From NCBI GenBank assembly GCA_913057515.1, contig CAJXOJ010000002.1, positions 1 to 64,000 on the forward strand: a stretch of DNA of 64,000 nt, given 5' to 3'. Positions 1 to 64,000 of the stretch are shown here, piece after piece. The position numbers and the translations under genes are program-made. Source of the DNA: an uncultured Cycloclasticus sp. (lineage in GTDB: Bacteria; Pseudomonadota; Gammaproteobacteria; Methylococcales; Cycloclasticaceae). Position 1 is the first letter of the stretch. Every line of letters starts with the position of its first letter. Under the pieces are notes generated by a model, which had not been told where the DNA came from, did no database searches, and worked only from the letters and a program-made list of their open reading frames with translations.

Positions 1-1303
1 AGCTAGCTTGTTCTTGACGGGTATTCAAATCCATTTTTCCGGCGAAGCTTAGTAGTGCGCCTTCCATTGGGTCGCCTTCAACAACCCAAATTCCGTTGTG
101 TTCGCGCAGCGCGGCATCATTGCAGAGTATTGAGGCGCGGGCCAACTCTTCCAGCACGGCATGTTCCGCTGGAGACACATAAGCGTCCTCCAGCATGAGT
201 GAACCTTTGGGTTCATAGCCACTACCCTCTAGGGTAAAAAGATGGCGGTGAGTGAGCACAGAGGAAACCATCATTTCATTTCGAGTTAGGGTGCCGGTTT
301 TATCTGTGCAGATAACCGATACCGATCCTAGCGTTTCTATGGCAGGCAAGCGTCGTACGATGGCATTACGCTGAGCCATGGCTTGTACACCAATGGCCAA
401 GGTAATGGTGAGTACCGCTGGTAGGCCCTCAGGAATCGCCGCCACAGACAACCCCACCACAGCCATGAATATCTCAGTGAAATCGTAATGTGCAACAAAG
501 TAGCCAAATGCCAGTAAGATCACAGCGATGAAAAGAATCAAGATGGTCAGCCATTTGGCAAACACATTCATCTGTGTCACTAACGGTGTCGTTAGTGTTT
601 CGATTTGCGATAGAAGTCCGCTGATTCGACCGATCTCAGTACCTGAACCTGTCGCCACGACCACCCCTTTGCCTTGACCACTGGTGACGAGGGTGCCAGA
701 GTAAGCCATACAGCTACGATCTCCTAAGGCAGAGCCTTCAGTAACCGCTTTAGTGTGCTTATCCACCGGCACAGATTCACCGGTTAAAATTGCTTCCTGC
801 ACAGTTAGGCCATGTGTGGTAATCAATCGAAGGTCAGCAGGGACTTTATCACCAGCCTCCAATATGACAATATCGCCGGGAACCAATTGCTCACCATCAA
901 CATTAGCACGCTCTCCAGCACGAATTACATTGGCTTGAGGCGCTAGCATATGGCGGATTGCATCCATAGCCTGTTCTGCTTTTCCTTCTTGCATAAAGCC
1001 GATAATGGCGTTAACAATGACTACCGTCAAAATAACCCCGGTATCGGCCCAATGACCTAGAAGTGCAGTAATCAAAGCAGCGCCGAGCAGTACATAGATA
1101 AGGATGTTATGAAAATGCAGAAAAAAGCGTATCAATGGGTTACGACGGGGTGTCTGTGGCAGTCGGTTTGGGCCATGAACTGAAAAACGAGTTTCAGCTT
1201 CGGTTTGAGTTAAACCATTTTGTGAGGAGCTTAAGTTCTCCAATATAAGATCGGAAGAAATTCCATGCCAATTAGCCTTTGACGTTGTACCTGTCTTTTT
1301 CAT
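1..1303 (-). CDS. Cation-transporting P-type ATPase (P2A Ca2+/cation type), truncated by the window start (C-terminal part missing)
   Basis: Open minus-strand frame from ATG at 1303 to the window edge. Contains the ICTDKTGTLTRNEM phosphorylation motif, LTGESVPVDKH and PEGLPAVLTITLA, plus an N-terminal cation ATPase domain. Confidence 0.93.
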   Translation of the reverse strand, partial: MKKTGTTSKANWHGISSDLILENLSSSQNGLTQTEAETRFSVHGPNRLPQTPRRNPLIRFFLHFHNILIYVLLGAALITALLGHWADTGVILTVVIVNAIIGFMQEGKAEQAMDAIRHMLAPQANVIRAGERANVDGEQLVPGDIVILEAGDKVPADLRLITTHGLTVQEAILTGESVPVDKHTKAVTEGSALGDRSCMAYSGTLVTSGQGKGVVVATGSGTEIGRISGLLSQIETLTTPLVTQMNVFAKWLTILILFIAVILLAFGYFVAHYDFTEIFMAVVGLSVAAIPEGLPAVLTITLAIGVQAMAQRNAIVRRLPAIETLGSVSVICTDKTGTLTRNEMMVSSVLTHRHLFTLEGSGYEPKGSLMLEDAYVSPAEHAVLEELARASILCNDAALREHNGIWVVEGDPMEGALLSFAGKMDLNTRQEQAS

Positions 1304-2005
1304 ATTTCCCCATTGTTAGTGAATAAAAAAATCTTAACTTTGGTAAATACCTTAACTATCATCTTAGCAGATCTTGTTTAAGCTGTTCATTGGAAAAGAC
1401 CAGCTACGGTAAGTGGGAGTGATCACCAGAGTTTAATATTAATAAGCTTTTTAGTCTTCCAGTTGGGTTCGTTATTATTTCAATTTATTTTATTTTGCTC
1501 TTGAGACAGCGCCGCTATATTATTTTGAATTTGAGGTTTCTAAAACTAAGCTACATGGAAAGTTAAACTAATGAAAATACTGGGTGTAGCGAATATAATT
1601 TTTATATTTTCGTTTATGTTTGAGGGCATATCGAAACGTTGCTGACTGTGCTAGCTAACTTAAACCTATGTCCATAAGCGTTTATCTTGCAAGACGATTC
1701 AATACTGTTGACTATGACAGCTTGCTTCTTGAGCTACGTTTACGACATTTACATTATTATCTTTACTCGGAGGCGGAAGTTATTAAAGTAAATATTGCTG
1801 TAGCGAAGCGCACTTTTACTTTTGAGCCTTTTAAGATTAGTCCTCGAGTTGAGACGCTTTCGAGCGAATAAAGAAATCGATAAACCTAAAAATAGATTAA
1901 CTTGAACAATAATTTCTCTTTTGTGGCTTTTGCTTGCGTCAACTTTTTTGACAGTGATGCGCTAGGAGCGCAAGTAGAAAATAGCTTTGATGATGTGAAG
2001 GTGAG

Positions 2006-2653
2006 TTAAATAGGGAAGTTATCTTTTCCTTTTAGTTTGTCGAACAAAACTTCGGCTTCGATTAGGTCCTCGTTGCAGTTGATGTTAAAGAAAGGGTCAA
2101 TGCTTTGCTCACTAAAGTCTGGGTGAGATACCTTGTAATGAGATGTCCATAGGTCAATTTTACGAATATCTTGCTCGGTTAAGGCGATGCGTAAATCTGA
2201 GAGCAGCTTAACCGGCCATAAGCCAATAACTGGGTGTGTGCGTTTATTGGAAGCGGCACACGCTATAGTTGAGTGATTATCTTGTATTGATTGATATAAG
2301 CTTGCAACTAAATTTTTTGGGAGAAAAGGGGTGTCTACAGGAACACTGGCAATCCACTGGGTTTCAGGTTGATGTTGCTGTACCCACTCCATTGACGCTA
2401 AAAGCCCTGCTAAGGGGCCAAGAAAGCCCTCTAATGAGTCTTTTATAATTGGTAATTGGTAAGAAGAAAGTTGCTCGTTATGACTATTGCTACTAATTAT
2501 GACACTGCTGCACTGGGGTGAAAAGCTATCCAGTACGTGTTCAAAAAGAGGTTTGTTAGCGAGCTGTAAGAAGCTTTTGTCTCTATTGCCCATTCTTCTT
2601 GACAGCCCACCCGATAGAATGACGCCGACTATCTCTGTTGAGTTATTAAACAT
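2006..2653 (-). CDS. mobA: Molybdenum cofactor guanylyltransferase MobA
   Basis: N-terminal ILSGGLSRRMGNRDKSFL matches the MobA nucleotidyltransferase motif. It abuts a molybdenum formate dehydrogenase gene. Confidence 0.9.
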   Translation of the reverse strand: MFNNSTEIVGVILSGGLSRRMGNRDKSFLQLANKPLFEHVLDSFSPQCSSVIISSNSHNEQLSSYQLPIIKDSLEGFLGPLAGLLASMEWVQQHQPETQWIASVPVDTPFLPKNLVASLYQSIQDNHSTIACAASNKRTHPVIGLWPVKLLSDLRIALTEQDIRKIDLWTSHYKVSHPDFSEQSIDPFFNINCNEDLIEAEVLFDKLKGKDNFPI

Positions 2654-5367
2654 TAAACTGTGGTTATTTTTACCGCTGAGTATTTGAATTCTGGAATTTT
2701 CGCAAGAGGGTCGAGGTCGTCGCTGGTAAGTAGGTTTGCAGCTGCCTCAACGTAAGCAAATGGGATGAAAATGAGCCCTGCTTGAACTTTGTTATCGACA
2801 CGAACTTTTATTTGGACAGACCCTCGACGGCTCGATATACAAACGAGGTCCCCCGCTTTTACGTTAAGTGCTGCGCAATCGAGGTGACTCATTTGAACAA
2901 AAGCTTCTGGTTCAAGGGCATTGAGTTGTTTGCTACGTCGCGTCATGGAGCCCGTATGCCAATGTTCTAGCAGCCGCCCCGTTGTGAGGATGAAGTCGTA
3001 CTCTTTGTCTAATGGGTCATTAGGCGGTAAAAAGCTGGATGGAATAAACTGTCCACGGCCATCTTCTGTAGGGAAGCCATGAGCAAAAACAATGTCTTGA
3101 CCAGCCTCGTCAGGGGCTGAGCAAGGGTACGTAACGGAGTGCTCTTTATCAAGCCTTTGCCAGCTAATATTGGCTAAGGAGGGCATGGCTAACTGCATTT
3201 CTTGGTAAATATCTTCAGGTGATTTATAGGGCCAATTAAAGCCCAAGCGTTGCGCGATCTGATGGGTGATCCACCAATCTGGTTTTGCCTGACCTGGCGG
3301 CTCAACTGCTTTGCGTCCCATTTGTACTTGCCTGTTTGTGTTGGTCACCGTGCCATTTTTTTCTAGCCAAGTGGTCGCTGGTAAAACAACATCAGCAAAC
3401 ATCGCTGTTTCTGTTAGAAAAATATCTTGTACAACGAAGTGATCTAATTTTGCTAGGGCCGTTCGAGCATGGTTTAAATTAGGATCAGACATGGCAGGGT
3501 TTTCACCCATGACATACATAGATTTAATCGTGTCGTTATGAATGGCATGCATGATTTCAATCACGGTTAAACCAGTTTGCTCATTTAGCGAGGTGTCCCA
3601 TAGGGATTCAAAAAAGGCTTTAGCTTCAGGATCGCTTATGTCTTTATAATCAGGATAAAACATTGGAACTAAGGCGGCGTCGGATGCGCCTTGCACATTA
3701 TTTTGGCCACGTAATGGGTGTAATCCTGTACCGGGCTTTCCAATATGGCCACACATTAAGGCTAACGAAATAAGGCAGCGTGCATTGTCTGTTCCATGTG
3801 TATGTTGCGAGATGCCCATGCCCCAAAAAATAATGGCAGATTTCGCGGTCGCGTATTTTCTTGCCACGGTTTTAATGGTTTCAGCATCAATGCCACAGAT
3901 GCTCTGCATTTTTTCAGGCGAGAAGCTTTGAAGGTGTGTCGTTAATTGTGCAAAACCAGATGTGTATTGTTCTATGTAATCTGGTTTGTAAAGTTGTTCA
4001 TTAACAATCACGTGCATGATGGCGTTAAGTAATGCCACATCTGTGCCTGGTGTAAATTGCAGCATATGCGTGGCTTGCTGTTTTAAGGCAAGGGCTCTAG
4101 GGTCCATAACAATAAGCTCAGCGCCTAGTTGTGTGGCTTGTTTGAAAAAGGTTGCTGCAACGGGGTGGTTTTCACTTGGGTTAGCGCCAATGACGATAAT
4201 CAAATCACTGTCTTTAACGGCCATAAATGGCGCGGTTACGGCGCCTGAGCCAATGGTTTCTAGCAGAGCAGTTACGGAGGAGGCATGGCATAACCGCGTA
4301 CAATGATCAACGTTGTTGGTGCCAAAGCCAGCACGTATCAACTTTTGGAAAATATAGGCTTCCTCATTAGAGCACTTCGCTGAGCCAAAACCAGCAAGAG
4401 AGTCTGAGCCGTTTTGTTTTTTGCTTGCCGAAAAGCCACTGGCGGCAACATCGAGAGCTTCTGCCCAACTGGCTTTTCTAAAGTGCGTGTAGGGGTTGGC
4501 TGGGTCAATATTAATGCCTTTTTCCATACCCTTTATTCTAATTAAAGGTTCGGTAAGACGCTGATCAGAGGAAATATAATCATAGCCATAGCGGCCTTTA
4601 ACGCATAAACGCCCTTGATTAGCTGGGCCATTGGCGCCGTCAACTGAGCTGACTTTATTGTTTTTAATATTCAGTTTAACTTGGCAACCAACACCACAAT
4701 ACGGGCAGATGGACTGAACCTGCTTGTCCACTTCGTTAACCTTAGGGGTGGCAGGTAAAAGTGCATGAGTGGGGCAGGCCTGAACGCATTCGCCACAGGC
4801 TACGCAGGTTGACTCGCCCATCGGGTCATCGAAATCAAAGGTTATTTTCTCATGCTGGCCGCGTTCGGCAAGTCCGATAACGTTATTAACTTGAACTTCT
4901 TGACAGGCGCGAACACACAAGCTGCAACGAATGCAAGCATCAGCGCGTACAGATATTGCTGGGTGAGAAAGGTCGCTAGGCGGAGGACTATTTTTGGGAA
5001 AGCGCGAAGGTGCAAGCTGCATTGATTGTGCTAAATTATCGAAATCTGAACCCGAAAGCGTTTCCTGGTTTAGATCAGTGCTTAATAACTCCATCACCAT
5101 TTGCCGAGCCGATTTGGCGCGCTCACTTTGTGTATGAATAACCATGTTATCAGCGGGGTATCTACAGCACGAGGCGGCGAGCGTACGTTCACCATCAATT
5201 TCAACCATGCAGGTTCGGCAGTTACCATCAGATCGATAACCCGGTTTGTCGTTAAAGCATAAATGCGGGATAGTGTTGCCGTGCCTTTTGGCTACTTGCC
5301 AAATGGTCTCGTCTGAATCAGTAGAGACGTTTTTCCCATCGATTATAAATGAAATAGAGTCGCTCAT
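2653..5367 (-). CDS. fdsA: NAD-dependent formate dehydrogenase, alpha (molybdopterin) subunit
   Basis: 904 aa. N-terminal 2Fe-2S region, 4Fe-4S ferredoxin motifs (CIRCSLCVRACQ, CVACGECVQACPTHAL), CPYCGVGCQ, then an FdhF-type molybdopterin oxidoreductase domain. Confidence 0.92.
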   Translation of the reverse strand: MSDSISFIIDGKNVSTDSDETIWQVAKRHGNTIPHLCFNDKPGYRSDGNCRTCMVEIDGERTLAASCCRYPADNMVIHTQSERAKSARQMVMELLSTDLNQETLSGSDFDNLAQSMQLAPSRFPKNSPPPSDLSHPAISVRADACIRCSLCVRACQEVQVNNVIGLAERGQHEKITFDFDDPMGESTCVACGECVQACPTHALLPATPKVNEVDKQVQSICPYCGVGCQVKLNIKNNKVSSVDGANGPANQGRLCVKGRYGYDYISSDQRLTEPLIRIKGMEKGINIDPANPYTHFRKASWAEALDVAASGFSASKKQNGSDSLAGFGSAKCSNEEAYIFQKLIRAGFGTNNVDHCTRLCHASSVTALLETIGSGAVTAPFMAVKDSDLIIVIGANPSENHPVAATFFKQATQLGAELIVMDPRALALKQQATHMLQFTPGTDVALLNAIMHVIVNEQLYKPDYIEQYTSGFAQLTTHLQSFSPEKMQSICGIDAETIKTVARKYATAKSAIIFWGMGISQHTHGTDNARCLISLALMCGHIGKPGTGLHPLRGQNNVQGASDAALVPMFYPDYKDISDPEAKAFFESLWDTSLNEQTGLTVIEIMHAIHNDTIKSMYVMGENPAMSDPNLNHARTALAKLDHFVVQDIFLTETAMFADVVLPATTWLEKNGTVTNTNRQVQMGRKAVEPPGQAKPDWWITHQIAQRLGFNWPYKSPEDIYQEMQLAMPSLANISWQRLDKEHSVTYPCSAPDEAGQDIVFAHGFPTEDGRGQFIPSSFLPPNDPLDKEYDFILTTGRLLEHWHTGSMTRRSKQLNALEPEAFVQMSHLDCAALNVKAGDLVCISSRRGSVQIKVRVDNKVQAGLIFIPFAYVEAAANLLTSDDLDPLAKIPEFKYSAVKITTV

Positions 5368-7059
5368 TTAAACGTCCTCAGCAAAGTATTTAATAGCGCT
5401 AAGAATTGGGTTCGGGGCAGCTTGACCTAAGCCGCAGATTGAAGCATCAGCCATGGTTGTGCATAATTCTTTTAATAATGGCTTATTCCACTGTTGCTCT
5501 GATAGCAGTGAGCTAGCTTTCTCGCAGCCGACTCTACAAGGGGTACACTGACCGCAACTTTCATCGCTAAAGAACGCTAATAGATTTTGGCTAGTTGCCT
5601 TGATACTATCTTTATCCGATAAAATGATGATGGCATGTGAACCAATAAAACAGCCGTGTTCAGTCAAACTGCCAAAATCAAGTGGTATCTGGTCTAAGGA
5701 CGCGGGTAGTATGCCGCCAGATGCGCCGCCAGGAAGGTAGGCTTTGAACGAATGACCTGCAAGCATACCACCTGCTAAATCAATTAATTCGCGCACATGG
5801 CTACCTGCAGGGGCAACAATAACACCCGGTTTATTTACCCGACCTGAAACCGAGAATGAGCGAAGCCCACTAGCCCCGTTCTTTCCTTGCTTCGCAAAAT
5901 GTTCACCGCCATTTTTTAAGATGCTGGGTATCCAGTAGAGGGTTTCAACGTTTTGTACTAAGGTCGGTTGACCAAATAATCCTTGATGAGCAACATACGG
6001 AGGACGCTGACGAGGAATGCCACGCTTGCCTTCAATCGATTCAATCATCGCTGATTCTTCGCCACAAATATACGCGCCAGCGCCACGCCTTATGTCGACA
6101 TAACCGTCTTTAATTATTTTATGATCGATAAGGTGTTGAATTTCATCATGTAACAGTTGGTTAATCGCCGCGTATTCATCTCGTAAATAAATATAAATTT
6201 TATCAGCCTCAATAAGGCGAGCGGCGATGAGCATCCCTTCTAAAAATTGATGAGGCTTGGTCGATAAGTAATGCCGATCTTTGAAGGTACCAGGTTCACC
6301 TTCATCCGCATTGACACAAAAATACCTAGGTGATGGTTCAGCTTTTACAATACGTAATTTGTTAGCGGTGGGAAAACCTGCGCCTCCCATTCCTTTTAAA
6401 TTGCTTTTTTCAAGTTCTTTAAGAACGTCGTCTACGCTTAATGTTTGTTTGTTGAGCGAGGCGAGTAATTGATAGCCGTTTGCATCTAGATACTGCTCGT
6501 AACTTTGGTATGTGGGCAAAATAGCCTGGGTATGTTTGTTCTTTGCGGTATTAAGTAATGAGGCGGCGCTGACCTTGCCAAGGTAGTTTTTGCCAACGGC
6601 TGCAGCAGGTGCTTGCTGACATAAACCCATGCAAGGAGCGGCTGTGATTCGAATAGAGCTTGGGCTTTTTTCGACGAGTTCATTGATTAGGTCGTCAGCG
6701 CCAGCCATACAGCAACTTAATGAGTTGCAGACACGAATAGTTAACGGAGGCGGTGCTATGTCGTTTTCTTTAACGACATCAAAATGGTGATAAAAAGTGG
6801 CGACTTCATAGGCCTCGGCTTGCGATAATTTAAGAGTATCGGCTAAGGCCATTAAATGACGGCTGCTGATATGAGACCATTTATCCTGAATAAGATGCAA
6901 GTATTCAATAAGTAGTTCTTTTCGCAGCGGCTTGTCAGTCAATAACTCGCTTATATCCTGCTGGGCACCTGCATCAAGTTGACGACCTTTTTGAGTAAAC
7001 CTGCCTTTGCGTTTCTTTTTACTGCCGGGCCTGACTAAAGGCGAGGATTTATGTGGCAT
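5368..7059 (-). CDS. fdsB: NAD-dependent formate dehydrogenase, fused NuoE-like (gamma) and NuoF-like (beta) subunit
   Basis: NuoE-like 2Fe-2S domain (CNSLSCCMAG...CMGLCQQAP) followed by NuoF-like GMGGAGFPTANK, DEGEPGTFKDRH, GAGAYICGEESAMIESIEGKRG and ESCGQCTPCRVGC. The ORF is open to 7116, but that ATG lies inside a terminator-like hairpin, so ATG at 7059 (MPHKSS) is preferred. Confidence 0.88.
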   Translation of the reverse strand: MPHKSSPLVRPGSKKKRKGRFTQKGRQLDAGAQQDISELLTDKPLRKELLIEYLHLIQDKWSHISSRHLMALADTLKLSQAEAYEVATFYHHFDVVKENDIAPPPLTIRVCNSLSCCMAGADDLINELVEKSPSSIRITAAPCMGLCQQAPAAAVGKNYLGKVSAASLLNTAKNKHTQAILPTYQSYEQYLDANGYQLLASLNKQTLSVDDVLKELEKSNLKGMGGAGFPTANKLRIVKAEPSPRYFCVNADEGEPGTFKDRHYLSTKPHQFLEGMLIAARLIEADKIYIYLRDEYAAINQLLHDEIQHLIDHKIIKDGYVDIRRGAGAYICGEESAMIESIEGKRGIPRQRPPYVAHQGLFGQPTLVQNVETLYWIPSILKNGGEHFAKQGKNGASGLRSFSVSGRVNKPGVIVAPAGSHVRELIDLAGGMLAGHSFKAYLPGGASGGILPASLDQIPLDFGSLTEHGCFIGSHAIIILSDKDSIKATSQNLLAFFSDESCGQCTPCRVGCEKASSLLSEQQWNKPLLKELCTTMADASICGLGQAAPNPILSAIKYFAEDV

Positions 7060-7102
7060 AAACGAGTTAGAGTTTTGTTGTTGCAAAGAGAACAAAGGTA
7101 AC

Positions 7103-7138
7103 ACAAAAAAGGCCATACGTAAGCATGGCCTTTTTTGT
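7103..7138 (-). terminator. Rho-independent terminator downstream of pckA (potentially bidirectional)
   Basis: ACAAAAAAGGCCAT / ATGGCCTTTTTTGT perfect inverted repeat with loop acgtaagc, just after the pckA stop codon. Confidence 0.8.
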
Positions 7139-7159
7139 TAAAACAAGCATTTAACGATA

Positions 7160-8764
7160 TTATTTTAGCTGCGGTCCGGCAGCAACAAGTGATTTGCCTT
7201 CTTCGTTATCGGTGTACTTTTCGAAATTAAGTTCAAACAAGTGAGCCAGCTCATGAGCACGTTTGGTCCAGTCTGCTTCATCTTCATAAGTGTTACGTGG
7301 ATCAAGTATTTCAGTTTTAACGCCGGCTAGTGAAGTAGGTATTTCTAAATTAAAATACGGAATATGAGTTGTTTCTGCTTCTTCGATTGAGCCATCAAGG
7401 ATGGCATTAATAATACCGCGTGTATCTTTGATAGAAATACGTTTACCTGTGCCATTCCAGCCAGTATTAACCAGATAAGCCTCGGCATTGACCGCTTCCA
7501 TACGCTTCACTAACTCTTGTGCATATTTAGTGGGGTGTAATGATAAAAAGGCTGCTCCAAAGGCTGCTGAGAAGGTTGGAGTTGGCTCTGTGATGCCTCG
7601 CTCAGTACCGGCAAGTTTTGCGGTAAAGCCAGACAAAAAGTAATATTTTGTTTGTTCTGCCGTTAATTTTGAAACCGGTGGGGTGACGCCAAACGCATCG
7701 GCTGTTAAAAAGATGACTTTTTTAGCATGACCGCCTTTTGAAATGGGTTTAACAATGTTTTCGATGTGATCTATCGGGTAGGAAACTCGAGTGTTTTCAG
7801 TTTTTGAATTGTCATCAAATTGAATAACGTTATCATCAGATAGAGTGACATTTTCAAGCAAGGCATCACGACGAATCGCCCCATAAATTTCAGGCTCATC
7901 TTCGGCGCTTAAATTAATAACTTTAGCATAGCAACCGCCTTCAAAATTAAAGACACCGTCATCGTCCCAACCATGTTCATCATCACCGATCAGTTGGCGA
8001 TCTTTGTCGGTTGATAAGGTTGTTTTACCCGTGCCTGATAAGCCAAAGAAAATCGCCACGTCTCCTTCTTTACCAACGTTAGCAGAGCAATGCATTGAAG
8101 CCATGCCGCGAAGTGGTAGCAGGTAGTTCATCATGCTGAACATGCCTTTTTTCATTTCGCCGCCGTACCAAGTACCGCCAATCAGTTGTACTTTTTCAGT
8201 GAGGTTAAAGGCAATGAAGTTTTCTGAATTAAGGCCGTGGCTCTTCCAATCAGGGTCATTTGCTTTAGCGCCATTTAAGACGACAAAATCGGGTTCAAAG
8301 TTTTCTAGCTCTTGTTCGGTAGGGCGAATAAACATGTTTTTTACAAAGTGAGCTTGCCATGCAACTTCTACGATAAAACGGACGGCTAAGCGAGAGTCTT
8401 TGTTAGCACCGCAAAATGTATCGACAACGAATAAACGTTGGCCAGATAATTGCTCGGTAACGATTTTTTTCAGGCTGCCCCAATTCTCTTCTGACAGCGG
8501 CTTATTATCATTTTTACCCTGAGTTGACCACCAAACGGTGTCACGAGACACATCATCCATCACGATGAATTTGTCTTTAGGAGAACGACCGGTAAAAACA
8601 CCAGTATCAACAGCCACAGCGCCCAGATTGGTGACAGTTCCTTTTTCATACCCAGTCAAGTCTTCACGAGTTTCTTCTTTAAATAAAAGGTCGAATGATG
8701 GGTTGTGGATTATTTCACTGACATTGCTAATGCCATATTGGGTTAGGTCAATGGTGTTAGACAT
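7160..8764 (-). CDS. pckA: Phosphoenolpyruvate carboxykinase (ATP)
   Basis: 534 aa; [25 protein letters not shown] (kinase-1a), LIGDDEHGW. Confidence 0.96.
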
Positions 8765-8784
8765 TGTTTGTTGCTCCGGTAATA

Positions 8785-9567
8785 TTAAGTTAATTTGTTA
8801 TTTTCAACCACGGCGTATGCGGAATGGTTGTGTATTGATTCAAAGTTCTCAGCTTCAAGAGTATAGGCTAAAATTCGAGTGTCGTTATTAAGCGCGTTGG
8901 CAACATCTCTCACGACGTCTTCAACAAACTTAGGGTTGTCATAGGCTAGTTCAGTAACGTACTTTTCGTCTGGCCTCTTTAATAAACTAAACAGCTCGCT
9001 AGAGGCTTGTTTTTCAACCAGTTGGATAATATCTTCAGCGCAAATATCATTATTAATGGCTGCGCTAACGGTGATATGTGAGCGTTGGTTATGAGCCCCG
9101 TATTCAGAAATTTTCTTAGAACAAGGGCATAAGCTGGTGACGGGAATAACAACAGTAAGATTAATCTTTGTTTCAGACGGAGACCATTCGCCTTCTAGTT
9201 TTATTTGATAATCCAGTAAGCTCTTTACGCCGCTGACAGGCGCTGACTTGTTAACAAAGTATAAAAAGTCCAGTGTTATGTAACCCTTATCTGCTTCTAG
9301 CAGATGGGTCATTTTCTTTAATAATGCTGGGAACTCTTTGATAGAGAATTGTTGCCAGTCTTCATTTAACAAGGCCACGAAACGTGACATGTGCGTGCCT
9401 TTTTGATGATGCGGTAAATTAACGGCCATCTTAAAGGTGCCAACAGTTGCTTGTTGCCGACCTTCTTTATCTATGAAGACAAAAGGGTGACGAATATCTT
9501 TGATACCTACTTTGTTGATCGCTATGTTTCTAGCGTCGGGGTGATTTTGTACGTCTTCGATGGTCAT
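8785..9567 (-). CDS. folE2: GTP cyclohydrolase FolE2 (type IB)
   Basis: [11 protein letters not shown] and [22 protein letters not shown] motifs typical of the FolE2 family. Confidence 0.93.
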
Positions 9568-9605
9568 ATTTATCCAAATGCAATGGGTTATATCAAATTA
9601 ATGGT

Positions 9606-11465
9606 TTATTTAAGGTATTGAATTATGGTGCTTTTTATACCAACAACATCAAGCCCAGCTTCTTCCAATAGTTCTTCTCTTGAGCCATGTTCAAGGTTAC
9701 GGTCGGGTAGGCCAATATTGACGACGCGTACGTCAATGGAAGATTCATTAATAAACTCATTAATGGCACTTCCGGCGCCTCCCTTTACAACATTGTCTTC
9801 AAGAGTGAACAAGGTCTCGTGGGTGCTAGCGACATCTTTAATTATGTTGCCATCAAGTGGTTTTACAAAACGCATATTGATGACGGTGGCATTCAATTCT
9901 TTAGCGACTTCGACAGCTGCAGTGACAGTTGAACCAAAAGCGAGTAGCGCGATATCTTGACCTTCAAGAACCTTAAGGGCTTGACCAATTTCAATACACT
10001 CCAGGGTATTGTTGATGGTAACACCTGGGCCTTTACCACGTGGGTAACGAACGGCAACAGGGCCAGTGTAATGAATGCCGGTTGTTAGCATTTGGCGACA
10101 TTCATTTTCATCGGCCGGCGCCATAATGACCATATTAGGTAAGCAACGTAAATAGCTAAAATCATAAGAGCCAGCGTGAGTGGGGCCATCTGGGCCAACT
10201 AAGCCCGCACGGTCTATCGCAAAAAGCACGGGTAAATTTTGTAAGGCAACGTCATGAATAAGCTGGTCATAGCCACGTTGTAAAAATGTGGAGTAGATAG
10301 CGACCACGGGTCTTAAGCCTTCGCATGCCATTCCAGCTGCTAGGGTAACGGCATGCTGCTCGGCTATTCCAACATCAAAATAACGATCTGGGTGCTCTTG
10401 CTCAAACTGAACCAGGCCAGAGCCTTCACGCATAGCAGGGGTGATGCCAACCACTTTCTTGTTATCGTTAGCAATATCACATAGCCATTGCCCGAACACG
10501 TCTGTATAAGTTGGCGAACTCGGTGCTTTTTTCGGCAACTCTTCTCTTTGCGGGTCGAAGGTTGAAACACCATGATAAGCTATTGGGTCAGCCTCAGCAG
10601 GCAAGTAACCTTTACCTTTTTGTGTCACCACATGGAGAAATTGCGGGCCTTGTAAGTCTTTTAAATTAGACAGTGTTTGAATGAGCGTCGGTAAATCATG
10701 GCCATCAATAGGACCGATATAGTTAAAGCCCATTTCTTCAAATAAAGTACCAGGGATGATCATACCTTTGACATGCTCTTCAGTCCGTCTTGCCAGTTCC
10801 CAAACGCTGGGCATGTTAGACATGACTTTTTTGCTGCCTTTTTTAACGGTAGTGTAAAATTTGCCGGATAAAATTTTTGCGAGATAGTTTTTCATTGCCC
10901 CTACATTAGGGGAAATAGACATATCGTTGTCGTTTAAAATAACCAGCACGTTTGCGTCTAATGCACCCGCATGATTTAGTGCCTCGAAAGCCATTCCGCC
11001 CGTTATACCGCCATCACCAATAATGGCAACTGTACGTTTTTCATCATCATTGATAGCTGCAGCAATGGCCATCCCTAAAGCGGCACTGATCGAAGTGCTT
11101 GAGTGACCAACGCCAAAGGCATCGTATTCACTTTCTGCGCGAGTAACAAAGGGAGCGATGCCGTCTTTTTGACGAATAGTGGAAATGCTGTCTTTTCGCC
11201 CAGTTAGAATTTTATGTGGGTAAGCTTGGTGGCCTACATCCCAAATAAGTTTATCATTAGGCGTTTCAAAAACATAATGTAACGCAATTGTTAATTCAAT
11301 GGCTCCAAGCCCTGCAGACAGGTGGCCGCCAGATTTACTGACCGATGATATTAAAAATTCACGTAATTCATGTGACAGGCTGATGAGCTCATCTTCATTT
11401 AGCTTACGTAGGTCGCTAGGAAGGTTTACTTTATCAAGAGTGGGATGTTTTGCCGTCAGTGTCAC
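9606..11465 (-). CDS. dxs: 1-deoxy-D-xylulose-5-phosphate synthase
   Basis: 619 aa; [57 protein letters not shown]. Confidence 0.96.
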
Positions 11466-11559
11466 GTAATATTCATAATACGTTGGATTAAGGGTGCGTA
11501 TTATCGTTTGCTAGCAAAGACTATGCAAGTGAATACTAATGGTTAAGAGGGCTTCGTTA

Positions 11560-12444
11560 TTAGGATATCCGAGAGATGGTGAATTGAGCGATGTTTCTTA
11601 GGTGGTCACTGCGCTGATCAAAGTATGACAAGCTTAAAATAGCTTCATCATATAAATCGTTGGCCAGTTGTTTTGAAGCCTTAAGGCCTAGTATAGAAGG
11701 GTAGGTGGATTTTTTAGCTTGTTGGTCTTTACCTTGAGTTTTGCCCAACGCTGCAGTCGAGGAGGTTTCATCTAGAATGTCGTCTTGAATTTGAAATGCT
11801 AGACCAATACATTCTGCATAATGTTTTAAGTGGCGATATTGGCTATCGCTTGGGTTAAATTTCAAACAGGCGACTAAGGTGATACAGCTGCATATCAGCG
11901 CGCCTGTTTTATGTAGGTGCATATTTTCAATTTCAGCTATCGAAATCGATTGGCCTTCATTCGCTAAGTCAATCGCTTGGCCACCCACCATCCCTCTAGA
12001 TCCTGATGCTTGTGATAGGAGTTGAATGCAGTTAACTCGTTGTTCAGCGGTACAGTCAGTTTTTGTCAACACATTAAAAGCAAGTGTTAATAGCGCATCA
12101 CCCGCTAAAATAGCGGTGGCTTCATCAAACGCTTTGTGGCAGCTGGGTTTGCCACGACGTAAGTCATCGTCATCCATCGAGGGTAAGTCATCATGAATAA
12201 GAGAATAAGCGTGAATAAGCTCAATTGAGCTAGCAATATCATCTAACGTTGATGTTGGCACATCTAATAAATGGCCCGTGGCATACACTAACATTGCTCG
12301 TACCCGTTTGCCGCCATTGAGCGTTGAATAATGCATTGCCTCGTGCAAGCGTTTAGGCTCAATATGACAAGCTGGAAGATGATGCGTTAGCGCGGCTTCA
12401 ATTTGCTGGGTAGAACTGTCTTGAAATTGTTTGAATGACGACAT
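11560..12444 (-). CDS. ispA: Polyprenyl (farnesyl/geranyl) diphosphate synthase
   Basis: DDLPSMDDDDLRRGKPSCHKAF and FQIQDDILD Asp-rich motifs; located between xseB and dxs. Confidence 0.94.
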   Translation of the reverse strand: MSSFKQFQDSSTQQIEAALTHHLPACHIEPKRLHEAMHYSTLNGGKRVRAMLVYATGHLLDVPTSTLDDIASSIELIHAYSLIHDDLPSMDDDDLRRGKPSCHKAFDEATAILAGDALLTLAFNVLTKTDCTAEQRVNCIQLLSQASGSRGMVGGQAIDLANEGQSISIAEIENMHLHKTGALICSCITLVACLKFNPSDSQYRHLKHYAECIGLAFQIQDDILDETSSTAALGKTQGKDQQAKKSTYPSILGLKASKQLANDLYDEAILSLSYFDQRSDHLRNIAQFTISRIS

Positions 12445-12467
12445 AGATAGCGTAGGAAAAAGATGGT

Positions 12468-12692
12468 TTATTCGAAATCAACGGGTTTTGCGACGGAGGA
12501 CTTAGATAACAAAATCTCAACTTTTTGTTCGGCCTCAGTAAGTGATTTTTGGCAAGACTGTACCAAGTTAATGCCTGACTCGAACTCTTTGAGTGATTCT
12601 TCGAGGCTTAGGCCGCCATTTTCCATGCGTTCAACAAGCTCTTCAAGTGATTGGAGTGATGATTCTAAATCGAGTTTTTTTGCTTTAGCCAT
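12468..12692 (-). CDS. xseB: Exodeoxyribonuclease VII small subunit
   Basis: 74 aa; SLEELVERMENGGLSLEESLKEFESGINLVQSCQKSL; conserved xseB-ispA-dxs order. Confidence 0.93.
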   Translation of the reverse strand: MAKAKKLDLESSLQSLEELVERMENGGLSLEESLKEFESGINLVQSCQKSLTEAEQKVEILLSKSSVAKPVDFE

Positions 12693-12820
12693 GATCGGTT
12701 TTCGTTGATTTTATGAGTGGAAATACGTTACCTTATCAGTAAGATCTCGTCACTCATTTTAACGTCATTATTGATTTTAATGATTATTGACATGTTGTGA
12801 GTGCTGACGTATCTTAAACT

Positions 12821-12845
12821 CACCTTTAGACCTAGTCTAAAGGTG
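12821..12845. promoter_or_regulatory. Perfect dyad/hairpin upstream of rubrerythrin (operator or 5' UTR hairpin)
   Basis: CACCTTTAGAC-cta-GTCTAAAGGTG, 11-bp perfect arms with a 3-nt centre, 33 nt upstream of the rubrerythrin ATG. Confidence 0.6.
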
Positions 12846-12877
12846 GAAATAATATTATTCAATGAAGAGGAATTATT

Positions 12878-13297
12878 ATGTCACTTAAAGGTTCTCAAAC
12901 AGAACAAAATTTAAAGGACGCATTTGCTGGTGAGTCACAAGCAAACCGTCGTTACTTATACTTCGCAAACAAGGCAGACATCGAAGGGTATAATGATGTA
13001 TCAACTGTTTTCCGCTCAACGGCTGAAGGTGAAACGGGCCATGCGCACGGTCACTTAGAGTATTTGGAAGAAACAGGTGATCCAGCGACTGGCTTACCTA
13101 TTGGTGGCACAGAAGATAACCTTAAAGCATCCATTGCTGGTGAAACACATGAGTACACAGATATGTACCCAGGTATGGCCAAAACAGCGCGTGATGAAGG
13201 TCATGATGAAATTGCTGATTGGTTTGAAACACTAGCTAAAGCGGAGCGTTCACACGCAAACCGTTTCCAAAAAGCGTTAGATAACTTAAACGCTTAG
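12878..13297 (+). CDS. Rubrerythrin-family diiron protein
   Basis: 139 aa; AFAGESQANRRYLYFA, EGETGHAHGHLEYL, IAGETHEYTDMYPGMA, AERSHANRFQKAL diiron ligand motifs. Confidence 0.93.
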   Translation: MSLKGSQTEQNLKDAFAGESQANRRYLYFANKADIEGYNDVSTVFRSTAEGETGHAHGHLEYLEETGDPATGLPIGGTEDNLKASIAGETHEYTDMYPGMAKTARDEGHDEIADWFETLAKAERSHANRFQKALDNLNA

Positions 13298-13315
13298 ATG
13301 TTAGTTTAGATTAAA

Positions 13316-13345
13316 GGAGGGTACAGGCGTACCCTCCTTTTTTTT
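13316..13345 (+). terminator. Rho-independent terminator / attenuator between rubrerythrin and the Fe-S oxidoreductase gene
   Basis: GGAGGGTAC-aggc-GTACCCTCC followed by 8 T. Confidence 0.85.
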
Positions 13346-13357
13346 GGAGATGAAAAA

Positions 13358-14683
13358 ATGAGAGAAGGTAGCTTAGAAGCCCCAACAAGGCATCCGTTAG
13401 ATTGGAAAAACGCCAGTTTTTATGACGAAGCTAATTTATTTAATGAATTAGATCGTGTATTCGATATTTGTCATGGTTGTCGACGTTGTTTTAACCTGTG
13501 TAATGCATTCCCGTTACTATTCGATGTGATTGACGAATCTGAAACGATGGAACTTGATAGTGTTGATAAAAAAGTTTATTGGGATGTCGTTGATAATTGC
13601 TACCTTTGTGACATGTGCTTTATGAGCAAGTGTCCCTATGTGCCACCTCATGAGTGGGATCTAGACTTTCCTCATTTAATGCTTCGTGCAAAAGCGGTTA
13701 AATTTAAGAAAGATGATGTTAAAAAGCGTGATAAATTCATCACTTCAACGGATACAGTAGGCAAATTAGCGTCCATTCCAATTGTTGTTAATGTAGTTAA
13801 CGCTGCGAATAAAAACACAACTGTCAGGAAAGTACTTGATAGTCAGCTGGGTATCCACCCTGATGCCGTCCTTCCTGCTTACCATACAGACACGGCAAGA
13901 AAACAATTTAGTAAGCAGTCGCATACGCAAACATCGGCTGAGGCTTGCGGTGAAACAACAGGCAAAGTAGCTATTTTCACAACCTGCTATGGCAACTACA
14001 ACCGCCCTGACTTAGTGAATGATTTGGTCATGGTGTTAGAGCATAACGAAATGGCAGTGACGATGGCGAGTCAAGAAAGCTGTTGCGGTATGCCTAAGTT
14101 AGAATTAGGCGATTTAGAGGAAGTCGAACGCCTTAAAAACAACAATATTCCACAGTTGGTCAAATTGATTGATGAGGGTTGGGATATTATTGCGCCAGTT
14201 CCATCTTGTGTATTAATGTTTAAACAGGAACTCCCACTCATGTTTCCTGACGATAAAGACGTAGCAAAAGTTCGTGATGCGATATTTGACCCTTTTGAAT
14301 ACTTAATGCTTAGGCATAAATCTAATCTGCTTAAGACAGATTTTAAAGATGAAATAGGAACGGTGTCCTATCAAGTAGCCTGTCATCTTCGTGTACAAAA
14401 TATTGGCTTAAAAACAAAAGAAGTGTTGGAGCTTATTCCAAATACAGCCGTTAATGCTATTGAGCGCTGCTCAGGTCATGACGGAACGTATGCAGTGAAA
14501 AGTGAATTTCATGATATAGCGATGAAGATTGCTAAACCGGTGGTCAACCGTGTTAAAAAAGCAGACGCTGACGTTTTCTCTAGTGATTGCCCGATGGCCG
14601 CTGATCATATTGCCAGCGGTTTGGACGATGACCGTCATGTTAAAAGCCCCATCAGCTTGTTAAAGCAAGCCTATGGACTGTAA
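13358..14683 (+). CDS. (4Fe-4S) CCG-domain oxidoreductase (GlpC/HdrD-like)
   Basis: CHGCRRCFNLC and CYLCDMCFMSKCPYVPP ferredoxin-like clusters followed by CCG-type motifs (SCCGMPKLE, CHLRVQNIG, ERCSGHDG). Confidence 0.85.
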   Translation: MREGSLEAPTRHPLDWKNASFYDEANLFNELDRVFDICHGCRRCFNLCNAFPLLFDVIDESETMELDSVDKKVYWDVVDNCYLCDMCFMSKCPYVPPHEWDLDFPHLMLRAKAVKFKKDDVKKRDKFITSTDTVGKLASIPIVVNVVNAANKNTTVRKVLDSQLGIHPDAVLPAYHTDTARKQFSKQSHTQTSAEACGETTGKVAIFTTCYGNYNRPDLVNDLVMVLEHNEMAVTMASQESCCGMPKLELGDLEEVERLKNNNIPQLVKLIDEGWDIIAPVPSCVLMFKQELPLMFPDDKDVAKVRDAIFDPFEYLMLRHKSNLLKTDFKDEIGTVSYQVACHLRVQNIGLKTKEVLELIPNTAVNAIERCSGHDGTYAVKSEFHDIAMKIAKPVVNRVKKADADVFSSDCPMAADHIASGLDDDRHVKSPISLLKQAYGL

Positions 14684-14704
14684 GTTACTTTTTAAGGTAT
14701 TGGT

Positions 14705-15286
14705 ATGAAAAAATTAATAAAATCAGAGTTATATAGTCTTGAAGAATATTCAAATATGCGTGCCGACTTTAGAACAAAGATTCGTAAGCATAAAAAGAAT
14801 AGAATTGTCAGAATTGGTGAAAACATTAGTCTTCATTTTGAAGATTATCAAACCATGCTCTACCAAGTCCAAGAGATGTTGCGTGCAGAAAAAATCTTTG
14901 AGTCAGAGGGTATTGTTGAGGAAATTGAAACTTATAACCCATTGATTCCAGATGGTAGCAATTGGAAAGCGACCATGATGATTCAATTTGACGACGTGGC
15001 TGACCGTAAAGCGGCGCTTGAAAATATGATTGGTATTGAACGTGCCACGTGGGTTCAAGTCGATGGGTTTGAAAAAGTAAACCCGATCGCGAATGAGGAC
15101 TTAGAGCGTGAAACCGAGGAAAAAACCTCTTCAGTTCACTTTTTACGGTTTGAGTTGAGTGAGAAAATGGTTAAAGCGGCTAAAAGTGGGGTAGCTATTA
15201 AAGCAGGCGTGGATCATGCCGCTTATCAACATGAAGTTACATTGCCAGAAAATATTAGGCACTCGTTGGCAAGCGATTTGGCTTAA
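14705..15286 (+). CDS. DUF3501 family protein
   Basis: 193 aa; directly downstream of the rubrerythrin/Fe-S oxidoreductase pair. Family assigned from sequence features and context (RIGENISLHFEDYQTMLYQVQEMLRAEKIF). Confidence 0.75.
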   Translation: MKKLIKSELYSLEEYSNMRADFRTKIRKHKKNRIVRIGENISLHFEDYQTMLYQVQEMLRAEKIFESEGIVEEIETYNPLIPDGSNWKATMMIQFDDVADRKAALENMIGIERATWVQVDGFEKVNPIANEDLERETEEKTSSVHFLRFELSEKMVKAAKSGVAIKAGVDHAAYQHEVTLPENIRHSLASDLA

Positions 15287-15321
15287 GGCAGCATCGGGTA
15301 ATTTATCTGTGCTTAGCCGCA

Positions 15322-17892
15322 TTATTGAGCGGTGAGTAGTGTTTGTATGGGTTTTGGTGTGTCTAAGTAAAACCCTTGTGCGTAGTCGATTCCGATCTCT
15401 TGCATTTTTTCAAGAATGGCTGAGTTTTCCACAAATTCACCAATCGTCTTTTTTCCCATAATATGTGAGATATCATGGATAGATTTGACCATGGCCAGAT
15501 CTATTGGGTCATCAAGCATATTCTTTATAAATTGACCGTCAATTTTAAGAATGTCCGCGGGTAATTGCTTTAAATATTCATAAGAAGACAAGCCAGTGCC
15601 AAAGTCATCTAAGGCAATTAAACAGCCTAGTTCCTGTAGTTTGGTTAACAGCTTAAAACCTAATTTTGGGTTGGTGATAGCGGCAGTTTCGGTAATTTCA
15701 AAACATATCTTACTCGGGTCGATATTATTTTTTTCTAGATTATCCTTGATAAGGCCGAAGGTCTCTTCATGGGCGATGGTTTGGCCTGATAAATTAATGC
15801 TTAGCCAATTAAATTGGTCCTGAATCGTTGCGACTGCGTGAAGGGCATTTTCTATGACCCAATGATCTATTTTGTAAATTAACTTGTAGCGCTCAGCAGC
15901 GGGTAAGAAGGTATTAGGTGAGACAATGGCTCCACTTTTATCAAACATGCGCACCAATACTTCATAACTACATTGCTTATTCTCCATGATGGATTCAACA
16001 TCAGGTACAGCGCAAATTTTTTGTACATAGCAGACAAAACCATTAGCTTTAAGAGCCTCGTGGATTTGATTGATGGTGTTGTTTTGCCGTAGTCGTATTG
16101 CTACTGTTTGATCTACATCGTTATGAAAATGAATTTGGTTGCGTCCCGCCTCTTTAGCTATGTAGCATGAGGTGTCTGCCAGTTTCAATGCCTCTTCATA
16201 GGAGGTAATAGTTTTGTCAATGATGACGATGCCAATACTGACACCAATGTTATATTCTTTTCCGGCAGAGATAAACTTAAAGGCATCAATGTCTTGCCTG
16301 ATTTCTTCACCCAGTTTTTTGGCCATGTCAGGTGGGCAGTTTTTTAATAAAATGCAAAACTCATCACCACCCACCCGCGCGAGTATATCTGCTGAACGGA
16401 TTTTTTTAAGCAGTAATTGACTGACTTCAACAAGCGCTAAATCACCCGAAGCATGACCACTACTGTCATTAATGATCTTGAACTGGTCTAAGTCAAGATA
16501 AAGCAGCGCATGAGCAGCATTTTCGTCCTTTAATGTTTCAATAGCGTGGTTTAATGCCGCATCAAACCCACGGCGATTAATTAATTGTGTTAACGGGTCA
16601 TGGGTCGCTTCAAAACTTAGTTTTTGCGTGAGGAGTGTGTTTTCAGTAATATTTTTAAAATACCACACACGACCTTTGATTGTGTCGTTATGAATTAAAG
16701 GGAATGAGGTTAAATTTAAAATTATGCCATTTTTTAAGTAAACAGTGTTGGATGTCTTTGAGCTGGATGTTGCCGTCTGACTTAGGACAGCTTCTTGGAC
16801 CTTTTCATGGTCATGGCATGCCGGCATACTGGCATTAAGTAATTGCATCGAGCTGTTATCTTTTTCTTTATCTGATAATAAAGTGTTTGGTAAATCAAAG
16901 GTGTCAAAAAAAGTTTGGTTAATGGCAATGACTCTGCGCTGGGTATCTTCAACTAAGACGCCATCGTCGCTAGCCTCCATGATGGCATGTTGAATATCGC
17001 TATAGGATTGAAGCTGTTGTTGATTCTTGATTTTTTCAGTTAAGTCTAGCAGTGTGAAGAAGTAGTGCTGAAGGCCATTGTAGGTGGTTAAAGAACCATG
17101 TGCTTCAACATGGATGATGTTCTGGTTAACAAAGAGATCTATCTCACCACTTGCTTTACCATACTTTAAGATACGATCAAAAATTGGATTAAATTTGGGC
17201 TGTTCATGCTCGGGTAGAAACTGTTGGCCATGTTTGTTGACTAGTTGGCGGAAGCTTTTTTTCTTTAGCGTGCAATATGATTCATTAGCATAAACAATTT
17301 TTTTATCCATGCTGTAGATAACCTGAGCGAATGGAGAGTTATCGATACTGTCTATTGCAAATTCTGCGGCGTTTAACAGTGTTGGAATATCTAGAAGAGA
17401 GGTGAGTGTGGGGCTGATGAGATTAGCTACTTCATTAAGAATATCTTTCGTTTCATCGCTCCATTGTTGTAACGAGCGGCATTGTTGAAGTGAAAGTCCC
17501 CAGCTAGCACCATCGGGTAAGTTAATCAATTTAACTATCTGAGATTTAATTGAAAATTGGGCATAGAGTCCCCGTACTTCTGCCGACTTAATATTTTTTG
17601 GCTGAAACTCAACGGGATCGGTAGTCCCTTCAATCATTTTAGAAACAAGTTGAAAGAAAGGAAGCAATTCGGTATTAACCTTTAATTTATTTGCACCAGG
17701 GTAATCTTGTGTGGTTGACTCAATGGGAATAATGATTGTTGTAGCATTACTGTGGCAGGGGTACATTAGTGAGCATCGATCAACGCCTAGGTAATCTAGC
17801 AGCAAATTGAGTACTTTTTTCAACTTATGGTAATCTGAAAGACTTGAGTTAAGTAGCTTAGTTACCTCAGCGAAGAGCGTTTTTTTATTCAT
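15322..17892 (-). CDS. PAS-GGDEF-EAL domain protein (putative bifunctional c-di-GMP enzyme)
   Basis: PAS-like segments; RSADILARVGGDEF (I-site RxxD plus GGDEF); EAL domain with EVLVR, FEITETAAI, DDFGTGLSSYEYLKQLPADILKID. Confidence 0.92.
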   Translation of the reverse strand: MNKKTLFAEVTKLLNSSLSDYHKLKKVLNLLLDYLGVDRCSLMYPCHSNATTIIIPIESTTQDYPGANKLKVNTELLPFFQLVSKMIEGTTDPVEFQPKNIKSAEVRGLYAQFSIKSQIVKLINLPDGASWGLSLQQCRSLQQWSDETKDILNEVANLISPTLTSLLDIPTLLNAAEFAIDSIDNSPFAQVIYSMDKKIVYANESYCTLKKKSFRQLVNKHGQQFLPEHEQPKFNPIFDRILKYGKASGEIDLFVNQNIIHVEAHGSLTTYNGLQHYFFTLLDLTEKIKNQQQLQSYSDIQHAIMEASDDGVLVEDTQRRVIAINQTFFDTFDLPNTLLSDKEKDNSSMQLLNASMPACHDHEKVQEAVLSQTATSSSKTSNTVYLKNGIILNLTSFPLIHNDTIKGRVWYFKNITENTLLTQKLSFEATHDPLTQLINRRGFDAALNHAIETLKDENAAHALLYLDLDQFKIINDSSGHASGDLALVEVSQLLLKKIRSADILARVGGDEFCILLKNCPPDMAKKLGEEIRQDIDAFKFISAGKEYNIGVSIGIVIIDKTITSYEEALKLADTSCYIAKEAGRNQIHFHNDVDQTVAIRLRQNNTINQIHEALKANGFVCYVQKICAVPDVESIMENKQCSYEVLVRMFDKSGAIVSPNTFLPAAERYKLIYKIDHWVIENALHAVATIQDQFNWLSINLSGQTIAHEETFGLIKDNLEKNNIDPSKICFEITETAAITNPKLGFKLLTKLQELGCLIALDDFGTGLSSYEYLKQLPADILKIDGQFIKNMLDDPIDLAMVKSIHDISHIMGKKTIGEFVENSAILEKMQEIGIDYAQGFYLDTPKPIQTLLTAQ

Positions 17893-18099
17893 ATTCCCTA
17901 TTTATTTTTTTAGGACTTATTATCTGTACAATGTAGCTGACTATGGGGATTATTCAAGTTAATAAGAGGAAGTTATTTGTTATAACTTAGTTTAAAGGGC
18001 AATAATGCCACCTATACACACCGCATGCTTGTTAGTAAGGGTTTAAGTCGTTAGAATCTTGTCTTTATTCCATACTTTAAATGCCATTACCTCAAGTCT

Positions 18100-19986
18100 A
18101 TGAATAGTCAATACGAAGCCTCCGATATTGAAGTTTTAACCGGGCTTGACCCCGTTAAGAAAAGGCCGGGAATGTATACCGACACGGCTCGCCCCAATCA
18201 CCTTGTTCAAGAAGTTCTTGATAACAGTGTTGATGAAGCTATTGGCGGGTTTGCTACTCGGATCATTGTATGCGTATATAAGGATGGCTCAATTAAAATA
18301 GAAGATGATGGTCGAGGTATGCCGGTTGATATTCATCCTGAGCACGGTGTTCCAGGCATTGAATTAATCCTGTCACGTTTACATGCGGGTGGCAAATTTT
18401 CTAATAAAAACTATCAATTTTCAGGTGGTTTACACGGGGTGGGTATTTCTGTTGTGAACGCACTTTCTTCACGGGTTGATGTTGAAGTGAAACGTGCTGG
18501 AATTCGTTGGCATATGGCCTTTGAAAATGGCAATAAAGTGACTGATTTAGAAGAATTAGGAACGGTGGGGCAACGCAATACGGGTACTTCGGTTCATTTT
18601 AAACCGAACCCTATTTACTTTGATTCGGCGACTATTTCCTTAACTAAGTTGAAGCATGTACTTCGAGCTAAGGCGGTGCTTTGCCCTGGCTTAAGTATTC
18701 AATTAAATGATGATATTAATGCAGAAAAAGCTGAGTGGCATTATGAAAATGGTTTAACGGATTATTTGTTAGGAGAGCTAGAGCACTTAACTTTATTACC
18801 ACCAGAAGGCTTTATCTCAGGCGCGACCAGTGCGCGTGAATCGGTCGAATGGGCCGTTGCATGGTCTTCAGATGCTGGGGAAGGCATTACCGAAAGTTAT
18901 GTCAATCTAGTGCCCACCGCTCAAGGTGGGACACATGTTAATGGGCTTCGCACCGGATTAACCGAGGCGGTTAGAGAGTTTTGTGAGTTTCAATCGTTGC
19001 TTCCACGTGGAGTTAAAATCACTCCGGATGATGTGTGGGAGCGCTGTCACTATGTGTTATCTATCAAACTTGAAGACCCTCAGTTTTCAGGACAAACGAA
19101 AGAACGCCTAACTTCTCGTGAATGTGCAGCCTTTGTTTCCGGTGTTGCTAAAGATAGTTTTAGTCTCTGGCTTAATCAGCACCCATCGGTTGGCGAGGAG
19201 ATTGCGCAGATTGCTATCCAGCGTGCACAAAATAGACAACGAGCGGGTAAAAAAGTAGTTAGAAAAAAAGTAACAGCGGGGCCTGCCTTACCTGGGAAAT
19301 TAGCAGATTGCTCATCACAAGATTCAGAACGCTCTGAACTGTTTTTAGTGGAAGGCGATTCTGCGGGTGGTTCAGCTAAACAAGCACGTGATCGTGATTT
19401 TCAGGCGATTATGCCATTACGTGGGAAAATTTTAAATACGTGGGAAGTAGACCCAGCTGATGTTTTAGCGTCTGAAGAAGTGCACAATATTTCGGTGGCG
19501 ATTGGTGTAGAACCGGGGTCACCGAACTTGGCATCGTTACGTTATAACAAAATTTGTATTCTGGCAGACGCCGACTCAGATGGGCTGCACATTGCGACTT
19601 TATTATGTGCGTTATTTGTACGTCATTTCGCACCACTAGTAGATGCTGGGCATATATATGTCGCCATGCCACCATTGTACCGAGTCGATGTTGGCAAACA
19701 GGTTTTTTATGCGTTAGATGATGCAGAAAAAGAGGGTGTGTTAGATCGTATTGCCGCAGAAAAATTAAAAGGCAAGATTAATGTCCAGCGTTTTAAAGGT
19801 TTAGGAGAAATGAATCCCGCGCAATTACGTGTTACTACGTTGGATCCCGATACACGTCGTTTAGTTAGATTGAGCATGCAATCGGGTGATAACACACATT
19901 CTAGAATGGATATGTTGCTGGCTAAAAAGAGAGCATCGGATCGTAAAATTTGGTTACAAGAAAGCGGTAATTTAGCTAGTTTATAA
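18100..19986 (+). CDS. parE: DNA topoisomerase IV subunit B
   Basis: 628 aa; VLTGLDPVKKRPGMYTDT, GGKFSNKNYQFSGGLHGVGISVVNALS, LVEGDSAGGSAKQARDRDFQAIMPLRGKILN. Confidence 0.97.
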   Translation: MNSQYEASDIEVLTGLDPVKKRPGMYTDTARPNHLVQEVLDNSVDEAIGGFATRIIVCVYKDGSIKIEDDGRGMPVDIHPEHGVPGIELILSRLHAGGKFSNKNYQFSGGLHGVGISVVNALSSRVDVEVKRAGIRWHMAFENGNKVTDLEELGTVGQRNTGTSVHFKPNPIYFDSATISLTKLKHVLRAKAVLCPGLSIQLNDDINAEKAEWHYENGLTDYLLGELEHLTLLPPEGFISGATSARESVEWAVAWSSDAGEGITESYVNLVPTAQGGTHVNGLRTGLTEAVREFCEFQSLLPRGVKITPDDVWERCHYVLSIKLEDPQFSGQTKERLTSRECAAFVSGVAKDSFSLWLNQHPSVGEEIAQIAIQRAQNRQRAGKKVVRKKVTAGPALPGKLADCSSQDSERSELFLVEGDSAGGSAKQARDRDFQAIMPLRGKILNTWEVDPADVLASEEVHNISVAIGVEPGSPNLASLRYNKICILADADSDGLHIATLLCALFVRHFAPLVDAGHIYVAMPPLYRVDVGKQVFYALDDAEKEGVLDRIAAEKLKGKINVQRFKGLGEMNPAQLRVTTLDPDTRRLVRLSMQSGDNTHSRMDMLLAKKRASDRKIWLQESGNLASL

Positions 19987-20100
19987 AGCTGAGTTAGGCG
20001 CGCTGGTCTGCGCCTGTACGAAACTTATGCCCTTTGGGTGTAAAGCTGAGTTAGGCGGCAGTAAAAAAGCTGTCTTTAGGAAACTGATGCCCATTGGGTG
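19984..20100. repeat. Imperfect tandem repeat (two units, about 57 and 60 bp) between parE and parC
   Basis: Unit 1 taaagctgagttaggc...gaaacttatgccctttgggtg (19984-20040) and unit 2 taaagctgagttaggc...gaaactgatgcccattgggtg (20041-20100). Outer parts are nearly identical and the middles divergent. Confidence 0.85.
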
Positions 20101-20109
20101 GAGAGTGAA

Positions 20110-22353
20110 ATGAGTACAACAGAATTTGAGAACATAGAAACACTTCCACTAAAAGACTTTACCGAGAAAGCCTATTTAGATTATTCCATGTACGTGATTC
20201 TAGATCGTGCATTGCCACATATTGCCGATGGCCTGAAGCCTGTTCAACGACGAATCGTATACGCCATGTCTGAGCTTGGCTTGTCTAATCAAGCGAAATT
20301 TAAAAAGTCGGCGAGAACAGTCGGTGATGTGCTGGGTAAGTTTCATCCTCATGGTGATACAGCGTGTTATGAAGCGATGGTTCATATGGCTCAGCCTTTT
20401 GCTTACAGGTATCCGCTTGTTGATGGGCAAGGTAATTGGGGCTCTCCTGATGACCCGAAGTCCTTTGCTGCAATGCGTTACACGGAGTCTCGCCTAGCAC
20501 CTTATGCAGAAAGCTTACTGAGTGAGTTAGGTCAAGGTACGGTTGATTGGACACCCAATTTTGATGGTACATTGGATGAACCGGTGCTGTTACCAGCACG
20601 CTTGCCAAACCTTCTGTTAAATGGAGTGACGGGCATCGCGGTTGGCATGTCGACTGATATTCCTCCACATAATTTAAATGAAGTGGCCAGTGCCTGTATT
20701 CGTTTGTTAGAAGAACCGAAAGCTGATTTAGCGATGCTAATGGAACATATTAAAGGGCCGGATTTTCCTACAGAAGCGGAAATTATTACTTCTCCTGAAG
20801 ATATTTTTGCGATGTATGAAAAAGGCTTGGGGAGTATGCGCGCACGAGCTCGGTATGAAGTAGAGCAAGGCCAGGTTATTGTGACAGCCTTGCCATATCA
20901 AGTATCGGGCGCGAAAGTGTTGGAACAAATTGCAGCGCAAATGCAGGCAAAGAAACTTCCATTGGTTGAGGATTTACGTGACGAGTCAGATCATGAGAAC
21001 CCAACACGTCTGGTTATTTCGCCAAGGTCGAATAGGGTCGATACTGAGCAATTGATGCTCCATCTGTTTGCAACCACTGATTTAGAGCGGACCTATCGAG
21101 TTAACTTTAATGTAATTGGCTTATCGGGTAAACCACAGGTTAAAAACTTAAAAAACCTACTGACAGAGTGGCTAACATTTCGTACGGAAACGGTTACAAA
21201 ACGTTTAAATTACCGTTTAGACAAGGTAAATGACCGCCTACATATTTTAGATGGGATGTTAATTGCTTATCTTAACCTTGATGAGGTGATTGCTATTATT
21301 CGCGAGGAGGATAAACCAAAACAAGCGTTAATGGAGCGATTTTCAATAACGGACGTGCAGGCAAATGCAATTCTTGAAATTAGGCTACGCCAATTAGCAA
21401 AACTAGAAGAGTTTAAGATTCGTTCAGAGCAAGATGAATTGGCTTTAGAGAAAGCCGAACTTGAGAAAATCCTTAATTCCAAACAACGATTACGGACATT
21501 GGTTAAAAAAGAAATTTTGGCGGATGCGAAATTATACGGCGATGCGAGGCGCTCACCGATTGTTAATCGTGATGTAGCAAAGGCACTTGATGAGCGGGCG
21601 CTGATCCCAAATGAACCCATGACAATTGTCATTTCGCAAAAAGGCTGGGTGCGCGCTGCTAAAGGACATGATATTGATCCAAAAAGCTTAACCTTTAGAT
21701 CGGGCGATGAGTATTTGTCTTCGGCCAAAGGTCGTAGTAATAGCTTAGTATATTTCTTAGATTCTACAGGACGAGTTTATAACCAAGCTGTTCATAGTTT
21801 ACCGTCAGCAAGAGGGCAAGGAGAACCACTGACCGGGCAATTAAAACCACCGGCTGGTTCAATGTTTACAGATGTCATTGCCGGTAATGATGAACGAGTT
21901 ATGTTGGCCTCTAGCGCAGGTTATGGGTTCGTTACTAAACTCAGTGAGCTTTATACTAAAAACAAAGCTGGGAAAGCGTTATTAACTCTACCCCAAGGAG
22001 CAAAGATTCTATCTCCGGTGTTATTTGAAGGGGAAGAAGGGTTGGTTGCAGCGGTTAGTAAGCAAGGGCGGCTGTTGATTTTTTCTGTGAGTGAAGCGCC
22101 AGAGTTATCTAGAGGAAAGGGTAATAAATTGCTGCAAATACCAACTAAAGATTTAAACTCCGGGGATGATGAAGTACTTGGTTTTTGTGTCGTGAATTTA
22201 GATCAAATGATACGCATTCATGCTGGGAAACGTTATATAAACCTTAAGCTCTCAGACTTGGATGCCTATAAGGGTAAAAGAGGCCAGCGCGGTACTAAGC
22301 TTCCACGAGGTTATCAAAACCCAGATGGTATTGAGCTGTTGATCAAAGAATAA
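20110..22353 (+). CDS. parC: DNA topoisomerase IV subunit A
   Basis: [76 protein letters not shown] is open from GTG 20098; the first ATG at 20110 ([12 protein letters not shown]) is preferred. Confidence 0.96.
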
Positions 22354-22370
22354 AATAATTTATTGGGTAT

Positions 22371-22405
22371 AAAAAAGCCAAGCTGTTTAACGGCTTGGCT
22401 TTTTT
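22371..22405. terminator. Bidirectional Rho-independent terminator between convergent parC and fumarase genes
   Basis: AAAAAAGCCAAGC ... GCTTGGCTTTTTT inverted repeat between convergent genes. Confidence 0.88.
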
Positions 22406-22423
22406 ATAAGCTGTTATAACGGT

Positions 22424-23947
22424 TTACTCGCTAACTACAGGAATACCCGCTATTTTAGATTGCCACAAAGCCGGGCCTGTTTTATGTACAGACTCACCGT
22501 TTGAATCAACAGCAACGGTTACTGGCATATCTTCTACATAAAATTCTCTGATCGCTTCCATTCCTAAGTCTTCAAAAGCAATAATTTTAGAGCTTTTAAT
22601 CGCTTTGGATACGAGGTAAGCAGCGCCGCCAACAGCCATTAAGTAAGTCGCTTTGTGTTTTTTAATGGCTTTAATGCCGTCTGGACCGCGTTCAGCTTTA
22701 CCAATCATGCCTAACAGCCCCGTTTTATCTAGCATCATCTCGGTGAATTTATCCATTCGAGTCGCTGTTGTAGGGCCAGCGGGGCCAACCACTTCACCTG
22801 CAATAGGGTCGACCGGACCAACGTAGTATATAAAGCGATTTTTAAAGTCAACTCCGTCAGGCAAGGCCTCTCCTCGTGCAAACATATCGGCAATTCGTTT
22901 ATGTGCAGCATCGCGACCTGTAAGCATGTGGCCACTAAGTAGGAGGCGATCGCCTGGCTTCCAGGACTGAGCTTGTTCTTCTGTCACAGTATCTAAATTG
23001 ACATGTTTTGTTTGAGCATCGGGTGCCCAAGCAATATCTGGCCAGTCTTCAAGTTTTGGTGGCTCAATATATGATGGGCCAGAACCATCTAGAACAAAAT
23101 GCGCGTGACGGGTAGCAGCACAATTGGGAATCATTGCAACTGGTAAAGAAGCTGCGTGAGTTGGCATGTGGTTGATTTTTACATCTAACACGGTTGTTAA
23201 ACCACCAAGACCTTGAGCGCCTATGCCCAAGGCATTTACTTTTTCGTACAATTCTAAGCGAAGTTCTTCCGCACGATTGCTCGGACCTCGGTCTTTAAGT
23301 TCTTGAATGTCAATATGCTCCATTAACGATTCTTTGGCCAGTTTCATCGCCATTTCGGCAGTGCCGCCAACGCCAATGCCTAAAATACCTGGTGGGCACC
23401 AGCCAGCCCCCATGCTAGGGACTGTTTTTAATACCCAGTCTACGAGGCTATCGCTTGGGTTAAGCATGGCAAATTTAGACTTGTTCTCAGAGCCACCGCC
23501 TTTAGCGGCAACATGAATGCTAACGGTGTTACCTGGTACCATCTTCATGTGAACAACAGCAGGCGTGTTGTCCCCTGTGTTTTTTCTCGCACCTAATGGA
23601 TCGGTAACAATAGATGCCCTTAATACATTGTCGGGGTGTTGGTAGGCCTGTCTTACGCCTTCATTACACATTTCTTCAACACTCATAGTGCTGTCCCATT
23701 GAACATCCATGCCGATTTCTAAAAATAGGTTGGCGATGCCTGTATCCTGACAAATAGGGCGGTGATCCATCGCGCACATGCGTGAGTTGAGAAGAATTTG
23801 CGCCATGGCGTCTTTTGCAGCCGGAGACTCTTCTAACTCGTATGCTTGTCCTAACGCTTGAATATAGTCTTTGGGGTGATAATATGAAATAAATTGAAAG
23901 GCAGCAGCGACGCTTTCAATCAGGTCATTTTGTTTGATAATGGTCAT
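22424..23947 (-). CDS. Fumarate hydratase, class I (4Fe-4S)
   Basis: 507 aa; DHRPICQDTGIANLFLEIG, GAGWCPPGILGIGVGGTAE, GLGGLTTVLDVKI, GPTTATRMDKFTEMML. Confidence 0.94.
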   Translation of the reverse strand: MTIIKQNDLIESVAAAFQFISYYHPKDYIQALGQAYELEESPAAKDAMAQILLNSRMCAMDHRPICQDTGIANLFLEIGMDVQWDSTMSVEEMCNEGVRQAYQHPDNVLRASIVTDPLGARKNTGDNTPAVVHMKMVPGNTVSIHVAAKGGGSENKSKFAMLNPSDSLVDWVLKTVPSMGAGWCPPGILGIGVGGTAEMAMKLAKESLMEHIDIQELKDRGPSNRAEELRLELYEKVNALGIGAQGLGGLTTVLDVKINHMPTHAASLPVAMIPNCAATRHAHFVLDGSGPSYIEPPKLEDWPDIAWAPDAQTKHVNLDTVTEEQAQSWKPGDRLLLSGHMLTGRDAAHKRIADMFARGEALPDGVDFKNRFIYYVGPVDPIAGEVVGPAGPTTATRMDKFTEMMLDKTGLLGMIGKAERGPDGIKAIKKHKATYLMAVGGAAYLVSKAIKSSKIIAFEDLGMEAIREFYVEDMPVTVAVDSNGESVHKTGPALWQSKIAGIPVVSE

Positions 23948-23973
23948 TAAAAACTCGTATTTTTTATAAAATT

Positions 23974-26900
23974 TTATTGTAACAAAGAGATTGGGTATAC
24001 GTTATCAATTACCCTATTGAATAGAATTTTTTCAAACTCTTCGGTGGGCATAGGTTTGCCGAAATAATACCCTTGGGCGTAGTCACAGTTTAGGTCTTTA
24101 AGTTGGGCACTTTGTTCTTTTGTTTCAACGCCTTCAGCAATAACCTCTATTCCCAAACTATGCGCTAAAGCGATAATAGTGCGTACGATGTCAGCGTCTA
24201 CGTTATCATTTAGACTATTACTTATAAATGATCGGTCTATTTTTAATAGGTTGATGGGTAAGCGTTTTAAATAACTTAGAGAGGAGTAGCCAGTACCAAA
24301 ATCATCGATGGCAAGCTTGATTCCCAAGTTTTTGAGTGTGTCTAGTTTGTTAATGATTAGTTGTTCGTTATTCATAACAGAACTTTCTGTAATTTCTAAT
24401 TCAAGTAAATGATGTGGAAGTTGAGTTGCTTCTAAAATTGAAGAAATTTTATGGATAATATCATCATCCTCTAATTGAAGGGGTGATAAGTTTACAGCGA
24501 CTCTTATTGGTTTAGCGCCTTGATCAATCCATTTTTTTAAAGCGGAGCAGGCCGTTTCTAATACCCATTCGCCAATCATATGAATTTGCCCTGTCTCTTC
24601 GGCTAAACCGATAAAATCATTGGGAGGTATAAGCCCTTTTTCGGGATGTTGCCAGCGTATCAGGGCCTCCATACCGATTAATTCGCCAGTCGAGAAATCA
24701 AACTGTGGTTGATAAAAGACTTTTAACTCATCACGCAAAATAACATTGCGTAGCTCATTTTCAATTATTAAGCGTTGGTTAATACTCTCAGCCATTGAGT
24801 CATCAAAGAATACATAGGGAGCTTTAGTCTGCTTAGATAAATACATGGCAATATCTGCATTCTTTATTAGGTTACTAATATTGTCACCACTGGAGGGGAA
24901 GACACTGATTCCAATACTGGCATTGACATGCATTTCTTTTTCTAAGAACACAAAGGGTCTTGATAGGTTCTGTTGTATCTTACTTGCTAGGCTCTCAATG
25001 ATTTGATGTGACTTAACATCTGTTAAAGCAATCACAAACTCATCCCCGCCAAAGCGCGAAATAATATCTATTTCTCTAATACTTCTTGAAAGGCGCTCGG
25101 CAACAATTTTAAGTAATAAATCTCCTGCTTCATGGCCATAAGAGTCATTAACGAGCTTAAAACGATCTAAATCAAGGAAAATGATAGCCATAAGCTTGTG
25201 CTCTTGCTTATGTTTGATAATGAGCTCAGAGGTCTTTGTTGTAAATAAGGATCTATTCATTAAACCGGTTAAATGATCCTTGTGTGCTAAGTTGAATATT
25301 TGTTTTTCGGTTTGCTTAGTCGCTAGTAGTCGATTAACCCGATTAACAAACAGTGGTAAATTTAAGGGTTTTGAAAAGTAATCTAATGCACCAGCTTTGA
25401 ATGCATTGTTGATGGCAGTTTCACTATCAAAGTGAGATGTGATGATGAAGGGGGTATTATTTTCGGACAACTCTTGGCTAAGTTTTCTAAACTCATGATC
25501 ATCATCGGCTAACGTACCCTCTAAAATAACGATATCAGGTTTGTTACGTTTACAATATAGCCTTCCTTGATGGTTATTAATAACTTCGTCTACATTATGC
25601 CCTTTATCTTCTAAAGAATTCTTAACTAAAAAACGATTACTTTTATCAGCATCAATTAATAAAATTTTTGCAGGCTGATGATCATGAACTAATTCAGGTT
25701 TGTTAGCATCTATAGCCTTCACAATGGAAGAAACTTCTCGTATGGCTAACTCAGCTTCGAATAAAATAACTTTATGTTGGAGATTTAGAAACTTTACTTC
25801 ATCATCACTGGAGTTTTCCAATTTTTCACAAGCCTGAGAAAGGCGTAGAGCCGCAATGTTGAAAGCGTCTTTTTCTATTGAGCCTGCAATGAGTTTAATA
25901 TTGGGTCTATCGAGTTGCGAGACAGCACTTTTTAATTGAAACAAGGAGTTTGGGATTTCCTCTAAGAACGACTCTAGTACGGCGTTAAATTTATGACCAA
26001 GACTTTCTTGGTGTTTTAAATAAGACGCTTCATCTAAGACTGTTTTGATTAAGGTGTTTTTTTCAGGGTAGTCCTTTAAGGCATCTTGAGATATCCATTG
26101 TCGCAAAGTGGTTTTTAATGACGTCAATGTCAAAGGCTTTGCCATAAAGTCATCCATTCCTGCTGCTATACATTGTTCACGATCAGCTACTTGTTTATTC
26201 GCCGTTAGTGCGATGATAGGAGTATGAACATTGTGGTTTTCAAGTTCACGAATTTGAAAAGTTGTTTCATAACCATCCATTTCAGGCATTTGACAATCCA
26301 TCAAAATAAGGTCGAATGGTTGGGCGGAAAAAATTTCTAACGCTTCAAGACCATCATTAGCAAGCGTAACGGTACATTTGAATCGCTCTAACATGGCTTT
26401 TGCAACCAGCTGATTAGCGTTGTTATCTTCGACAACTAGAATGTTTTTAAATGGGTATTCGGGCAGCTGTTCTTTTGCCTCGTCTTGCTCAATCAGAGCG
26501 GGTGTTTTTGGTGCTGTTGATGTGTTGAAGTTGAAAATCAAATCTGATTGCTTTACAGGCTTGGTAATATGCCCAAAAACATTTAATCTTTTTATTGAGT
26601 GTAGGTAACTTGAGTTATTTGCAACCAACAGGATTATTTTTGTCTCGCTTAATGCATTATCTGCATTAATCATACGTACTAATGCGGTTTGGCTAAGGTT
26701 TGAGTGAAGTTTATCGATTAAAATGAAGTCGTAAGGTTTTTTTAGCGCTTTATATTGGCGTAACTTCTTTATAGCAGCTAGGCCATCATTGAGGAAGTCT
26801 ACAAAATAACTTAAGGATTCAAATTGTTGAGCGATAAAACGGTTAGAAAAATCATCATCACCTACATATAAAATATTAAGTAGGTTTGGTGCCGCTTTAT

Positions 26901-28422
26901 GTATTTTCGGGTTTAGTTCTGTGGCTTTTTTATCAATAATGAAATTTGCGGTAAACCAAAACGTACTGCCTTTTTCAACTTGACTATTGACACCCATTTC
27001 ACCACCAAAAATAGTAACCAGCTGTCGACTGATCGCCAAGCCAAGCCCTGTGCCTCCAAATTCCCTAGTGGTTGTGCTATCGGCTTGTGAGAAAGCATCG
27101 AATATTTTATTTTGAACTTCTTGAGGAATACCAATACCGGTATCTTTTACTTCAAAAAGCAAGGTGAGGCTATTTTCATGCTGTGAAGATATTGATGTAG
27201 TAATGCTCACTTCGCCAGCATGGGTGAACTTTATAGCATTACCCAGTAAGTTTTGTAAAATTTGTTGAAGTCTTAACTCATCTGCAATTAAGTGAGTAGG
27301 AACATTATTGTCTAGGAAATAAGCGATAGAAATATTTTTTCGCTGAGTTTGTGAGCTTAATAGGGTAATGGCATTCTCTAGGGTGTTACGTAAGTTAAAG
27401 GCGGTGTTGTTTAACGTAACATCATGCTGATGGTATTTAGAGAAGTCTAAAACATCATCGATTAAGCTGAGTAATGAGCTGGCGCTAGTAGAGGCGACCT
27501 TTAAATACTCTTGCTGTTGGCTGGTAAGCTTCATATCAGATAGGAGCTCTAACATACCTGAAATGCCATTTAAGGGAGTTCGCAACTCGTGACTAACATT
27601 AGCGGCAAATTCACTTTTAACTTTAGCGGCTTCAATAGCAAGATCGCGGGTTGTGAGGAGTTCTTTTTCTCTATTTTCAAGAATGTGCATCATGTCTGTA
27701 AATGCGCGTTCCATTCTTATAATGTCTTGTGTACTACCAATACTTTTTCGATCTGCTTTATTACCTTTTGCAGCATTAAGCATGTTCTCGGCAAGGTTGT
27801 CGATTGGTTTTGTAATACGTTTTGTAACCAGCAAAAGAGCCCATAATAAAAGCAAAGCTAAACTACCTATCACGATTAAATTATATTTATAAAAATCACT
27901 TTTAAGTGCAGCTAGTACATCTTTACTGACGACTAGGCGAACGTATCCTAATAACTTAGGTTCAAAATCAGTGTCGGAGTAAAGAAATGCTTCCTCATCC
28001 TGGGTACTAAAAACGGGCGTAGTGTATGTCCACTCGGACTCACTCTCATATTCTAATAAGGTCAATTCTATGGGGAGGGTGGTTGCGTGCTTTTCTAATA
28101 AGTCGCTACTTTGGTAAATCAACTGCATTTTATCATTATAAATACCAGCTGCTTTAACATCTGGAAAGGAAAGAATAGATTCCACGACTAATTTCGCTTC
28201 ATCTTGGCTGAGGTATAGCAGTGCAATCCGGCTGCTATTTGCAAATGACTCTACTAATTGGAGGCCAGTTTTCTTGAGGCTATCGTGAACACTGGTCGAA
28301 GATAAGTTTGAAGTGACGAGTGTTGCAGTGGTTATTAACAGCGTAATACCAATAAAATAAGTGGTAGTAAGTAGGTTTTTAAAACTACGATGAGTTAAAA
28401 AGTGGTACAGCTTTTTAATCAT
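23974..28422 (-). CDS. Giant hybrid sensor: TM/periplasmic region-HAMP-HisKA-HATPase-REC-like x2-Hpt-like-REC-like-GGDEF-EAL
   Basis: 1482 aa; FAANVSHELRTPLNGISGM (HisKA), GLGLAISRQLVTIFGG (HATPase), ILVVEDNNANQ...LILMDCQMPEMDGYE (REC), REIDIISRFGGDEF, GMEALIRWQHPEKG, AIDDFGTGYSSLSYLKRLPINLLKID. Confidence 0.93.
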   Translation of the reverse strand: MIKKLYHFLTHRSFKNLLTTTYFIGITLLITTATLVTSNLSSTSVHDSLKKTGLQLVESFANSSRIALLYLSQDEAKLVVESILSFPDVKAAGIYNDKMQLIYQSSDLLEKHATTLPIELTLLEYESESEWTYTTPVFSTQDEEAFLYSDTDFEPKLLGYVRLVVSKDVLAALKSDFYKYNLIVIGSLALLLLWALLLVTKRITKPIDNLAENMLNAAKGNKADRKSIGSTQDIIRMERAFTDMMHILENREKELLTTRDLAIEAAKVKSEFAANVSHELRTPLNGISGMLELLSDMKLTSQQQEYLKVASTSASSLLSLIDDVLDFSKYHQHDVTLNNTAFNLRNTLENAITLLSSQTQRKNISIAYFLDNNVPTHLIADELRLQQILQNLLGNAIKFTHAGEVSITTSISSQHENSLTLLFEVKDTGIGIPQEVQNKIFDAFSQADSTTTREFGGTGLGLAISRQLVTIFGGEMGVNSQVEKGSTFWFTANFIIDKKATELNPKIHKAAPNLLNILYVGDDDFSNRFIAQQFESLSYFVDFLNDGLAAIKKLRQYKALKKPYDFILIDKLHSNLSQTALVRMINADNALSETKIILLVANNSSYLHSIKRLNVFGHITKPVKQSDLIFNFNTSTAPKTPALIEQDEAKEQLPEYPFKNILVVEDNNANQLVAKAMLERFKCTVTLANDGLEALEIFSAQPFDLILMDCQMPEMDGYETTFQIRELENHNVHTPIIALTANKQVADREQCIAAGMDDFMAKPLTLTSLKTTLRQWISQDALKDYPEKNTLIKTVLDEASYLKHQESLGHKFNAVLESFLEEIPNSLFQLKSAVSQLDRPNIKLIAGSIEKDAFNIAALRLSQACEKLENSSDDEVKFLNLQHKVILFEAELAIREVSSIVKAIDANKPELVHDHQPAKILLIDADKSNRFLVKNSLEDKGHNVDEVINNHQGRLYCKRNKPDIVILEGTLADDDHEFRKLSQELSENNTPFIITSHFDSETAINNAFKAGALDYFSKPLNLPLFVNRVNRLLATKQTEKQIFNLAHKDHLTGLMNRSLFTTKTSELIIKHKQEHKLMAIIFLDLDRFKLVNDSYGHEAGDLLLKIVAERLSRSIREIDIISRFGGDEFVIALTDVKSHQIIESLASKIQQNLSRPFVFLEKEMHVNASIGISVFPSSGDNISNLIKNADIAMYLSKQTKAPYVFFDDSMAESINQRLIIENELRNVILRDELKVFYQPQFDFSTGELIGMEALIRWQHPEKGLIPPNDFIGLAEETGQIHMIGEWVLETACSALKKWIDQGAKPIRVAVNLSPLQLEDDDIIHKISSILEATQLPHHLLELEITESSVMNNEQLIINKLDTLKNLGIKLAIDDFGTGYSSLSYLKRLPINLLKIDRSFISNSLNDNVDADIVRTIIALAHSLGIEVIAEGVETKEQSAQLKDLNCDYAQGYYFGKPMPTEEFEKILFNRVIDNVYPISLLQ

Positions 28423-29380
28423 TTGCTACACCTTTGGGATATGTCAAAGCAAAGTTAGTTTTTTTGGTTAAATGAATGGTGTTTGACAAATGCTTGGCAG
28501 TCCTAAGGTTAGCAACGACCAGCGTTGATTGCATGGGTGTAATGTTTGCTTTTCCACCATTCAATAGGCGAATGACTGTGAGGGCTAAGTCTTTCCCAAT
28601 TTGTTGATTATCTGGAAGTATTGATAAAAGGGCGCCTCGACGAACATGCGACGGATTACTAGATATTACAACTTGTTTATATTTCCAAGCATCAGATAAA
28701 ACCCGAGGTAGTAAGCTTTTATTGTCTAATGTTGGATCGTGATGTAGAAGCCATAAAGCATCCTCGGTAGGGTTACTATTACGGACAATTTCTTTATATT
28801 TTAAGGCCGCTTGTTGTAAGTTAGATACTTTATGAGGGATGATCGTAAGACCATTTTTAGCAGTGCTTTCAATCGCTCTTTGTACTAACCAGCCATTAGC
28901 CGTTGGGTCAAATACAACATGAATTTCCTTAATGCTTGGTTGGATTTTTTTTAATTCTGCAAAAAGCAGAGCAGGGTCTGGGTTCATCGAGACACCACTA
29001 TGGCCTTTTTTTATGTCCTGACCTGACAGAAATAATGCACCATGAACCGTTTTAAATGATGTGGCGATTTTCTCTTGAAGGGGAATGTTTTCCCTGCCAA
29101 GTAGGATGACAGCGTCGGGGTTAGTTTTTTGTAAAGAGAGCAGGAGTTCCTCTTCATCTAATGATTTATCAAAGGTTAGTGCTTGAATATTAAGTTGAGG
29201 TTGCTCTTTAATGCCGTTGATAATGGCATCGAAAAATGTGCTGTAGGGCTTTCTTGCCTCAGGGTATAAAACAGTGATATTGAATGTGGCATTAGCCCGT
29301 AGATCATCATCCGCGATAGTACTGGTACAAAAAAGCAGCACTAGCATTAGAGCGCCATAAAATTTTTTAAAGTATGCCAT
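28415..29380 (-). CDS. ABC-transporter substrate-binding-like protein (PF04392 type), overlapping the sensor gene
   Basis: 321 aa with signal peptide (MAYFKKFYGALMLVLLFCTSTIADD); LYPEARKPYSTFFDAIINGI, DAVILLGRENIP, KEIHVVFDPTANGWLVQRA, SNPSHVRRGALLSILPDNQQIGKDLA. ATGATTAA stop/start overlap with the downstream kinase gene. Confidence 0.8.
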   Translation of the reverse strand: MAYFKKFYGALMLVLLFCTSTIADDDLRANATFNITVLYPEARKPYSTFFDAIINGIKEQPQLNIQALTFDKSLDEEELLLSLQKTNPDAVILLGRENIPLQEKIATSFKTVHGALFLSGQDIKKGHSGVSMNPDPALLFAELKKIQPSIKEIHVVFDPTANGWLVQRAIESTAKNGLTIIPHKVSNLQQAALKYKEIVRNSNPTEDALWLLHHDPTLDNKSLLPRVLSDAWKYKQVVISSNPSHVRRGALLSILPDNQQIGKDLALTVIRLLNGGKANITPMQSTLVVANLRTAKHLSNTIHLTKKTNFALTYPKGVAND

Positions 29381-29440
29381 TGCGTTTCAATCGTCCCTGA
29401 TTATGTTGTATAAGGCTTTGTAAATACAGTTAACACAAAC

Positions 29441-31501
29441 TTAATGTAGAGATTTACGGAGTTCAATAAAAAAACCTCTACCTGCTAACGGTAAATCATT
29501 AGCAATAGCACCAGGTGCTAATGAGGGCTCTCTTGTATCTTCATTAAATAAATTTCTTGCCGATATAGCGAATTCATATCCGGGTGAAAATTCTTTTGCG
29601 CGTATGGTTAAATCCACTAGGCTGTAATCATCAATATCTGAACGTGTATCGCCATTAGCCCGTTGTCTATCCATTACGTGATTAAATTGTGAGTTGACAG
29701 ACCACGTGGGGGTCAGTGTGTAGTTGGCTCTTACATACAGTTGCTGTTGCGGTGAGTCAGCAGCATCACTATTGGTACCTTTGTCTTTAGATGATTGGTA
29801 GGCATAATTACCGTATACCGTTAATTTATCGGTCGCTTTCCAATTAACTTCCATTTCTAAACCATGGCCTGTTTGTTTACCTGTATTGTTGGCAGTTGTT
29901 GGGTCAAAGCGGATAATGTCTGACATTTGATAATAGAAAACATTAAAACCCACTTTTAAATCGTGAGTAGCGGCATAGTCAAAGGCAACTTCATAAGTAT
30001 CGATAACCTCAGGATCTAAGTCTGGATTGCCAATAGCTACAGGGTTATTAATATTAAACTGCTCAGCAAAAGAGGGCGCTCTGAATGAGCGTCCATATAA
30101 TAATTTGCTGGTGAAACGGTAACTCGTTTGCCATACTAATGCTAATCGAGGGTTTAATGTGCCACCAAAGTCAGAGTAGTGGTCATACCGTAAGCCAGCT
30201 GTTAATGTCCAGTCAGGGGCGAAGTCCCAGGCGTCTTGTATAAAACCATAGTAAATTTTGCGGGTTTTTTCTTGATTAAATGGGAACGAGTCACTGACAT
30301 CGATAACACCAGGAAGAGGAATTAATACAACACCAAAGGGTGTGTAGTTCTTCTTTTCTTCAATTTTGTATTGATCTTGATGGTGGAAACCAATACCAAC
30401 ACGAATATCGTGATTTTTTAGGCCAGTATAGAAGCTAGATAAGTCGATTCGGTTGTGGCGCTCATAGACATCGGGTTGGCCGATTACACCGTTTGGGAAA
30501 ACACCGGCACCGGTATCAGTGCCAGGCGGTAACAACATAGCATTGGTTTTAGTGAACGTATTGAAAAAACTATATTGTGCTTTAAAGTCCCAATTCTCAG
30601 AAAAATCTGTATTAAGGTAGGTGAGGTCAGCGTTATATCGCTGGGAGTTAGCTTCTCCAACGGTATCTAAGGCTTCAAATAGGCCAGCACCGGCGTTTAT
30701 TTCACGTTGTTGATAACCCAGTCGAATCTGCCATTTATCATTAGACAGGTCTATACGGGTATCCAAAGACTGGCGCCCCAGATTTACACTACCAGGGGCC
30801 AAGGATGCGTTTGTTCCAAGGAATGGGTTTGAATCAAGCACCGTTTGAAAATCAACATCAATTTTTTCATGTTGGCCGTGAGTGTCTAAAACTTGTACAG
30901 AAAACGCGGTATTCCAGCCAGCTACTGAACCCCCATATTGTAACCAACCCCTATACTCATCAAAACTACCGGCAGATGCGCCTACTTCCAGCCCATCAAT
31001 TTCGGTAGCATTTTTAGTAATGATATTAATGGTTCCAGCAAAGGCATCTGCACCATATAGCGCGGAGCCGGGGCCACGAATAACTTCAATACGAGAAATA
31101 TTTTCAACAGGCATGCCACCCCAAGATTGGGAGCGGTCGCCAGCGAATATATTGGTAATTGGAATACCATTTATTAACATCAATACTTGTGGGTTTGTAT
31201 TTGAACTAATACCACGTATCTGATAAATGGGGTTATATCCGCCAGCTGAATAGGATACATGTAAGCCAGGGACTGTTTCTAATACTTCATCTATATCGTG
31301 TGCACCGATTTGACGTATGGTTTTAGCGGAAATAATACTGGCTACTGCCGGTGCTTGTGAGACTGTTTGTTTACGGCCCGTTGCAATATAGAGGAAATCC
31401 ACATCATCATAGAGACCTTCAAAAGCCTTTTCAGTAGCAAAAGAGGGAGTGGTAGAGACGTAAAATAAAGCGAGCAGGAAGCAAGAGGGTAATTTTTTCA
31501 T
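29441..31501 (-). CDS. TonB-dependent outer-membrane receptor
   Basis: 686 aa; signal peptide, plug domain (QIRGISSNTNPQVLMLINGIPI, ISRIEVIRGPGSALYGADAFAGTINIIT), C-terminal beta strand ending in ...RGFFIELRKSLH. Confidence 0.93.
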   Translation of the reverse strand: MKKLPSCFLLALFYVSTTPSFATEKAFEGLYDDVDFLYIATGRKQTVSQAPAVASIISAKTIRQIGAHDIDEVLETVPGLHVSYSAGGYNPIYQIRGISSNTNPQVLMLINGIPITNIFAGDRSQSWGGMPVENISRIEVIRGPGSALYGADAFAGTINIITKNATEIDGLEVGASAGSFDEYRGWLQYGGSVAGWNTAFSVQVLDTHGQHEKIDVDFQTVLDSNPFLGTNASLAPGSVNLGRQSLDTRIDLSNDKWQIRLGYQQREINAGAGLFEALDTVGEANSQRYNADLTYLNTDFSENWDFKAQYSFFNTFTKTNAMLLPPGTDTGAGVFPNGVIGQPDVYERHNRIDLSSFYTGLKNHDIRVGIGFHHQDQYKIEEKKNYTPFGVVLIPLPGVIDVSDSFPFNQEKTRKIYYGFIQDAWDFAPDWTLTAGLRYDHYSDFGGTLNPRLALVWQTSYRFTSKLLYGRSFRAPSFAEQFNINNPVAIGNPDLDPEVIDTYEVAFDYAATHDLKVGFNVFYYQMSDIIRFDPTTANNTGKQTGHGLEMEVNWKATDKLTVYGNYAYQSSKDKGTNSDAADSPQQQLYVRANYTLTPTWSVNSQFNHVMDRQRANGDTRSDIDDYSLVDLTIRAKEFSPGYEFAISARNLFNEDTREPSLAPGAIANDLPLAGRGFFIELRKSLH

Positions 31502-31558
31502 GTACGAATTTATAAAGCTTTATGTTATTTAAAGTAAGCGTAGTTCTTATTTTATAAA

Positions 31559-32359
31559 TTACCAGCTTCTTGTTTCTTGCCCAGTATAATTCAGTCGTTG
31601 ACAGCTTAATGGAAAAAAACTGCCTTCTTTTTTATTCACTGAATCTATATAACAAGGGATGATGCCAGCTGTAAAAGCGATTATTGAGCAGTAGTAATGC
31701 TCTTCAATACTTAATCCTAAATCGGCTAGTAAAGCAGCAGTCAGTGCTGCAGAATTCATACGCATACGATATTTTTTTTGGATCAAAAAATTTTCTATGT
31801 TTTGTGCGGTTTTTAGGTGAATTCCATCAGAAAGCTTTAGTGCAGAAGCTTTTTTAAGTAATGGTTTTATACGCTCATCATGCTGGGCAATAGGACGACC
31901 ATAACCTGGGATGACGCGTTTTAGTTTTAATTCACTTCTAATTATTTCTGACAGAGAGCCACCAGAATTTTCGACGCGTGTGGCGCGTCTGATAAATGCA
32001 CTTGCCTGAAAACCAACCTGATTTCCATAAGTGTTAGCCTCGGACACTGCGATTGCAGATGAAACGCCAAGTATACCAGTAGAATTGGCTGTGCCAGCTA
32101 GAGCGGCCACGCGGTTATTCCAAATTCTTGGGTCTGGATAACTAATGGTTAGTGACCAGATGGCCTGTATTAGCTCTATGTGCTTATCAGGCAGCAGTCT
32201 ACCAGTTACTCCAAACATTAAGTACTTGAACCAGTTTAAATCATTAAGTTCAGTGAATAAGTCCTTTCCTCGTAAAACAACGCGTTCACCGGGAAAGGCT
32301 GCGCCCATTTCAGTATGCCAATTGTCTTCAGCTTGCTCTAATGTTGATGGACCTTTCAT
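31559..32359 (-). CDS. Citrate-synthase-fold protein, divergent subunit B
   Basis: 266 aa; YPDPRIWNNRVAALAGTANSTGILGVSSAIAVSEANTYGNQ, PGYGRPIAQHDERIKPLL (aligned by eye to CS PGFGHPLYxxxDPRA), AAGIIP-like C-terminal region ending RLNYTG. Confidence 0.68.
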   Translation of the reverse strand: MKGPSTLEQAEDNWHTEMGAAFPGERVVLRGKDLFTELNDLNWFKYLMFGVTGRLLPDKHIELIQAIWSLTISYPDPRIWNNRVAALAGTANSTGILGVSSAIAVSEANTYGNQVGFQASAFIRRATRVENSGGSLSEIIRSELKLKRVIPGYGRPIAQHDERIKPLLKKASALKLSDGIHLKTAQNIENFLIQKKYRMRMNSAALTAALLADLGLSIEEHYYCSIIAFTAGIIPCYIDSVNKKEGSFFPLSCQRLNYTGQETRSW

Positions 32360-32367
32360 AATATGCT

Positions 32368-33183
32368 TCAGGTGGATTGGTTGGAGGATTTAGGGCCAGG
32401 GTCATTGGCAAGTGTTAGCTTATTTCCAAAGAACGGATATTTTCGCCATCCCAGTTTTTTTTGTTCAAGAGTATGAACGGCAGCGCCTGGTAATCGTAAC
32501 AACAAAAATAGCATTTCAGCTTGTTCGTCAGTGAAATCTAAATCGGTAAATGCAGCAGCAATAACACCTGTCATGCTTAATGGACAATCAGCTGCTTGCT
32601 CAAATTCCGTTCGGTTAGTTGATAAGTAGGCAAGCGCCCCTTCGGGATAAATCGTTGTTAAGTGATTTAGTGTTTGTAAAACGGGTGTGGCGCAACTGGC
32701 CCCATACGGATCAAAGCCTGGTGTATGTTCACTGCGAGGCCAAACCTCAACGTCCGCTTCATCTTGATAGTCAGATAAGTTTTGCTGCCAAAGGGTAAGA
32801 TCAAACTGACATTGCTGCCATAAGCGCATGACTTGATAAACCTCTCTTGCGCCACCATTTTTACCAGCACCTGGGGCTAAGGCAGCCATTAAGCAAGAGG
32901 CTGCTGTTGAACCACCAACACCGCCATTCATGGCAGCACGTACACTTAAATCGCGTGGGCCTGGGTTAGCAATGGCAATGGCAATGGTTTCTAGCAATTT
33001 AGACTGCCAGGGTTGAGGTTTTTCTAATTTAAAGAGTAAATAAATATATTCCGACCAAGAGATTTTGCCCAATAAGTCGCCATAAACATCGTAACCGGAA
33101 CAATATGAGGTTTTTGCAGCAAAGGGGTTGTCGGGCTCTTCTTCTTCAAGCCATATTTTGGTAGTAATTTTTTCTTTCTGCAT
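32368..33183 (-). CDS. Citrate-synthase / citryl-CoA lyase-fold protein, divergent subunit A
   Basis: 271 aa; GYDVYGDLLGKISWSEYIYLLF, NPGPRDLSVRAAMNGGVGGSTAASCLMAALAPGAGKNGGA, LLLRLPGAAVHTLEQKK resemble citrate synthase / citryl-CoA lyase motifs. Confidence 0.72.
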   Translation of the reverse strand: MQKEKITTKIWLEEEEPDNPFAAKTSYCSGYDVYGDLLGKISWSEYIYLLFKLEKPQPWQSKLLETIAIAIANPGPRDLSVRAAMNGGVGGSTAASCLMAALAPGAGKNGGAREVYQVMRLWQQCQFDLTLWQQNLSDYQDEADVEVWPRSEHTPGFDPYGASCATPVLQTLNHLTTIYPEGALAYLSTNRTEFEQAADCPLSMTGVIAAAFTDLDFTDEQAEMLFLLLRLPGAAVHTLEQKKLGWRKYPFFGNKLTLANDPGPKSSNQST

Positions 33184-33185
33184 GA

Positions 33186-34937
33186 TTACTTTAGACCTTT
33201 CAGTCGTGTTGCAATAGGGGGGATCTCTTCTGCATCGATTCTTATATCGAGAAGTGTTGGACCGTTACGATTACACATTTGAGCAATATCTAGGTTGAGT
33301 AGCTCATTGGCTGTTTCAACAGTTTGGCTTGCAATACCCATGGCTGAAGCCATTAATGCATAGCTAATATTTGGTAATTTATTAGCAATATCAGCAGATT
33401 TATTTAACAGTTGGCCGTGTTTGACCATACCCAAGTGTTGATCATTCATAATGAGGAAAATAATATTAAGATTTTCTTGTAGTGCAACGGTAATTTCGTT
33501 TCCTGACATTAGAAAGCTTCCATCTCCCACAATACAAATTATAGGGTCATTAGGGTGAGCTAGTGCTGTGCCAATGGCACTACCGACAGACCAACCCATT
33601 GAACAGAATTCAGCGCAGATTTGTATTAGATCAGTGTTACCTGAGTGCCTATCGCTAGGATTTAGGTAATGAATAGCCCATGCTAGGTTATTGCCTGTGT
33701 CAGCTAAGTAACGTGCGTTAGCTGGAAAAACTTGGGTTAATTGAGTCATGAGATACTGCGGCTTTAAAGGGCTTGATGCATCAGTGGTTTTAGCTGGTTC
33801 ATCAAATTCAAAATAAAGAAATTTATTGTCCTCAGTTAGTGTCTTGGCGGGAGTTTCTTTTTTATCTTTTACTAGAGTACTACAGTTGTCTAAAACGGCT
33901 TCTAAAATAGTAGGAATATGACCACCTACTTGAAGTTTAGCCATAGAGGATCGAGTAAAGTTCTCTTGATTACTGTCAATATGGATGAGTTTGTTATTAA
34001 GTAGGGATAATTGATCCCAGGCATTGCTGGTGAACTCACCTAAAGCAGAACCAATAACAACAATGGTATCTACAGTATCCTGTTGAAGAGCCTTGCTCGC
34101 ACTTTTATGCCCAGCAAAGCCGATTACTCCACGGTATGAAGGATGATTAGGGTTGATGAACCCTTTGCCATCCGGCGTAGCAACAAATTCGATACCCATT
34201 TTATTTATACAGTCCGCCAATAAGTCACTGCAATTTTTTGCGCCTGCGCCGACGACAAAGATGGTTTTTTTTGAATTATTTAATTCCGTTAATAAGTCTT
34301 GTATAGCATTTTCATCTTTTAAAACGGGGTGTCTTATTACATTTGCTATATTAATTGGCTGTTGATTGATGGGAATAGTGCTTTTTAAAATATCGTTTGG
34401 AATACTTAGGTGTGTAGGGCCAGGTGGTGAGCTAAAAGCCGACATAATGGCGGAGACAAGCTTATGCTCAAATTGTTCAACATGCGTGATATAACTACTG
34501 TATTTGGTGAACAATTGAAAAATACTGGTAATATCTATTCCGGTATCACCAGACTCTTGCATGGCCTTTTTGCCTACTTTATCTTGAGCAGTTTGCGGCG
34601 TGATAATTAGTAATGGTGTGTTGTTTTCGTAGGAGGAGGCAATACCGGTAATCATATTGGTAGCGCCAGGCCCAGTTGTAGAGCAGCACACGCCCAGCTT
34701 ACCTGTATTTCTTGCGTATGCATCGGCCATAAAAACGGCTCCAGTTTCATGCCTTGCGGTGATGGCTCGAATGCCGCCACGCTTTTCACTTTTAGCTAAG
34801 GCGTTATAAAGAGGCTCTATAGCACCGCCAGGAATACCAAAAATAAACTCGACACCTATCTTTTCTAAATAATGGAGTAGGAGGTCACAGCTAGCTATTT
34901 CACTTTGTGGGTTAAATTTTGGAGGGGTGTCACTCAT
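33186..34937 (-). CDS. Thiamine-diphosphate-dependent enzyme, acetolactate-synthase-like
   Basis: 583 aa; FGIPGGAIEPLYNAL, ITARHETGAVFMADAYAR (catalytic Glu), STTGPGATNMITGIASSYENNTPLLIITPQ, GDGSFLMSGNEITVALQENLNIIFLIMND (ThDP-binding motif). Confidence 0.9.
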   Translation of the reverse strand: MSDTPPKFNPQSEIASCDLLLHYLEKIGVEFIFGIPGGAIEPLYNALAKSEKRGGIRAITARHETGAVFMADAYARNTGKLGVCCSTTGPGATNMITGIASSYENNTPLLIITPQTAQDKVGKKAMQESGDTGIDITSIFQLFTKYSSYITHVEQFEHKLVSAIMSAFSSPPGPTHLSIPNDILKSTIPINQQPINIANVIRHPVLKDENAIQDLLTELNNSKKTIFVVGAGAKNCSDLLADCINKMGIEFVATPDGKGFINPNHPSYRGVIGFAGHKSASKALQQDTVDTIVVIGSALGEFTSNAWDQLSLLNNKLIHIDSNQENFTRSSMAKLQVGGHIPTILEAVLDNCSTLVKDKKETPAKTLTEDNKFLYFEFDEPAKTTDASSPLKPQYLMTQLTQVFPANARYLADTGNNLAWAIHYLNPSDRHSGNTDLIQICAEFCSMGWSVGSAIGTALAHPNDPIICIVGDGSFLMSGNEITVALQENLNIIFLIMNDQHLGMVKHGQLLNKSADIANKLPNISYALMASAMGIASQTVETANELLNLDIAQMCNRNGPTLLDIRIDAEEIPPIATRLKGLK

Positions 34938-34970
34938 GTTGCCTCATAATAGGGGTTGATTTTAAAATAT

Positions 34971-34999
34971 CTATATAAAACAGTGGCTTAATTTGTCAA
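34971..34999 (-). promoter_or_regulatory. Putative sigma-70 promoter for the ThDP/citrate-synthase-like operon
   Basis: Minus strand TTGACA (34999-34994), 16-nt spacer, TATATA (34977-34972), about 35 nt upstream of the ATG at 34937. Confidence 0.6.
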
Positions 35000-35097
35000 C
35001 CTAAATCAACCTATTAGCTTATTCAAAATTAATCGAATTCGATCCTTTTGTAAAGAGCTTCTATTTTAAAAAATGGTTTTTTAAAATTTATATATAA

Positions 35098-35180
35098 AAG
35101 TAAGGAATACTCACTTAATCAATCATCGGGTGTTCTGTAAAATCAACGATATCTGATTAACGTCGAGGTATTCCTTACTT
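35098..35180. repeat. Long interrupted inverted repeat in the lpd downstream intergenic region
   Basis: AAGTAAGGAATAC (35098-35110) / GTATTCCTTACTT (35168-35180), with a nested TTAATCA...TGATTAA pair inside. Confidence 0.8.
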
Positions 35181-35194
35181 GAGGAAAGAGCACT

Positions 35195-35230
35195 CAACCC
35201 TATGGCACATAGACTTGTGTAATAGGGTTG
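35195..35230. repeat. Second hairpin in the same intergenic region
   Basis: CAACCCTAT-gg-CACA-tagact-TGTG-ta-ATAGGGTTG; outer 9-bp perfect arms plus inner 4-bp arms. Confidence 0.8.
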
Positions 35231-35292
35231 TTCAAGATATTCCTCTCTATTAGCAATAACTGGGGAGGATCTATTCTTGATGGGGTGGCTAA

Positions 35293-36738
<1,446 letters not shown>

Positions 36739-36747
36739 CTACTCTGT

Positions 36748-38007
36748 TTAAACGTTTAACAATAATCTTGCAGGGTCTTCTAAAAAGTCTTTAATGGTGA
36801 CTAAGAAAGAGACAGCTTCTTTACCATCAATAATACGATGATCATAAGATAGGGCCAGGAACATCATTGGACGTATGACCATTTCACCATTTTCAACCAT
36901 GACACGTTGGTTAATAGCGTGCATGCCCAAAATGGCACTTTGAGGCGGGTTTAATATCGGGGTAGACATCATTGAGCCGAACACGCCACCGTTAGTAATG
37001 GTAAAGGTGCCACCGGTTAGATCATCAAGACCTAATTTGCCGTCACGCGCTTTGACGCCAAAATCTGCTATACCACTTTCAATGGCTGCAAAGTTCTTTA
37101 GATCAGCATCTCTTAAAACGGGAACGACTAAACCGCGTGGAGAAGAAACGGCTATCCCAATATCATAGTAACCATGATAAATAATATCTTGCTCATCAAC
37201 GGATGCATTAACGGCTGGGAAAAGCTTTAGAGACTCAACGGCAGCTTTAACAAAAAAGGACATAAAGCCTAATTTAGTATCGTGAACCTTCGAAAACTTA
37301 TCTTTGTATTTGCTGCGAATATCCATAATAGGTTGCATGTTAACCTCGTTAAAGGTAGTTAACATGGCGGTGTTTTGTTGTGCTTGAATTAACCGTTCAG
37401 CAACTTTTGCGCGAAGGCGTGTCATGGGTACGCGTTGCTCAGCACGATCGCTTGTTGGTAAGGTTGGTATCGGTGTTGCTTCAGCAGCTTTGTTTGGAAC
37501 TGAGCTAGCCATTGAAGATGAAAGGCTAGCTTCGCCGTTGTTTGCTTGAGTTTTAATGTAATTAAGGACGTCTGTTTTAGTGATTCTGCCGCCTTTACCT
37601 GTCGCGGAAATTTTTTGTGTATCTAGCCCGTGGTCGGCAACTAGTTTTCTAACTGCTGGACTTAGCGCGGCTGTTGAGCCTGAGTTTTTTTCAACAGGTA
37701 ATGATGCAGTGCTTGGAGAAGTGTCGGCTGCAGCAGGCTCAGGTGTTGAGCTTGGTGCTGAGGCAGCACTGCCTGCTTCAATACGAGCGAGAAGTTGGCC
37801 GCTTAGTACGGTAGAGCCTTCCGGTTCAATAATTTCAGCCAACACACCGTCGGCTAGAGCGGGAACTTCAAGAACAACTTTGTCTGTTTCGAGGTCAACT
37901 AGGTTTTCATCTTTTAATATGGTGTCACCAGCTTTTTTATGCCATGTGACTAAAGTAGCGTCTGCGACTGATTCTGGAAGGCTAGGTACTACGACTTCAA
38001 TGCTCAT
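36748..38007 (-). CDS. sucB: 2-oxoglutarate dehydrogenase E2 (dihydrolipoyllysine succinyltransferase)
   Basis: 419 aa; lipoyl site [13 protein letters not shown], peripheral-subunit-binding domain, catalytic [13 protein letters not shown]. Confidence 0.96.
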
Positions 38008-38032
38008 GTTTATTCCTTTTTAACGTCTATTA

Positions 38033-40852
38033 TTAATAAAGTGCTTTGTGGATTAATGTTTGTTGCTGTTCAACATGCAAGCTAAACTGACCAACAGCAG
38101 GAGATGCTGACATAGGCCGACCGGCATATTTGAGTTCTAGTTTTTCGCTCAGTAAGTCAAAGAAGCGATGCCTAATTTGATACCAGGCACCTTGATTCTT
38201 AGGCTCTTCTTGACACCAGACCAGTTGCTTTAACTCTGGGTACTGCTCAAAAGAGTCATGCAGTTCATCGATTGGAAATGGGTAAAGTTGCTCTGCTCTT
38301 AAGATAGCTACATTTTCAATACCATCATTTCTCCGCTGCTCCAGAAGGTCGTAATAGACTTTACCTGAGCAGACCACAAGGCGAGTGACCTTTTTAGGGT
38401 CAATATCATCAATCTCTTGAATAAGTGGTTGAAAGTGCCCCTCGGTGAGTTCTTCTAAGGTCGAGGTCGCTAGCTTATGACGTAATAAACTTTTTGGGCT
38501 CATTACAACGAGTGGCTTGCGGAATTTGCTGATCGCTTGTCGACGTAATAGGTGGAATATCTGAGCTGGTGTTGACGGTACACAAACCTGCATATTATGT
38601 TCTGCACAAAGCTGTAAGTAACGTTCAAGGCGAGCAGATGAATGCTCGGGGCCTTGGCCTTCATAGCCGTGTGGTAGTAACATCACAAGGCCGCATAAAC
38701 GGCCCCATTTTGTTTCGCCTGAGCTGATAAATTGATCCATCAGCACTTGGGCGCCGTTCGCGAAATCACCAAATTGCGCTTCCCAAATCACTAAGTCATC
38801 AGGTTCGGTGGTTGCGTAGCCGTATTCAAAACCAAGCACGGCTTCTTCAGATAAGAACGAGTCGAAGAGTGAAAACCTACCTTGTTCTAGAAACAGGTGT
38901 CTGAGCGAGGTATAGGTTTCACCATTTTGTGTGTTATGTAATACCGCATGACGGTGGAAGAAGGTTCCACGACCCACGTCTTGACCTGTCATTCTAATAT
39001 TGCGGCCTTTGCTTAATAGTGTGCCATAGGCCATATTTTCTGCGTAGCCCCAGTCAATGGGCAGTGCACCAACAGACATTTTCTTTCTACTTTCTAACAC
39101 TTTCTCGACTCTGCTTTGCAAAGAAAACTCAGGAGGTAAGGTCAGCATTAGATCAGAGATTTCGTGAAACTCTTTGGCAGATACTGTCGTGTCGCAAGGG
39201 TCGTCCCATTTGCTAGAAAGAAAAGAGTCCCATTTGGCGACGAACGGGTTAACTTTATGTTCGAGAATAGGGCGTGACACAATGTCGCCCTTCTCAAGAG
39301 AGGCTCGATAATCGGACTCTAATGCTGCGGGAATATCCGTATTGAGTGAACCATCTTTAACAATGCGGTCGGCATATATTTTACGCGTGGTGGGTAGCGC
39401 ACGAATAGTTTCGTACATCAATGGTTGAGTCACTGCGGGTTCGTCAGCTTCATTGTGCCCACGACGGCGGTAGCAAACCATATCCAGCACGATGTCTTGG
39501 CGAAATTCATGACGGAAATCAACTGCTAACTGAGCAGCAAATAATACTGCTTCTGGGTCATCGGCATTTACGTGCAAAATGGGTGTCTCAAGCATCTTTG
39601 CCACATCAGTCGCATACAGAGTTGAGCGAGTATCAGCGGGATTGCTGGTAGTAAAACCGACTTGGTTATTGATGACAATATGAATGGTTCCACCTGTGCC
39701 ATAGGCGCGAGTACGTGACATCTGTAGGGTTTCCATAATAACGCCTTGGCCTGAAAACGCAGAATCACCATGAATTTGAATAGCGACTACTTCATCTTCG
39801 CCAGTTTCACCACGACGGTCTTGTCGAGCTCGAACTGAACCTTCAACAACTGGGTTGATAATTTCAAGGTGTGATGGGTTAAATGCTAAAGCAATATGCA
39901 TTTCTCCACCTGGTGTGCTGATGTCAGATGAAAAACCCATATGATATTTAACGTCTCCAGAACCGTTCTTAGCAGGGGAGGCTGAGCGTTTTCCTTCGAA
40001 TTCCTCAAATAGAATTGAAGGTTTTTTGCCGAAAATATTTATTAGAACATTCAAACGACCCCGGTGTGCCATACCAATGACTGTTTCTTTTACGCCGTGC
40101 TCGCCTAAACGTTGCAGCATTTCATCTAACATCGGTATTAAGCTTTCCCCGCCTTCTAATGAAAAACGTTTTTGCCCAACATAGGTTCTATGCAAATGAT
40201 TTTCAATACCTTCAGCAGCTGTCAAAAGTTTTAGGAGCCATTTTTTTTGCTCAGGTTTTAAATCTAAATGAGCGCGTGGTCCTTCCATGCGACGCCTAAC
40301 CCATGAACGCATTTCTGTATCACTAATATGCATATACTCGACGCCAATACTGCCACAGTAAGTTTCTTTTAAAATAGGCAGAATATCTTTAAGCGCAAGC
40401 TGTTCAGGTGTGTTGTGCAAAGTACCTGTATCAAATTGGGTATTAAGGTCAAGCTCGCTTAAGCCATGAAATGCAATGTCTAGTTCAGCTAGAAGTTTAG
40501 TTCTTTCAGGCTCAAGCGGGTTCACGTGTGCTTGTTTATGGCCGTTAATTCGGTAAGCATTCATTAATCTTGATACAGCGGCTTGTTTAGCCAACTGTTC
40601 AGATGAGAGGCCACCTTGAATTACGCGTACCCCGGTGGGTGCTTTAGCTAAATCAGAAAAGTGTTTTTTTATAGATGAGTGAGGGATATCGACGGTATCA
40701 GCGTCTGCGCGTATGGCTTGGAATTTTTCCCGCCATTGCTCGTCAACGGAATCAGGGTCGTTGAGATACTGTTCGTATAGGTCTTCAACAAAATTTGCAT
40801 TAGCACCGTTTAGCGCAGATGTGCTTTTAAATAACTGCATTAAGTTGTTCAT
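38033..40852 (-). CDS. sucA: 2-oxoglutarate dehydrogenase E1
   Basis: 939 aa; GMAHRGRLNVLINIFGK, GDSAFSGQGVIMETLQMS, RRGHNEADEPAVTQPLMY. Confidence 0.96.
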   Translation of the reverse strand: MNNLMQLFKSTSALNGANANFVEDLYEQYLNDPDSVDEQWREKFQAIRADADTVDIPHSSIKKHFSDLAKAPTGVRVIQGGLSSEQLAKQAAVSRLMNAYRINGHKQAHVNPLEPERTKLLAELDIAFHGLSELDLNTQFDTGTLHNTPEQLALKDILPILKETYCGSIGVEYMHISDTEMRSWVRRRMEGPRAHLDLKPEQKKWLLKLLTAAEGIENHLHRTYVGQKRFSLEGGESLIPMLDEMLQRLGEHGVKETVIGMAHRGRLNVLINIFGKKPSILFEEFEGKRSASPAKNGSGDVKYHMGFSSDISTPGGEMHIALAFNPSHLEIINPVVEGSVRARQDRRGETGEDEVVAIQIHGDSAFSGQGVIMETLQMSRTRAYGTGGTIHIVINNQVGFTTSNPADTRSTLYATDVAKMLETPILHVNADDPEAVLFAAQLAVDFRHEFRQDIVLDMVCYRRRGHNEADEPAVTQPLMYETIRALPTTRKIYADRIVKDGSLNTDIPAALESDYRASLEKGDIVSRPILEHKVNPFVAKWDSFLSSKWDDPCDTTVSAKEFHEISDLMLTLPPEFSLQSRVEKVLESRKKMSVGALPIDWGYAENMAYGTLLSKGRNIRMTGQDVGRGTFFHRHAVLHNTQNGETYTSLRHLFLEQGRFSLFDSFLSEEAVLGFEYGYATTEPDDLVIWEAQFGDFANGAQVLMDQFISSGETKWGRLCGLVMLLPHGYEGQGPEHSSARLERYLQLCAEHNMQVCVPSTPAQIFHLLRRQAISKFRKPLVVMSPKSLLRHKLATSTLEELTEGHFQPLIQEIDDIDPKKVTRLVVCSGKVYYDLLEQRRNDGIENVAILRAEQLYPFPIDELHDSFEQYPELKQLVWCQEEPKNQGAWYQIRHRFFDLLSEKLELKYAGRPMSASPAVGQFSLHVEQQQTLIHKALY

Positions 40853-40968
40853 TAAGAGATTCCGTGAGTCTGAATTTATGTAAGTGTATTTAAGTGTAAT
40901 CGAGTTTTAAAAAAAGATGACAGTTTTAAAGTATTCATTTTATTAAAGGAGTGTATTTAGCACCAAAA

Positions 40969-41045
40969 TGGTGCCCCGAGCAGGATTCGAACCTGCGACT
41001 TCACCCTTAGGAGGGGTGCGCTCTATCCAGCTGAGCTACCGAGGC
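40969..41045 (-). tRNA. tRNA-Arg (anticodon CCT), 3' CCA encoded
   Basis: Minus strand GCCTCGGTAGCTCAGCTGGATAGAGCGCACCCCTCCTAAGGGTGAAGTCGCAGGTTCGAATCCTGCTCGGGGCACCA folds as a cloverleaf; anticodon loop CTCCTAA. Confidence 0.95.
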
Positions 41046-41180
41046 TATATCAAAAATTACTAACATGAATTTTAAAAATGAAACCCTGATCAATTTTGCT
41101 GAAATAATATCATCATTGGGCTTTTTAGGGGTAGCGTAAAAGGCTTATTTTTATAGCTTTTTCAGGCCCTAATGTTGAGC

Positions 41181-41921
41181 TTACTTATTTGCACGTTCGC
41201 GTTCACATGTGGTAATAAACTTGTGAATGTTTCTTTTTTCTGTGGCGGGTAAGTCAAGGTACTCGCAGCCGATACGTGTAAAACCCTCTTGCGGTGATTT
41301 TTTCACGGAGCAAACTGTTAAATCTGCATGGATAATATTGCCGTCTTTAAGTGTCATGCTGGCGGGAGCAAGAATAGCGCCCTTTTTTATGTAGGAGTTT
41401 GAATAAACGGCGATACATACGCCACCGAAGCTCACATCATAAAGGTAGCCTGAGACGATATTTTCAGAAAATTGAATGGCGCCAGTAAATTTGTATTTTT
41501 CGATATTTTCTAATGGAACTCTAAAAAAAGCTCTTTTTTGTGGGTGGTATATCTTGTCTGGCAGTGATACTAAATACCCGCCATCTCGCGATGCTCCCTT
41601 AATGGTTGTACTAAAGTTAAAAGGGACAGAGTTATGTTTGGCATTAATCTGAATGACGTTACCTTGAGTCATTTTATGATGTGCTTCTCGAGTATTTAAT
41701 TGGTCGAGTGTTATATCTGTTTCAGATACACTAAATACGCGACTTGTGTAATCGGGTTGATCATCAACCGAGACAGATATTTGAACATGGGATTCCATTA
41801 GAATTTTCAGCATATGTTTAATGCGGGAAGGGCGCACGATGAAATTTGGGTTAACGTCACGTTCAAGGTCTTCCTTTTCTTCCGATGTGAGTAGGGATTT
41901 TAAAGACGATATAAAATTCAC
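41181..41921 (-). CDS. Flagellar brake / PilZ-domain protein (YcgR-like)
   Basis: 246 aa; YcgR N-terminal-like region plus PilZ (KRAFFRVPLENIEKYKFTG...YDVSFGGVCIAVYS, RIGCEYLDLPATEKRNIHKFI), upstream of flgN. Confidence 0.85.
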   Translation of the reverse strand: MNFISSLKSLLTSEEKEDLERDVNPNFIVRPSRIKHMLKILMESHVQISVSVDDQPDYTSRVFSVSETDITLDQLNTREAHHKMTQGNVIQINAKHNSVPFNFSTTIKGASRDGGYLVSLPDKIYHPQKRAFFRVPLENIEKYKFTGAIQFSENIVSGYLYDVSFGGVCIAVYSNSYIKKGAILAPASMTLKDGNIIHADLTVCSVKKSPQEGFTRIGCEYLDLPATEKRNIHKFITTCERERANK

Positions 41922-41927
41922 GTTAGT

Positions 41928-42425
41928 TTATGCTACAGAAATATTTCTAGATATTTTGCTTTTCAGTGTTTGCCCATCAGAACCGTATGTTGAGTTAGTG
42001 GTGCTAGTTTGTCCGCGCAAAACATCGAGGGACCGTTGAGTATGTCTGCGGTTTAATTCAATGATGGAGCCATTCGCATTATTAAGTTTTTTATTGTCAT
42101 CAGATAGTGCTTGGATATTAAGCCACTTGCCATGTAGTGATGTTTTCTCAACACTGGGTTTTATCTGTGAAAAAAAATCAGATAAACCGTATAGGCCTTG
42201 GTTGATGTTCATGTTTTTTAAAAAGATGTGCGTGGTTTTCGTCTGTTTTTCTAGATTGGAAACTAGGGCCTTTTTTTTCTTAGATAATGCCAACAGTTGT
42301 TCGCTGTCATTAGACGTTAATGTGGCTTTTTCCTGATTGAGAGTGTCGTTTAATTGACTTGAAATACTTTCAAGTGTCTGGATTAACGCAATAAGTTGTT
42401 CTGGTAACTGGGTCATCATAATCAT
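41928..42425 (-). CDS. flgN: Flagellar export chaperone FlgN
   Basis: 165 aa coiled-coil protein with INxxNGxxIxxxRRHTQRSLDVLRG-like C-terminal FlgN motif; next to flgM. Confidence 0.85.
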   Translation of the reverse strand: MIMMTQLPEQLIALIQTLESISSQLNDTLNQEKATLTSNDSEQLLALSKKKKALVSNLEKQTKTTHIFLKNMNINQGLYGLSDFFSQIKPSVEKTSLHGKWLNIQALSDDNKKLNNANGSIIELNRRHTQRSLDVLRGQTSTTNSTYGSDGQTLKSKISRNISVA

Positions 42426-42739
42426 TTATTCCTATCGTGAAGTGCGCGTTCATTTTTTATAATTTGATCAGCTATTTTCTCGTTATCAATAACATACTCC
42501 CCTTCCTCGATAGACTGGCTAATTGCGTCCACTCGAGCACTATCGACAACTGGAATATCAGCGAGCGATTGTTCAATTTGTTGTAGCCTAGAGGCATTGT
42601 CTGTTAAATTAACGCTATCACTACTGGGTTTGCTAGTGCCAGCTTGAGCTTTGCTACTACCGATTTTTTTTGCGCTACCAGCACCGCTGGACGATGACTG
42701 GGCAGGTTTGCTAGTGTTTTTTTTTATATTAATAGACAT
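42422..42739 (-). CDS. flgM: Anti-sigma-28 factor FlgM
   Basis: MSINIKKNTSKPAQ...SDSVNLTDNASRLQQIEQSLADIPVVDSARVDAISQSIEEGEYVIDNEKIADQII. ATG at 42739 chosen because the upstream ATG (42766) directly abuts a sigma-28 -10 box. Confidence 0.9.
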   Translation of the reverse strand: MSINIKKNTSKPAQSSSSGAGSAKKIGSSKAQAGTSKPSSDSVNLTDNASRLQQIEQSLADIPVVDSARVDAISQSIEEGEYVIDNEKIADQIIKNERALHDRNK

Positions 42740-42766
42740 ATCAATTCCTATTGGTCTGTATTTCAT

Positions 42767-42793
42767 CTATCGGCGGATTGATAGAATACTTGA
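42767..42793 (-). promoter_or_regulatory. Sigma-28 (FliA)-type promoter for flgM
   Basis: Minus strand TCAA-N15-GCCGATAG, close to the TAAA-N15-GCCGATAA consensus. Confidence 0.7.
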
Positions 42794-42808
42794 TAAATAA
42801 TGCACATA

Positions 42809-43510
42809 TCATAGGGCTACTTCAATAGTTTGTGCATCAATAATTATTCCTTGAACAACTTTCTTTGTTTTGATGTTTTTAACCTTAATTTTGTCACCAT
42901 AACTGCCGGCCATTAAAGCAATACCTTTCATGCTGATTTGAAAGTCTTCATTTTTGGCTAGAATAGTTACGGAATCGCCCTTTTTAATTAATAGTGGCTT
43001 AGACAAATTATTGACACTGATTATGTCGCCTGCTTTTACTCTTCTATTAACAATATATCCGACCGCTTGATCGGTTCTGGGTAAGTATGCTGATTGTCGG
43101 CCAGTTAACTCCGTTCTTATTAATTGTATGTCGTTTTCTTGAATTAAATGCCCTCTATTAAGAGGGCGCTTGCTAACAACAAGGTGGGTAAATAATTTGA
43201 CCTGAGCCCTCATAAATATGCGCCAAGGTGTGTCTGAATTGCATTCGACATTTAATGTGTTTTTACCTGGTTTTACATGAGCTTGCATGAGCTTTATGCC
43301 AACATCAACAGGGCATTTTCTAAGTTTTAGGCGTTGATCAATATTTTGGATTTGAATGTTAAAGTCAACCTTCTTTCCTTCTAGTTGAGTTGTTAAAAAA
43401 GCGTGTGCAGCAGCCTTAAGGTTTTGGTGGCTTTCAAGCGAAGCACTGAAAGCAAAAGGGATTTGTGCTGAGAGTAGAAAAAAAACAATAATTTTAAAAA
43501 ACAGTTTCAT
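42809..43510 (-). CDS. flgA: Flagellar basal body P-ring formation protein FlgA
   Basis: 233 aa; SAF-like domain (VVSKRPLNRGHLIQENDIQLIRTELTG, VGYIVNRRVKAGDIISVNNL, AGSYGDKIKVKN). Confidence 0.92.
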   Translation of the reverse strand: MKLFFKIIVFFLLSAQIPFAFSASLESHQNLKAAAHAFLTTQLEGKKVDFNIQIQNIDQRLKLRKCPVDVGIKLMQAHVKPGKNTLNVECNSDTPWRIFMRAQVKLFTHLVVSKRPLNRGHLIQENDIQLIRTELTGRQSAYLPRTDQAVGYIVNRRVKAGDIISVNNLSKPLLIKKGDSVTILAKNEDFQISMKGIALMAGSYGDKIKVKNIKTKKVVQGIIIDAQTIEVAL

Positions 43511-43626
43511 AAGTTTTAGTCTATGCTTAGTACAAATTGTGATGTGCTAAGCATGCATGCATTTAACATGCCGTGTTATAGCTGTATTTAAAATTACGAA
43601 TAAATAACGTACTTAAGGTGAGAGTA

Positions 43627-44553
43627 ATGGCAGGAATCTTAACAGGCATTGATAACCGAACTAACCTAGCGGGTACTAATAGGCTAGAGCTTTTAGTTTT
43701 TACGCTTAATGATGGTCAAAAGTTTGGAATTAATGTATTTAAAATTCAAGAAGTAATACAAGTCCCAAAGCTAACAAAAATACCCGGTGGCAACCCTGTT
43801 GTGCGTGGGGTTACTCAGCTACGTGGCAAAGATATTCCGGTTGTCGATATGTCAATGGCAATAGATGAGCCACCTTTGCTTGAGAACAGTAATTCTTTTG
43901 TCATTATTACCGAGTTTAATAGAACTGTTCAGGGTTTTTTAGTAGGTGGGGTCGACCGTATTGTTAATCTCTATTGGAAAGACATAAAGCCACCACCAGA
44001 GGGAACAGAAAAAGCAGGGTACGTTACAGCATTAACAGAGATTGATGATGATTACGTGTTAATCATTGACGTTGAAAAAATCCTTAGTGAAATTTCCGGC
44101 CCACCTGAGGGGGTGGCAGCGGAAACGATAGATACATGCCTAGAAAAGAAGGGGCATGTACTAGTGGTTGATGACTCAGTCGTTGCACAAAACCAAGTGA
44201 AGAGAGTGCTGGAGGACTTGGGCTTGGATTATACCGTTGCCAATGATGGTCTGGAAGCATTAGAGTTGCTAAAAAAATGGGTGGTTGACGGGATTGATGT
44301 ACCCAATTTCTTAACCATGGTTGTCTCAGATGTTGAAATGCCTCGTATGGATGGCTATACATTAACAGCAGAAGTAAGAAAGATGCCTGCATTGGAGGGT
44401 TTATATATTATGTTGCATACCTCATTAAGTGGGGTTTTTAACGAAACGATGGTTGAGAGAGTCGGTGCGGATATATTTATGGCTAAATATAAACCTGATG
44501 AACTGGCTGCTGCCATACAAGATCGGATGCGGGTGGTTCAAGGGGTCAGTTAA
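43627..44553 (+). CDS. cheV: Chemotaxis protein CheV (CheW-REC)
   Basis: CheW-like domain (FGINVFKIQEVIQVPKLTKIPGGNPVVRGVTQLRGKDIPVVDM) plus receiver domain (VLVVDDSVVAQ, VVSDVEMPRMDGYTL). The ORF track starts at GTG 43618; ATG 43627 preferred. Confidence 0.93.
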   Translation: MAGILTGIDNRTNLAGTNRLELLVFTLNDGQKFGINVFKIQEVIQVPKLTKIPGGNPVVRGVTQLRGKDIPVVDMSMAIDEPPLLENSNSFVIITEFNRTVQGFLVGGVDRIVNLYWKDIKPPPEGTEKAGYVTALTEIDDDYVLIIDVEKILSEISGPPEGVAAETIDTCLEKKGHVLVVDDSVVAQNQVKRVLEDLGLDYTVANDGLEALELLKKWVVDGIDVPNFLTMVVSDVEMPRMDGYTLTAEVRKMPALEGLYIMLHTSLSGVFNETMVERVGADIFMAKYKPDELAAAIQDRMRVVQGVS

Positions 44554-44598
44554 TTTGCTTTTAAAAGTAAATTAACAATATCAACTTGATAGGCATAA

Positions 44599-45411
44599 AT
44601 GCCTATAACAAACATAGAGTTTCAGCAATTTAAGCGCTTTTTAAAACAAAAAGGCGGTATTTTGCTGGCCGATAATCAACAATATTTAGTTGAGAATCGT
44701 TTGGCCCCCTTAATGAGAAAAGTGGGCGTCGATCGCATTACTGATTTATTAAGTATGATCATGGTCATGCCAGATAGTGACTTGGCTGTCCAGGCAATTG
44801 ATTCAATGACTATTGCTGAAAGTTTTTGGTTTAAAGATACCTCGTATTTTCACTATCTAGAAACTAAGTTGTTTGCTGAGTTATCTCGCCATAACACTTC
44901 CTTAAGTGTTTGTTCTATCGGTTGCTCTTCAGGGCAAGAGCCCTACAGTATTAGTCTTTCTTTTGAGAAATTTTTAACAATATCAGAAAAAGATATTCGA
45001 TTATCTATTACCGCAACGTGCCCCTCAGAAAAAACACTACGTCAAGCAGAAGAAGGTATTTATATCGATACTGAACTATCGCGTGGCTTACCACCTGAGA
45101 TACAAAAAAACCATTTTTCAGGTGTAAAAGGTGGTTTGCAAGTTCTTGCATCACATAGAGCAAGGGTGTTATTTCGCCAGTTGAATTTATTGGATAGCTT
45201 TTCAGACTTAGGCCAATTTGATGTAATTTTTTGCCGGAATGTACTTCTATATTTTGCAGCGCCCGTTAAGGTCGATATTCTTAACCGACTCGTTGAGATT
45301 ATGAGGCCTGGTGCTTACCTTTTTTTAGATAACTCAGAGAAACTACCGATGGAAGTTAATGGTTTAGAAACCGTTCGAGAGGCTGGTTGTAAATGCTACC
45401 GGAAAAACTAA
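44599..45411 (+). CDS. cheR: Chemotaxis protein methyltransferase CheR
   Basis: 270 aa; CSIGCSSGQEPYSISL (SAM site), FDVIFCRNVLLYFAAPVK. Confidence 0.94.
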   Translation: MPITNIEFQQFKRFLKQKGGILLADNQQYLVENRLAPLMRKVGVDRITDLLSMIMVMPDSDLAVQAIDSMTIAESFWFKDTSYFHYLETKLFAELSRHNTSLSVCSIGCSSGQEPYSISLSFEKFLTISEKDIRLSITATCPSEKTLRQAEEGIYIDTELSRGLPPEIQKNHFSGVKGGLQVLASHRARVLFRQLNLLDSFSDLGQFDVIFCRNVLLYFAAPVKVDILNRLVEIMRPGAYLFLDNSEKLPMEVNGLETVREAGCKCYRKN

Positions 45412-45437
45412 CATGCTCTCTGCCTCCTCCCCTTTGT

Positions 45438-45462
45438 TTGCCGCCTCCTTGCCGTATTGCCG
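45438..45462. promoter_or_regulatory. Putative enhancer (FlrC-like) boxes upstream of flgB
   Basis: Three copies of TTGCCG (CGGCAA on the minus strand) at 45438, 45449 and 45457; the first two are separated by exactly 5 nt. Confidence 0.45.
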
Positions 45463-45516
45463 CTTTTTGTATCCTTTGTAAGAATTTAAGTTGTTGATAA
45501 TTAATAGATAAATAAG

Positions 45517-45535
45517 TTGGCATAGTTTCTGCTTT
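45517..45535 (+). promoter_or_regulatory. Putative sigma-54 promoter for the flgB operon
   Basis: TTGGCATAGTTTCTGCTTT: GG-N10-GC spacing, about 30 nt upstream of the flgB ATG. Confidence 0.6.
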
Positions 45536-45562
45536 TAGTTTTTAACAAAACAGGAGCGACGT

Positions 45563-45955
45563 ATGACAACAACAATTGATTCTTTATTTGGTGTACATGA
45601 ACAAGCATTGATATACCGTTCCAAACGGGCAGAAATCCTTGCGTCCAATATGGCAAATGCAGATACCCCCGGATATAAGGCGAGAGATTTTGATTTTAAA
45701 TCAGTCTTAAATACACTGAATACGCCATCTGCTCATATGGAACAAACACACCATCAGCATATAGGCTTTGATCAAACGCCTGCTGCGGTTTCCTTAGCTT
45801 ACAGAATGCCTACTAGTGCTTCTTTGGATGGTAATACGGTTGATGCGAAAGTTGAGCAGGCACAATACGCAGAAAATGCGATGGATTACCAAACCTCTTT
45901 GCGCTTTGTTAATGGCAAAATTTCATCTTATCTATCTGCTTTAAGAGGAGAGTAA
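45563..45955 (+). CDS. flgB: Flagellar basal-body rod protein FlgB
   Basis: RAEILASNMANADTPGYKARDFDF motif; order flgBCDEFGHIJKL. Confidence 0.95.
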   Translation: MTTTIDSLFGVHEQALIYRSKRAEILASNMANADTPGYKARDFDFKSVLNTLNTPSAHMEQTHHQHIGFDQTPAAVSLAYRMPTSASLDGNTVDAKVEQAQYAENAMDYQTSLRFVNGKISSYLSALRGE

Positions 45956-45957
45956 TA

Positions 45958-46380
45958 ATGTCTTTATATAATATTTTTGATATTGCCGGCAGTGGTATGA
46001 GTGCGCAAACAACACGCCTTAATTTGGTGGCCAGTAATATGGCAAATGCGGATACGGTTAGCAGTAGTACTGGTGAAACCTACCGTGCACGGCAACCTGT
46101 TTTTGCGGCGGTTTTACAAAATGAAGTTAGTAGCCACCAGCAATCGGCAGCGAAAAGTGTTCGCGTGTCAGGTGTGGTTGAAAGCCAAGCGCCTTTGCGC
46201 CAAGAGTTTGCCCCTCAACATCCGATGGCAAATGACGAAGGATATATTTTTAAACCGAACGTGAACATTGTCGAAGAAATGGCCAATATGATGTCAGCCA
46301 GTCAAAGCTACAAAAATAATGTTGAGATGCTTAATACAGCAAAGCAACTGTTACAACAAACAATAAAAATTGGTCAATAA
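45958..46380 (+). CDS. flgC: Flagellar basal-body rod protein FlgC
   Basis: IAGSGMSAQTTRLNLVASNMANADT; C-terminal NVNIVEEMANMMSASQSYKNNVEMLN. Confidence 0.95.
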   Translation: MSLYNIFDIAGSGMSAQTTRLNLVASNMANADTVSSSTGETYRARQPVFAAVLQNEVSSHQQSAAKSVRVSGVVESQAPLRQEFAPQHPMANDEGYIFKPNVNIVEEMANMMSASQSYKNNVEMLNTAKQLLQQTIKIGQ

Positions 46381-46391
46381 GGGAGTAAATA

Positions 46392-47069
46392 ATGGCAAAT
46401 GTTGATTTTAGCCGCATACAAAACTTAGGTCTTGCCCAACAAGAGCAGGTTAAAGATGCAACAAAAGAAAGTGACCTCGGGCAAGGTGATTTCTTGAAGT
46501 TGATGGTAACTGAATTGAATAACCAGGATCCGCTAGAACCGATGGACAATGGTGACTTTCTTGGACAGATAGCACAGTTTAGTACGGTAACCGGTATTGA
46601 AGGCTTGCAAACATCTTTTTCAGACTTTGCATCTTCACTGTCAAGTGATCAAGCATTGCAGGCATCTAGCCTGATTGGCAGAAGTGTTTTTGCACCGCTC
46701 AGCGAAGGCTTGTTAACAGAAGGAGGTTCAATTGAGGGTGAATTAACATTACCAACCAGTTCTGGTGATGTGCTAGTGAAAATCACTGATGCATCTGGTC
46801 AGCTAATCAGTTCAATCCCGCTGGGTACGCAAGAGGCGGGGCCACTTCAATTCAAATGGGATGGAACAAAGGCAAACGGGGAACGGGCGCCAGCAGGCTC
46901 CTATTTAGTAGATGCCCAAGCTTTAATCGATGGGCAAAACTTTGAGTTGGATACAAACCTTTTAGCAGAAGTTGATAGTGTAACGCTGGCATCCTTAGGT
47001 AAGGGTTTGCAGCTGAATTTAAAAGATTTAGGCAGTGTTAGTTTTAGCGATGTTTCTCGCATTCAATAA
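46392..47069 (+). CDS. flgD: Flagellar hook assembly/capping protein FlgD
   Basis: GQGDFLKLMVTELNNQDPLEPMDNGDFLGQIAQFSTVTGIE. Confidence 0.95.
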   Translation: MANVDFSRIQNLGLAQQEQVKDATKESDLGQGDFLKLMVTELNNQDPLEPMDNGDFLGQIAQFSTVTGIEGLQTSFSDFASSLSSDQALQASSLIGRSVFAPLSEGLLTEGGSIEGELTLPTSSGDVLVKITDASGQLISSIPLGTQEAGPLQFKWDGTKANGERAPAGSYLVDAQALIDGQNFELDTNLLAEVDSVTLASLGKGLQLNLKDLGSVSFSDVSRIQ

Positions 47070-47088
47070 TTTATTTTAGGAGAATATT

Positions 47089-48360
47089 ATGTCATTTCGT
47101 ACATCACTTAGTGGTTTAGATGCTGCTTCAAATGATCTTTCTGTTGTCGGCAACAATATTGCTAATGCCGCAACAACGGGGTTTAAAGGTTCACGTGCAG
47201 AATTTGTAGATGTGTTTGCAACAACGTTTTCAGGGGTCTCTGGTAATACTCCGGGCAGTGGTGTCCGTGTAGCATCGGTTTCACAGCAGTTTGGACAAGG
47301 GAATATCGAGTTTACTGCGAGCAACTTGGATATGGCCATTAATGGTGAAGGTTTCTTTATTGTTAACGATGATGGAACAGATAGCTACACCCGTGCTGGA
47401 GCGTTTTCAACGGACAGAGAAGGCTTCGTTATTGATAATTCGGGTCGTAACTTACAAGTATTTCCTGCAAATAGTAATGGGTCTTTCAATACGGGTACTC
47501 TTCAGTCACTACAATTGACCACCACTGATTCTCCGCCTAGAGCTACGACGAGTCTTACTCCTATCATAAACTTAAACGCTAATGAGGTGGTTCCACTCAA
47601 TGCTTTTGACCCAGTCGACGCAGACACATATAACCATTCGACGTCAACAACAGTTTATGATTCGCAAGGTAATGGCTTTCCAGCAACCATGTATTATGTG
47701 GCAAGCAACCCAGCAGCTAACGAATGGCAAGCGTACACCATCGTAGATGGAAATACGTTGACAATGACAGAGCCGGCAGGAACGACCGGACTTCCTGTTG
47801 ATTTCTTTACGTTGACCTTTAACGGGGATGGTAGCTTAGCGAGTACAACGATTGATGGTGTGGCTGATACTACACGCCAAGTTCCTTTTAATGGTTTGAC
47901 TTTGGGTAATGGAACTGACCCCATGGCGCTGACATTTGACTATGCGGATATCACTCAATACGGTGGTGACTTTTCAATTTACTCTTTAAATCAAGATGGT
48001 TTTTCATCAGGTCGTTTAAGTGGTATTGATATTGATCAAAATGGTGCTGTTTTCGCTCGCTTTACCAATGGACAATCCGATTTGTTAGGGCAGGTTGCCT
48101 TGGCATCCTTTCCAAATTCTGGGGGGTTAAACCAACTGGGTTCAACCTCTTGGGGCGAAACGTTCAGTTCAGGTGACCGGATTATTGGCTCTCCAACGAG
48201 CTCAGGATTTGGTGCGCTACAGTCGGGTGCGTTAGAAGCTTCTAATGTTGATATTGCCTCTCAACTGGTTAACTTAATTACCTCGCAACGTAATTTCCAG
48301 GCTAACGCAAAAGCGATAACAACGGAAGATACCATTCAGCAAGCTATTTTGAATATTTAG
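47089..48360 (+). CDS. flgE: Flagellar hook protein FlgE
   Basis: 423 aa; SFRTSLSGLDAASNDLSVVGNNIANAATTGFKGSRAEF; C-terminal LVNLITSQRNFQANAKAI. Confidence 0.95.
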   Translation: MSFRTSLSGLDAASNDLSVVGNNIANAATTGFKGSRAEFVDVFATTFSGVSGNTPGSGVRVASVSQQFGQGNIEFTASNLDMAINGEGFFIVNDDGTDSYTRAGAFSTDREGFVIDNSGRNLQVFPANSNGSFNTGTLQSLQLTTTDSPPRATTSLTPIINLNANEVVPLNAFDPVDADTYNHSTSTTVYDSQGNGFPATMYYVASNPAANEWQAYTIVDGNTLTMTEPAGTTGLPVDFFTLTFNGDGSLASTTIDGVADTTRQVPFNGLTLGNGTDPMALTFDYADITQYGGDFSIYSLNQDGFSSGRLSGIDIDQNGAVFARFTNGQSDLLGQVALASFPNSGGLNQLGSTSWGETFSSGDRIIGSPTSSGFGALQSGALEASNVDIASQLVNLITSQRNFQANAKAITTEDTIQQAILNI

Positions 48361-48386
48361 TTGTTTAGTTAATAAAAGGAGCTGTC

Positions 48387-49127
48387 ATGGATACTAGTTT
48401 ATACGTTGCAATGAGTGGAGCTAAACAAATATTGTTAGCACAATCTGCCAACTCCCATAATTTGGCGAACGTCAATACCACAGGGTTTAAAGCTGATTTA
48501 TCACAATTTAGAAGTATGCCTGTCTATGGCCCTGGGCACCCTTCGAGTGTATATGCGATGGCAGAACGTCCTGGTATTGATTTTGATTTAGGCACAGTGC
48601 AGCAAACAGGGCGTGAATTAGATGTCTCTATTAGTGGAGAAGGTTGGATTTCTGTAGCAGCGGCTGATGGTGGCGAAGCCTATACAAGAGCCGGAGATTT
48701 ACGGGTAACGCCAGATGGTTTATTGACCACGGGGACAGGTTTGCCGGTACTGGGCGAGAGCGGATTAATGAGTATTCCTGAAGTCGAAAAAATAGAAGTG
48801 GGTGCCGATGGAACGATTAGCGTTATTCCCCTAGGTGCAACTTCAACAGAACTGTTAGTAGTTGACAGAATTAAATTAGTGAACCCAGAGCGTGGCGAGT
48901 TAATAAAAGGTAATGATGGCCTTTTTAGAATGAAAAATGGGGCTGAAGCAGATTCAAGTGCTGATGTTTCGCTGGTTAGTGGTGCCGTTGAAGGCAGTAA
49001 TGTGAGTGTGGTAGATGCCATGGTGAATATGATTGAGTTATCAAGAAGTTTTGAGATGCAAGTAAAAGTAATGAAAACAGCCAGCGAAAATGAAGCGGCT
49101 AGTGCAAAGTTAATGAGCTTAGGATAG
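48387..49127 (+). CDS. flgF: Flagellar basal-body rod protein FlgF
   Basis: 246 aa; [33 protein letters not shown]. Confidence 0.94.
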   Translation: MDTSLYVAMSGAKQILLAQSANSHNLANVNTTGFKADLSQFRSMPVYGPGHPSSVYAMAERPGIDFDLGTVQQTGRELDVSISGEGWISVAAADGGEAYTRAGDLRVTPDGLLTTGTGLPVLGESGLMSIPEVEKIEVGADGTISVIPLGATSTELLVVDRIKLVNPERGELIKGNDGLFRMKNGAEADSSADVSLVSGAVEGSNVSVVDAMVNMIELSRSFEMQVKVMKTASENEAASAKLMSLG

Positions 49128-49136
49128 GGGAAAACG

Positions 49137-49925
49137 ATGTCAACACAAGCAATGTGGATTAGTAAAACAGGCTTAGAAGCCCAACAAACAAGAATGGCGG
49201 TTATCTCGAATAACTTGGCCAACGTCAACACCACTGGGTTCAAAAAATCACGTGCGATATTTGAAGACTTGCTATATCAAAATGTTCGTCAAGTAGGCGC
49301 GCAGAGTTCGCAAAATACTGAGTTACCAACGGGCTTACAAATTGGCACGGGTGTTCGTACCGTCGCCACCGAGAAACATCATACTCAAGGAACTATCCAG
49401 CAAACAGGGCAGTCCTTGGATATATCAGTTTCAGGACGTGGTTTCTTTCAAATATTACGCCCAGATGGTGACATCTCTTATACCCGTGACGGTAGCTTTA
49501 AGCTCGACTCAAGCGGGCAACTAGTAACCTCTGGCGGTTACCCTTTAGAACCATCCATTACCATCCCAGAGGATTCATTAAGTGTAACAATTGGTGTGGA
49601 TGGAACAGTGAGTGTTTTACAACCTGGCAGTGGTACACCATCACTGGTGGGTAATATCACTTTGGCAGATTTTGTTAACCCAACGGGGCTTGACCCTATT
49701 GGTGAAAACCAGTTTAGAGAATCGTTGTCTAGTGGCACACCAACGGTGGGAACACCGGGTGAAACGGGCGTGGGTTTAATTAGTCAAGGCTCTTTAGAAA
49801 CCTCAAACGTAAACGTTGTAGAGGAAATGGTCAGCATGATCGAAACTCAACGTGCCTATGAAATGAATTCAAAAGCGATTTCAACTTCTGACCAAATGAT
49901 GCAAGGATTAATTCAGGCCTTATAG
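49137..49925 (+). CDS. flgG: Flagellar basal-body rod protein FlgG
   Basis: 262 aa; [62 protein letters not shown]. Confidence 0.96.
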
Positions 49926-49934
49926 GTGATTTAC

Positions 49935-50615
49935 ATGAAAAAACTTAATCTATTGATTTTGCCGTTCATATTGCCAGGTTGCGCGATGATGGACAATATG
50001 GCCAAACCAAGGCACGACGTAGAGTATGCGCCAGCTAAACCTATGTCATACCAAGTGCCGCAAAGTCATAACGGGTCAATTTATCAAGCTGGTTATGAAG
50101 TTAGTTTATTTGAAGACATTAGAGCACGTAGAATTGGCGATATTCTAATTATTAACTTGGTAGAAAAGACCGATGCCAAAAAAGAATCAGACACGGATAT
50201 CAAAAAAGGCACTACGACAAATATAGCGGCGCCAACCGTATTAGGTATGCTCGACCCTTCATTAAAAGGGCTTAACTTAAACAGTGCGTTAAGTTCATCA
50301 AATGATTTTGCTGGCGAAACGGAAAGTACACAGAAAAATAGCCTAAGCGGGAGTATTACTGTCAGCGTTGTAGATGTTCTTCCAAACGGTTATTTAAGAA
50401 TACGCGGTGAAAAACGTGTTCGCCTTAACCAGGGGAATGAATATATAAGAGTGTCTGGTATTATCCGCCCAACCGACATTAACCCCGATAACTCGGTTGA
50501 ATCTACAAAAATTGCCGATGCAACCATTATGTATACAGGCGAAGGTGCGCTAGCGGATGCTAACAAAATTGGTTGGTTAGCTCGTTTCTTTATTAGCGCA
50601 GTATTCCCGTTCTAA
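49935..50615 (+). CDS. flgH: Flagellar L-ring lipoprotein FlgH
   Basis: Lipobox-like [68 protein letters not shown] 49935 preferred over GTG 49926. Confidence 0.94.
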
Positions 50616-50625
50616 GGAGTTTATT

Positions 50626-51738
50626 ATGAATATGAAATCCCTTATATTAATGGTAGTTTTAGGCTTAATGCAAAGCACTGCCTATGCCGAACGCATAAAA
50701 GATATTGCTTCTATAACAGGTGTTCGCGCTAACCAGCTGGTGGGCTATGGTATTGTCGTTGGCCTAAATGGCACAGGTGATAAGGTTAAAGCAGGTGATT
50801 TTACTTCGCAAAGCATGCGCAGTATGTTGAGTCAAATGGGGGTTAAAATACCCGCAACGGTTCAAGTTAAATCTAAAAATATTGCTGCGGTAATTATTCA
50901 TGCAAGCCTTCCACCGTTTGCCAGCCCTGGGCAAAAAATTAATGTAACCGTTAACGCCATTGGTGAAGCCAGTAGTTTACGCGGTGGTAGTTTACTCATG
51001 TCACCACTAAAAGGTGCTGATGGTAAAGTCTACGGCATAGCCCAAGGTAACTTGGTGGTGGGTGGTTTAAGCGCATCAGGTGCCGATGGCTCCAAAGTGA
51101 GTGTTAATATTCCAACGGTTGGTAGTATTCCAAATGGTGCAACGGTTGAACGGACAGTGTATAGCCCCTTTAATGAAGGCACAACGTTAACACTTAATTT
51201 GCACACCTTTGACTTTACAACAGCTAACCGACTCGCTAATTCAATTAACCAAGCGATTGGACCGCAAACCTCGCATTCAATTAACGGTGGCAGTATTAAG
51301 GTGAATATGCCGCGTGACCCAGCGCAAAGGGTAGCATTTATGTCCTTGCTAGAAAATTTAGAAGTGCAACCCGCACAATCTGCGGCGCGTATTATTATTA
51401 ACTCAAGAACCGGTACCGTGGTTATTAACAATCAGGTAAAAGTACGTGCAGCAGCGGTATCGCATGGAAATTTAACAGTCACAATTACCGAAAGACAGAA
51501 CGTTAGCCAACCGGACGCAGGTGGCGCTTTTTCAGAAGGTGAAACGGTGGTAACGCCAGAGTCAGAAATAAATATAGTGGCTGAAGATAGTCGCATGTTT
51601 GTATTTGACCCAGGTGTCTCGCTCGATCAAATCGTTAAAGCCGTTAACCAAGTAGGGGCAGGGCCCAGTGATTTAGTGGCTATCTTAGAAGCACTAAAAG
51701 GTGCAGGCGCTTTAACCGCAGAGTTAATCGTCATTTAG
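50626..51738 (+). CDS. flgI: Flagellar P-ring protein FlgI
   Basis: 370 aa; [32 protein letters not shown]; ending [14 protein letters not shown]. Confidence 0.96.
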
Positions 51739-51740
51739 TA

Positions 51741-52709
51741 ATGAATTACTCAGTCTCACAAGCCGATATCTATGCCGATTTTAATGGGCTTGCTCAATTA
51801 AAAGCAAAAGCCAGTGGTGATAATAACGAACAGCAAAATGCGCTGGGTGAAGTAGCGCGTCAATTTGAGACTATTTTTCTGAAAATGATGCTGAAAAGTA
51901 TGCGCGATACCGTGCCCGAGTCAGGCCTTGTTAATAATGACAAGACGCGTTTTTATGAGTCTATGTATGATGACCAAATATCCTTAGATTTAAGTAAACG
52001 GGGTGATTTAGGCTTGGCGCAGATGATTGTTAATCAAATGGGTGAATCAGGTGCTCCCAAAACTAATAGAACCTTTGATGGTTTAGCTAGTTATCGGCAA
52101 ACAGCTGTTCAGCAAAAAGCCCCACATACTCCTCACGAACGGGTGGAATTACCCCGCGTGATCGCTGGTACGAAACCGCTTAGTACGGGTATAAACTCTA
52201 TTGAAGAGTTTGTTAATACCTTAATTGAGCCCGCCAAAAATGCCGCCAAGGCGCTAGGTGTTGATGCGCAAGTGCTGCTCGCGCAATCCGCCTTAGAAAC
52301 GGGATGGGGTAAGCACATCATGAAGGATCAAACTGGGCAAAGTAGCCATAATATGTTTGGTATAAAAGCATCACGTGGCTGGCAGGGTAAAACGGTCAAT
52401 GTGCAAACGGTTGAATATGAAGCAGGCATAGCACAAAAGCGTCAGGCGACATTTCGTGCCTATGATAACTATGAAGACAGTTTTAATGATTACGTGCAGT
52501 TTTTAAAACAAAATCCGCGTTATGCAGAAACCCTATCTAAAGTTGATTCTAATGAAGCGTTTGTAAAAGGTTTGCAAAAAGCAGGTTACGCAACAGACCC
52601 CGCCTACGCGAAAAAAATTATGTCCATCCTAGGGCGTGAACAATTGTCATCAATTGAAAGACCTTCAGTAAATTTAACTCAAGCCGATACAAGGCTTATA
52701 GGGGGTTAA
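51741..52709 (+). CDS. flgJ: Flagellar rod-assembly protein / peptidoglycan hydrolase FlgJ
   Basis: N-terminal rod-binding domain (QFETIFLKMMLKSMRDTVPESGL) plus C-terminal glucosaminidase domain (LAQSALETGWGKHIM). Confidence 0.95.
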   Translation: MNYSVSQADIYADFNGLAQLKAKASGDNNEQQNALGEVARQFETIFLKMMLKSMRDTVPESGLVNNDKTRFYESMYDDQISLDLSKRGDLGLAQMIVNQMGESGAPKTNRTFDGLASYRQTAVQQKAPHTPHERVELPRVIAGTKPLSTGINSIEEFVNTLIEPAKNAAKALGVDAQVLLAQSALETGWGKHIMKDQTGQSSHNMFGIKASRGWQGKTVNVQTVEYEAGIAQKRQATFRAYDNYEDSFNDYVQFLKQNPRYAETLSKVDSNEAFVKGLQKAGYATDPAYAKKIMSILGREQLSSIERPSVNLTQADTRLIGG

Positions 52710-52743
52710 GTGAATAAAGGGCAAACGATAGCGAGTAAACATC

Positions 52744-54672
52744 ATGGCTGATCTATTATTAACCGGCTTATCGGGTTTAACGGCATTTAAAAACGTATTG
52801 ACCACAACGGGTCACAATATTACTAATGCCACAACCGAAGGCTATAGTCGTCAAAAGGTTAGTTTAGAAACACAAACGCCACAGTTTAGTGGGGCTGGAT
52901 ACGTTGGGTCGGGCGTTTTTACATCATCAATCACTCGTCAATACGATAGTTTTTTGTCCACAGAATTTAGAAATAGCAATTCAGCAGCGTCAGAGTTAGA
53001 CACTTATTATGAATTCGCCAGTCAAATTGACTCTGTGTTGGCAAACCCAACAGTGGGGTTAAGTGGAGCCTTACAAGAGTTTTTTAACTCAATTCAAGAT
53101 GTTGCTGCAGATCCTTCCTCAATTCCAGCTAGGCAAGTTATGCTGTCTGAGGGCGAAGCGCTAGAAAACCGTTTTAGCACCATGGATAACCTGTTTGATG
53201 ATATTACCCTTCGGGTGAATAACCGCCTGGCTGATACGGTAACAGATATCAATTTATTATCTGAGAATATTGCGAGCATAAATCAAAAAATTGTTGATGC
53301 GGCTGGTAAAGGGCAAATGCCCAATGACTTGTTGGATCAACGAGATCACCTAATTGATCAGCTTGCTTCCAAAGTTAACGTGAGCACCAGTGTGCAAACG
53401 GATGGAGCGGTTAATGTGTTTGTGGGTAGTGGTCAGTCTTTAGTGTTGGGCTCTCGTAGTAACCAGCTCGGACTAGAACCAGCGGGCTTTGATGCAAGCG
53501 CATTAACCATAGTCTTCAAAGAGCAAACCGCTAATGTGGATATTACGAGGTTTATGACCGGTGGAGAAATGGGCGGCATCGTTAGGTTTAGAGATGAAGT
53601 GCTCAACCCATCAATCAATACGTTGGGGCAAATAGCCGTTTCATTATCACACACATTTAATGAGCAACATATCAATGGTGTGGACCTAAATGGCGATCAA
53701 GGCCAAGGTTTTTTCTCTAAGCCGGGTGTCCTTATTGCGAGTGATGTCTCTAACACAGGCTCTTTAACGGTTAATTATGCCGCTGATATTTCACAATTAA
53801 CCACAAGTGACTATGTGCTGACGACCGATGCAACCAACACAAACTACACGCTGACACGGTTAACCGATAACACGCAGACGACCGCGGCTATTCCGGGTGC
53901 CCCGGGTATTATTACAGTGGATGGTTTAGAGATAGATTTAAGTGCTACCGCGGCAGCGGATGAATATAGAATTCGTCCCACACGAGATGGCGCATCAAGC
54001 TTTTCATTAAAAACGACTGACCCACGGGATATTGCTATTGGGATGCCGGTCGTTAGCAGGGCAACATCCACTAACACAGGCACAGCTAGTTTAACTGAAT
54101 TAAGTATGTCGTCTTATACTGGTGTAAGCCTTGCGGATACCAGCTTAACTTACGACAGTGCTAATGCCCAATACGATATTGTAGTGGGTGGAGTCTCTAG
54201 TGGTACATTAGCTTATGATGCTGGTACTGACAGTGGTAAAACAGTGAGCGTTGCTATAGCAGGTTTTGGTGATGTTAGCTTTGTTTTAAACGGTCAGCCT
54301 GAAGATGGCGATAGTTTTATCCTAAATGATAATGCTGCAAGCAATTTCAGCGTGGGTGATAATAGAAACGCCTTGGCTTTATCAGGCTTGCAAACCACGC
54401 AAACCATGGTAGACGGTAGCGCAAGCTACCAAGATGCGTATGGCCAAATTGTGGCTGATGTGGGGCGTAAAACAAGATCAGCAGAAGTGAATGGTGCTGC
54501 ACAGCAAGGGTTTTTAAACCAAGCAATAGCAGCAAAAGATTCGGTAAGTGGGGTTAACTTAGATGAAGAAGCAGCGAATCTTGTGCGTTTTCAACAAGCA
54601 TATCAAGCAGCTAGCCAAGTGGTGCTAACCTCACGTACCATTTTTGACACCTTACTAGGAGCCTTTAGATAA
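52744..54672 (+). CDS. flgK: Flagellar hook-associated protein FlgK (HAP1)
   Basis: 642 aa; LLTGLSGLTAFKNVLTTTGHNITNATTEGYSRQKVSLETQ; VNLDEEAANLVRFQQAYQAASQVVLTSRTIFDTLL. Confidence 0.95.
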   Translation: MADLLLTGLSGLTAFKNVLTTTGHNITNATTEGYSRQKVSLETQTPQFSGAGYVGSGVFTSSITRQYDSFLSTEFRNSNSAASELDTYYEFASQIDSVLANPTVGLSGALQEFFNSIQDVAADPSSIPARQVMLSEGEALENRFSTMDNLFDDITLRVNNRLADTVTDINLLSENIASINQKIVDAAGKGQMPNDLLDQRDHLIDQLASKVNVSTSVQTDGAVNVFVGSGQSLVLGSRSNQLGLEPAGFDASALTIVFKEQTANVDITRFMTGGEMGGIVRFRDEVLNPSINTLGQIAVSLSHTFNEQHINGVDLNGDQGQGFFSKPGVLIASDVSNTGSLTVNYAADISQLTTSDYVLTTDATNTNYTLTRLTDNTQTTAAIPGAPGIITVDGLEIDLSATAAADEYRIRPTRDGASSFSLKTTDPRDIAIGMPVVSRATSTNTGTASLTELSMSSYTGVSLADTSLTYDSANAQYDIVVGGVSSGTLAYDAGTDSGKTVSVAIAGFGDVSFVLNGQPEDGDSFILNDNAASNFSVGDNRNALALSGLQTTQTMVDGSASYQDAYGQIVADVGRKTRSAEVNGAAQQGFLNQAIAAKDSVSGVNLDEEAANLVRFQQAYQAASQVVLTSRTIFDTLLGAFR

Positions 54673-54673
54673 C

Positions 54674-55969
54674 ATGAATAGAATCTCCACAAGCTTAACT
54701 CACCAGCAGGGTATCAACTCTATTCTCCAGCAGCAAACGAAGGTTAATCATACACAACAGCAAATCTCATTAGGTAAGCGTATTATTACCCCCTCTGATG
54801 ACCCAGCTGGTAGTGTCCAATTGCTTGACTTGAGCCAGGCACTGAGCAGGTTAGAGCAATTTCAAGCCAATAATGATTATGCCGTTAATAGACTGAGCAC
54901 GTCTGAAAGTACCCTGCAAAGTGTTACATCAAATTTGCAACGAGTAAGGGAATTAGCTGTGCAAGGGTTTAATGATGTAAATACCCCAACGGATAAAAAA
55001 TCCATTGCTGAAGAAATGTATCAGCGGCTGGATGAAATACTCGCACTAGCCAATACTAAAGATGCTAATGGTGATTATTTATACGCGGGTTTTAAAACAC
55101 AAACTAAACCGTTTACTGGAACATCGGATTCCGGTATTTACACCTACCAAGGCGATCAGTCACAGCGCTTTATTGAAATTGGAGAAGACCGAAGCTTAGC
55201 GGATGGAAACTCAGGTGCCGAAGTGTTTTTTAACCTACAGGATAAAAACGGCAACCCAGAAGACATTTTTAGCACCTTATATGCCTTAGCAAACGACTTA
55301 TCAACCAATAAAGCGCCAGCAGAAGAAATGGCGTTTACGATAAATGGCGTGTTAACAGATTTAGATACAGAAACACTCACCATAAATGGCTTAACGTATG
55401 AATTTGATAATGATGGTAGCGTAGGCACGAGCGTTGTAGATGGCGTAACCGTACCTAACATTATTGTTGATATTAGTGATATACCCGGAGCACCTGCTAT
55501 ACCGTTAACCAGTGATGAAATTGCAACAAACTTGGCGGCTGCCATTAGTAATCAGCAAACCTTGGGTAATACTGATATTACCGTTAGTGTTACGGGTAAT
55601 GAGCTGCAGCTGCTAGCAGGTGCTGAAGGTGAAGGCGGCTTAAGCTTTACCGATGGCGCAACGACAGGGGATATCACTGTGACCGAGCAAATATCTATAC
55701 CCTTATACGACCACCTCGATCAAATAGACACCGCGCTAAGCCGAATACTAGATGTGCGTTCACAAATTGGCGCGCGCTTAAACGTATTAGATAGCCAAGA
55801 TGAAACGAATCAAGATTTTATACTTAGCTTAGAGCAAACAAAATCGCAAATAGCCGATATCGACATAGCAGAAGCCATTAGCCGGTTTAACTTTCAAATT
55901 GTATCGCTACAGGCAGCGCAACAAGCTTATGTAAAAGTTCAAAATTTATCTTTGTTTAATCTGTTATAA
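54674..55969 (+). CDS. flgL: Flagellar hook-associated protein FlgL (HAP3)
   Basis: 431 aa; N-terminal flagellin-like helices (LGKRIITPSDDPAGSVQLLDL), C-terminal ISRFNFQIVSLQAAQQAYVKVQNLSLFNLL. Confidence 0.94.
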   Translation: MNRISTSLTHQQGINSILQQQTKVNHTQQQISLGKRIITPSDDPAGSVQLLDLSQALSRLEQFQANNDYAVNRLSTSESTLQSVTSNLQRVRELAVQGFNDVNTPTDKKSIAEEMYQRLDEILALANTKDANGDYLYAGFKTQTKPFTGTSDSGIYTYQGDQSQRFIEIGEDRSLADGNSGAEVFFNLQDKNGNPEDIFSTLYALANDLSTNKAPAEEMAFTINGVLTDLDTETLTINGLTYEFDNDGSVGTSVVDGVTVPNIIVDISDIPGAPAIPLTSDEIATNLAAAISNQQTLGNTDITVSVTGNELQLLAGAEGEGGLSFTDGATTGDITVTEQISIPLYDHLDQIDTALSRILDVRSQIGARLNVLDSQDETNQDFILSLEQTKSQIADIDIAEAISRFNFQIVSLQAAQQAYVKVQNLSLFNLL

Positions 55970-56246
55970 AAAACGACAATACGACACGCACCCCAAGCTA
56001 CAAAGTACATCTCAATCAGCTAGCAAGGAAAACCATTAGTTAGGCAGACGCATAAAGCGCAATACGCTAAAGCCCAAAGATAACGACAGGGTGATGGTGT
56101 GAGATGGATGTTGATTGTTGAGCTTACAAGGTCCAGCCCAGCTGAGGCAGAAACTTAATCTAATGAAAAGAAGGCGGATTGATATCTTGTAATTTGTGAT
56201 GCACGTCATAATTCTCTGCCTGTTTAAAAAACTTTTAAATAAACGC

Positions 56247-56273
56247 TAAAGGAAACTTTCTGAAGGCCGATAA
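56247..56273 (+). promoter_or_regulatory. Sigma-28 (FliA) promoter for fliC
   Basis: TAAA-ggaaactttctgaag(15)-GCCGATAA, an exact match to the TAAA-N15-GCCGATAA consensus, about 90 nt upstream of the fliC ATG. Confidence 0.88.
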
Positions 56274-56365
56274 GCTAATCGGAGACGGTAAATACCTAGC
56301 TAGACTAAAAGATATATCCGTCAGTTTTAAATAAGGTAAGCGTTGGCTTACAAAGGAGCAATAAA

Positions 56366-58261
56366 ATGCCTCAAATTATTAATACCAATATTGCGTCATT
56401 AACCGCGCAACGTAACTTAAACAGTTCACAAAATTCATTAAACACATCCTTGCAACGTTTATCATCTGGCTTGCGTATTAACAGCGCAAAAGATGATGCT
56501 GCTGGCCTTGCAATTTCAGAACGATTTACCACACAAATCCGTGGTTTAAATCAAGCATCACGTAACGCTAACGATGCTATTTCGCTATCTCAAACAGCGG
56601 AGGGTGCACTGGGTGAAATTGGTGCTAACTTACAACGTATTCGTGAGCTAGCGGTTCAGTCAGCCAATGCGACCAACTCTTCATCTGACCGTGCAGCGCT
56701 AGATTTAGAGGTGCAACAGCGTTTAGCTGAGGTAGATAGAATTGCCAGCCAAACTTCATTTAATGGTCAAAAAATTATTGATGGTAGCTTTGGTACCGCT
56801 GCTTTTCAAGTGGGTGCTAACGTGGGTGAAACCATTACCTTAGATTTAACGACCAGTATGCGTCAAGATCAATTAGGTGCTTATACGAATTCGTCCTCTG
56901 TTGATTTAACAACGGTTATATCAGAAGGTACTGCAGCTGTAACAGGTTCAGCTGCGACCTATGCTTTTGACACAGCTGCTTTAGTAGCAGATTACAGTAC
57001 AGTAGCTGCAGTAGCCGGTACGGACACAGTTGATTTTGCAGGTGGAACGCCAAGTATTGGTGATACAGTAACGGTAAATAACGTCGTTTTTACATTAGCT
57101 GATGCAACTACCGCAAGTACAGTTGATTCTGCAACAGCAGTAACGGTTAACGTTGACTTTACTAATGGTGCGACTGCCCAAGATGCAGTAGATGAATTTG
57201 TAACTGCTTTTGGTTTAGCAGTAACGGATGCGGGTTCTGCAGGTACAGGAACAGCATTAAGTGGTTTAAGCGTTACTAATGCTGGTGGTACATCTACAAC
57301 AGCAACTATTGCTGATACTGCAGCTGGTTTGGCTGCAACTCTAAGCAGAACTGTTGCTGCGTCAGATGCAACGGTTGTTCAAAATGTTACAGGTAGTGAT
57401 GAAGATACCTCAGCTAATGCAACCTTTACTATTACAGACCCAGAGGCTAATGCAATTACGGTCGTACTAGATAGTGATGTGACATCGGCAGCTGACTTGT
57501 TAGGTGAAATAACATCTGCAACGGGTTATGGTGCGGCAACATTTACTGCTGCAGTGGATGGAACAGGGATTGTTATCACTGATGGCAGTAACGCTACAGG
57601 GAGTTTCGCCATTGGGGGTGCTGATGCCGCAACTATAACTGCACAAAATGTAGCGGGTAGTACAGCCGCAGGTGTTGCTGACGTTGCTTTAGTTGCTGCA
57701 AACACTGTTACAGTTGCAGATGATTTCAGTATTCAAATTGGTACAACTGACGCAGTAAGCGTTGCCAATGCAACCTATTCAACCAGCCAAAGTTTAGTGG
57801 ACGCAGTCAATACAGCACTAGCAGGTAATGCACAAGCTGTGTTAAACGATGATAACACCATGAGTATTATTGCTAATGAGGATGTAACAGTAACCGGAAA
57901 TACTGGTCTAACAACCTTGGGTTATACAGGTACGGTAGCAGCATCAGGTGATTTAACAACTGCAACAGTGACAACAGTTGCTGATTCTAACGATGCTATC
58001 CGTCGTATTGATGCATCATTAACGTCTATTAGTGACTTACGTAGTACTTTTGGTGCGATTCAAAACCGTTTTGAATCTACCATTAGTAACTTAGATACAG
58101 CTGTGGAAAGCTTAAGTGCTGCGCGTTCACGTATTCAAGATGCTGATTTTGCATCTGAAACAGCAGCGTTAACCCGAGCACAAATTCTGCAACAAGCAGG
58201 TGTGTCTATTTTGTCTCAGGCTAACTCTTTACCACAAAGTGTATTGGGCTTATTACAATAA
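56366..58261 (+). CDS. fliC: Flagellin
   Basis: 631 aa; PQIINTNIASLTAQRNLNSSQNSLNTSLQRLSSGLRINSAKDDAAGLAISERF; C-terminal SRIQDADFASETAALTRAQILQQAGVSILSQANSLPQSVLGLLQ. Confidence 0.97.
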   Translation: MPQIINTNIASLTAQRNLNSSQNSLNTSLQRLSSGLRINSAKDDAAGLAISERFTTQIRGLNQASRNANDAISLSQTAEGALGEIGANLQRIRELAVQSANATNSSSDRAALDLEVQQRLAEVDRIASQTSFNGQKIIDGSFGTAAFQVGANVGETITLDLTTSMRQDQLGAYTNSSSVDLTTVISEGTAAVTGSAATYAFDTAALVADYSTVAAVAGTDTVDFAGGTPSIGDTVTVNNVVFTLADATTASTVDSATAVTVNVDFTNGATAQDAVDEFVTAFGLAVTDAGSAGTGTALSGLSVTNAGGTSTTATIADTAAGLAATLSRTVAASDATVVQNVTGSDEDTSANATFTITDPEANAITVVLDSDVTSAADLLGEITSATGYGAATFTAAVDGTGIVITDGSNATGSFAIGGADAATITAQNVAGSTAAGVADVALVAANTVTVADDFSIQIGTTDAVSVANATYSTSQSLVDAVNTALAGNAQAVLNDDNTMSIIANEDVTVTGNTGLTTLGYTGTVAASGDLTTATVTTVADSNDAIRRIDASLTSISDLRSTFGAIQNRFESTISNLDTAVESLSAARSRIQDADFASETAALTRAQILQQAGVSILSQANSLPQSVLGLLQ

Positions 58262-58278
58262 GGCGATAGCTTATGAGT

Positions 58279-58308
58279 TTGGCTCTGTTTATTCAGAGCC
58301 AAGCTTTT
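58279..58308 (+). terminator. Rho-independent terminator after fliC
   Basis: TTGGCTCTG-tttatt-CAGAGCCAA then gcttttt. Confidence 0.85.
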
Positions 58309-58327
58309 TATAAGCAAGGGGTTTAAT

Positions 58328-58744
58328 ATGGAAACGGTTAACTTAATTAATACGGTAGCTAAGTCGGTAGAGCCTAAAACTCCATCGGTCACTGCATCGT
58401 CTGTTGAGCGTATTGGAACGGAGTTCGCGGAGTTAAAGCAGCAGCCGTCTGTTGGGCAGGTGTTGTCGAATGGGTTAGTTGAAAAAGAAGGTTCAAATAA
58501 AGACGCGATTACAGAGAAAGTGAGTGAGCTGAATAGTTTCGTACAAAATATTCAGCGCGGTATTCAATTCAGTGTAGATGATGATACAGGACACTCTGTT
58601 ATTACTGTCACCGATAGAGAAACTGGCGATGTGATTAGAACGTTTCCTTCTGAGGAAATGTTGGCGATATCTGCACAGTTAAATGAAACTTTGGCAATGC
58701 AAGAAGAGGCTGGCTTAGGTTTATTAGTTAAAGCGAAGGCGTAG
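58328..58744 (+). CDS. flaG: FlaG family protein
   Basis: 138 aa; FSVDDDTGHSVITVTDRETGDVIRTFPSEEMLAI, the FlaG core; between fliC and fliD. Confidence 0.92.
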   Translation: METVNLINTVAKSVEPKTPSVTASSVERIGTEFAELKQQPSVGQVLSNGLVEKEGSNKDAITEKVSELNSFVQNIQRGIQFSVDDDTGHSVITVTDRETGDVIRTFPSEEMLAISAQLNETLAMQEEAGLGLLVKAKA

Positions 58745-58798
58745 GCAAGGTTATTACGTGTAGCCTTGCTTTAAAGGTTTTATGTTAGGAGGTTTATT

Positions 58799-60181
58799 AT
58801 GGCAATTTCATCAGCAGGTATTGGCTCGGGCATTGATATTAATTCATTGGTGCAGCAGTTGGTTGAAGCAGAGGGTGCTAATAAATCTAATCGGATTAAT
58901 TTAAAAGAGGCGGAATTACAAGCCGATATTTCTGCGTTTGGTTCATTAAAAGGCGCGCTATCAATTTTTCAGAAAGCTGTTCAAGATTTACAAGATCCTG
59001 CTGATTTTCAAAACCGTTCTGCAACGAGTAGTAATGCCGAGGTGTTTACTGCCAGCGCCGATGAAACGGCGGACTTCTCCCAATATGGGATTGAGGTCGT
59101 TCAACTGGCTCAGGCCAATAAGTTAATTACCCAGGCTGGTTTTGCAGATACTGATGCAGTAGGCTCAGGTACGTTAACGCTCGCTCAAGGGTCAGATTCT
59201 TTTTCTATTAGTGTAAGCGCAACCGATACCTTAACGGATATACGTGATGCCATTAATGCAGCCACTGATAATACAGGCGTGGGTGCAGCAGTTATTAATG
59301 TAGATGATGGCGTGGGTGGCACGGAGCAAAAACTGGTTTTTACAGCTAATGAAACCGGTTTGGATAATGCGATAACGGTTAGCGGTGTAGATGATGATGT
59401 TAATGGTTTAAGTTTAACCCGATTATTTAGTGCAAACCTTGATGAACCCGCTGCGGCACTAAATGGGCAAATTAAGGTGGATAACCAGCTGATCAGTAGT
59501 CAAAACGATACGTTTAGTGAGGTGATTGATGGCATTACTATTAATGCTGTGTCTGTTGGAGCAGGTGAGTCGTTATCGGTTGCACAAGATAAAGATGCTG
59601 TCGAGTTAAAGGTAAATGCTTTTATTGCTAACTATAATGGCTTGGCAGAAACGATTAGTAAATTAGGCGCATACGATGATGCGAGCAAAACTGGGGGCAT
59701 TTTACTGGGTGACTCTACATTACGTTCGGTACAAGACACTATTCGTCGAGAAATATCAGCATCAGTTGCTGGCTTAGGTGGTGCATTTAGTACGTTGGCT
59801 GAACTTGGGGTAACAACAGGGGATGATGGTAAGTTAGCACTAGATGATAAGAGATTTAATGAGGCACTTACGAGTGACTTTGATCAGGTGGGAGATTTAT
59901 TTGCATCTGACGGTGGAATCGCTAAGAAATTAGATAGCCTTATTGAGGGCTATATTGGCTCAAATGGTTTAATAAAAAGCCGTACAGAAGGTATTCAAAG
60001 CACCATTGTAGATTTGGGTGAGCAGCGTGAGAGCCTGAACAGGCGGTTAGCTTCATTGGAAAGCCGGTTAATGGCTCAGTTTACTGCTATGGATACCTTG
60101 GTAAGTACCCTGAACAACCAGAGTAGTTTTTTAACCCAGCAGCTTGAAAGTTTGCCGGGCCCTTATATAGCAAAAAGTTAA
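58799..60181 (+). CDS. fliD: Flagellar filament capping protein FliD (HAP2)
   Basis: 460 aa; ISSAGIGSGIDINSLVQQLVEAEG; C-terminal LESRLMAQFTAMDTLVSTLNNQSSFLTQQL. Confidence 0.96.
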   Translation: MAISSAGIGSGIDINSLVQQLVEAEGANKSNRINLKEAELQADISAFGSLKGALSIFQKAVQDLQDPADFQNRSATSSNAEVFTASADETADFSQYGIEVVQLAQANKLITQAGFADTDAVGSGTLTLAQGSDSFSISVSATDTLTDIRDAINAATDNTGVGAAVINVDDGVGGTEQKLVFTANETGLDNAITVSGVDDDVNGLSLTRLFSANLDEPAAALNGQIKVDNQLISSQNDTFSEVIDGITINAVSVGAGESLSVAQDKDAVELKVNAFIANYNGLAETISKLGAYDDASKTGGILLGDSTLRSVQDTIRREISASVAGLGGAFSTLAELGVTTGDDGKLALDDKRFNEALTSDFDQVGDLFASDGGIAKKLDSLIEGYIGSNGLIKSRTEGIQSTIVDLGEQRESLNRRLASLESRLMAQFTAMDTLVSTLNNQSSFLTQQLESLPGPYIAKS

Positions 60182-60203
60182 GTAGTATCAATTGGAGAAG
60201 AAA

Positions 60204-60599
60204 ATGAATAATGCAGCAGCATTAAAACAGTACCAGCAAACTAGTGTACATAGTGGGGTGATGGATGCTTCGCCACACCGTTTAATTCAGATGTTATTAG
60301 ATGGTGCTTTATCAAGGATTTTGTCAGCAAAGGGTTCTATCAAGCAGAACAACATTGTTAAAAAAGGCGAGCAAATTGGCAGTGCAATTTCAATTGTAGA
60401 AGGGCTTAAGGCCAGTTTAGATTTTAACCAAAGTGGTGATATCTCTAACAACCTTGATGCTTTATATGAATATATTACGGGCTTATTATTGCAGGCTAAT
60501 ATTAAAAGTGATGCTAGTTTATTGGATGAAGCAGGCAAGTTACTGAGTGAAATCAAAATGGGTTGGGATGCCATTGACCCTAATGCAGCGCAGCGTTAA
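60204..60599 (+). CDS. fliS: Flagellar export chaperone FliS
   Basis: LKQYQQTSVHSGVMDASPHRLIQMLLDGALSRILSAKGSI. ATG 60204 preferred over TTG 60192. Confidence 0.94.
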   Translation: MNNAAALKQYQQTSVHSGVMDASPHRLIQMLLDGALSRILSAKGSIKQNNIVKKGEQIGSAISIVEGLKASLDFNQSGDISNNLDALYEYITGLLLQANIKSDASLLDEAGKLLSEIKMGWDAIDPNAAQR

Positions 60600-60907
60600 T
60601 GACAAGCGATTTACATCAACTACAATCTATTATTTCGGATACAAAAAAGCTAATTCACTTGGCTGAAAACGATGATTGGAATGCAGTAATTGAATTAGAG
60701 AAAAGAAGAGATACAGATATAAAAAAGCTGTTTGACGCAAAGCCAGATATTGAGCCGTCTATACTGGCCGAAGGCATTCAGTTTATTTTAGATAAGAATA
60801 AAACGCTGACGAAATATTCACATAGCCAAGTAGATAGTATTCGTATGGAAATTTCAAAAGCAGGGCATGCACATGAAGCAATTAATGCCTATTTAACGAT
60901 AACTTAA
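60599..60907 (+). CDS. fliT: FliT-like flagellar chaperone
   Basis: 102 aa helical protein, TAATG overlap with fliS. Assigned mainly by position. Confidence 0.6.
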   Translation: MTSDLHQLQSIISDTKKLIHLAENDDWNAVIELEKRRDTDIKKLFDAKPDIEPSILAEGIQFILDKNKTLTKYSHSQVDSIRMEISKAGHAHEAINAYLTIT

Positions 60908-61205
60908 ACACATTGTTTTGTTACGGCTTGGGTTTTGAGTGCGACTTTACAACAATAAAATTAGCTAGTTTGGCATTAAATATGAAGAAGGTATTTTGCC
61001 TAGCAAAAATTCTGAATTTAATAATCAATTAGATGCGGTTTTTTCAAGACAGTGATTTGATTAAATACTTTTAAAAAGCTAAATAGGCTTATACATAATA
61101 ATTAAGTGTTTAAATGGCCCTTTTTTAAATTTTAGTTTAGCAAGCTTTGGGTATGCAAAAGGTGACAAATGAGTGAGCGGCGAATAAGTTTTTACTAGTA
61201 ACCCC

Positions 61206-61508
61206 TTATTTAATGGTGGCCTCTATTTTTTCAGTATCGCCGGAGTTGTCGTTCCAACGGAGTGTTATTGAGTCTCCTTTTTTAGCCCCTTCAAATGAAA
61301 ATGACAAAAAAGGGTCTTGTGAAACGGATGTACCGAATTGAGCAAGAAAAACAACTTTATCATTACATTCGCACCTTAGTTCTTGGATGTATTTTGCTGG
61401 GATTTTCTCACCTGTTTGTATGTTAACACGATGACCTGTTTCCATTGGATGTTGTGCTAAAACACGAACATGAGTGACGTTGTTTTTAATTTTTGCTTTA
61501 ACATTCAT
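61206..61508 (-). CDS. soxZ: Thiosulfate-oxidation carrier subunit SoxZ
   Basis: 100 aa; HPMETGHR and FLAQFGTSVSQDPFLSFSFEGAKKGDSITLRWNDNSGDT. Confidence 0.88.
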   Translation of the reverse strand: MNVKAKIKNNVTHVRVLAQHPMETGHRVNIQTGEKIPAKYIQELRCECNDKVVFLAQFGTSVSQDPFLSFSFEGAKKGDSITLRWNDNSGDTEKIEATIK

Positions 61509-61580
61509 TATTACCTCGAGTTAGTCTAGGTTTTTATAGGTCATTTTTTAAGGAAGAAGCAAGGAGTAATAATGTAACCA

Positions 61581-62030
61581 CTAACCAGGACAACTACTAG
61601 TAGCCAATTTTACTTCTTGATTTTTAGAAAAGAGCTTGCCGTCTGATTTGATAACAACGGTGACTATACTGGCTTGCTCTAAACGAATACGTGTAGATAA
61701 CTCGGGTAGTGTGTCGGCAGGTATTTGGAATGTGGCGGCTAATGGTTGTGGGTTACCCTTTACAAATAAACTAATGGACTCAACATTTTTGATGCTTGTT
61801 TTGACAGAGATGGGAACAGCTTCTTTATTATTGGCAATTTTAGGTACTTTAAGTTTTATTCTGTAGCTTTCAATAAGTTCGGTTGAGTCAAATAGGTTTC
61901 TGTATGCATCGTCTAGATTTTTTGAATAAAAGGCAGTACTGCTCCAAACGGCCAACACCTTAAGGGGAGCCATTAATATTAAACAGGCCGTTGAGCTAAT
62001 AGTTAAAAATTTTCTACGTGAAATGGCCAT
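61581..62030 (-). CDS. soxY: Thiosulfate-oxidation carrier subunit SoxY (Tat-type signal, atypical C-terminus)
   Basis: 149 aa; SRRKFLTISSTACLILMAPL signal, VPISVKTSIKNVESISLFVKGNPQPLAATFQIP, STRIRLEQASIVTVVIKSDGKLF, C-terminal ...LATSSCPG. Confidence 0.82.
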   Translation of the reverse strand: MAISRRKFLTISSTACLILMAPLKVLAVWSSTAFYSKNLDDAYRNLFDSTELIESYRIKLKVPKIANNKEAVPISVKTSIKNVESISLFVKGNPQPLAATFQIPADTLPELSTRIRLEQASIVTVVIKSDGKLFSKNQEVKLATSSCPG

Positions 62031-62407
62031 ATCTTTTCCAGTTGCTAGTCAGTTCTAAGTATATATACCTTCTTTAAATTGGGGCCGGTTGTTTGTATGA
62101 ATTTTAAGGGTAAGCCAATTATTTGGGTTAGTGCTTTATGTGTAGGTAAAATAACGTAGGGTAAGATAATTTTTAAAGGCATGGTGGTGAATTATCTGAC
62201 AATATCTTTGTTGGTAAGTATCTCTAGATGAAGCTGCCTTATAATGTTAATGGATCTGCTCCCTTTGTTAATGTAGGAGGTTTTTTAAGTTAACTCTGCA
62301 ACGAGGGGGTTTTAAGGAGATGTCCTCCCTCTATACTTAAAATAGCTAATCAACCTAATAGTTTAAAGCTGATTAGCCTGAGGTAGGCATTGAAATATAC
62401 GGATACT

Positions 62408-64000
62408 TTATAATCTATTAAGCATGTCTTGTGCTCTTTGTTTTTCTTCATCGTTATTTGATGAGGCTAATATTTCATTTAAGACATGATGAGCTGATTC
62501 AGTATCTTCCATTTCAATAGATGCTTGAGCGAGTGCGAATTGAGCGTCAAAATTCTCAATAGAGCTATCAGCGGGTGGTGCGTCAATTTCAATTTCGTTA
62601 AGTGTAAGCTCTATGTCTTCATGGGTATCAGCTTGCTCTTCTATTGTTGGCTCATTTTTTATCAGATCGAAATCAAACTCGAATTCACTATTTGTAGCTT
62701 CATTAGCTGGTTCCTCAGCAGCTTGAGGTTCATCAGGATATTCAATTTCATTTTCAGAGGCGCTTTGTTGCTCTGGCGCTGATATCGAGGGGCTTTCAAT
62801 CTCTTCATTAATAGGGGGTAAAAATAGTGTAGAGTCTGGGTTTATCTCGACACCCATATCAGAAATATTATTCCATGTGTCAGGGTCTGATTCTTTTAGA
62901 GCAGATAGGGAGCTGGCAAGTTCTTCAAAAGCATCAGAGTTAGCTGATGAAAAGTATATGTCCAATAATTTTAGTTTGTAGCTTAAGTTATCAGGGTCGT
63001 CTTTCAGAGCGTTGGTGATTAGGTCTTCGGCTTGTTGGAACCGACCATAAGCAATATATACATCACACTCGGTTAGAGGGTCAGCTTCTTGTGAATGTTG
63101 GTTTGCATTAAATTCGCTTGGTGAGAATTCACTTAACAGTGGTTCTTCCAAGGTCGTTGTTGGGCTAATATTTTCTTCAGCTGTGTTAACTGCAGAAGGT
63201 GAGGCTTCGGTAAAGGCATTATCATCTTTGGGGTTAGACGTTTCTTTTTTGCGGCGAGCTAAAAATAGCGCAAGTAACGCGATGACTAAGCCGCCGCCAT
63301 ACAGTGGTAAATTATGCTCACTTTCTTCTTCGACGACAGGTGTTTTATTGGTGGTGGGTTGAGGTTTTTTAACAGGTGTTGGCTCAGCGGCAGCTGGCTG
63401 TGACTGAAGTTGTGCTAATTGCTCATCCTTTAAAGCGAGTAGGCGTTGAAGCTTATCAACTTGCGACTCTAAATCATTGAGGCGTGACTTAACGTCTTTG
63501 TTTTCCTCTTCAAGAGTTGCTGCCATTTCAATAGCAATATTGGCCTGATTGATAGGATTTGTTGAGCCGGTTGGGGTTCCTGCTGTATTACCTTCAACAG
63601 GTGCTTCTGGGGTGCTTTCTTGTGTAGGCGTTAATAGCGTTAGTTTTGCCTCCACTTCGTTATTTTCAAGTTTTTTTTTCAGACTAGGTTCAGTTGCAGC
63701 AGGCCGAGCTTTTTCATTTGCTTTTGCAATAGCTGTTGGCGCACTAGCTGCTTTAGTGGAGGAGGACCATAAAGCATTTTGCTCACTGTAGTCATTATTA
63801 GCTTGAGTAGGGGTTCTGCTGCCTATTTGTTCGTTGCTAGGAAGCTGAAGAATGGCGCCTTTTTTTAAGGCATTAATATTTTTTTTATAAAAGGCCCTTG
63901 GGTTGTTATCGTACAGTGCCAGCATCACTTGTTGATGTGTAGCAGTGTAGTTATCGCCCATTAGCTTTTTAGCGATACCCCAAACCGTATCATTACTTTT
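62408..64000 (-). CDS. fimV: FimV-like pilus/polar assembly protein (LysM, TPR), N-terminus beyond the window
   Basis: Frame stays open past the window end (SNDTVWGIAKKLMGDNYTATHQQVMLALYDNNPRAF...INALKKGAILQLPS, LysM-like); coiled coil, TM and acidic C-terminal region with QRAQDMLNRL end, typical of FimV. Confidence 0.85.
   Translation of the reverse strand, partial: KSNDTVWGIAKKLMGDNYTATHQQVMLALYDNNPRAFYKKNINALKKGAILQLPSNEQIGSRTPTQANNDYSEQNALWSSSTKAASAPTAIAKANEKARPAATEPSLKKKLENNEVEAKLTLLTPTQESTPEAPVEGNTAGTPTGSTNPINQANIAIEMAATLEEENKDVKSRLNDLESQVDKLQRLLALKDEQLAQLQSQPAAAEPTPVKKPQPTTNKTPVVEEESEHNLPLYGGGLVIALLALFLARRKKETSNPKDDNAFTEASPSAVNTAEENISPTTTLEEPLLSEFSPSEFNANQHSQEADPLTECDVYIAYGRFQQAEDLITNALKDDPDNLSYKLKLLDIYFSSANSDAFEELASSLSALKESDPDTWNNISDMGVEINPDSTLFLPPINEEIESPSISAPEQQSASENEIEYPDEPQAAEEPANEATNSEFEFDFDLIKNEPTIEEQADTHEDIELTLNEIEIDAPPADSSIENFDAQFALAQASIEMEDTESAHHVLNEILASSNNDEEKQRAQDMLNRL

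Follow-up and report, generated by a model that had tools for sequence, protein, structure and literature searches.

Several described systems resemble parts of the locus reported here. In systems of the LuxP-LuxQ and TorT-TorS type, and in NspS-MbaA for c-di-GMP, a periplasmic binding protein (PBP) is encoded next to its membrane partner, a hybrid kinase in the former, and the output is a phosphorelay or c-di-GMP. In the furanolide (cyanobacterin) pathway, the ThDP acyloin synthase CybE is accompanied by the acyl-CoA-using partner CybF, which is a KAS III (PMC8777810). CybE-type products are alpha-hydroxy-beta-keto acids, and CsmA has been called a CybE homologue (PMC12395478); that paper prints the name BpmA, which we equated by inference with BbmA of the PDB.

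We analyzed a window of 64,000 nucleotides from an uncultured Cycloclasticus sp. (contig CAJXOJ010000002.1), in which the following features were found.

33186-34937, minus strand: ThDP-dependent acyloin-synthase-like enzyme (583 aa)
32368-33183, minus strand: subunit A, putative citryl-CoA-lyase-fold protein (271 aa; catalytic His/His/Asp gone)
31559-32359, minus strand: subunit B, putative citryl-CoA-lyase-fold protein (266 aa; invariant Arg155 in place of the catalytic His)
29441-31501, minus strand: TonB-dependent outer-membrane receptor (686 aa; Pfam Plug and TonB_dep_Rec)
28415-29380, minus strand: PBP, ABC_sub_bind (321 aa; Pfam PF04392)
23974-28422, minus strand: hybrid histidine kinase, HisKA-HATPase-receivers (three stretches)-GGDEF-EAL (1482 aa; Pfam)
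34938-35292, no strand: lpd-ThDP intergenic region, upstream edge of the block (empty-site comparison with congeners)
23948-23973, no strand: downstream edge of the block, adjoining fumarase (empty-site comparison; fumarase Pfam matches)

We regard this locus as a self-contained unit that makes and senses a small diffusible molecule, and we put the probability of this reading at roughly 55%. The first-pass annotation had described a three-gene module of the ThDP enzyme, A, and B. Its three minus-strand ORFs, which lie 2 and 8 bp apart, were found where it had placed them, and every motif that it quoted was present in the translations (RHETGA and GDGS...N in the ThDP enzyme, KNGGA and GFDPYG in A, and PGYGRPI in B). 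The trio is more than a chance arrangement, because the ORFs are open and conserved and because ThDP and B adjoin A in almost every one of 69 loci. Gene-neighborhood analysis, which the annotation had proposed for the trio, located B within 10 kb of A in 67/69 loci, ThDP in 65/69, and the TonB receptor in 54/69. The description as a stand-alone trio did not hold; the trio is half of a conserved six-gene unit, which adds the TonB receptor, the PBP, and the hybrid kinase and reaches 23974, past the end of the trio at 31559.

The 11 kb block between lpd and fumarase (22424-23947, Pfam matches) was present or absent as a whole among congeners. It was absent from six congeneric genomes, and in 6/6 of these lpd was followed directly by fumarase. 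The intergenic region between lpd and ThDP is likely to be the promoter region of the block; promoter-like matches to consensus promoters 5' of ThDP did not exceed chance expectation. In a set of 274 Gammaproteobacteria, the PBP tended to occur where A did (Fisher p = 1e-23), with the PBP lacking A in 11/37 genomes and A lacking the PBP in 4/30. In other families and classes, too, all six gene types were found side by side, in altered order and strand, including a distant group in which A and B showed about 30-38% identity. The carriers comprised relatives of methanotrophs as well as a large number of beta- and gammaproteobacteria (Collimonas, Dechloromonas, Roseateles, and Gallionella relatives), with Collimonas humicola and Dechloromonas hankyongensis as culturable examples; no relative was found on viral contigs.

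The ThDP enzyme contains three TPP domains (Pfam), and its catalytic Glu64 and GDG...N motif were invariant in 18 homologues. It shares its superfamily, the catalytic Glu, and the ThDP motif with IlvB, but it scored 308-310 bits against the NCBIfam acetolactate synthase cutoffs of 509-538, under every one of them (308.1 vs 538.35 bits for the curated acetohydroxyacid synthase cutoff). It also differs from IlvB in having no adjoining gene for a regulatory subunit, and a separate true IlvB (873 bits vs the cutoff of 538) is encoded elsewhere in the genome. The closest PDB matches were BbmA (301 bits) and CsmA (263 bits), followed by AHAS (223 bits). By this sequence comparison, CybE homologues are its closest relatives among the ThDP enzymes with solved structures, and the oxalyl-CoA or formyl-CoA chemistry considered in the first-pass annotation gives way to acyloin synthases as the nearest match.

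For A and B, the annotation had proposed a citrate synthase or citryl-CoA lyase fold, and both profile searches and structure comparison agreed. hmmsearch gave 6e-10 and 5e-11 for A and B. The NCBIfam matches (citryl-CoA lyase at 1.6e-14 for A; 9.5e-13 for B) were below cutoff; the top scores were 48-54 bits vs cutoffs of 193-409, so that neither protein reached a curated family. The Pfam score of A was 13.9 vs a cutoff of 27, and B had no Pfam match. The top Foldseek match of the AlphaFold models was citryl-CoA lyase 6hxp for both A (pLDDT 83; 2.3e-8) and B (pLDDT of only moderate 72; 4.3e-9). These models and profiles indicate that A and B share the citryl-CoA-lyase core fold, and they resemble citryl-CoA lyase more closely than citrate synthase.

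The residues were checked by alignment with five annotated citryl-CoA lyases. The His of DVHGGA is replaced by N in A and Y in B, the His of GFGH by P in A and R in B, and the Asp of NIDG by T in A and A or S in B. The annotated loss of the usual catalytic residues was thus borne out, and no catalytic His or Asp was seen elsewhere in either protein in this alignment. H153 of A was considered as a possible substitute for the His of GFGH; it is near-invariant in A but lost in distant A groups, and it was rejected. The replacement residues at the former active-site positions are invariant, as is the GxGRP...DER segment among gamma- and betaproteobacterial B. Compared with citryl-CoA lyase (PRK06224) and the ACLY core, the fold and size, the DxR arginine in B, and the HxxEQ segment in A are retained; in contrast, the catalytic His/His/Asp are missing, B has an invariant Arg for His, and A and B are two distinct proteins that are nearly always co-encoded. 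They probably form a heteromer, as the first-pass annotation had suggested; the joint encoding of A and B in 67 of the 69 loci fits this. CoA binding by A and B may have been lost altogether.

If the trio were ordinary metabolism, it would consist of an acetolactate synthase and a citrate or methylcitrate synthase. Superfamily membership, and nothing more, speaks for this explanation. It is ruled out, with a residual chance close to nil, by scores under all family cutoffs, by the absent catalytic residues, and by the genuine IlvB and two full citrate synthases elsewhere in the genome; the trio is not housekeeping.

The remaining genes bear on what the enzymes are for. The PBP is the only strong match to PF04392 in the genome. 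Its gene directly adjoins that of the membrane hybrid kinase, a pairing that recurs in most loci, and no ABC permease or ATPase gene was recognized beside it when the neighbors were judged from their ORFs. This gene arrangement resembles LuxPQ and TorTS. Unlike LuxPQ, TorTS, and NspS-MbaA, the PBP here is of the ABC_sub_bind family, a single protein combines kinase, receivers, GGDEF, and EAL, and the unit also includes a TonB receptor and synthase genes. The GGDEF and EAL motifs of the kinase are intact (RFGGDEF at 1125, MEAL at 1252, and DDFGTG at 1373); in other genomes, its domains are divided between two proteins, a kinase linked to the PBP and a receiver-GGDEF-EAL protein. With its TonB receptor, its PBP, and a kinase that carries c-di-GMP domains, the unit speaks for the making and sensing of a small molecule rather than for central carbon metabolism (C1, acetate, propionate).

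Variant loci were also informative. In L138 and L140, a YfiR-like protein (DUF4154) and a CHASE8-HAMP-PAS-GGDEF-EAL protein, which recall the YfiR-YfiN c-di-GMP module absent from the window, replace the PBP and kinase beside A, B, and TonB. In L071, L072, and L074, the enzymes stand beside a kinase-AAA-GAF-histidine kinase of 1727-1771 aa and a LuxR-type regulator. This repeated pairing of unrelated sensors with the same enzymes suggests that the product of the enzymes is what is sensed. In L134, ThDP, KAS III, TonB, PBP, and HK were found, and searches of the contig and the genome gave no A or B; this genome is fragmented, with an estimated contamination of 6%, and KAS III in place of A/B was seen only this once. 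Besides L134, a search of the class for further loci of this type gave only FabH-level matches (about 30-38% identity). L133, in a single-contig genome, has ThDP, a methyltransferase, TonB, PBP, and a kinase, and no A/B.

L133 would fit an explanation in which A and B are a non-enzymatic scaffold or regulatory pair and ThDP alone makes the signal, for example an acyloin; the loss of all three catalytic residues from both proteins would fit as well. However, A evolves more slowly than any other protein of the unit (mean within-genus difference of 16% vs 22-45% for the others; 81-89% identity among congeners), the new residues at the former active-site positions are invariant, and the same slot can hold KAS III. 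We therefore consider a scaffold quite unlikely.

Returning to the make-and-sense unit, we infer the following mechanism. ThDP would condense two alpha-keto acids into an alpha-hydroxy-beta-keto acid by CybE-like acyloin chemistry. A and B, with a CoA-binding citryl-CoA-lyase fold from which the lyase residues are gone, would couple this acid to an acyl-CoA and give a butenolide- or furanone-like product, doing the same job as the unrelated KAS III CybF. The product would exit the cell, and the TonB receptor would return it to the periplasm; it speaks against this that no exporter gene was recognized in the unit and that quorum-sensing signals seldom have a TonB receptor. The PBP would bind it as its ligand and then dock on the hybrid kinase, which would shift c-di-GMP synthesis or breakdown, in one direction or the other, via its own GGDEF-EAL domains. 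The proposed likeness to CybE/CybF lies in a ThDP acyloin synthase with an acyl-CoA-using partner: the top PDB matches of the window ThDP are BbmA and CsmA, and ThDP with KAS III in L134 resembles CybE with CybF. The differences are that the partner in the window is a citryl-CoA-lyase-fold pair, with no KAS III in the unit, that the operon has its own receptor and sensor, and that the unit lacks an ammonia lyase and a CoA ligase.

An importer, a sensor, and enzymes together are also a common catabolic arrangement, in which TonB would import an environmental compound, the PBP and kinase would sense it, and A/B (as a retro-aldol enzyme or lyase) and ThDP would degrade it. The host genus may be hydrocarbon-degrading, and PAH metabolism in Cycloclasticus is under c-di-GMP control (PMC8547461). 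The plasmids gave no relatives other than distant citryl-CoA lyase ones of a single subunit, encoded next to CoA transferases and, in the case of Azoarcus sp. KH32C, next to a ThDP enzyme. However, 4/5 of these plasmid enzymes keep, in the alignment, the lyase residues that A and B lack. No inner-membrane transporter was recognized in the six-gene unit, the closest solved ThDP relatives are carboligases, and the methyltransferases, SDR, and KAS III of variant loci resemble biosynthetic tailoring or condensing enzymes. Catabolism is, in our estimate, unlikely.

Acyloin and hydroxy-enone products can chelate metals. The trio might make such a chelator, with TonB importing the metal complex and the PBP and kinase reporting metal status, and the TonB receptor is indeed conserved beside the trio. 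Nevertheless, neither a metal ABC importer nor an exporter gene was recognized in the unit, the output runs through c-di-GMP or a LuxR-type regulator and not through a Fur-like or ECF system, and the trio loci L070-L072 and L074 have no TonB homologue. A metallophore thus seems improbable.

Signal production and sensing remains our preferred reading. More specifically, and only tentatively, the loci may represent a widespread undescribed signaling family, in which a CybE-type ThDP carboligase acts with an obligate rewired citrate-synthase-fold pair performing acyl-CoA condensation, and a dedicated TonB receptor actively takes the signal back up, ahead of its sensing by PBP and kinase and of the c-di-GMP output. 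If so, synthase, receptor, and output of a new signaling family would lie in one 11 kb block, the citrate synthase fold would gain a reaction beyond citrate chemistry, and acyloin/butenolide biosynthesis would be tied to c-di-GMP control. No signaling or biosynthetic operon with ThDP and citrate-synthase-like genes was found in the open-access literature; tundrenone of Methylobacter was rejected as a match, since the paper on it names neither acetolactate synthase nor citrate synthase genes.

Distances of ThDP and PBP correlated within the genus (r = 0.90), but the partial correlation controlled for sucA was 0.20 (p = 0.17). Within the genus, the species tree accounts for the co-divergence of ThDP and PBP/HK, and this co-divergence is therefore no evidence of signal-receptor co-evolution. 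In the wider set, the partial correlation given A and TonB, with the species tree not among the controls, was 0.77. Tailoring genes were found within operons, namely an SDR in L039, L044, L045, and L049, an O-methyltransferase in L027 and L038, and the methyltransferase in L133; an acyl-CoA-ligase-like ORF adjoins L051.

The first-pass annotation had described an uncharacterised module of three minus-strand genes separated by 2 and 8 bp, and both the open reading frames and the motifs quoted for them were found where it had placed them. The trio is real; its three-gene extent did not hold, as the neighbourhoods of relatives show six genes:

33186-34937, minus strand, ThDP enzyme, acyloin-synthase-like, 583 aa (open reading frame with three Pfam TPP domains)
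32368-33183, minus strand, subunit A, 271 aa (sub-threshold Pfam citrate synthase match)
31559-32359, minus strand, subunit B, 266 aa (no Pfam match)
29441-31501, TonB outer-membrane receptor, downstream of the trio
28415-29380, ABC_sub_bind periplasmic protein
23974-28422, hybrid kinase, 1482 aa (HisKA-HATPase-receiver-GGDEF-EAL; GGDEF, EAL and DDFG motifs intact)

Six genomes of the genus lack the trio and have fumarase directly after lpd, and in the carriers of the genus the whole block lies exactly between these two genes; the block was gained or lost as a single piece. The window's own assembly also contains another, partial copy with the end of A, then B and TonB (G000:C88; L031:1-3189). 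Over its full length it showed 84% DNA identity to the L019 locus, which comes from another species of the genus, and it is either assembly contamination or a second operon. Flagellar genes for hook, ring and flagellin occupy positions 47089-58261 of the window; two of their products are distinct flagellin-domain proteins, of 431 and 631 aa.

A housekeeping role of the trio was ruled out by a separate IlvB far over its cutoff (873 bits against 538; the window ThDP enzyme scored 308) and by two full citrate synthases elsewhere in the genome. A third citrate-synthase-family match, in a 262-aa open frame unlinked to the trio (G000:C26:26341-26925), covers profile positions 152-349 only.

A scan of named genomes yielded 21 loci in beta- and gammaproteobacteria, among them Collimonas, Dechloromonas, Roseateles, Albitalea, Noviherbaspirillum, Rhodoferax, Gallionella and Methylococcaceae MAGs. 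Co-occurrence of the trio, which the annotation had left to neighbourhood analysis, was evident within 10 kb of A: homologues of B were present at 67/69 loci and of ThDP at 65/69, followed by the hybrid kinase (56/69, inflated because kinases are common), TonB (54/69) and the periplasmic protein (45/69). One contig is counted twice in these 69, and many missing genes reflect contig ends. Among 274 Gammaproteobacteria, 30 carried A and 37 the periplasmic protein, with 26 carrying the two together (Fisher p=1e-23, kinship among genomes uncorrected). The full set of six gene types also stands together, in changed order, in genomes of another class whose A/B are about 30-38% identical (L068, L069, L073, L075). 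More than one TonB receptor match lies beside the trio at L141, L150, L189 and L194. ThDP distances correlated strongly with those of the periplasmic protein and kinase; this was discarded as evidence, being explained within the genus by the species tree (sucA r=0.94 and 0.93; partial r=0.20).

The most informative evidence is the swapping of modules. At L138 and L140, A-B-TonB is accompanied by a YfiR-like protein and a CHASE8-HAMP-PAS-GGDEF-EAL protein. At three further loci, ThDP-A-B is followed by a giant kinase of 1727-1771 aa (domains scanned in L071 only) and a LuxR-type response regulator:

L071:11391-17200, Ser/Thr kinase-AAA-GAF-histidine kinase and LuxR-type regulator, beside the trio
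L072:2013-7969, the same pair
L074:11825-17658, the same pair

FkbH-like, methyltransferase or MaoC-like genes were seen near these giant kinases. On the enzyme side, TonB, the periplasmic protein and the hybrid kinase occur without A/B but with ThDP and a KAS III (L134) or ThDP and a methyltransferase (L133), and other operons of this kind carry inserted SDRs and O-methyltransferases. The swaps thus pair one biosynthetic core with unrelated sensors, and one sensor with variant biosynthetic enzymes.

The annotation had likened both small proteins to the citrate synthase/citryl-CoA lyase fold, and profile and structure searches ranked citryl-CoA lyase best for each. Both gave NCBIfam citryl-CoA lyase matches below cutoff, the solved enzyme 6hxp was the best match of either profile, and Foldseek matched their AlphaFold models (pLDDT: A, 83; B, 72) best to citryl-CoA lyase cores. 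For A the fold assignment is solid, for B it is fair. Within the genus, no protein of the unit evolves more slowly than A (mean difference 16%, vs 38% for B and 45% for the periplasmic protein). The distances of B do not track those of the remaining genes (r=-0.55 against ThDP), which suggests that strains exchange B.

A, B and their relatives were then aligned with five annotated citryl-CoA lyases. The reference positions are two His, one in DVHGGA and one in GFGH, and the Asp in NIDG, with one of the five, the Martelella enzyme, departing at two. A carries N, P and T there, and B carries Y, R and A/S, so the usual catalytic residues, already suspected to be altered, are gone from both, with new residues fixed instead. 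Invariant Arg155 of B occupies the GFGH His position and is followed by a retained DxR arginine; A keeps an HxxEQ segment near its C-terminus. In the ThDP enzyme, the catalytic Glu and the ThDP motif are conserved across 18/18 aligned homologues.

Among solved enzymes, BbmA and CsmA were closest to the window ThDP enzyme, ahead of AHAS, and likewise for that of L134; CsmA has been described as homologous to CybE (PMC12395478). In the furanolide pathway, CybE produces the acyloin (PMC13288894) and CybF, a KAS III, couples it to an acyl-CoA to give a butenolide (PMC8777810). Since a KAS III fills the A/B slot of L134, this comparison suggests that A/B performs the acyl-CoA step corresponding to that of CybF, with a different fold; it draws on fold logic and one locus, whose genome is fragmented and has an estimated contamination of 6%.

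We propose a make-and-sense unit, in which ThDP would make an acyloin acid and A/B would join an acyl group to it, with optional tailoring by SDR and methyltransferases. The product would exit the cell, return to the periplasm through TonB and be bound by the periplasmic protein, and the kinase would relay the signal to its own GGDEF-EAL domains. Neither an ABC permease nor an exporter was recognised among the six genes, and the periplasmic protein is therefore read as a sensor. Less probably, the unit serves catabolic uptake, is a metallophore unit, or has a non-catalytic A/B pair.

Searches of open-access papers turned up no account of such a unit. All of its parts fall into known superfamilies; what appears new is their combination, including a paired, catalytically rewired citrate-synthase fold. 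Plasmid pAZKH of Azoarcus sp. KH32C (L162) encodes a citryl-CoA lyase relative that consists of a single subunit and keeps its catalytic residues. It is flanked by a CoA transferase and a ThDP enzyme, and is possibly a catabolic cousin of the trio.
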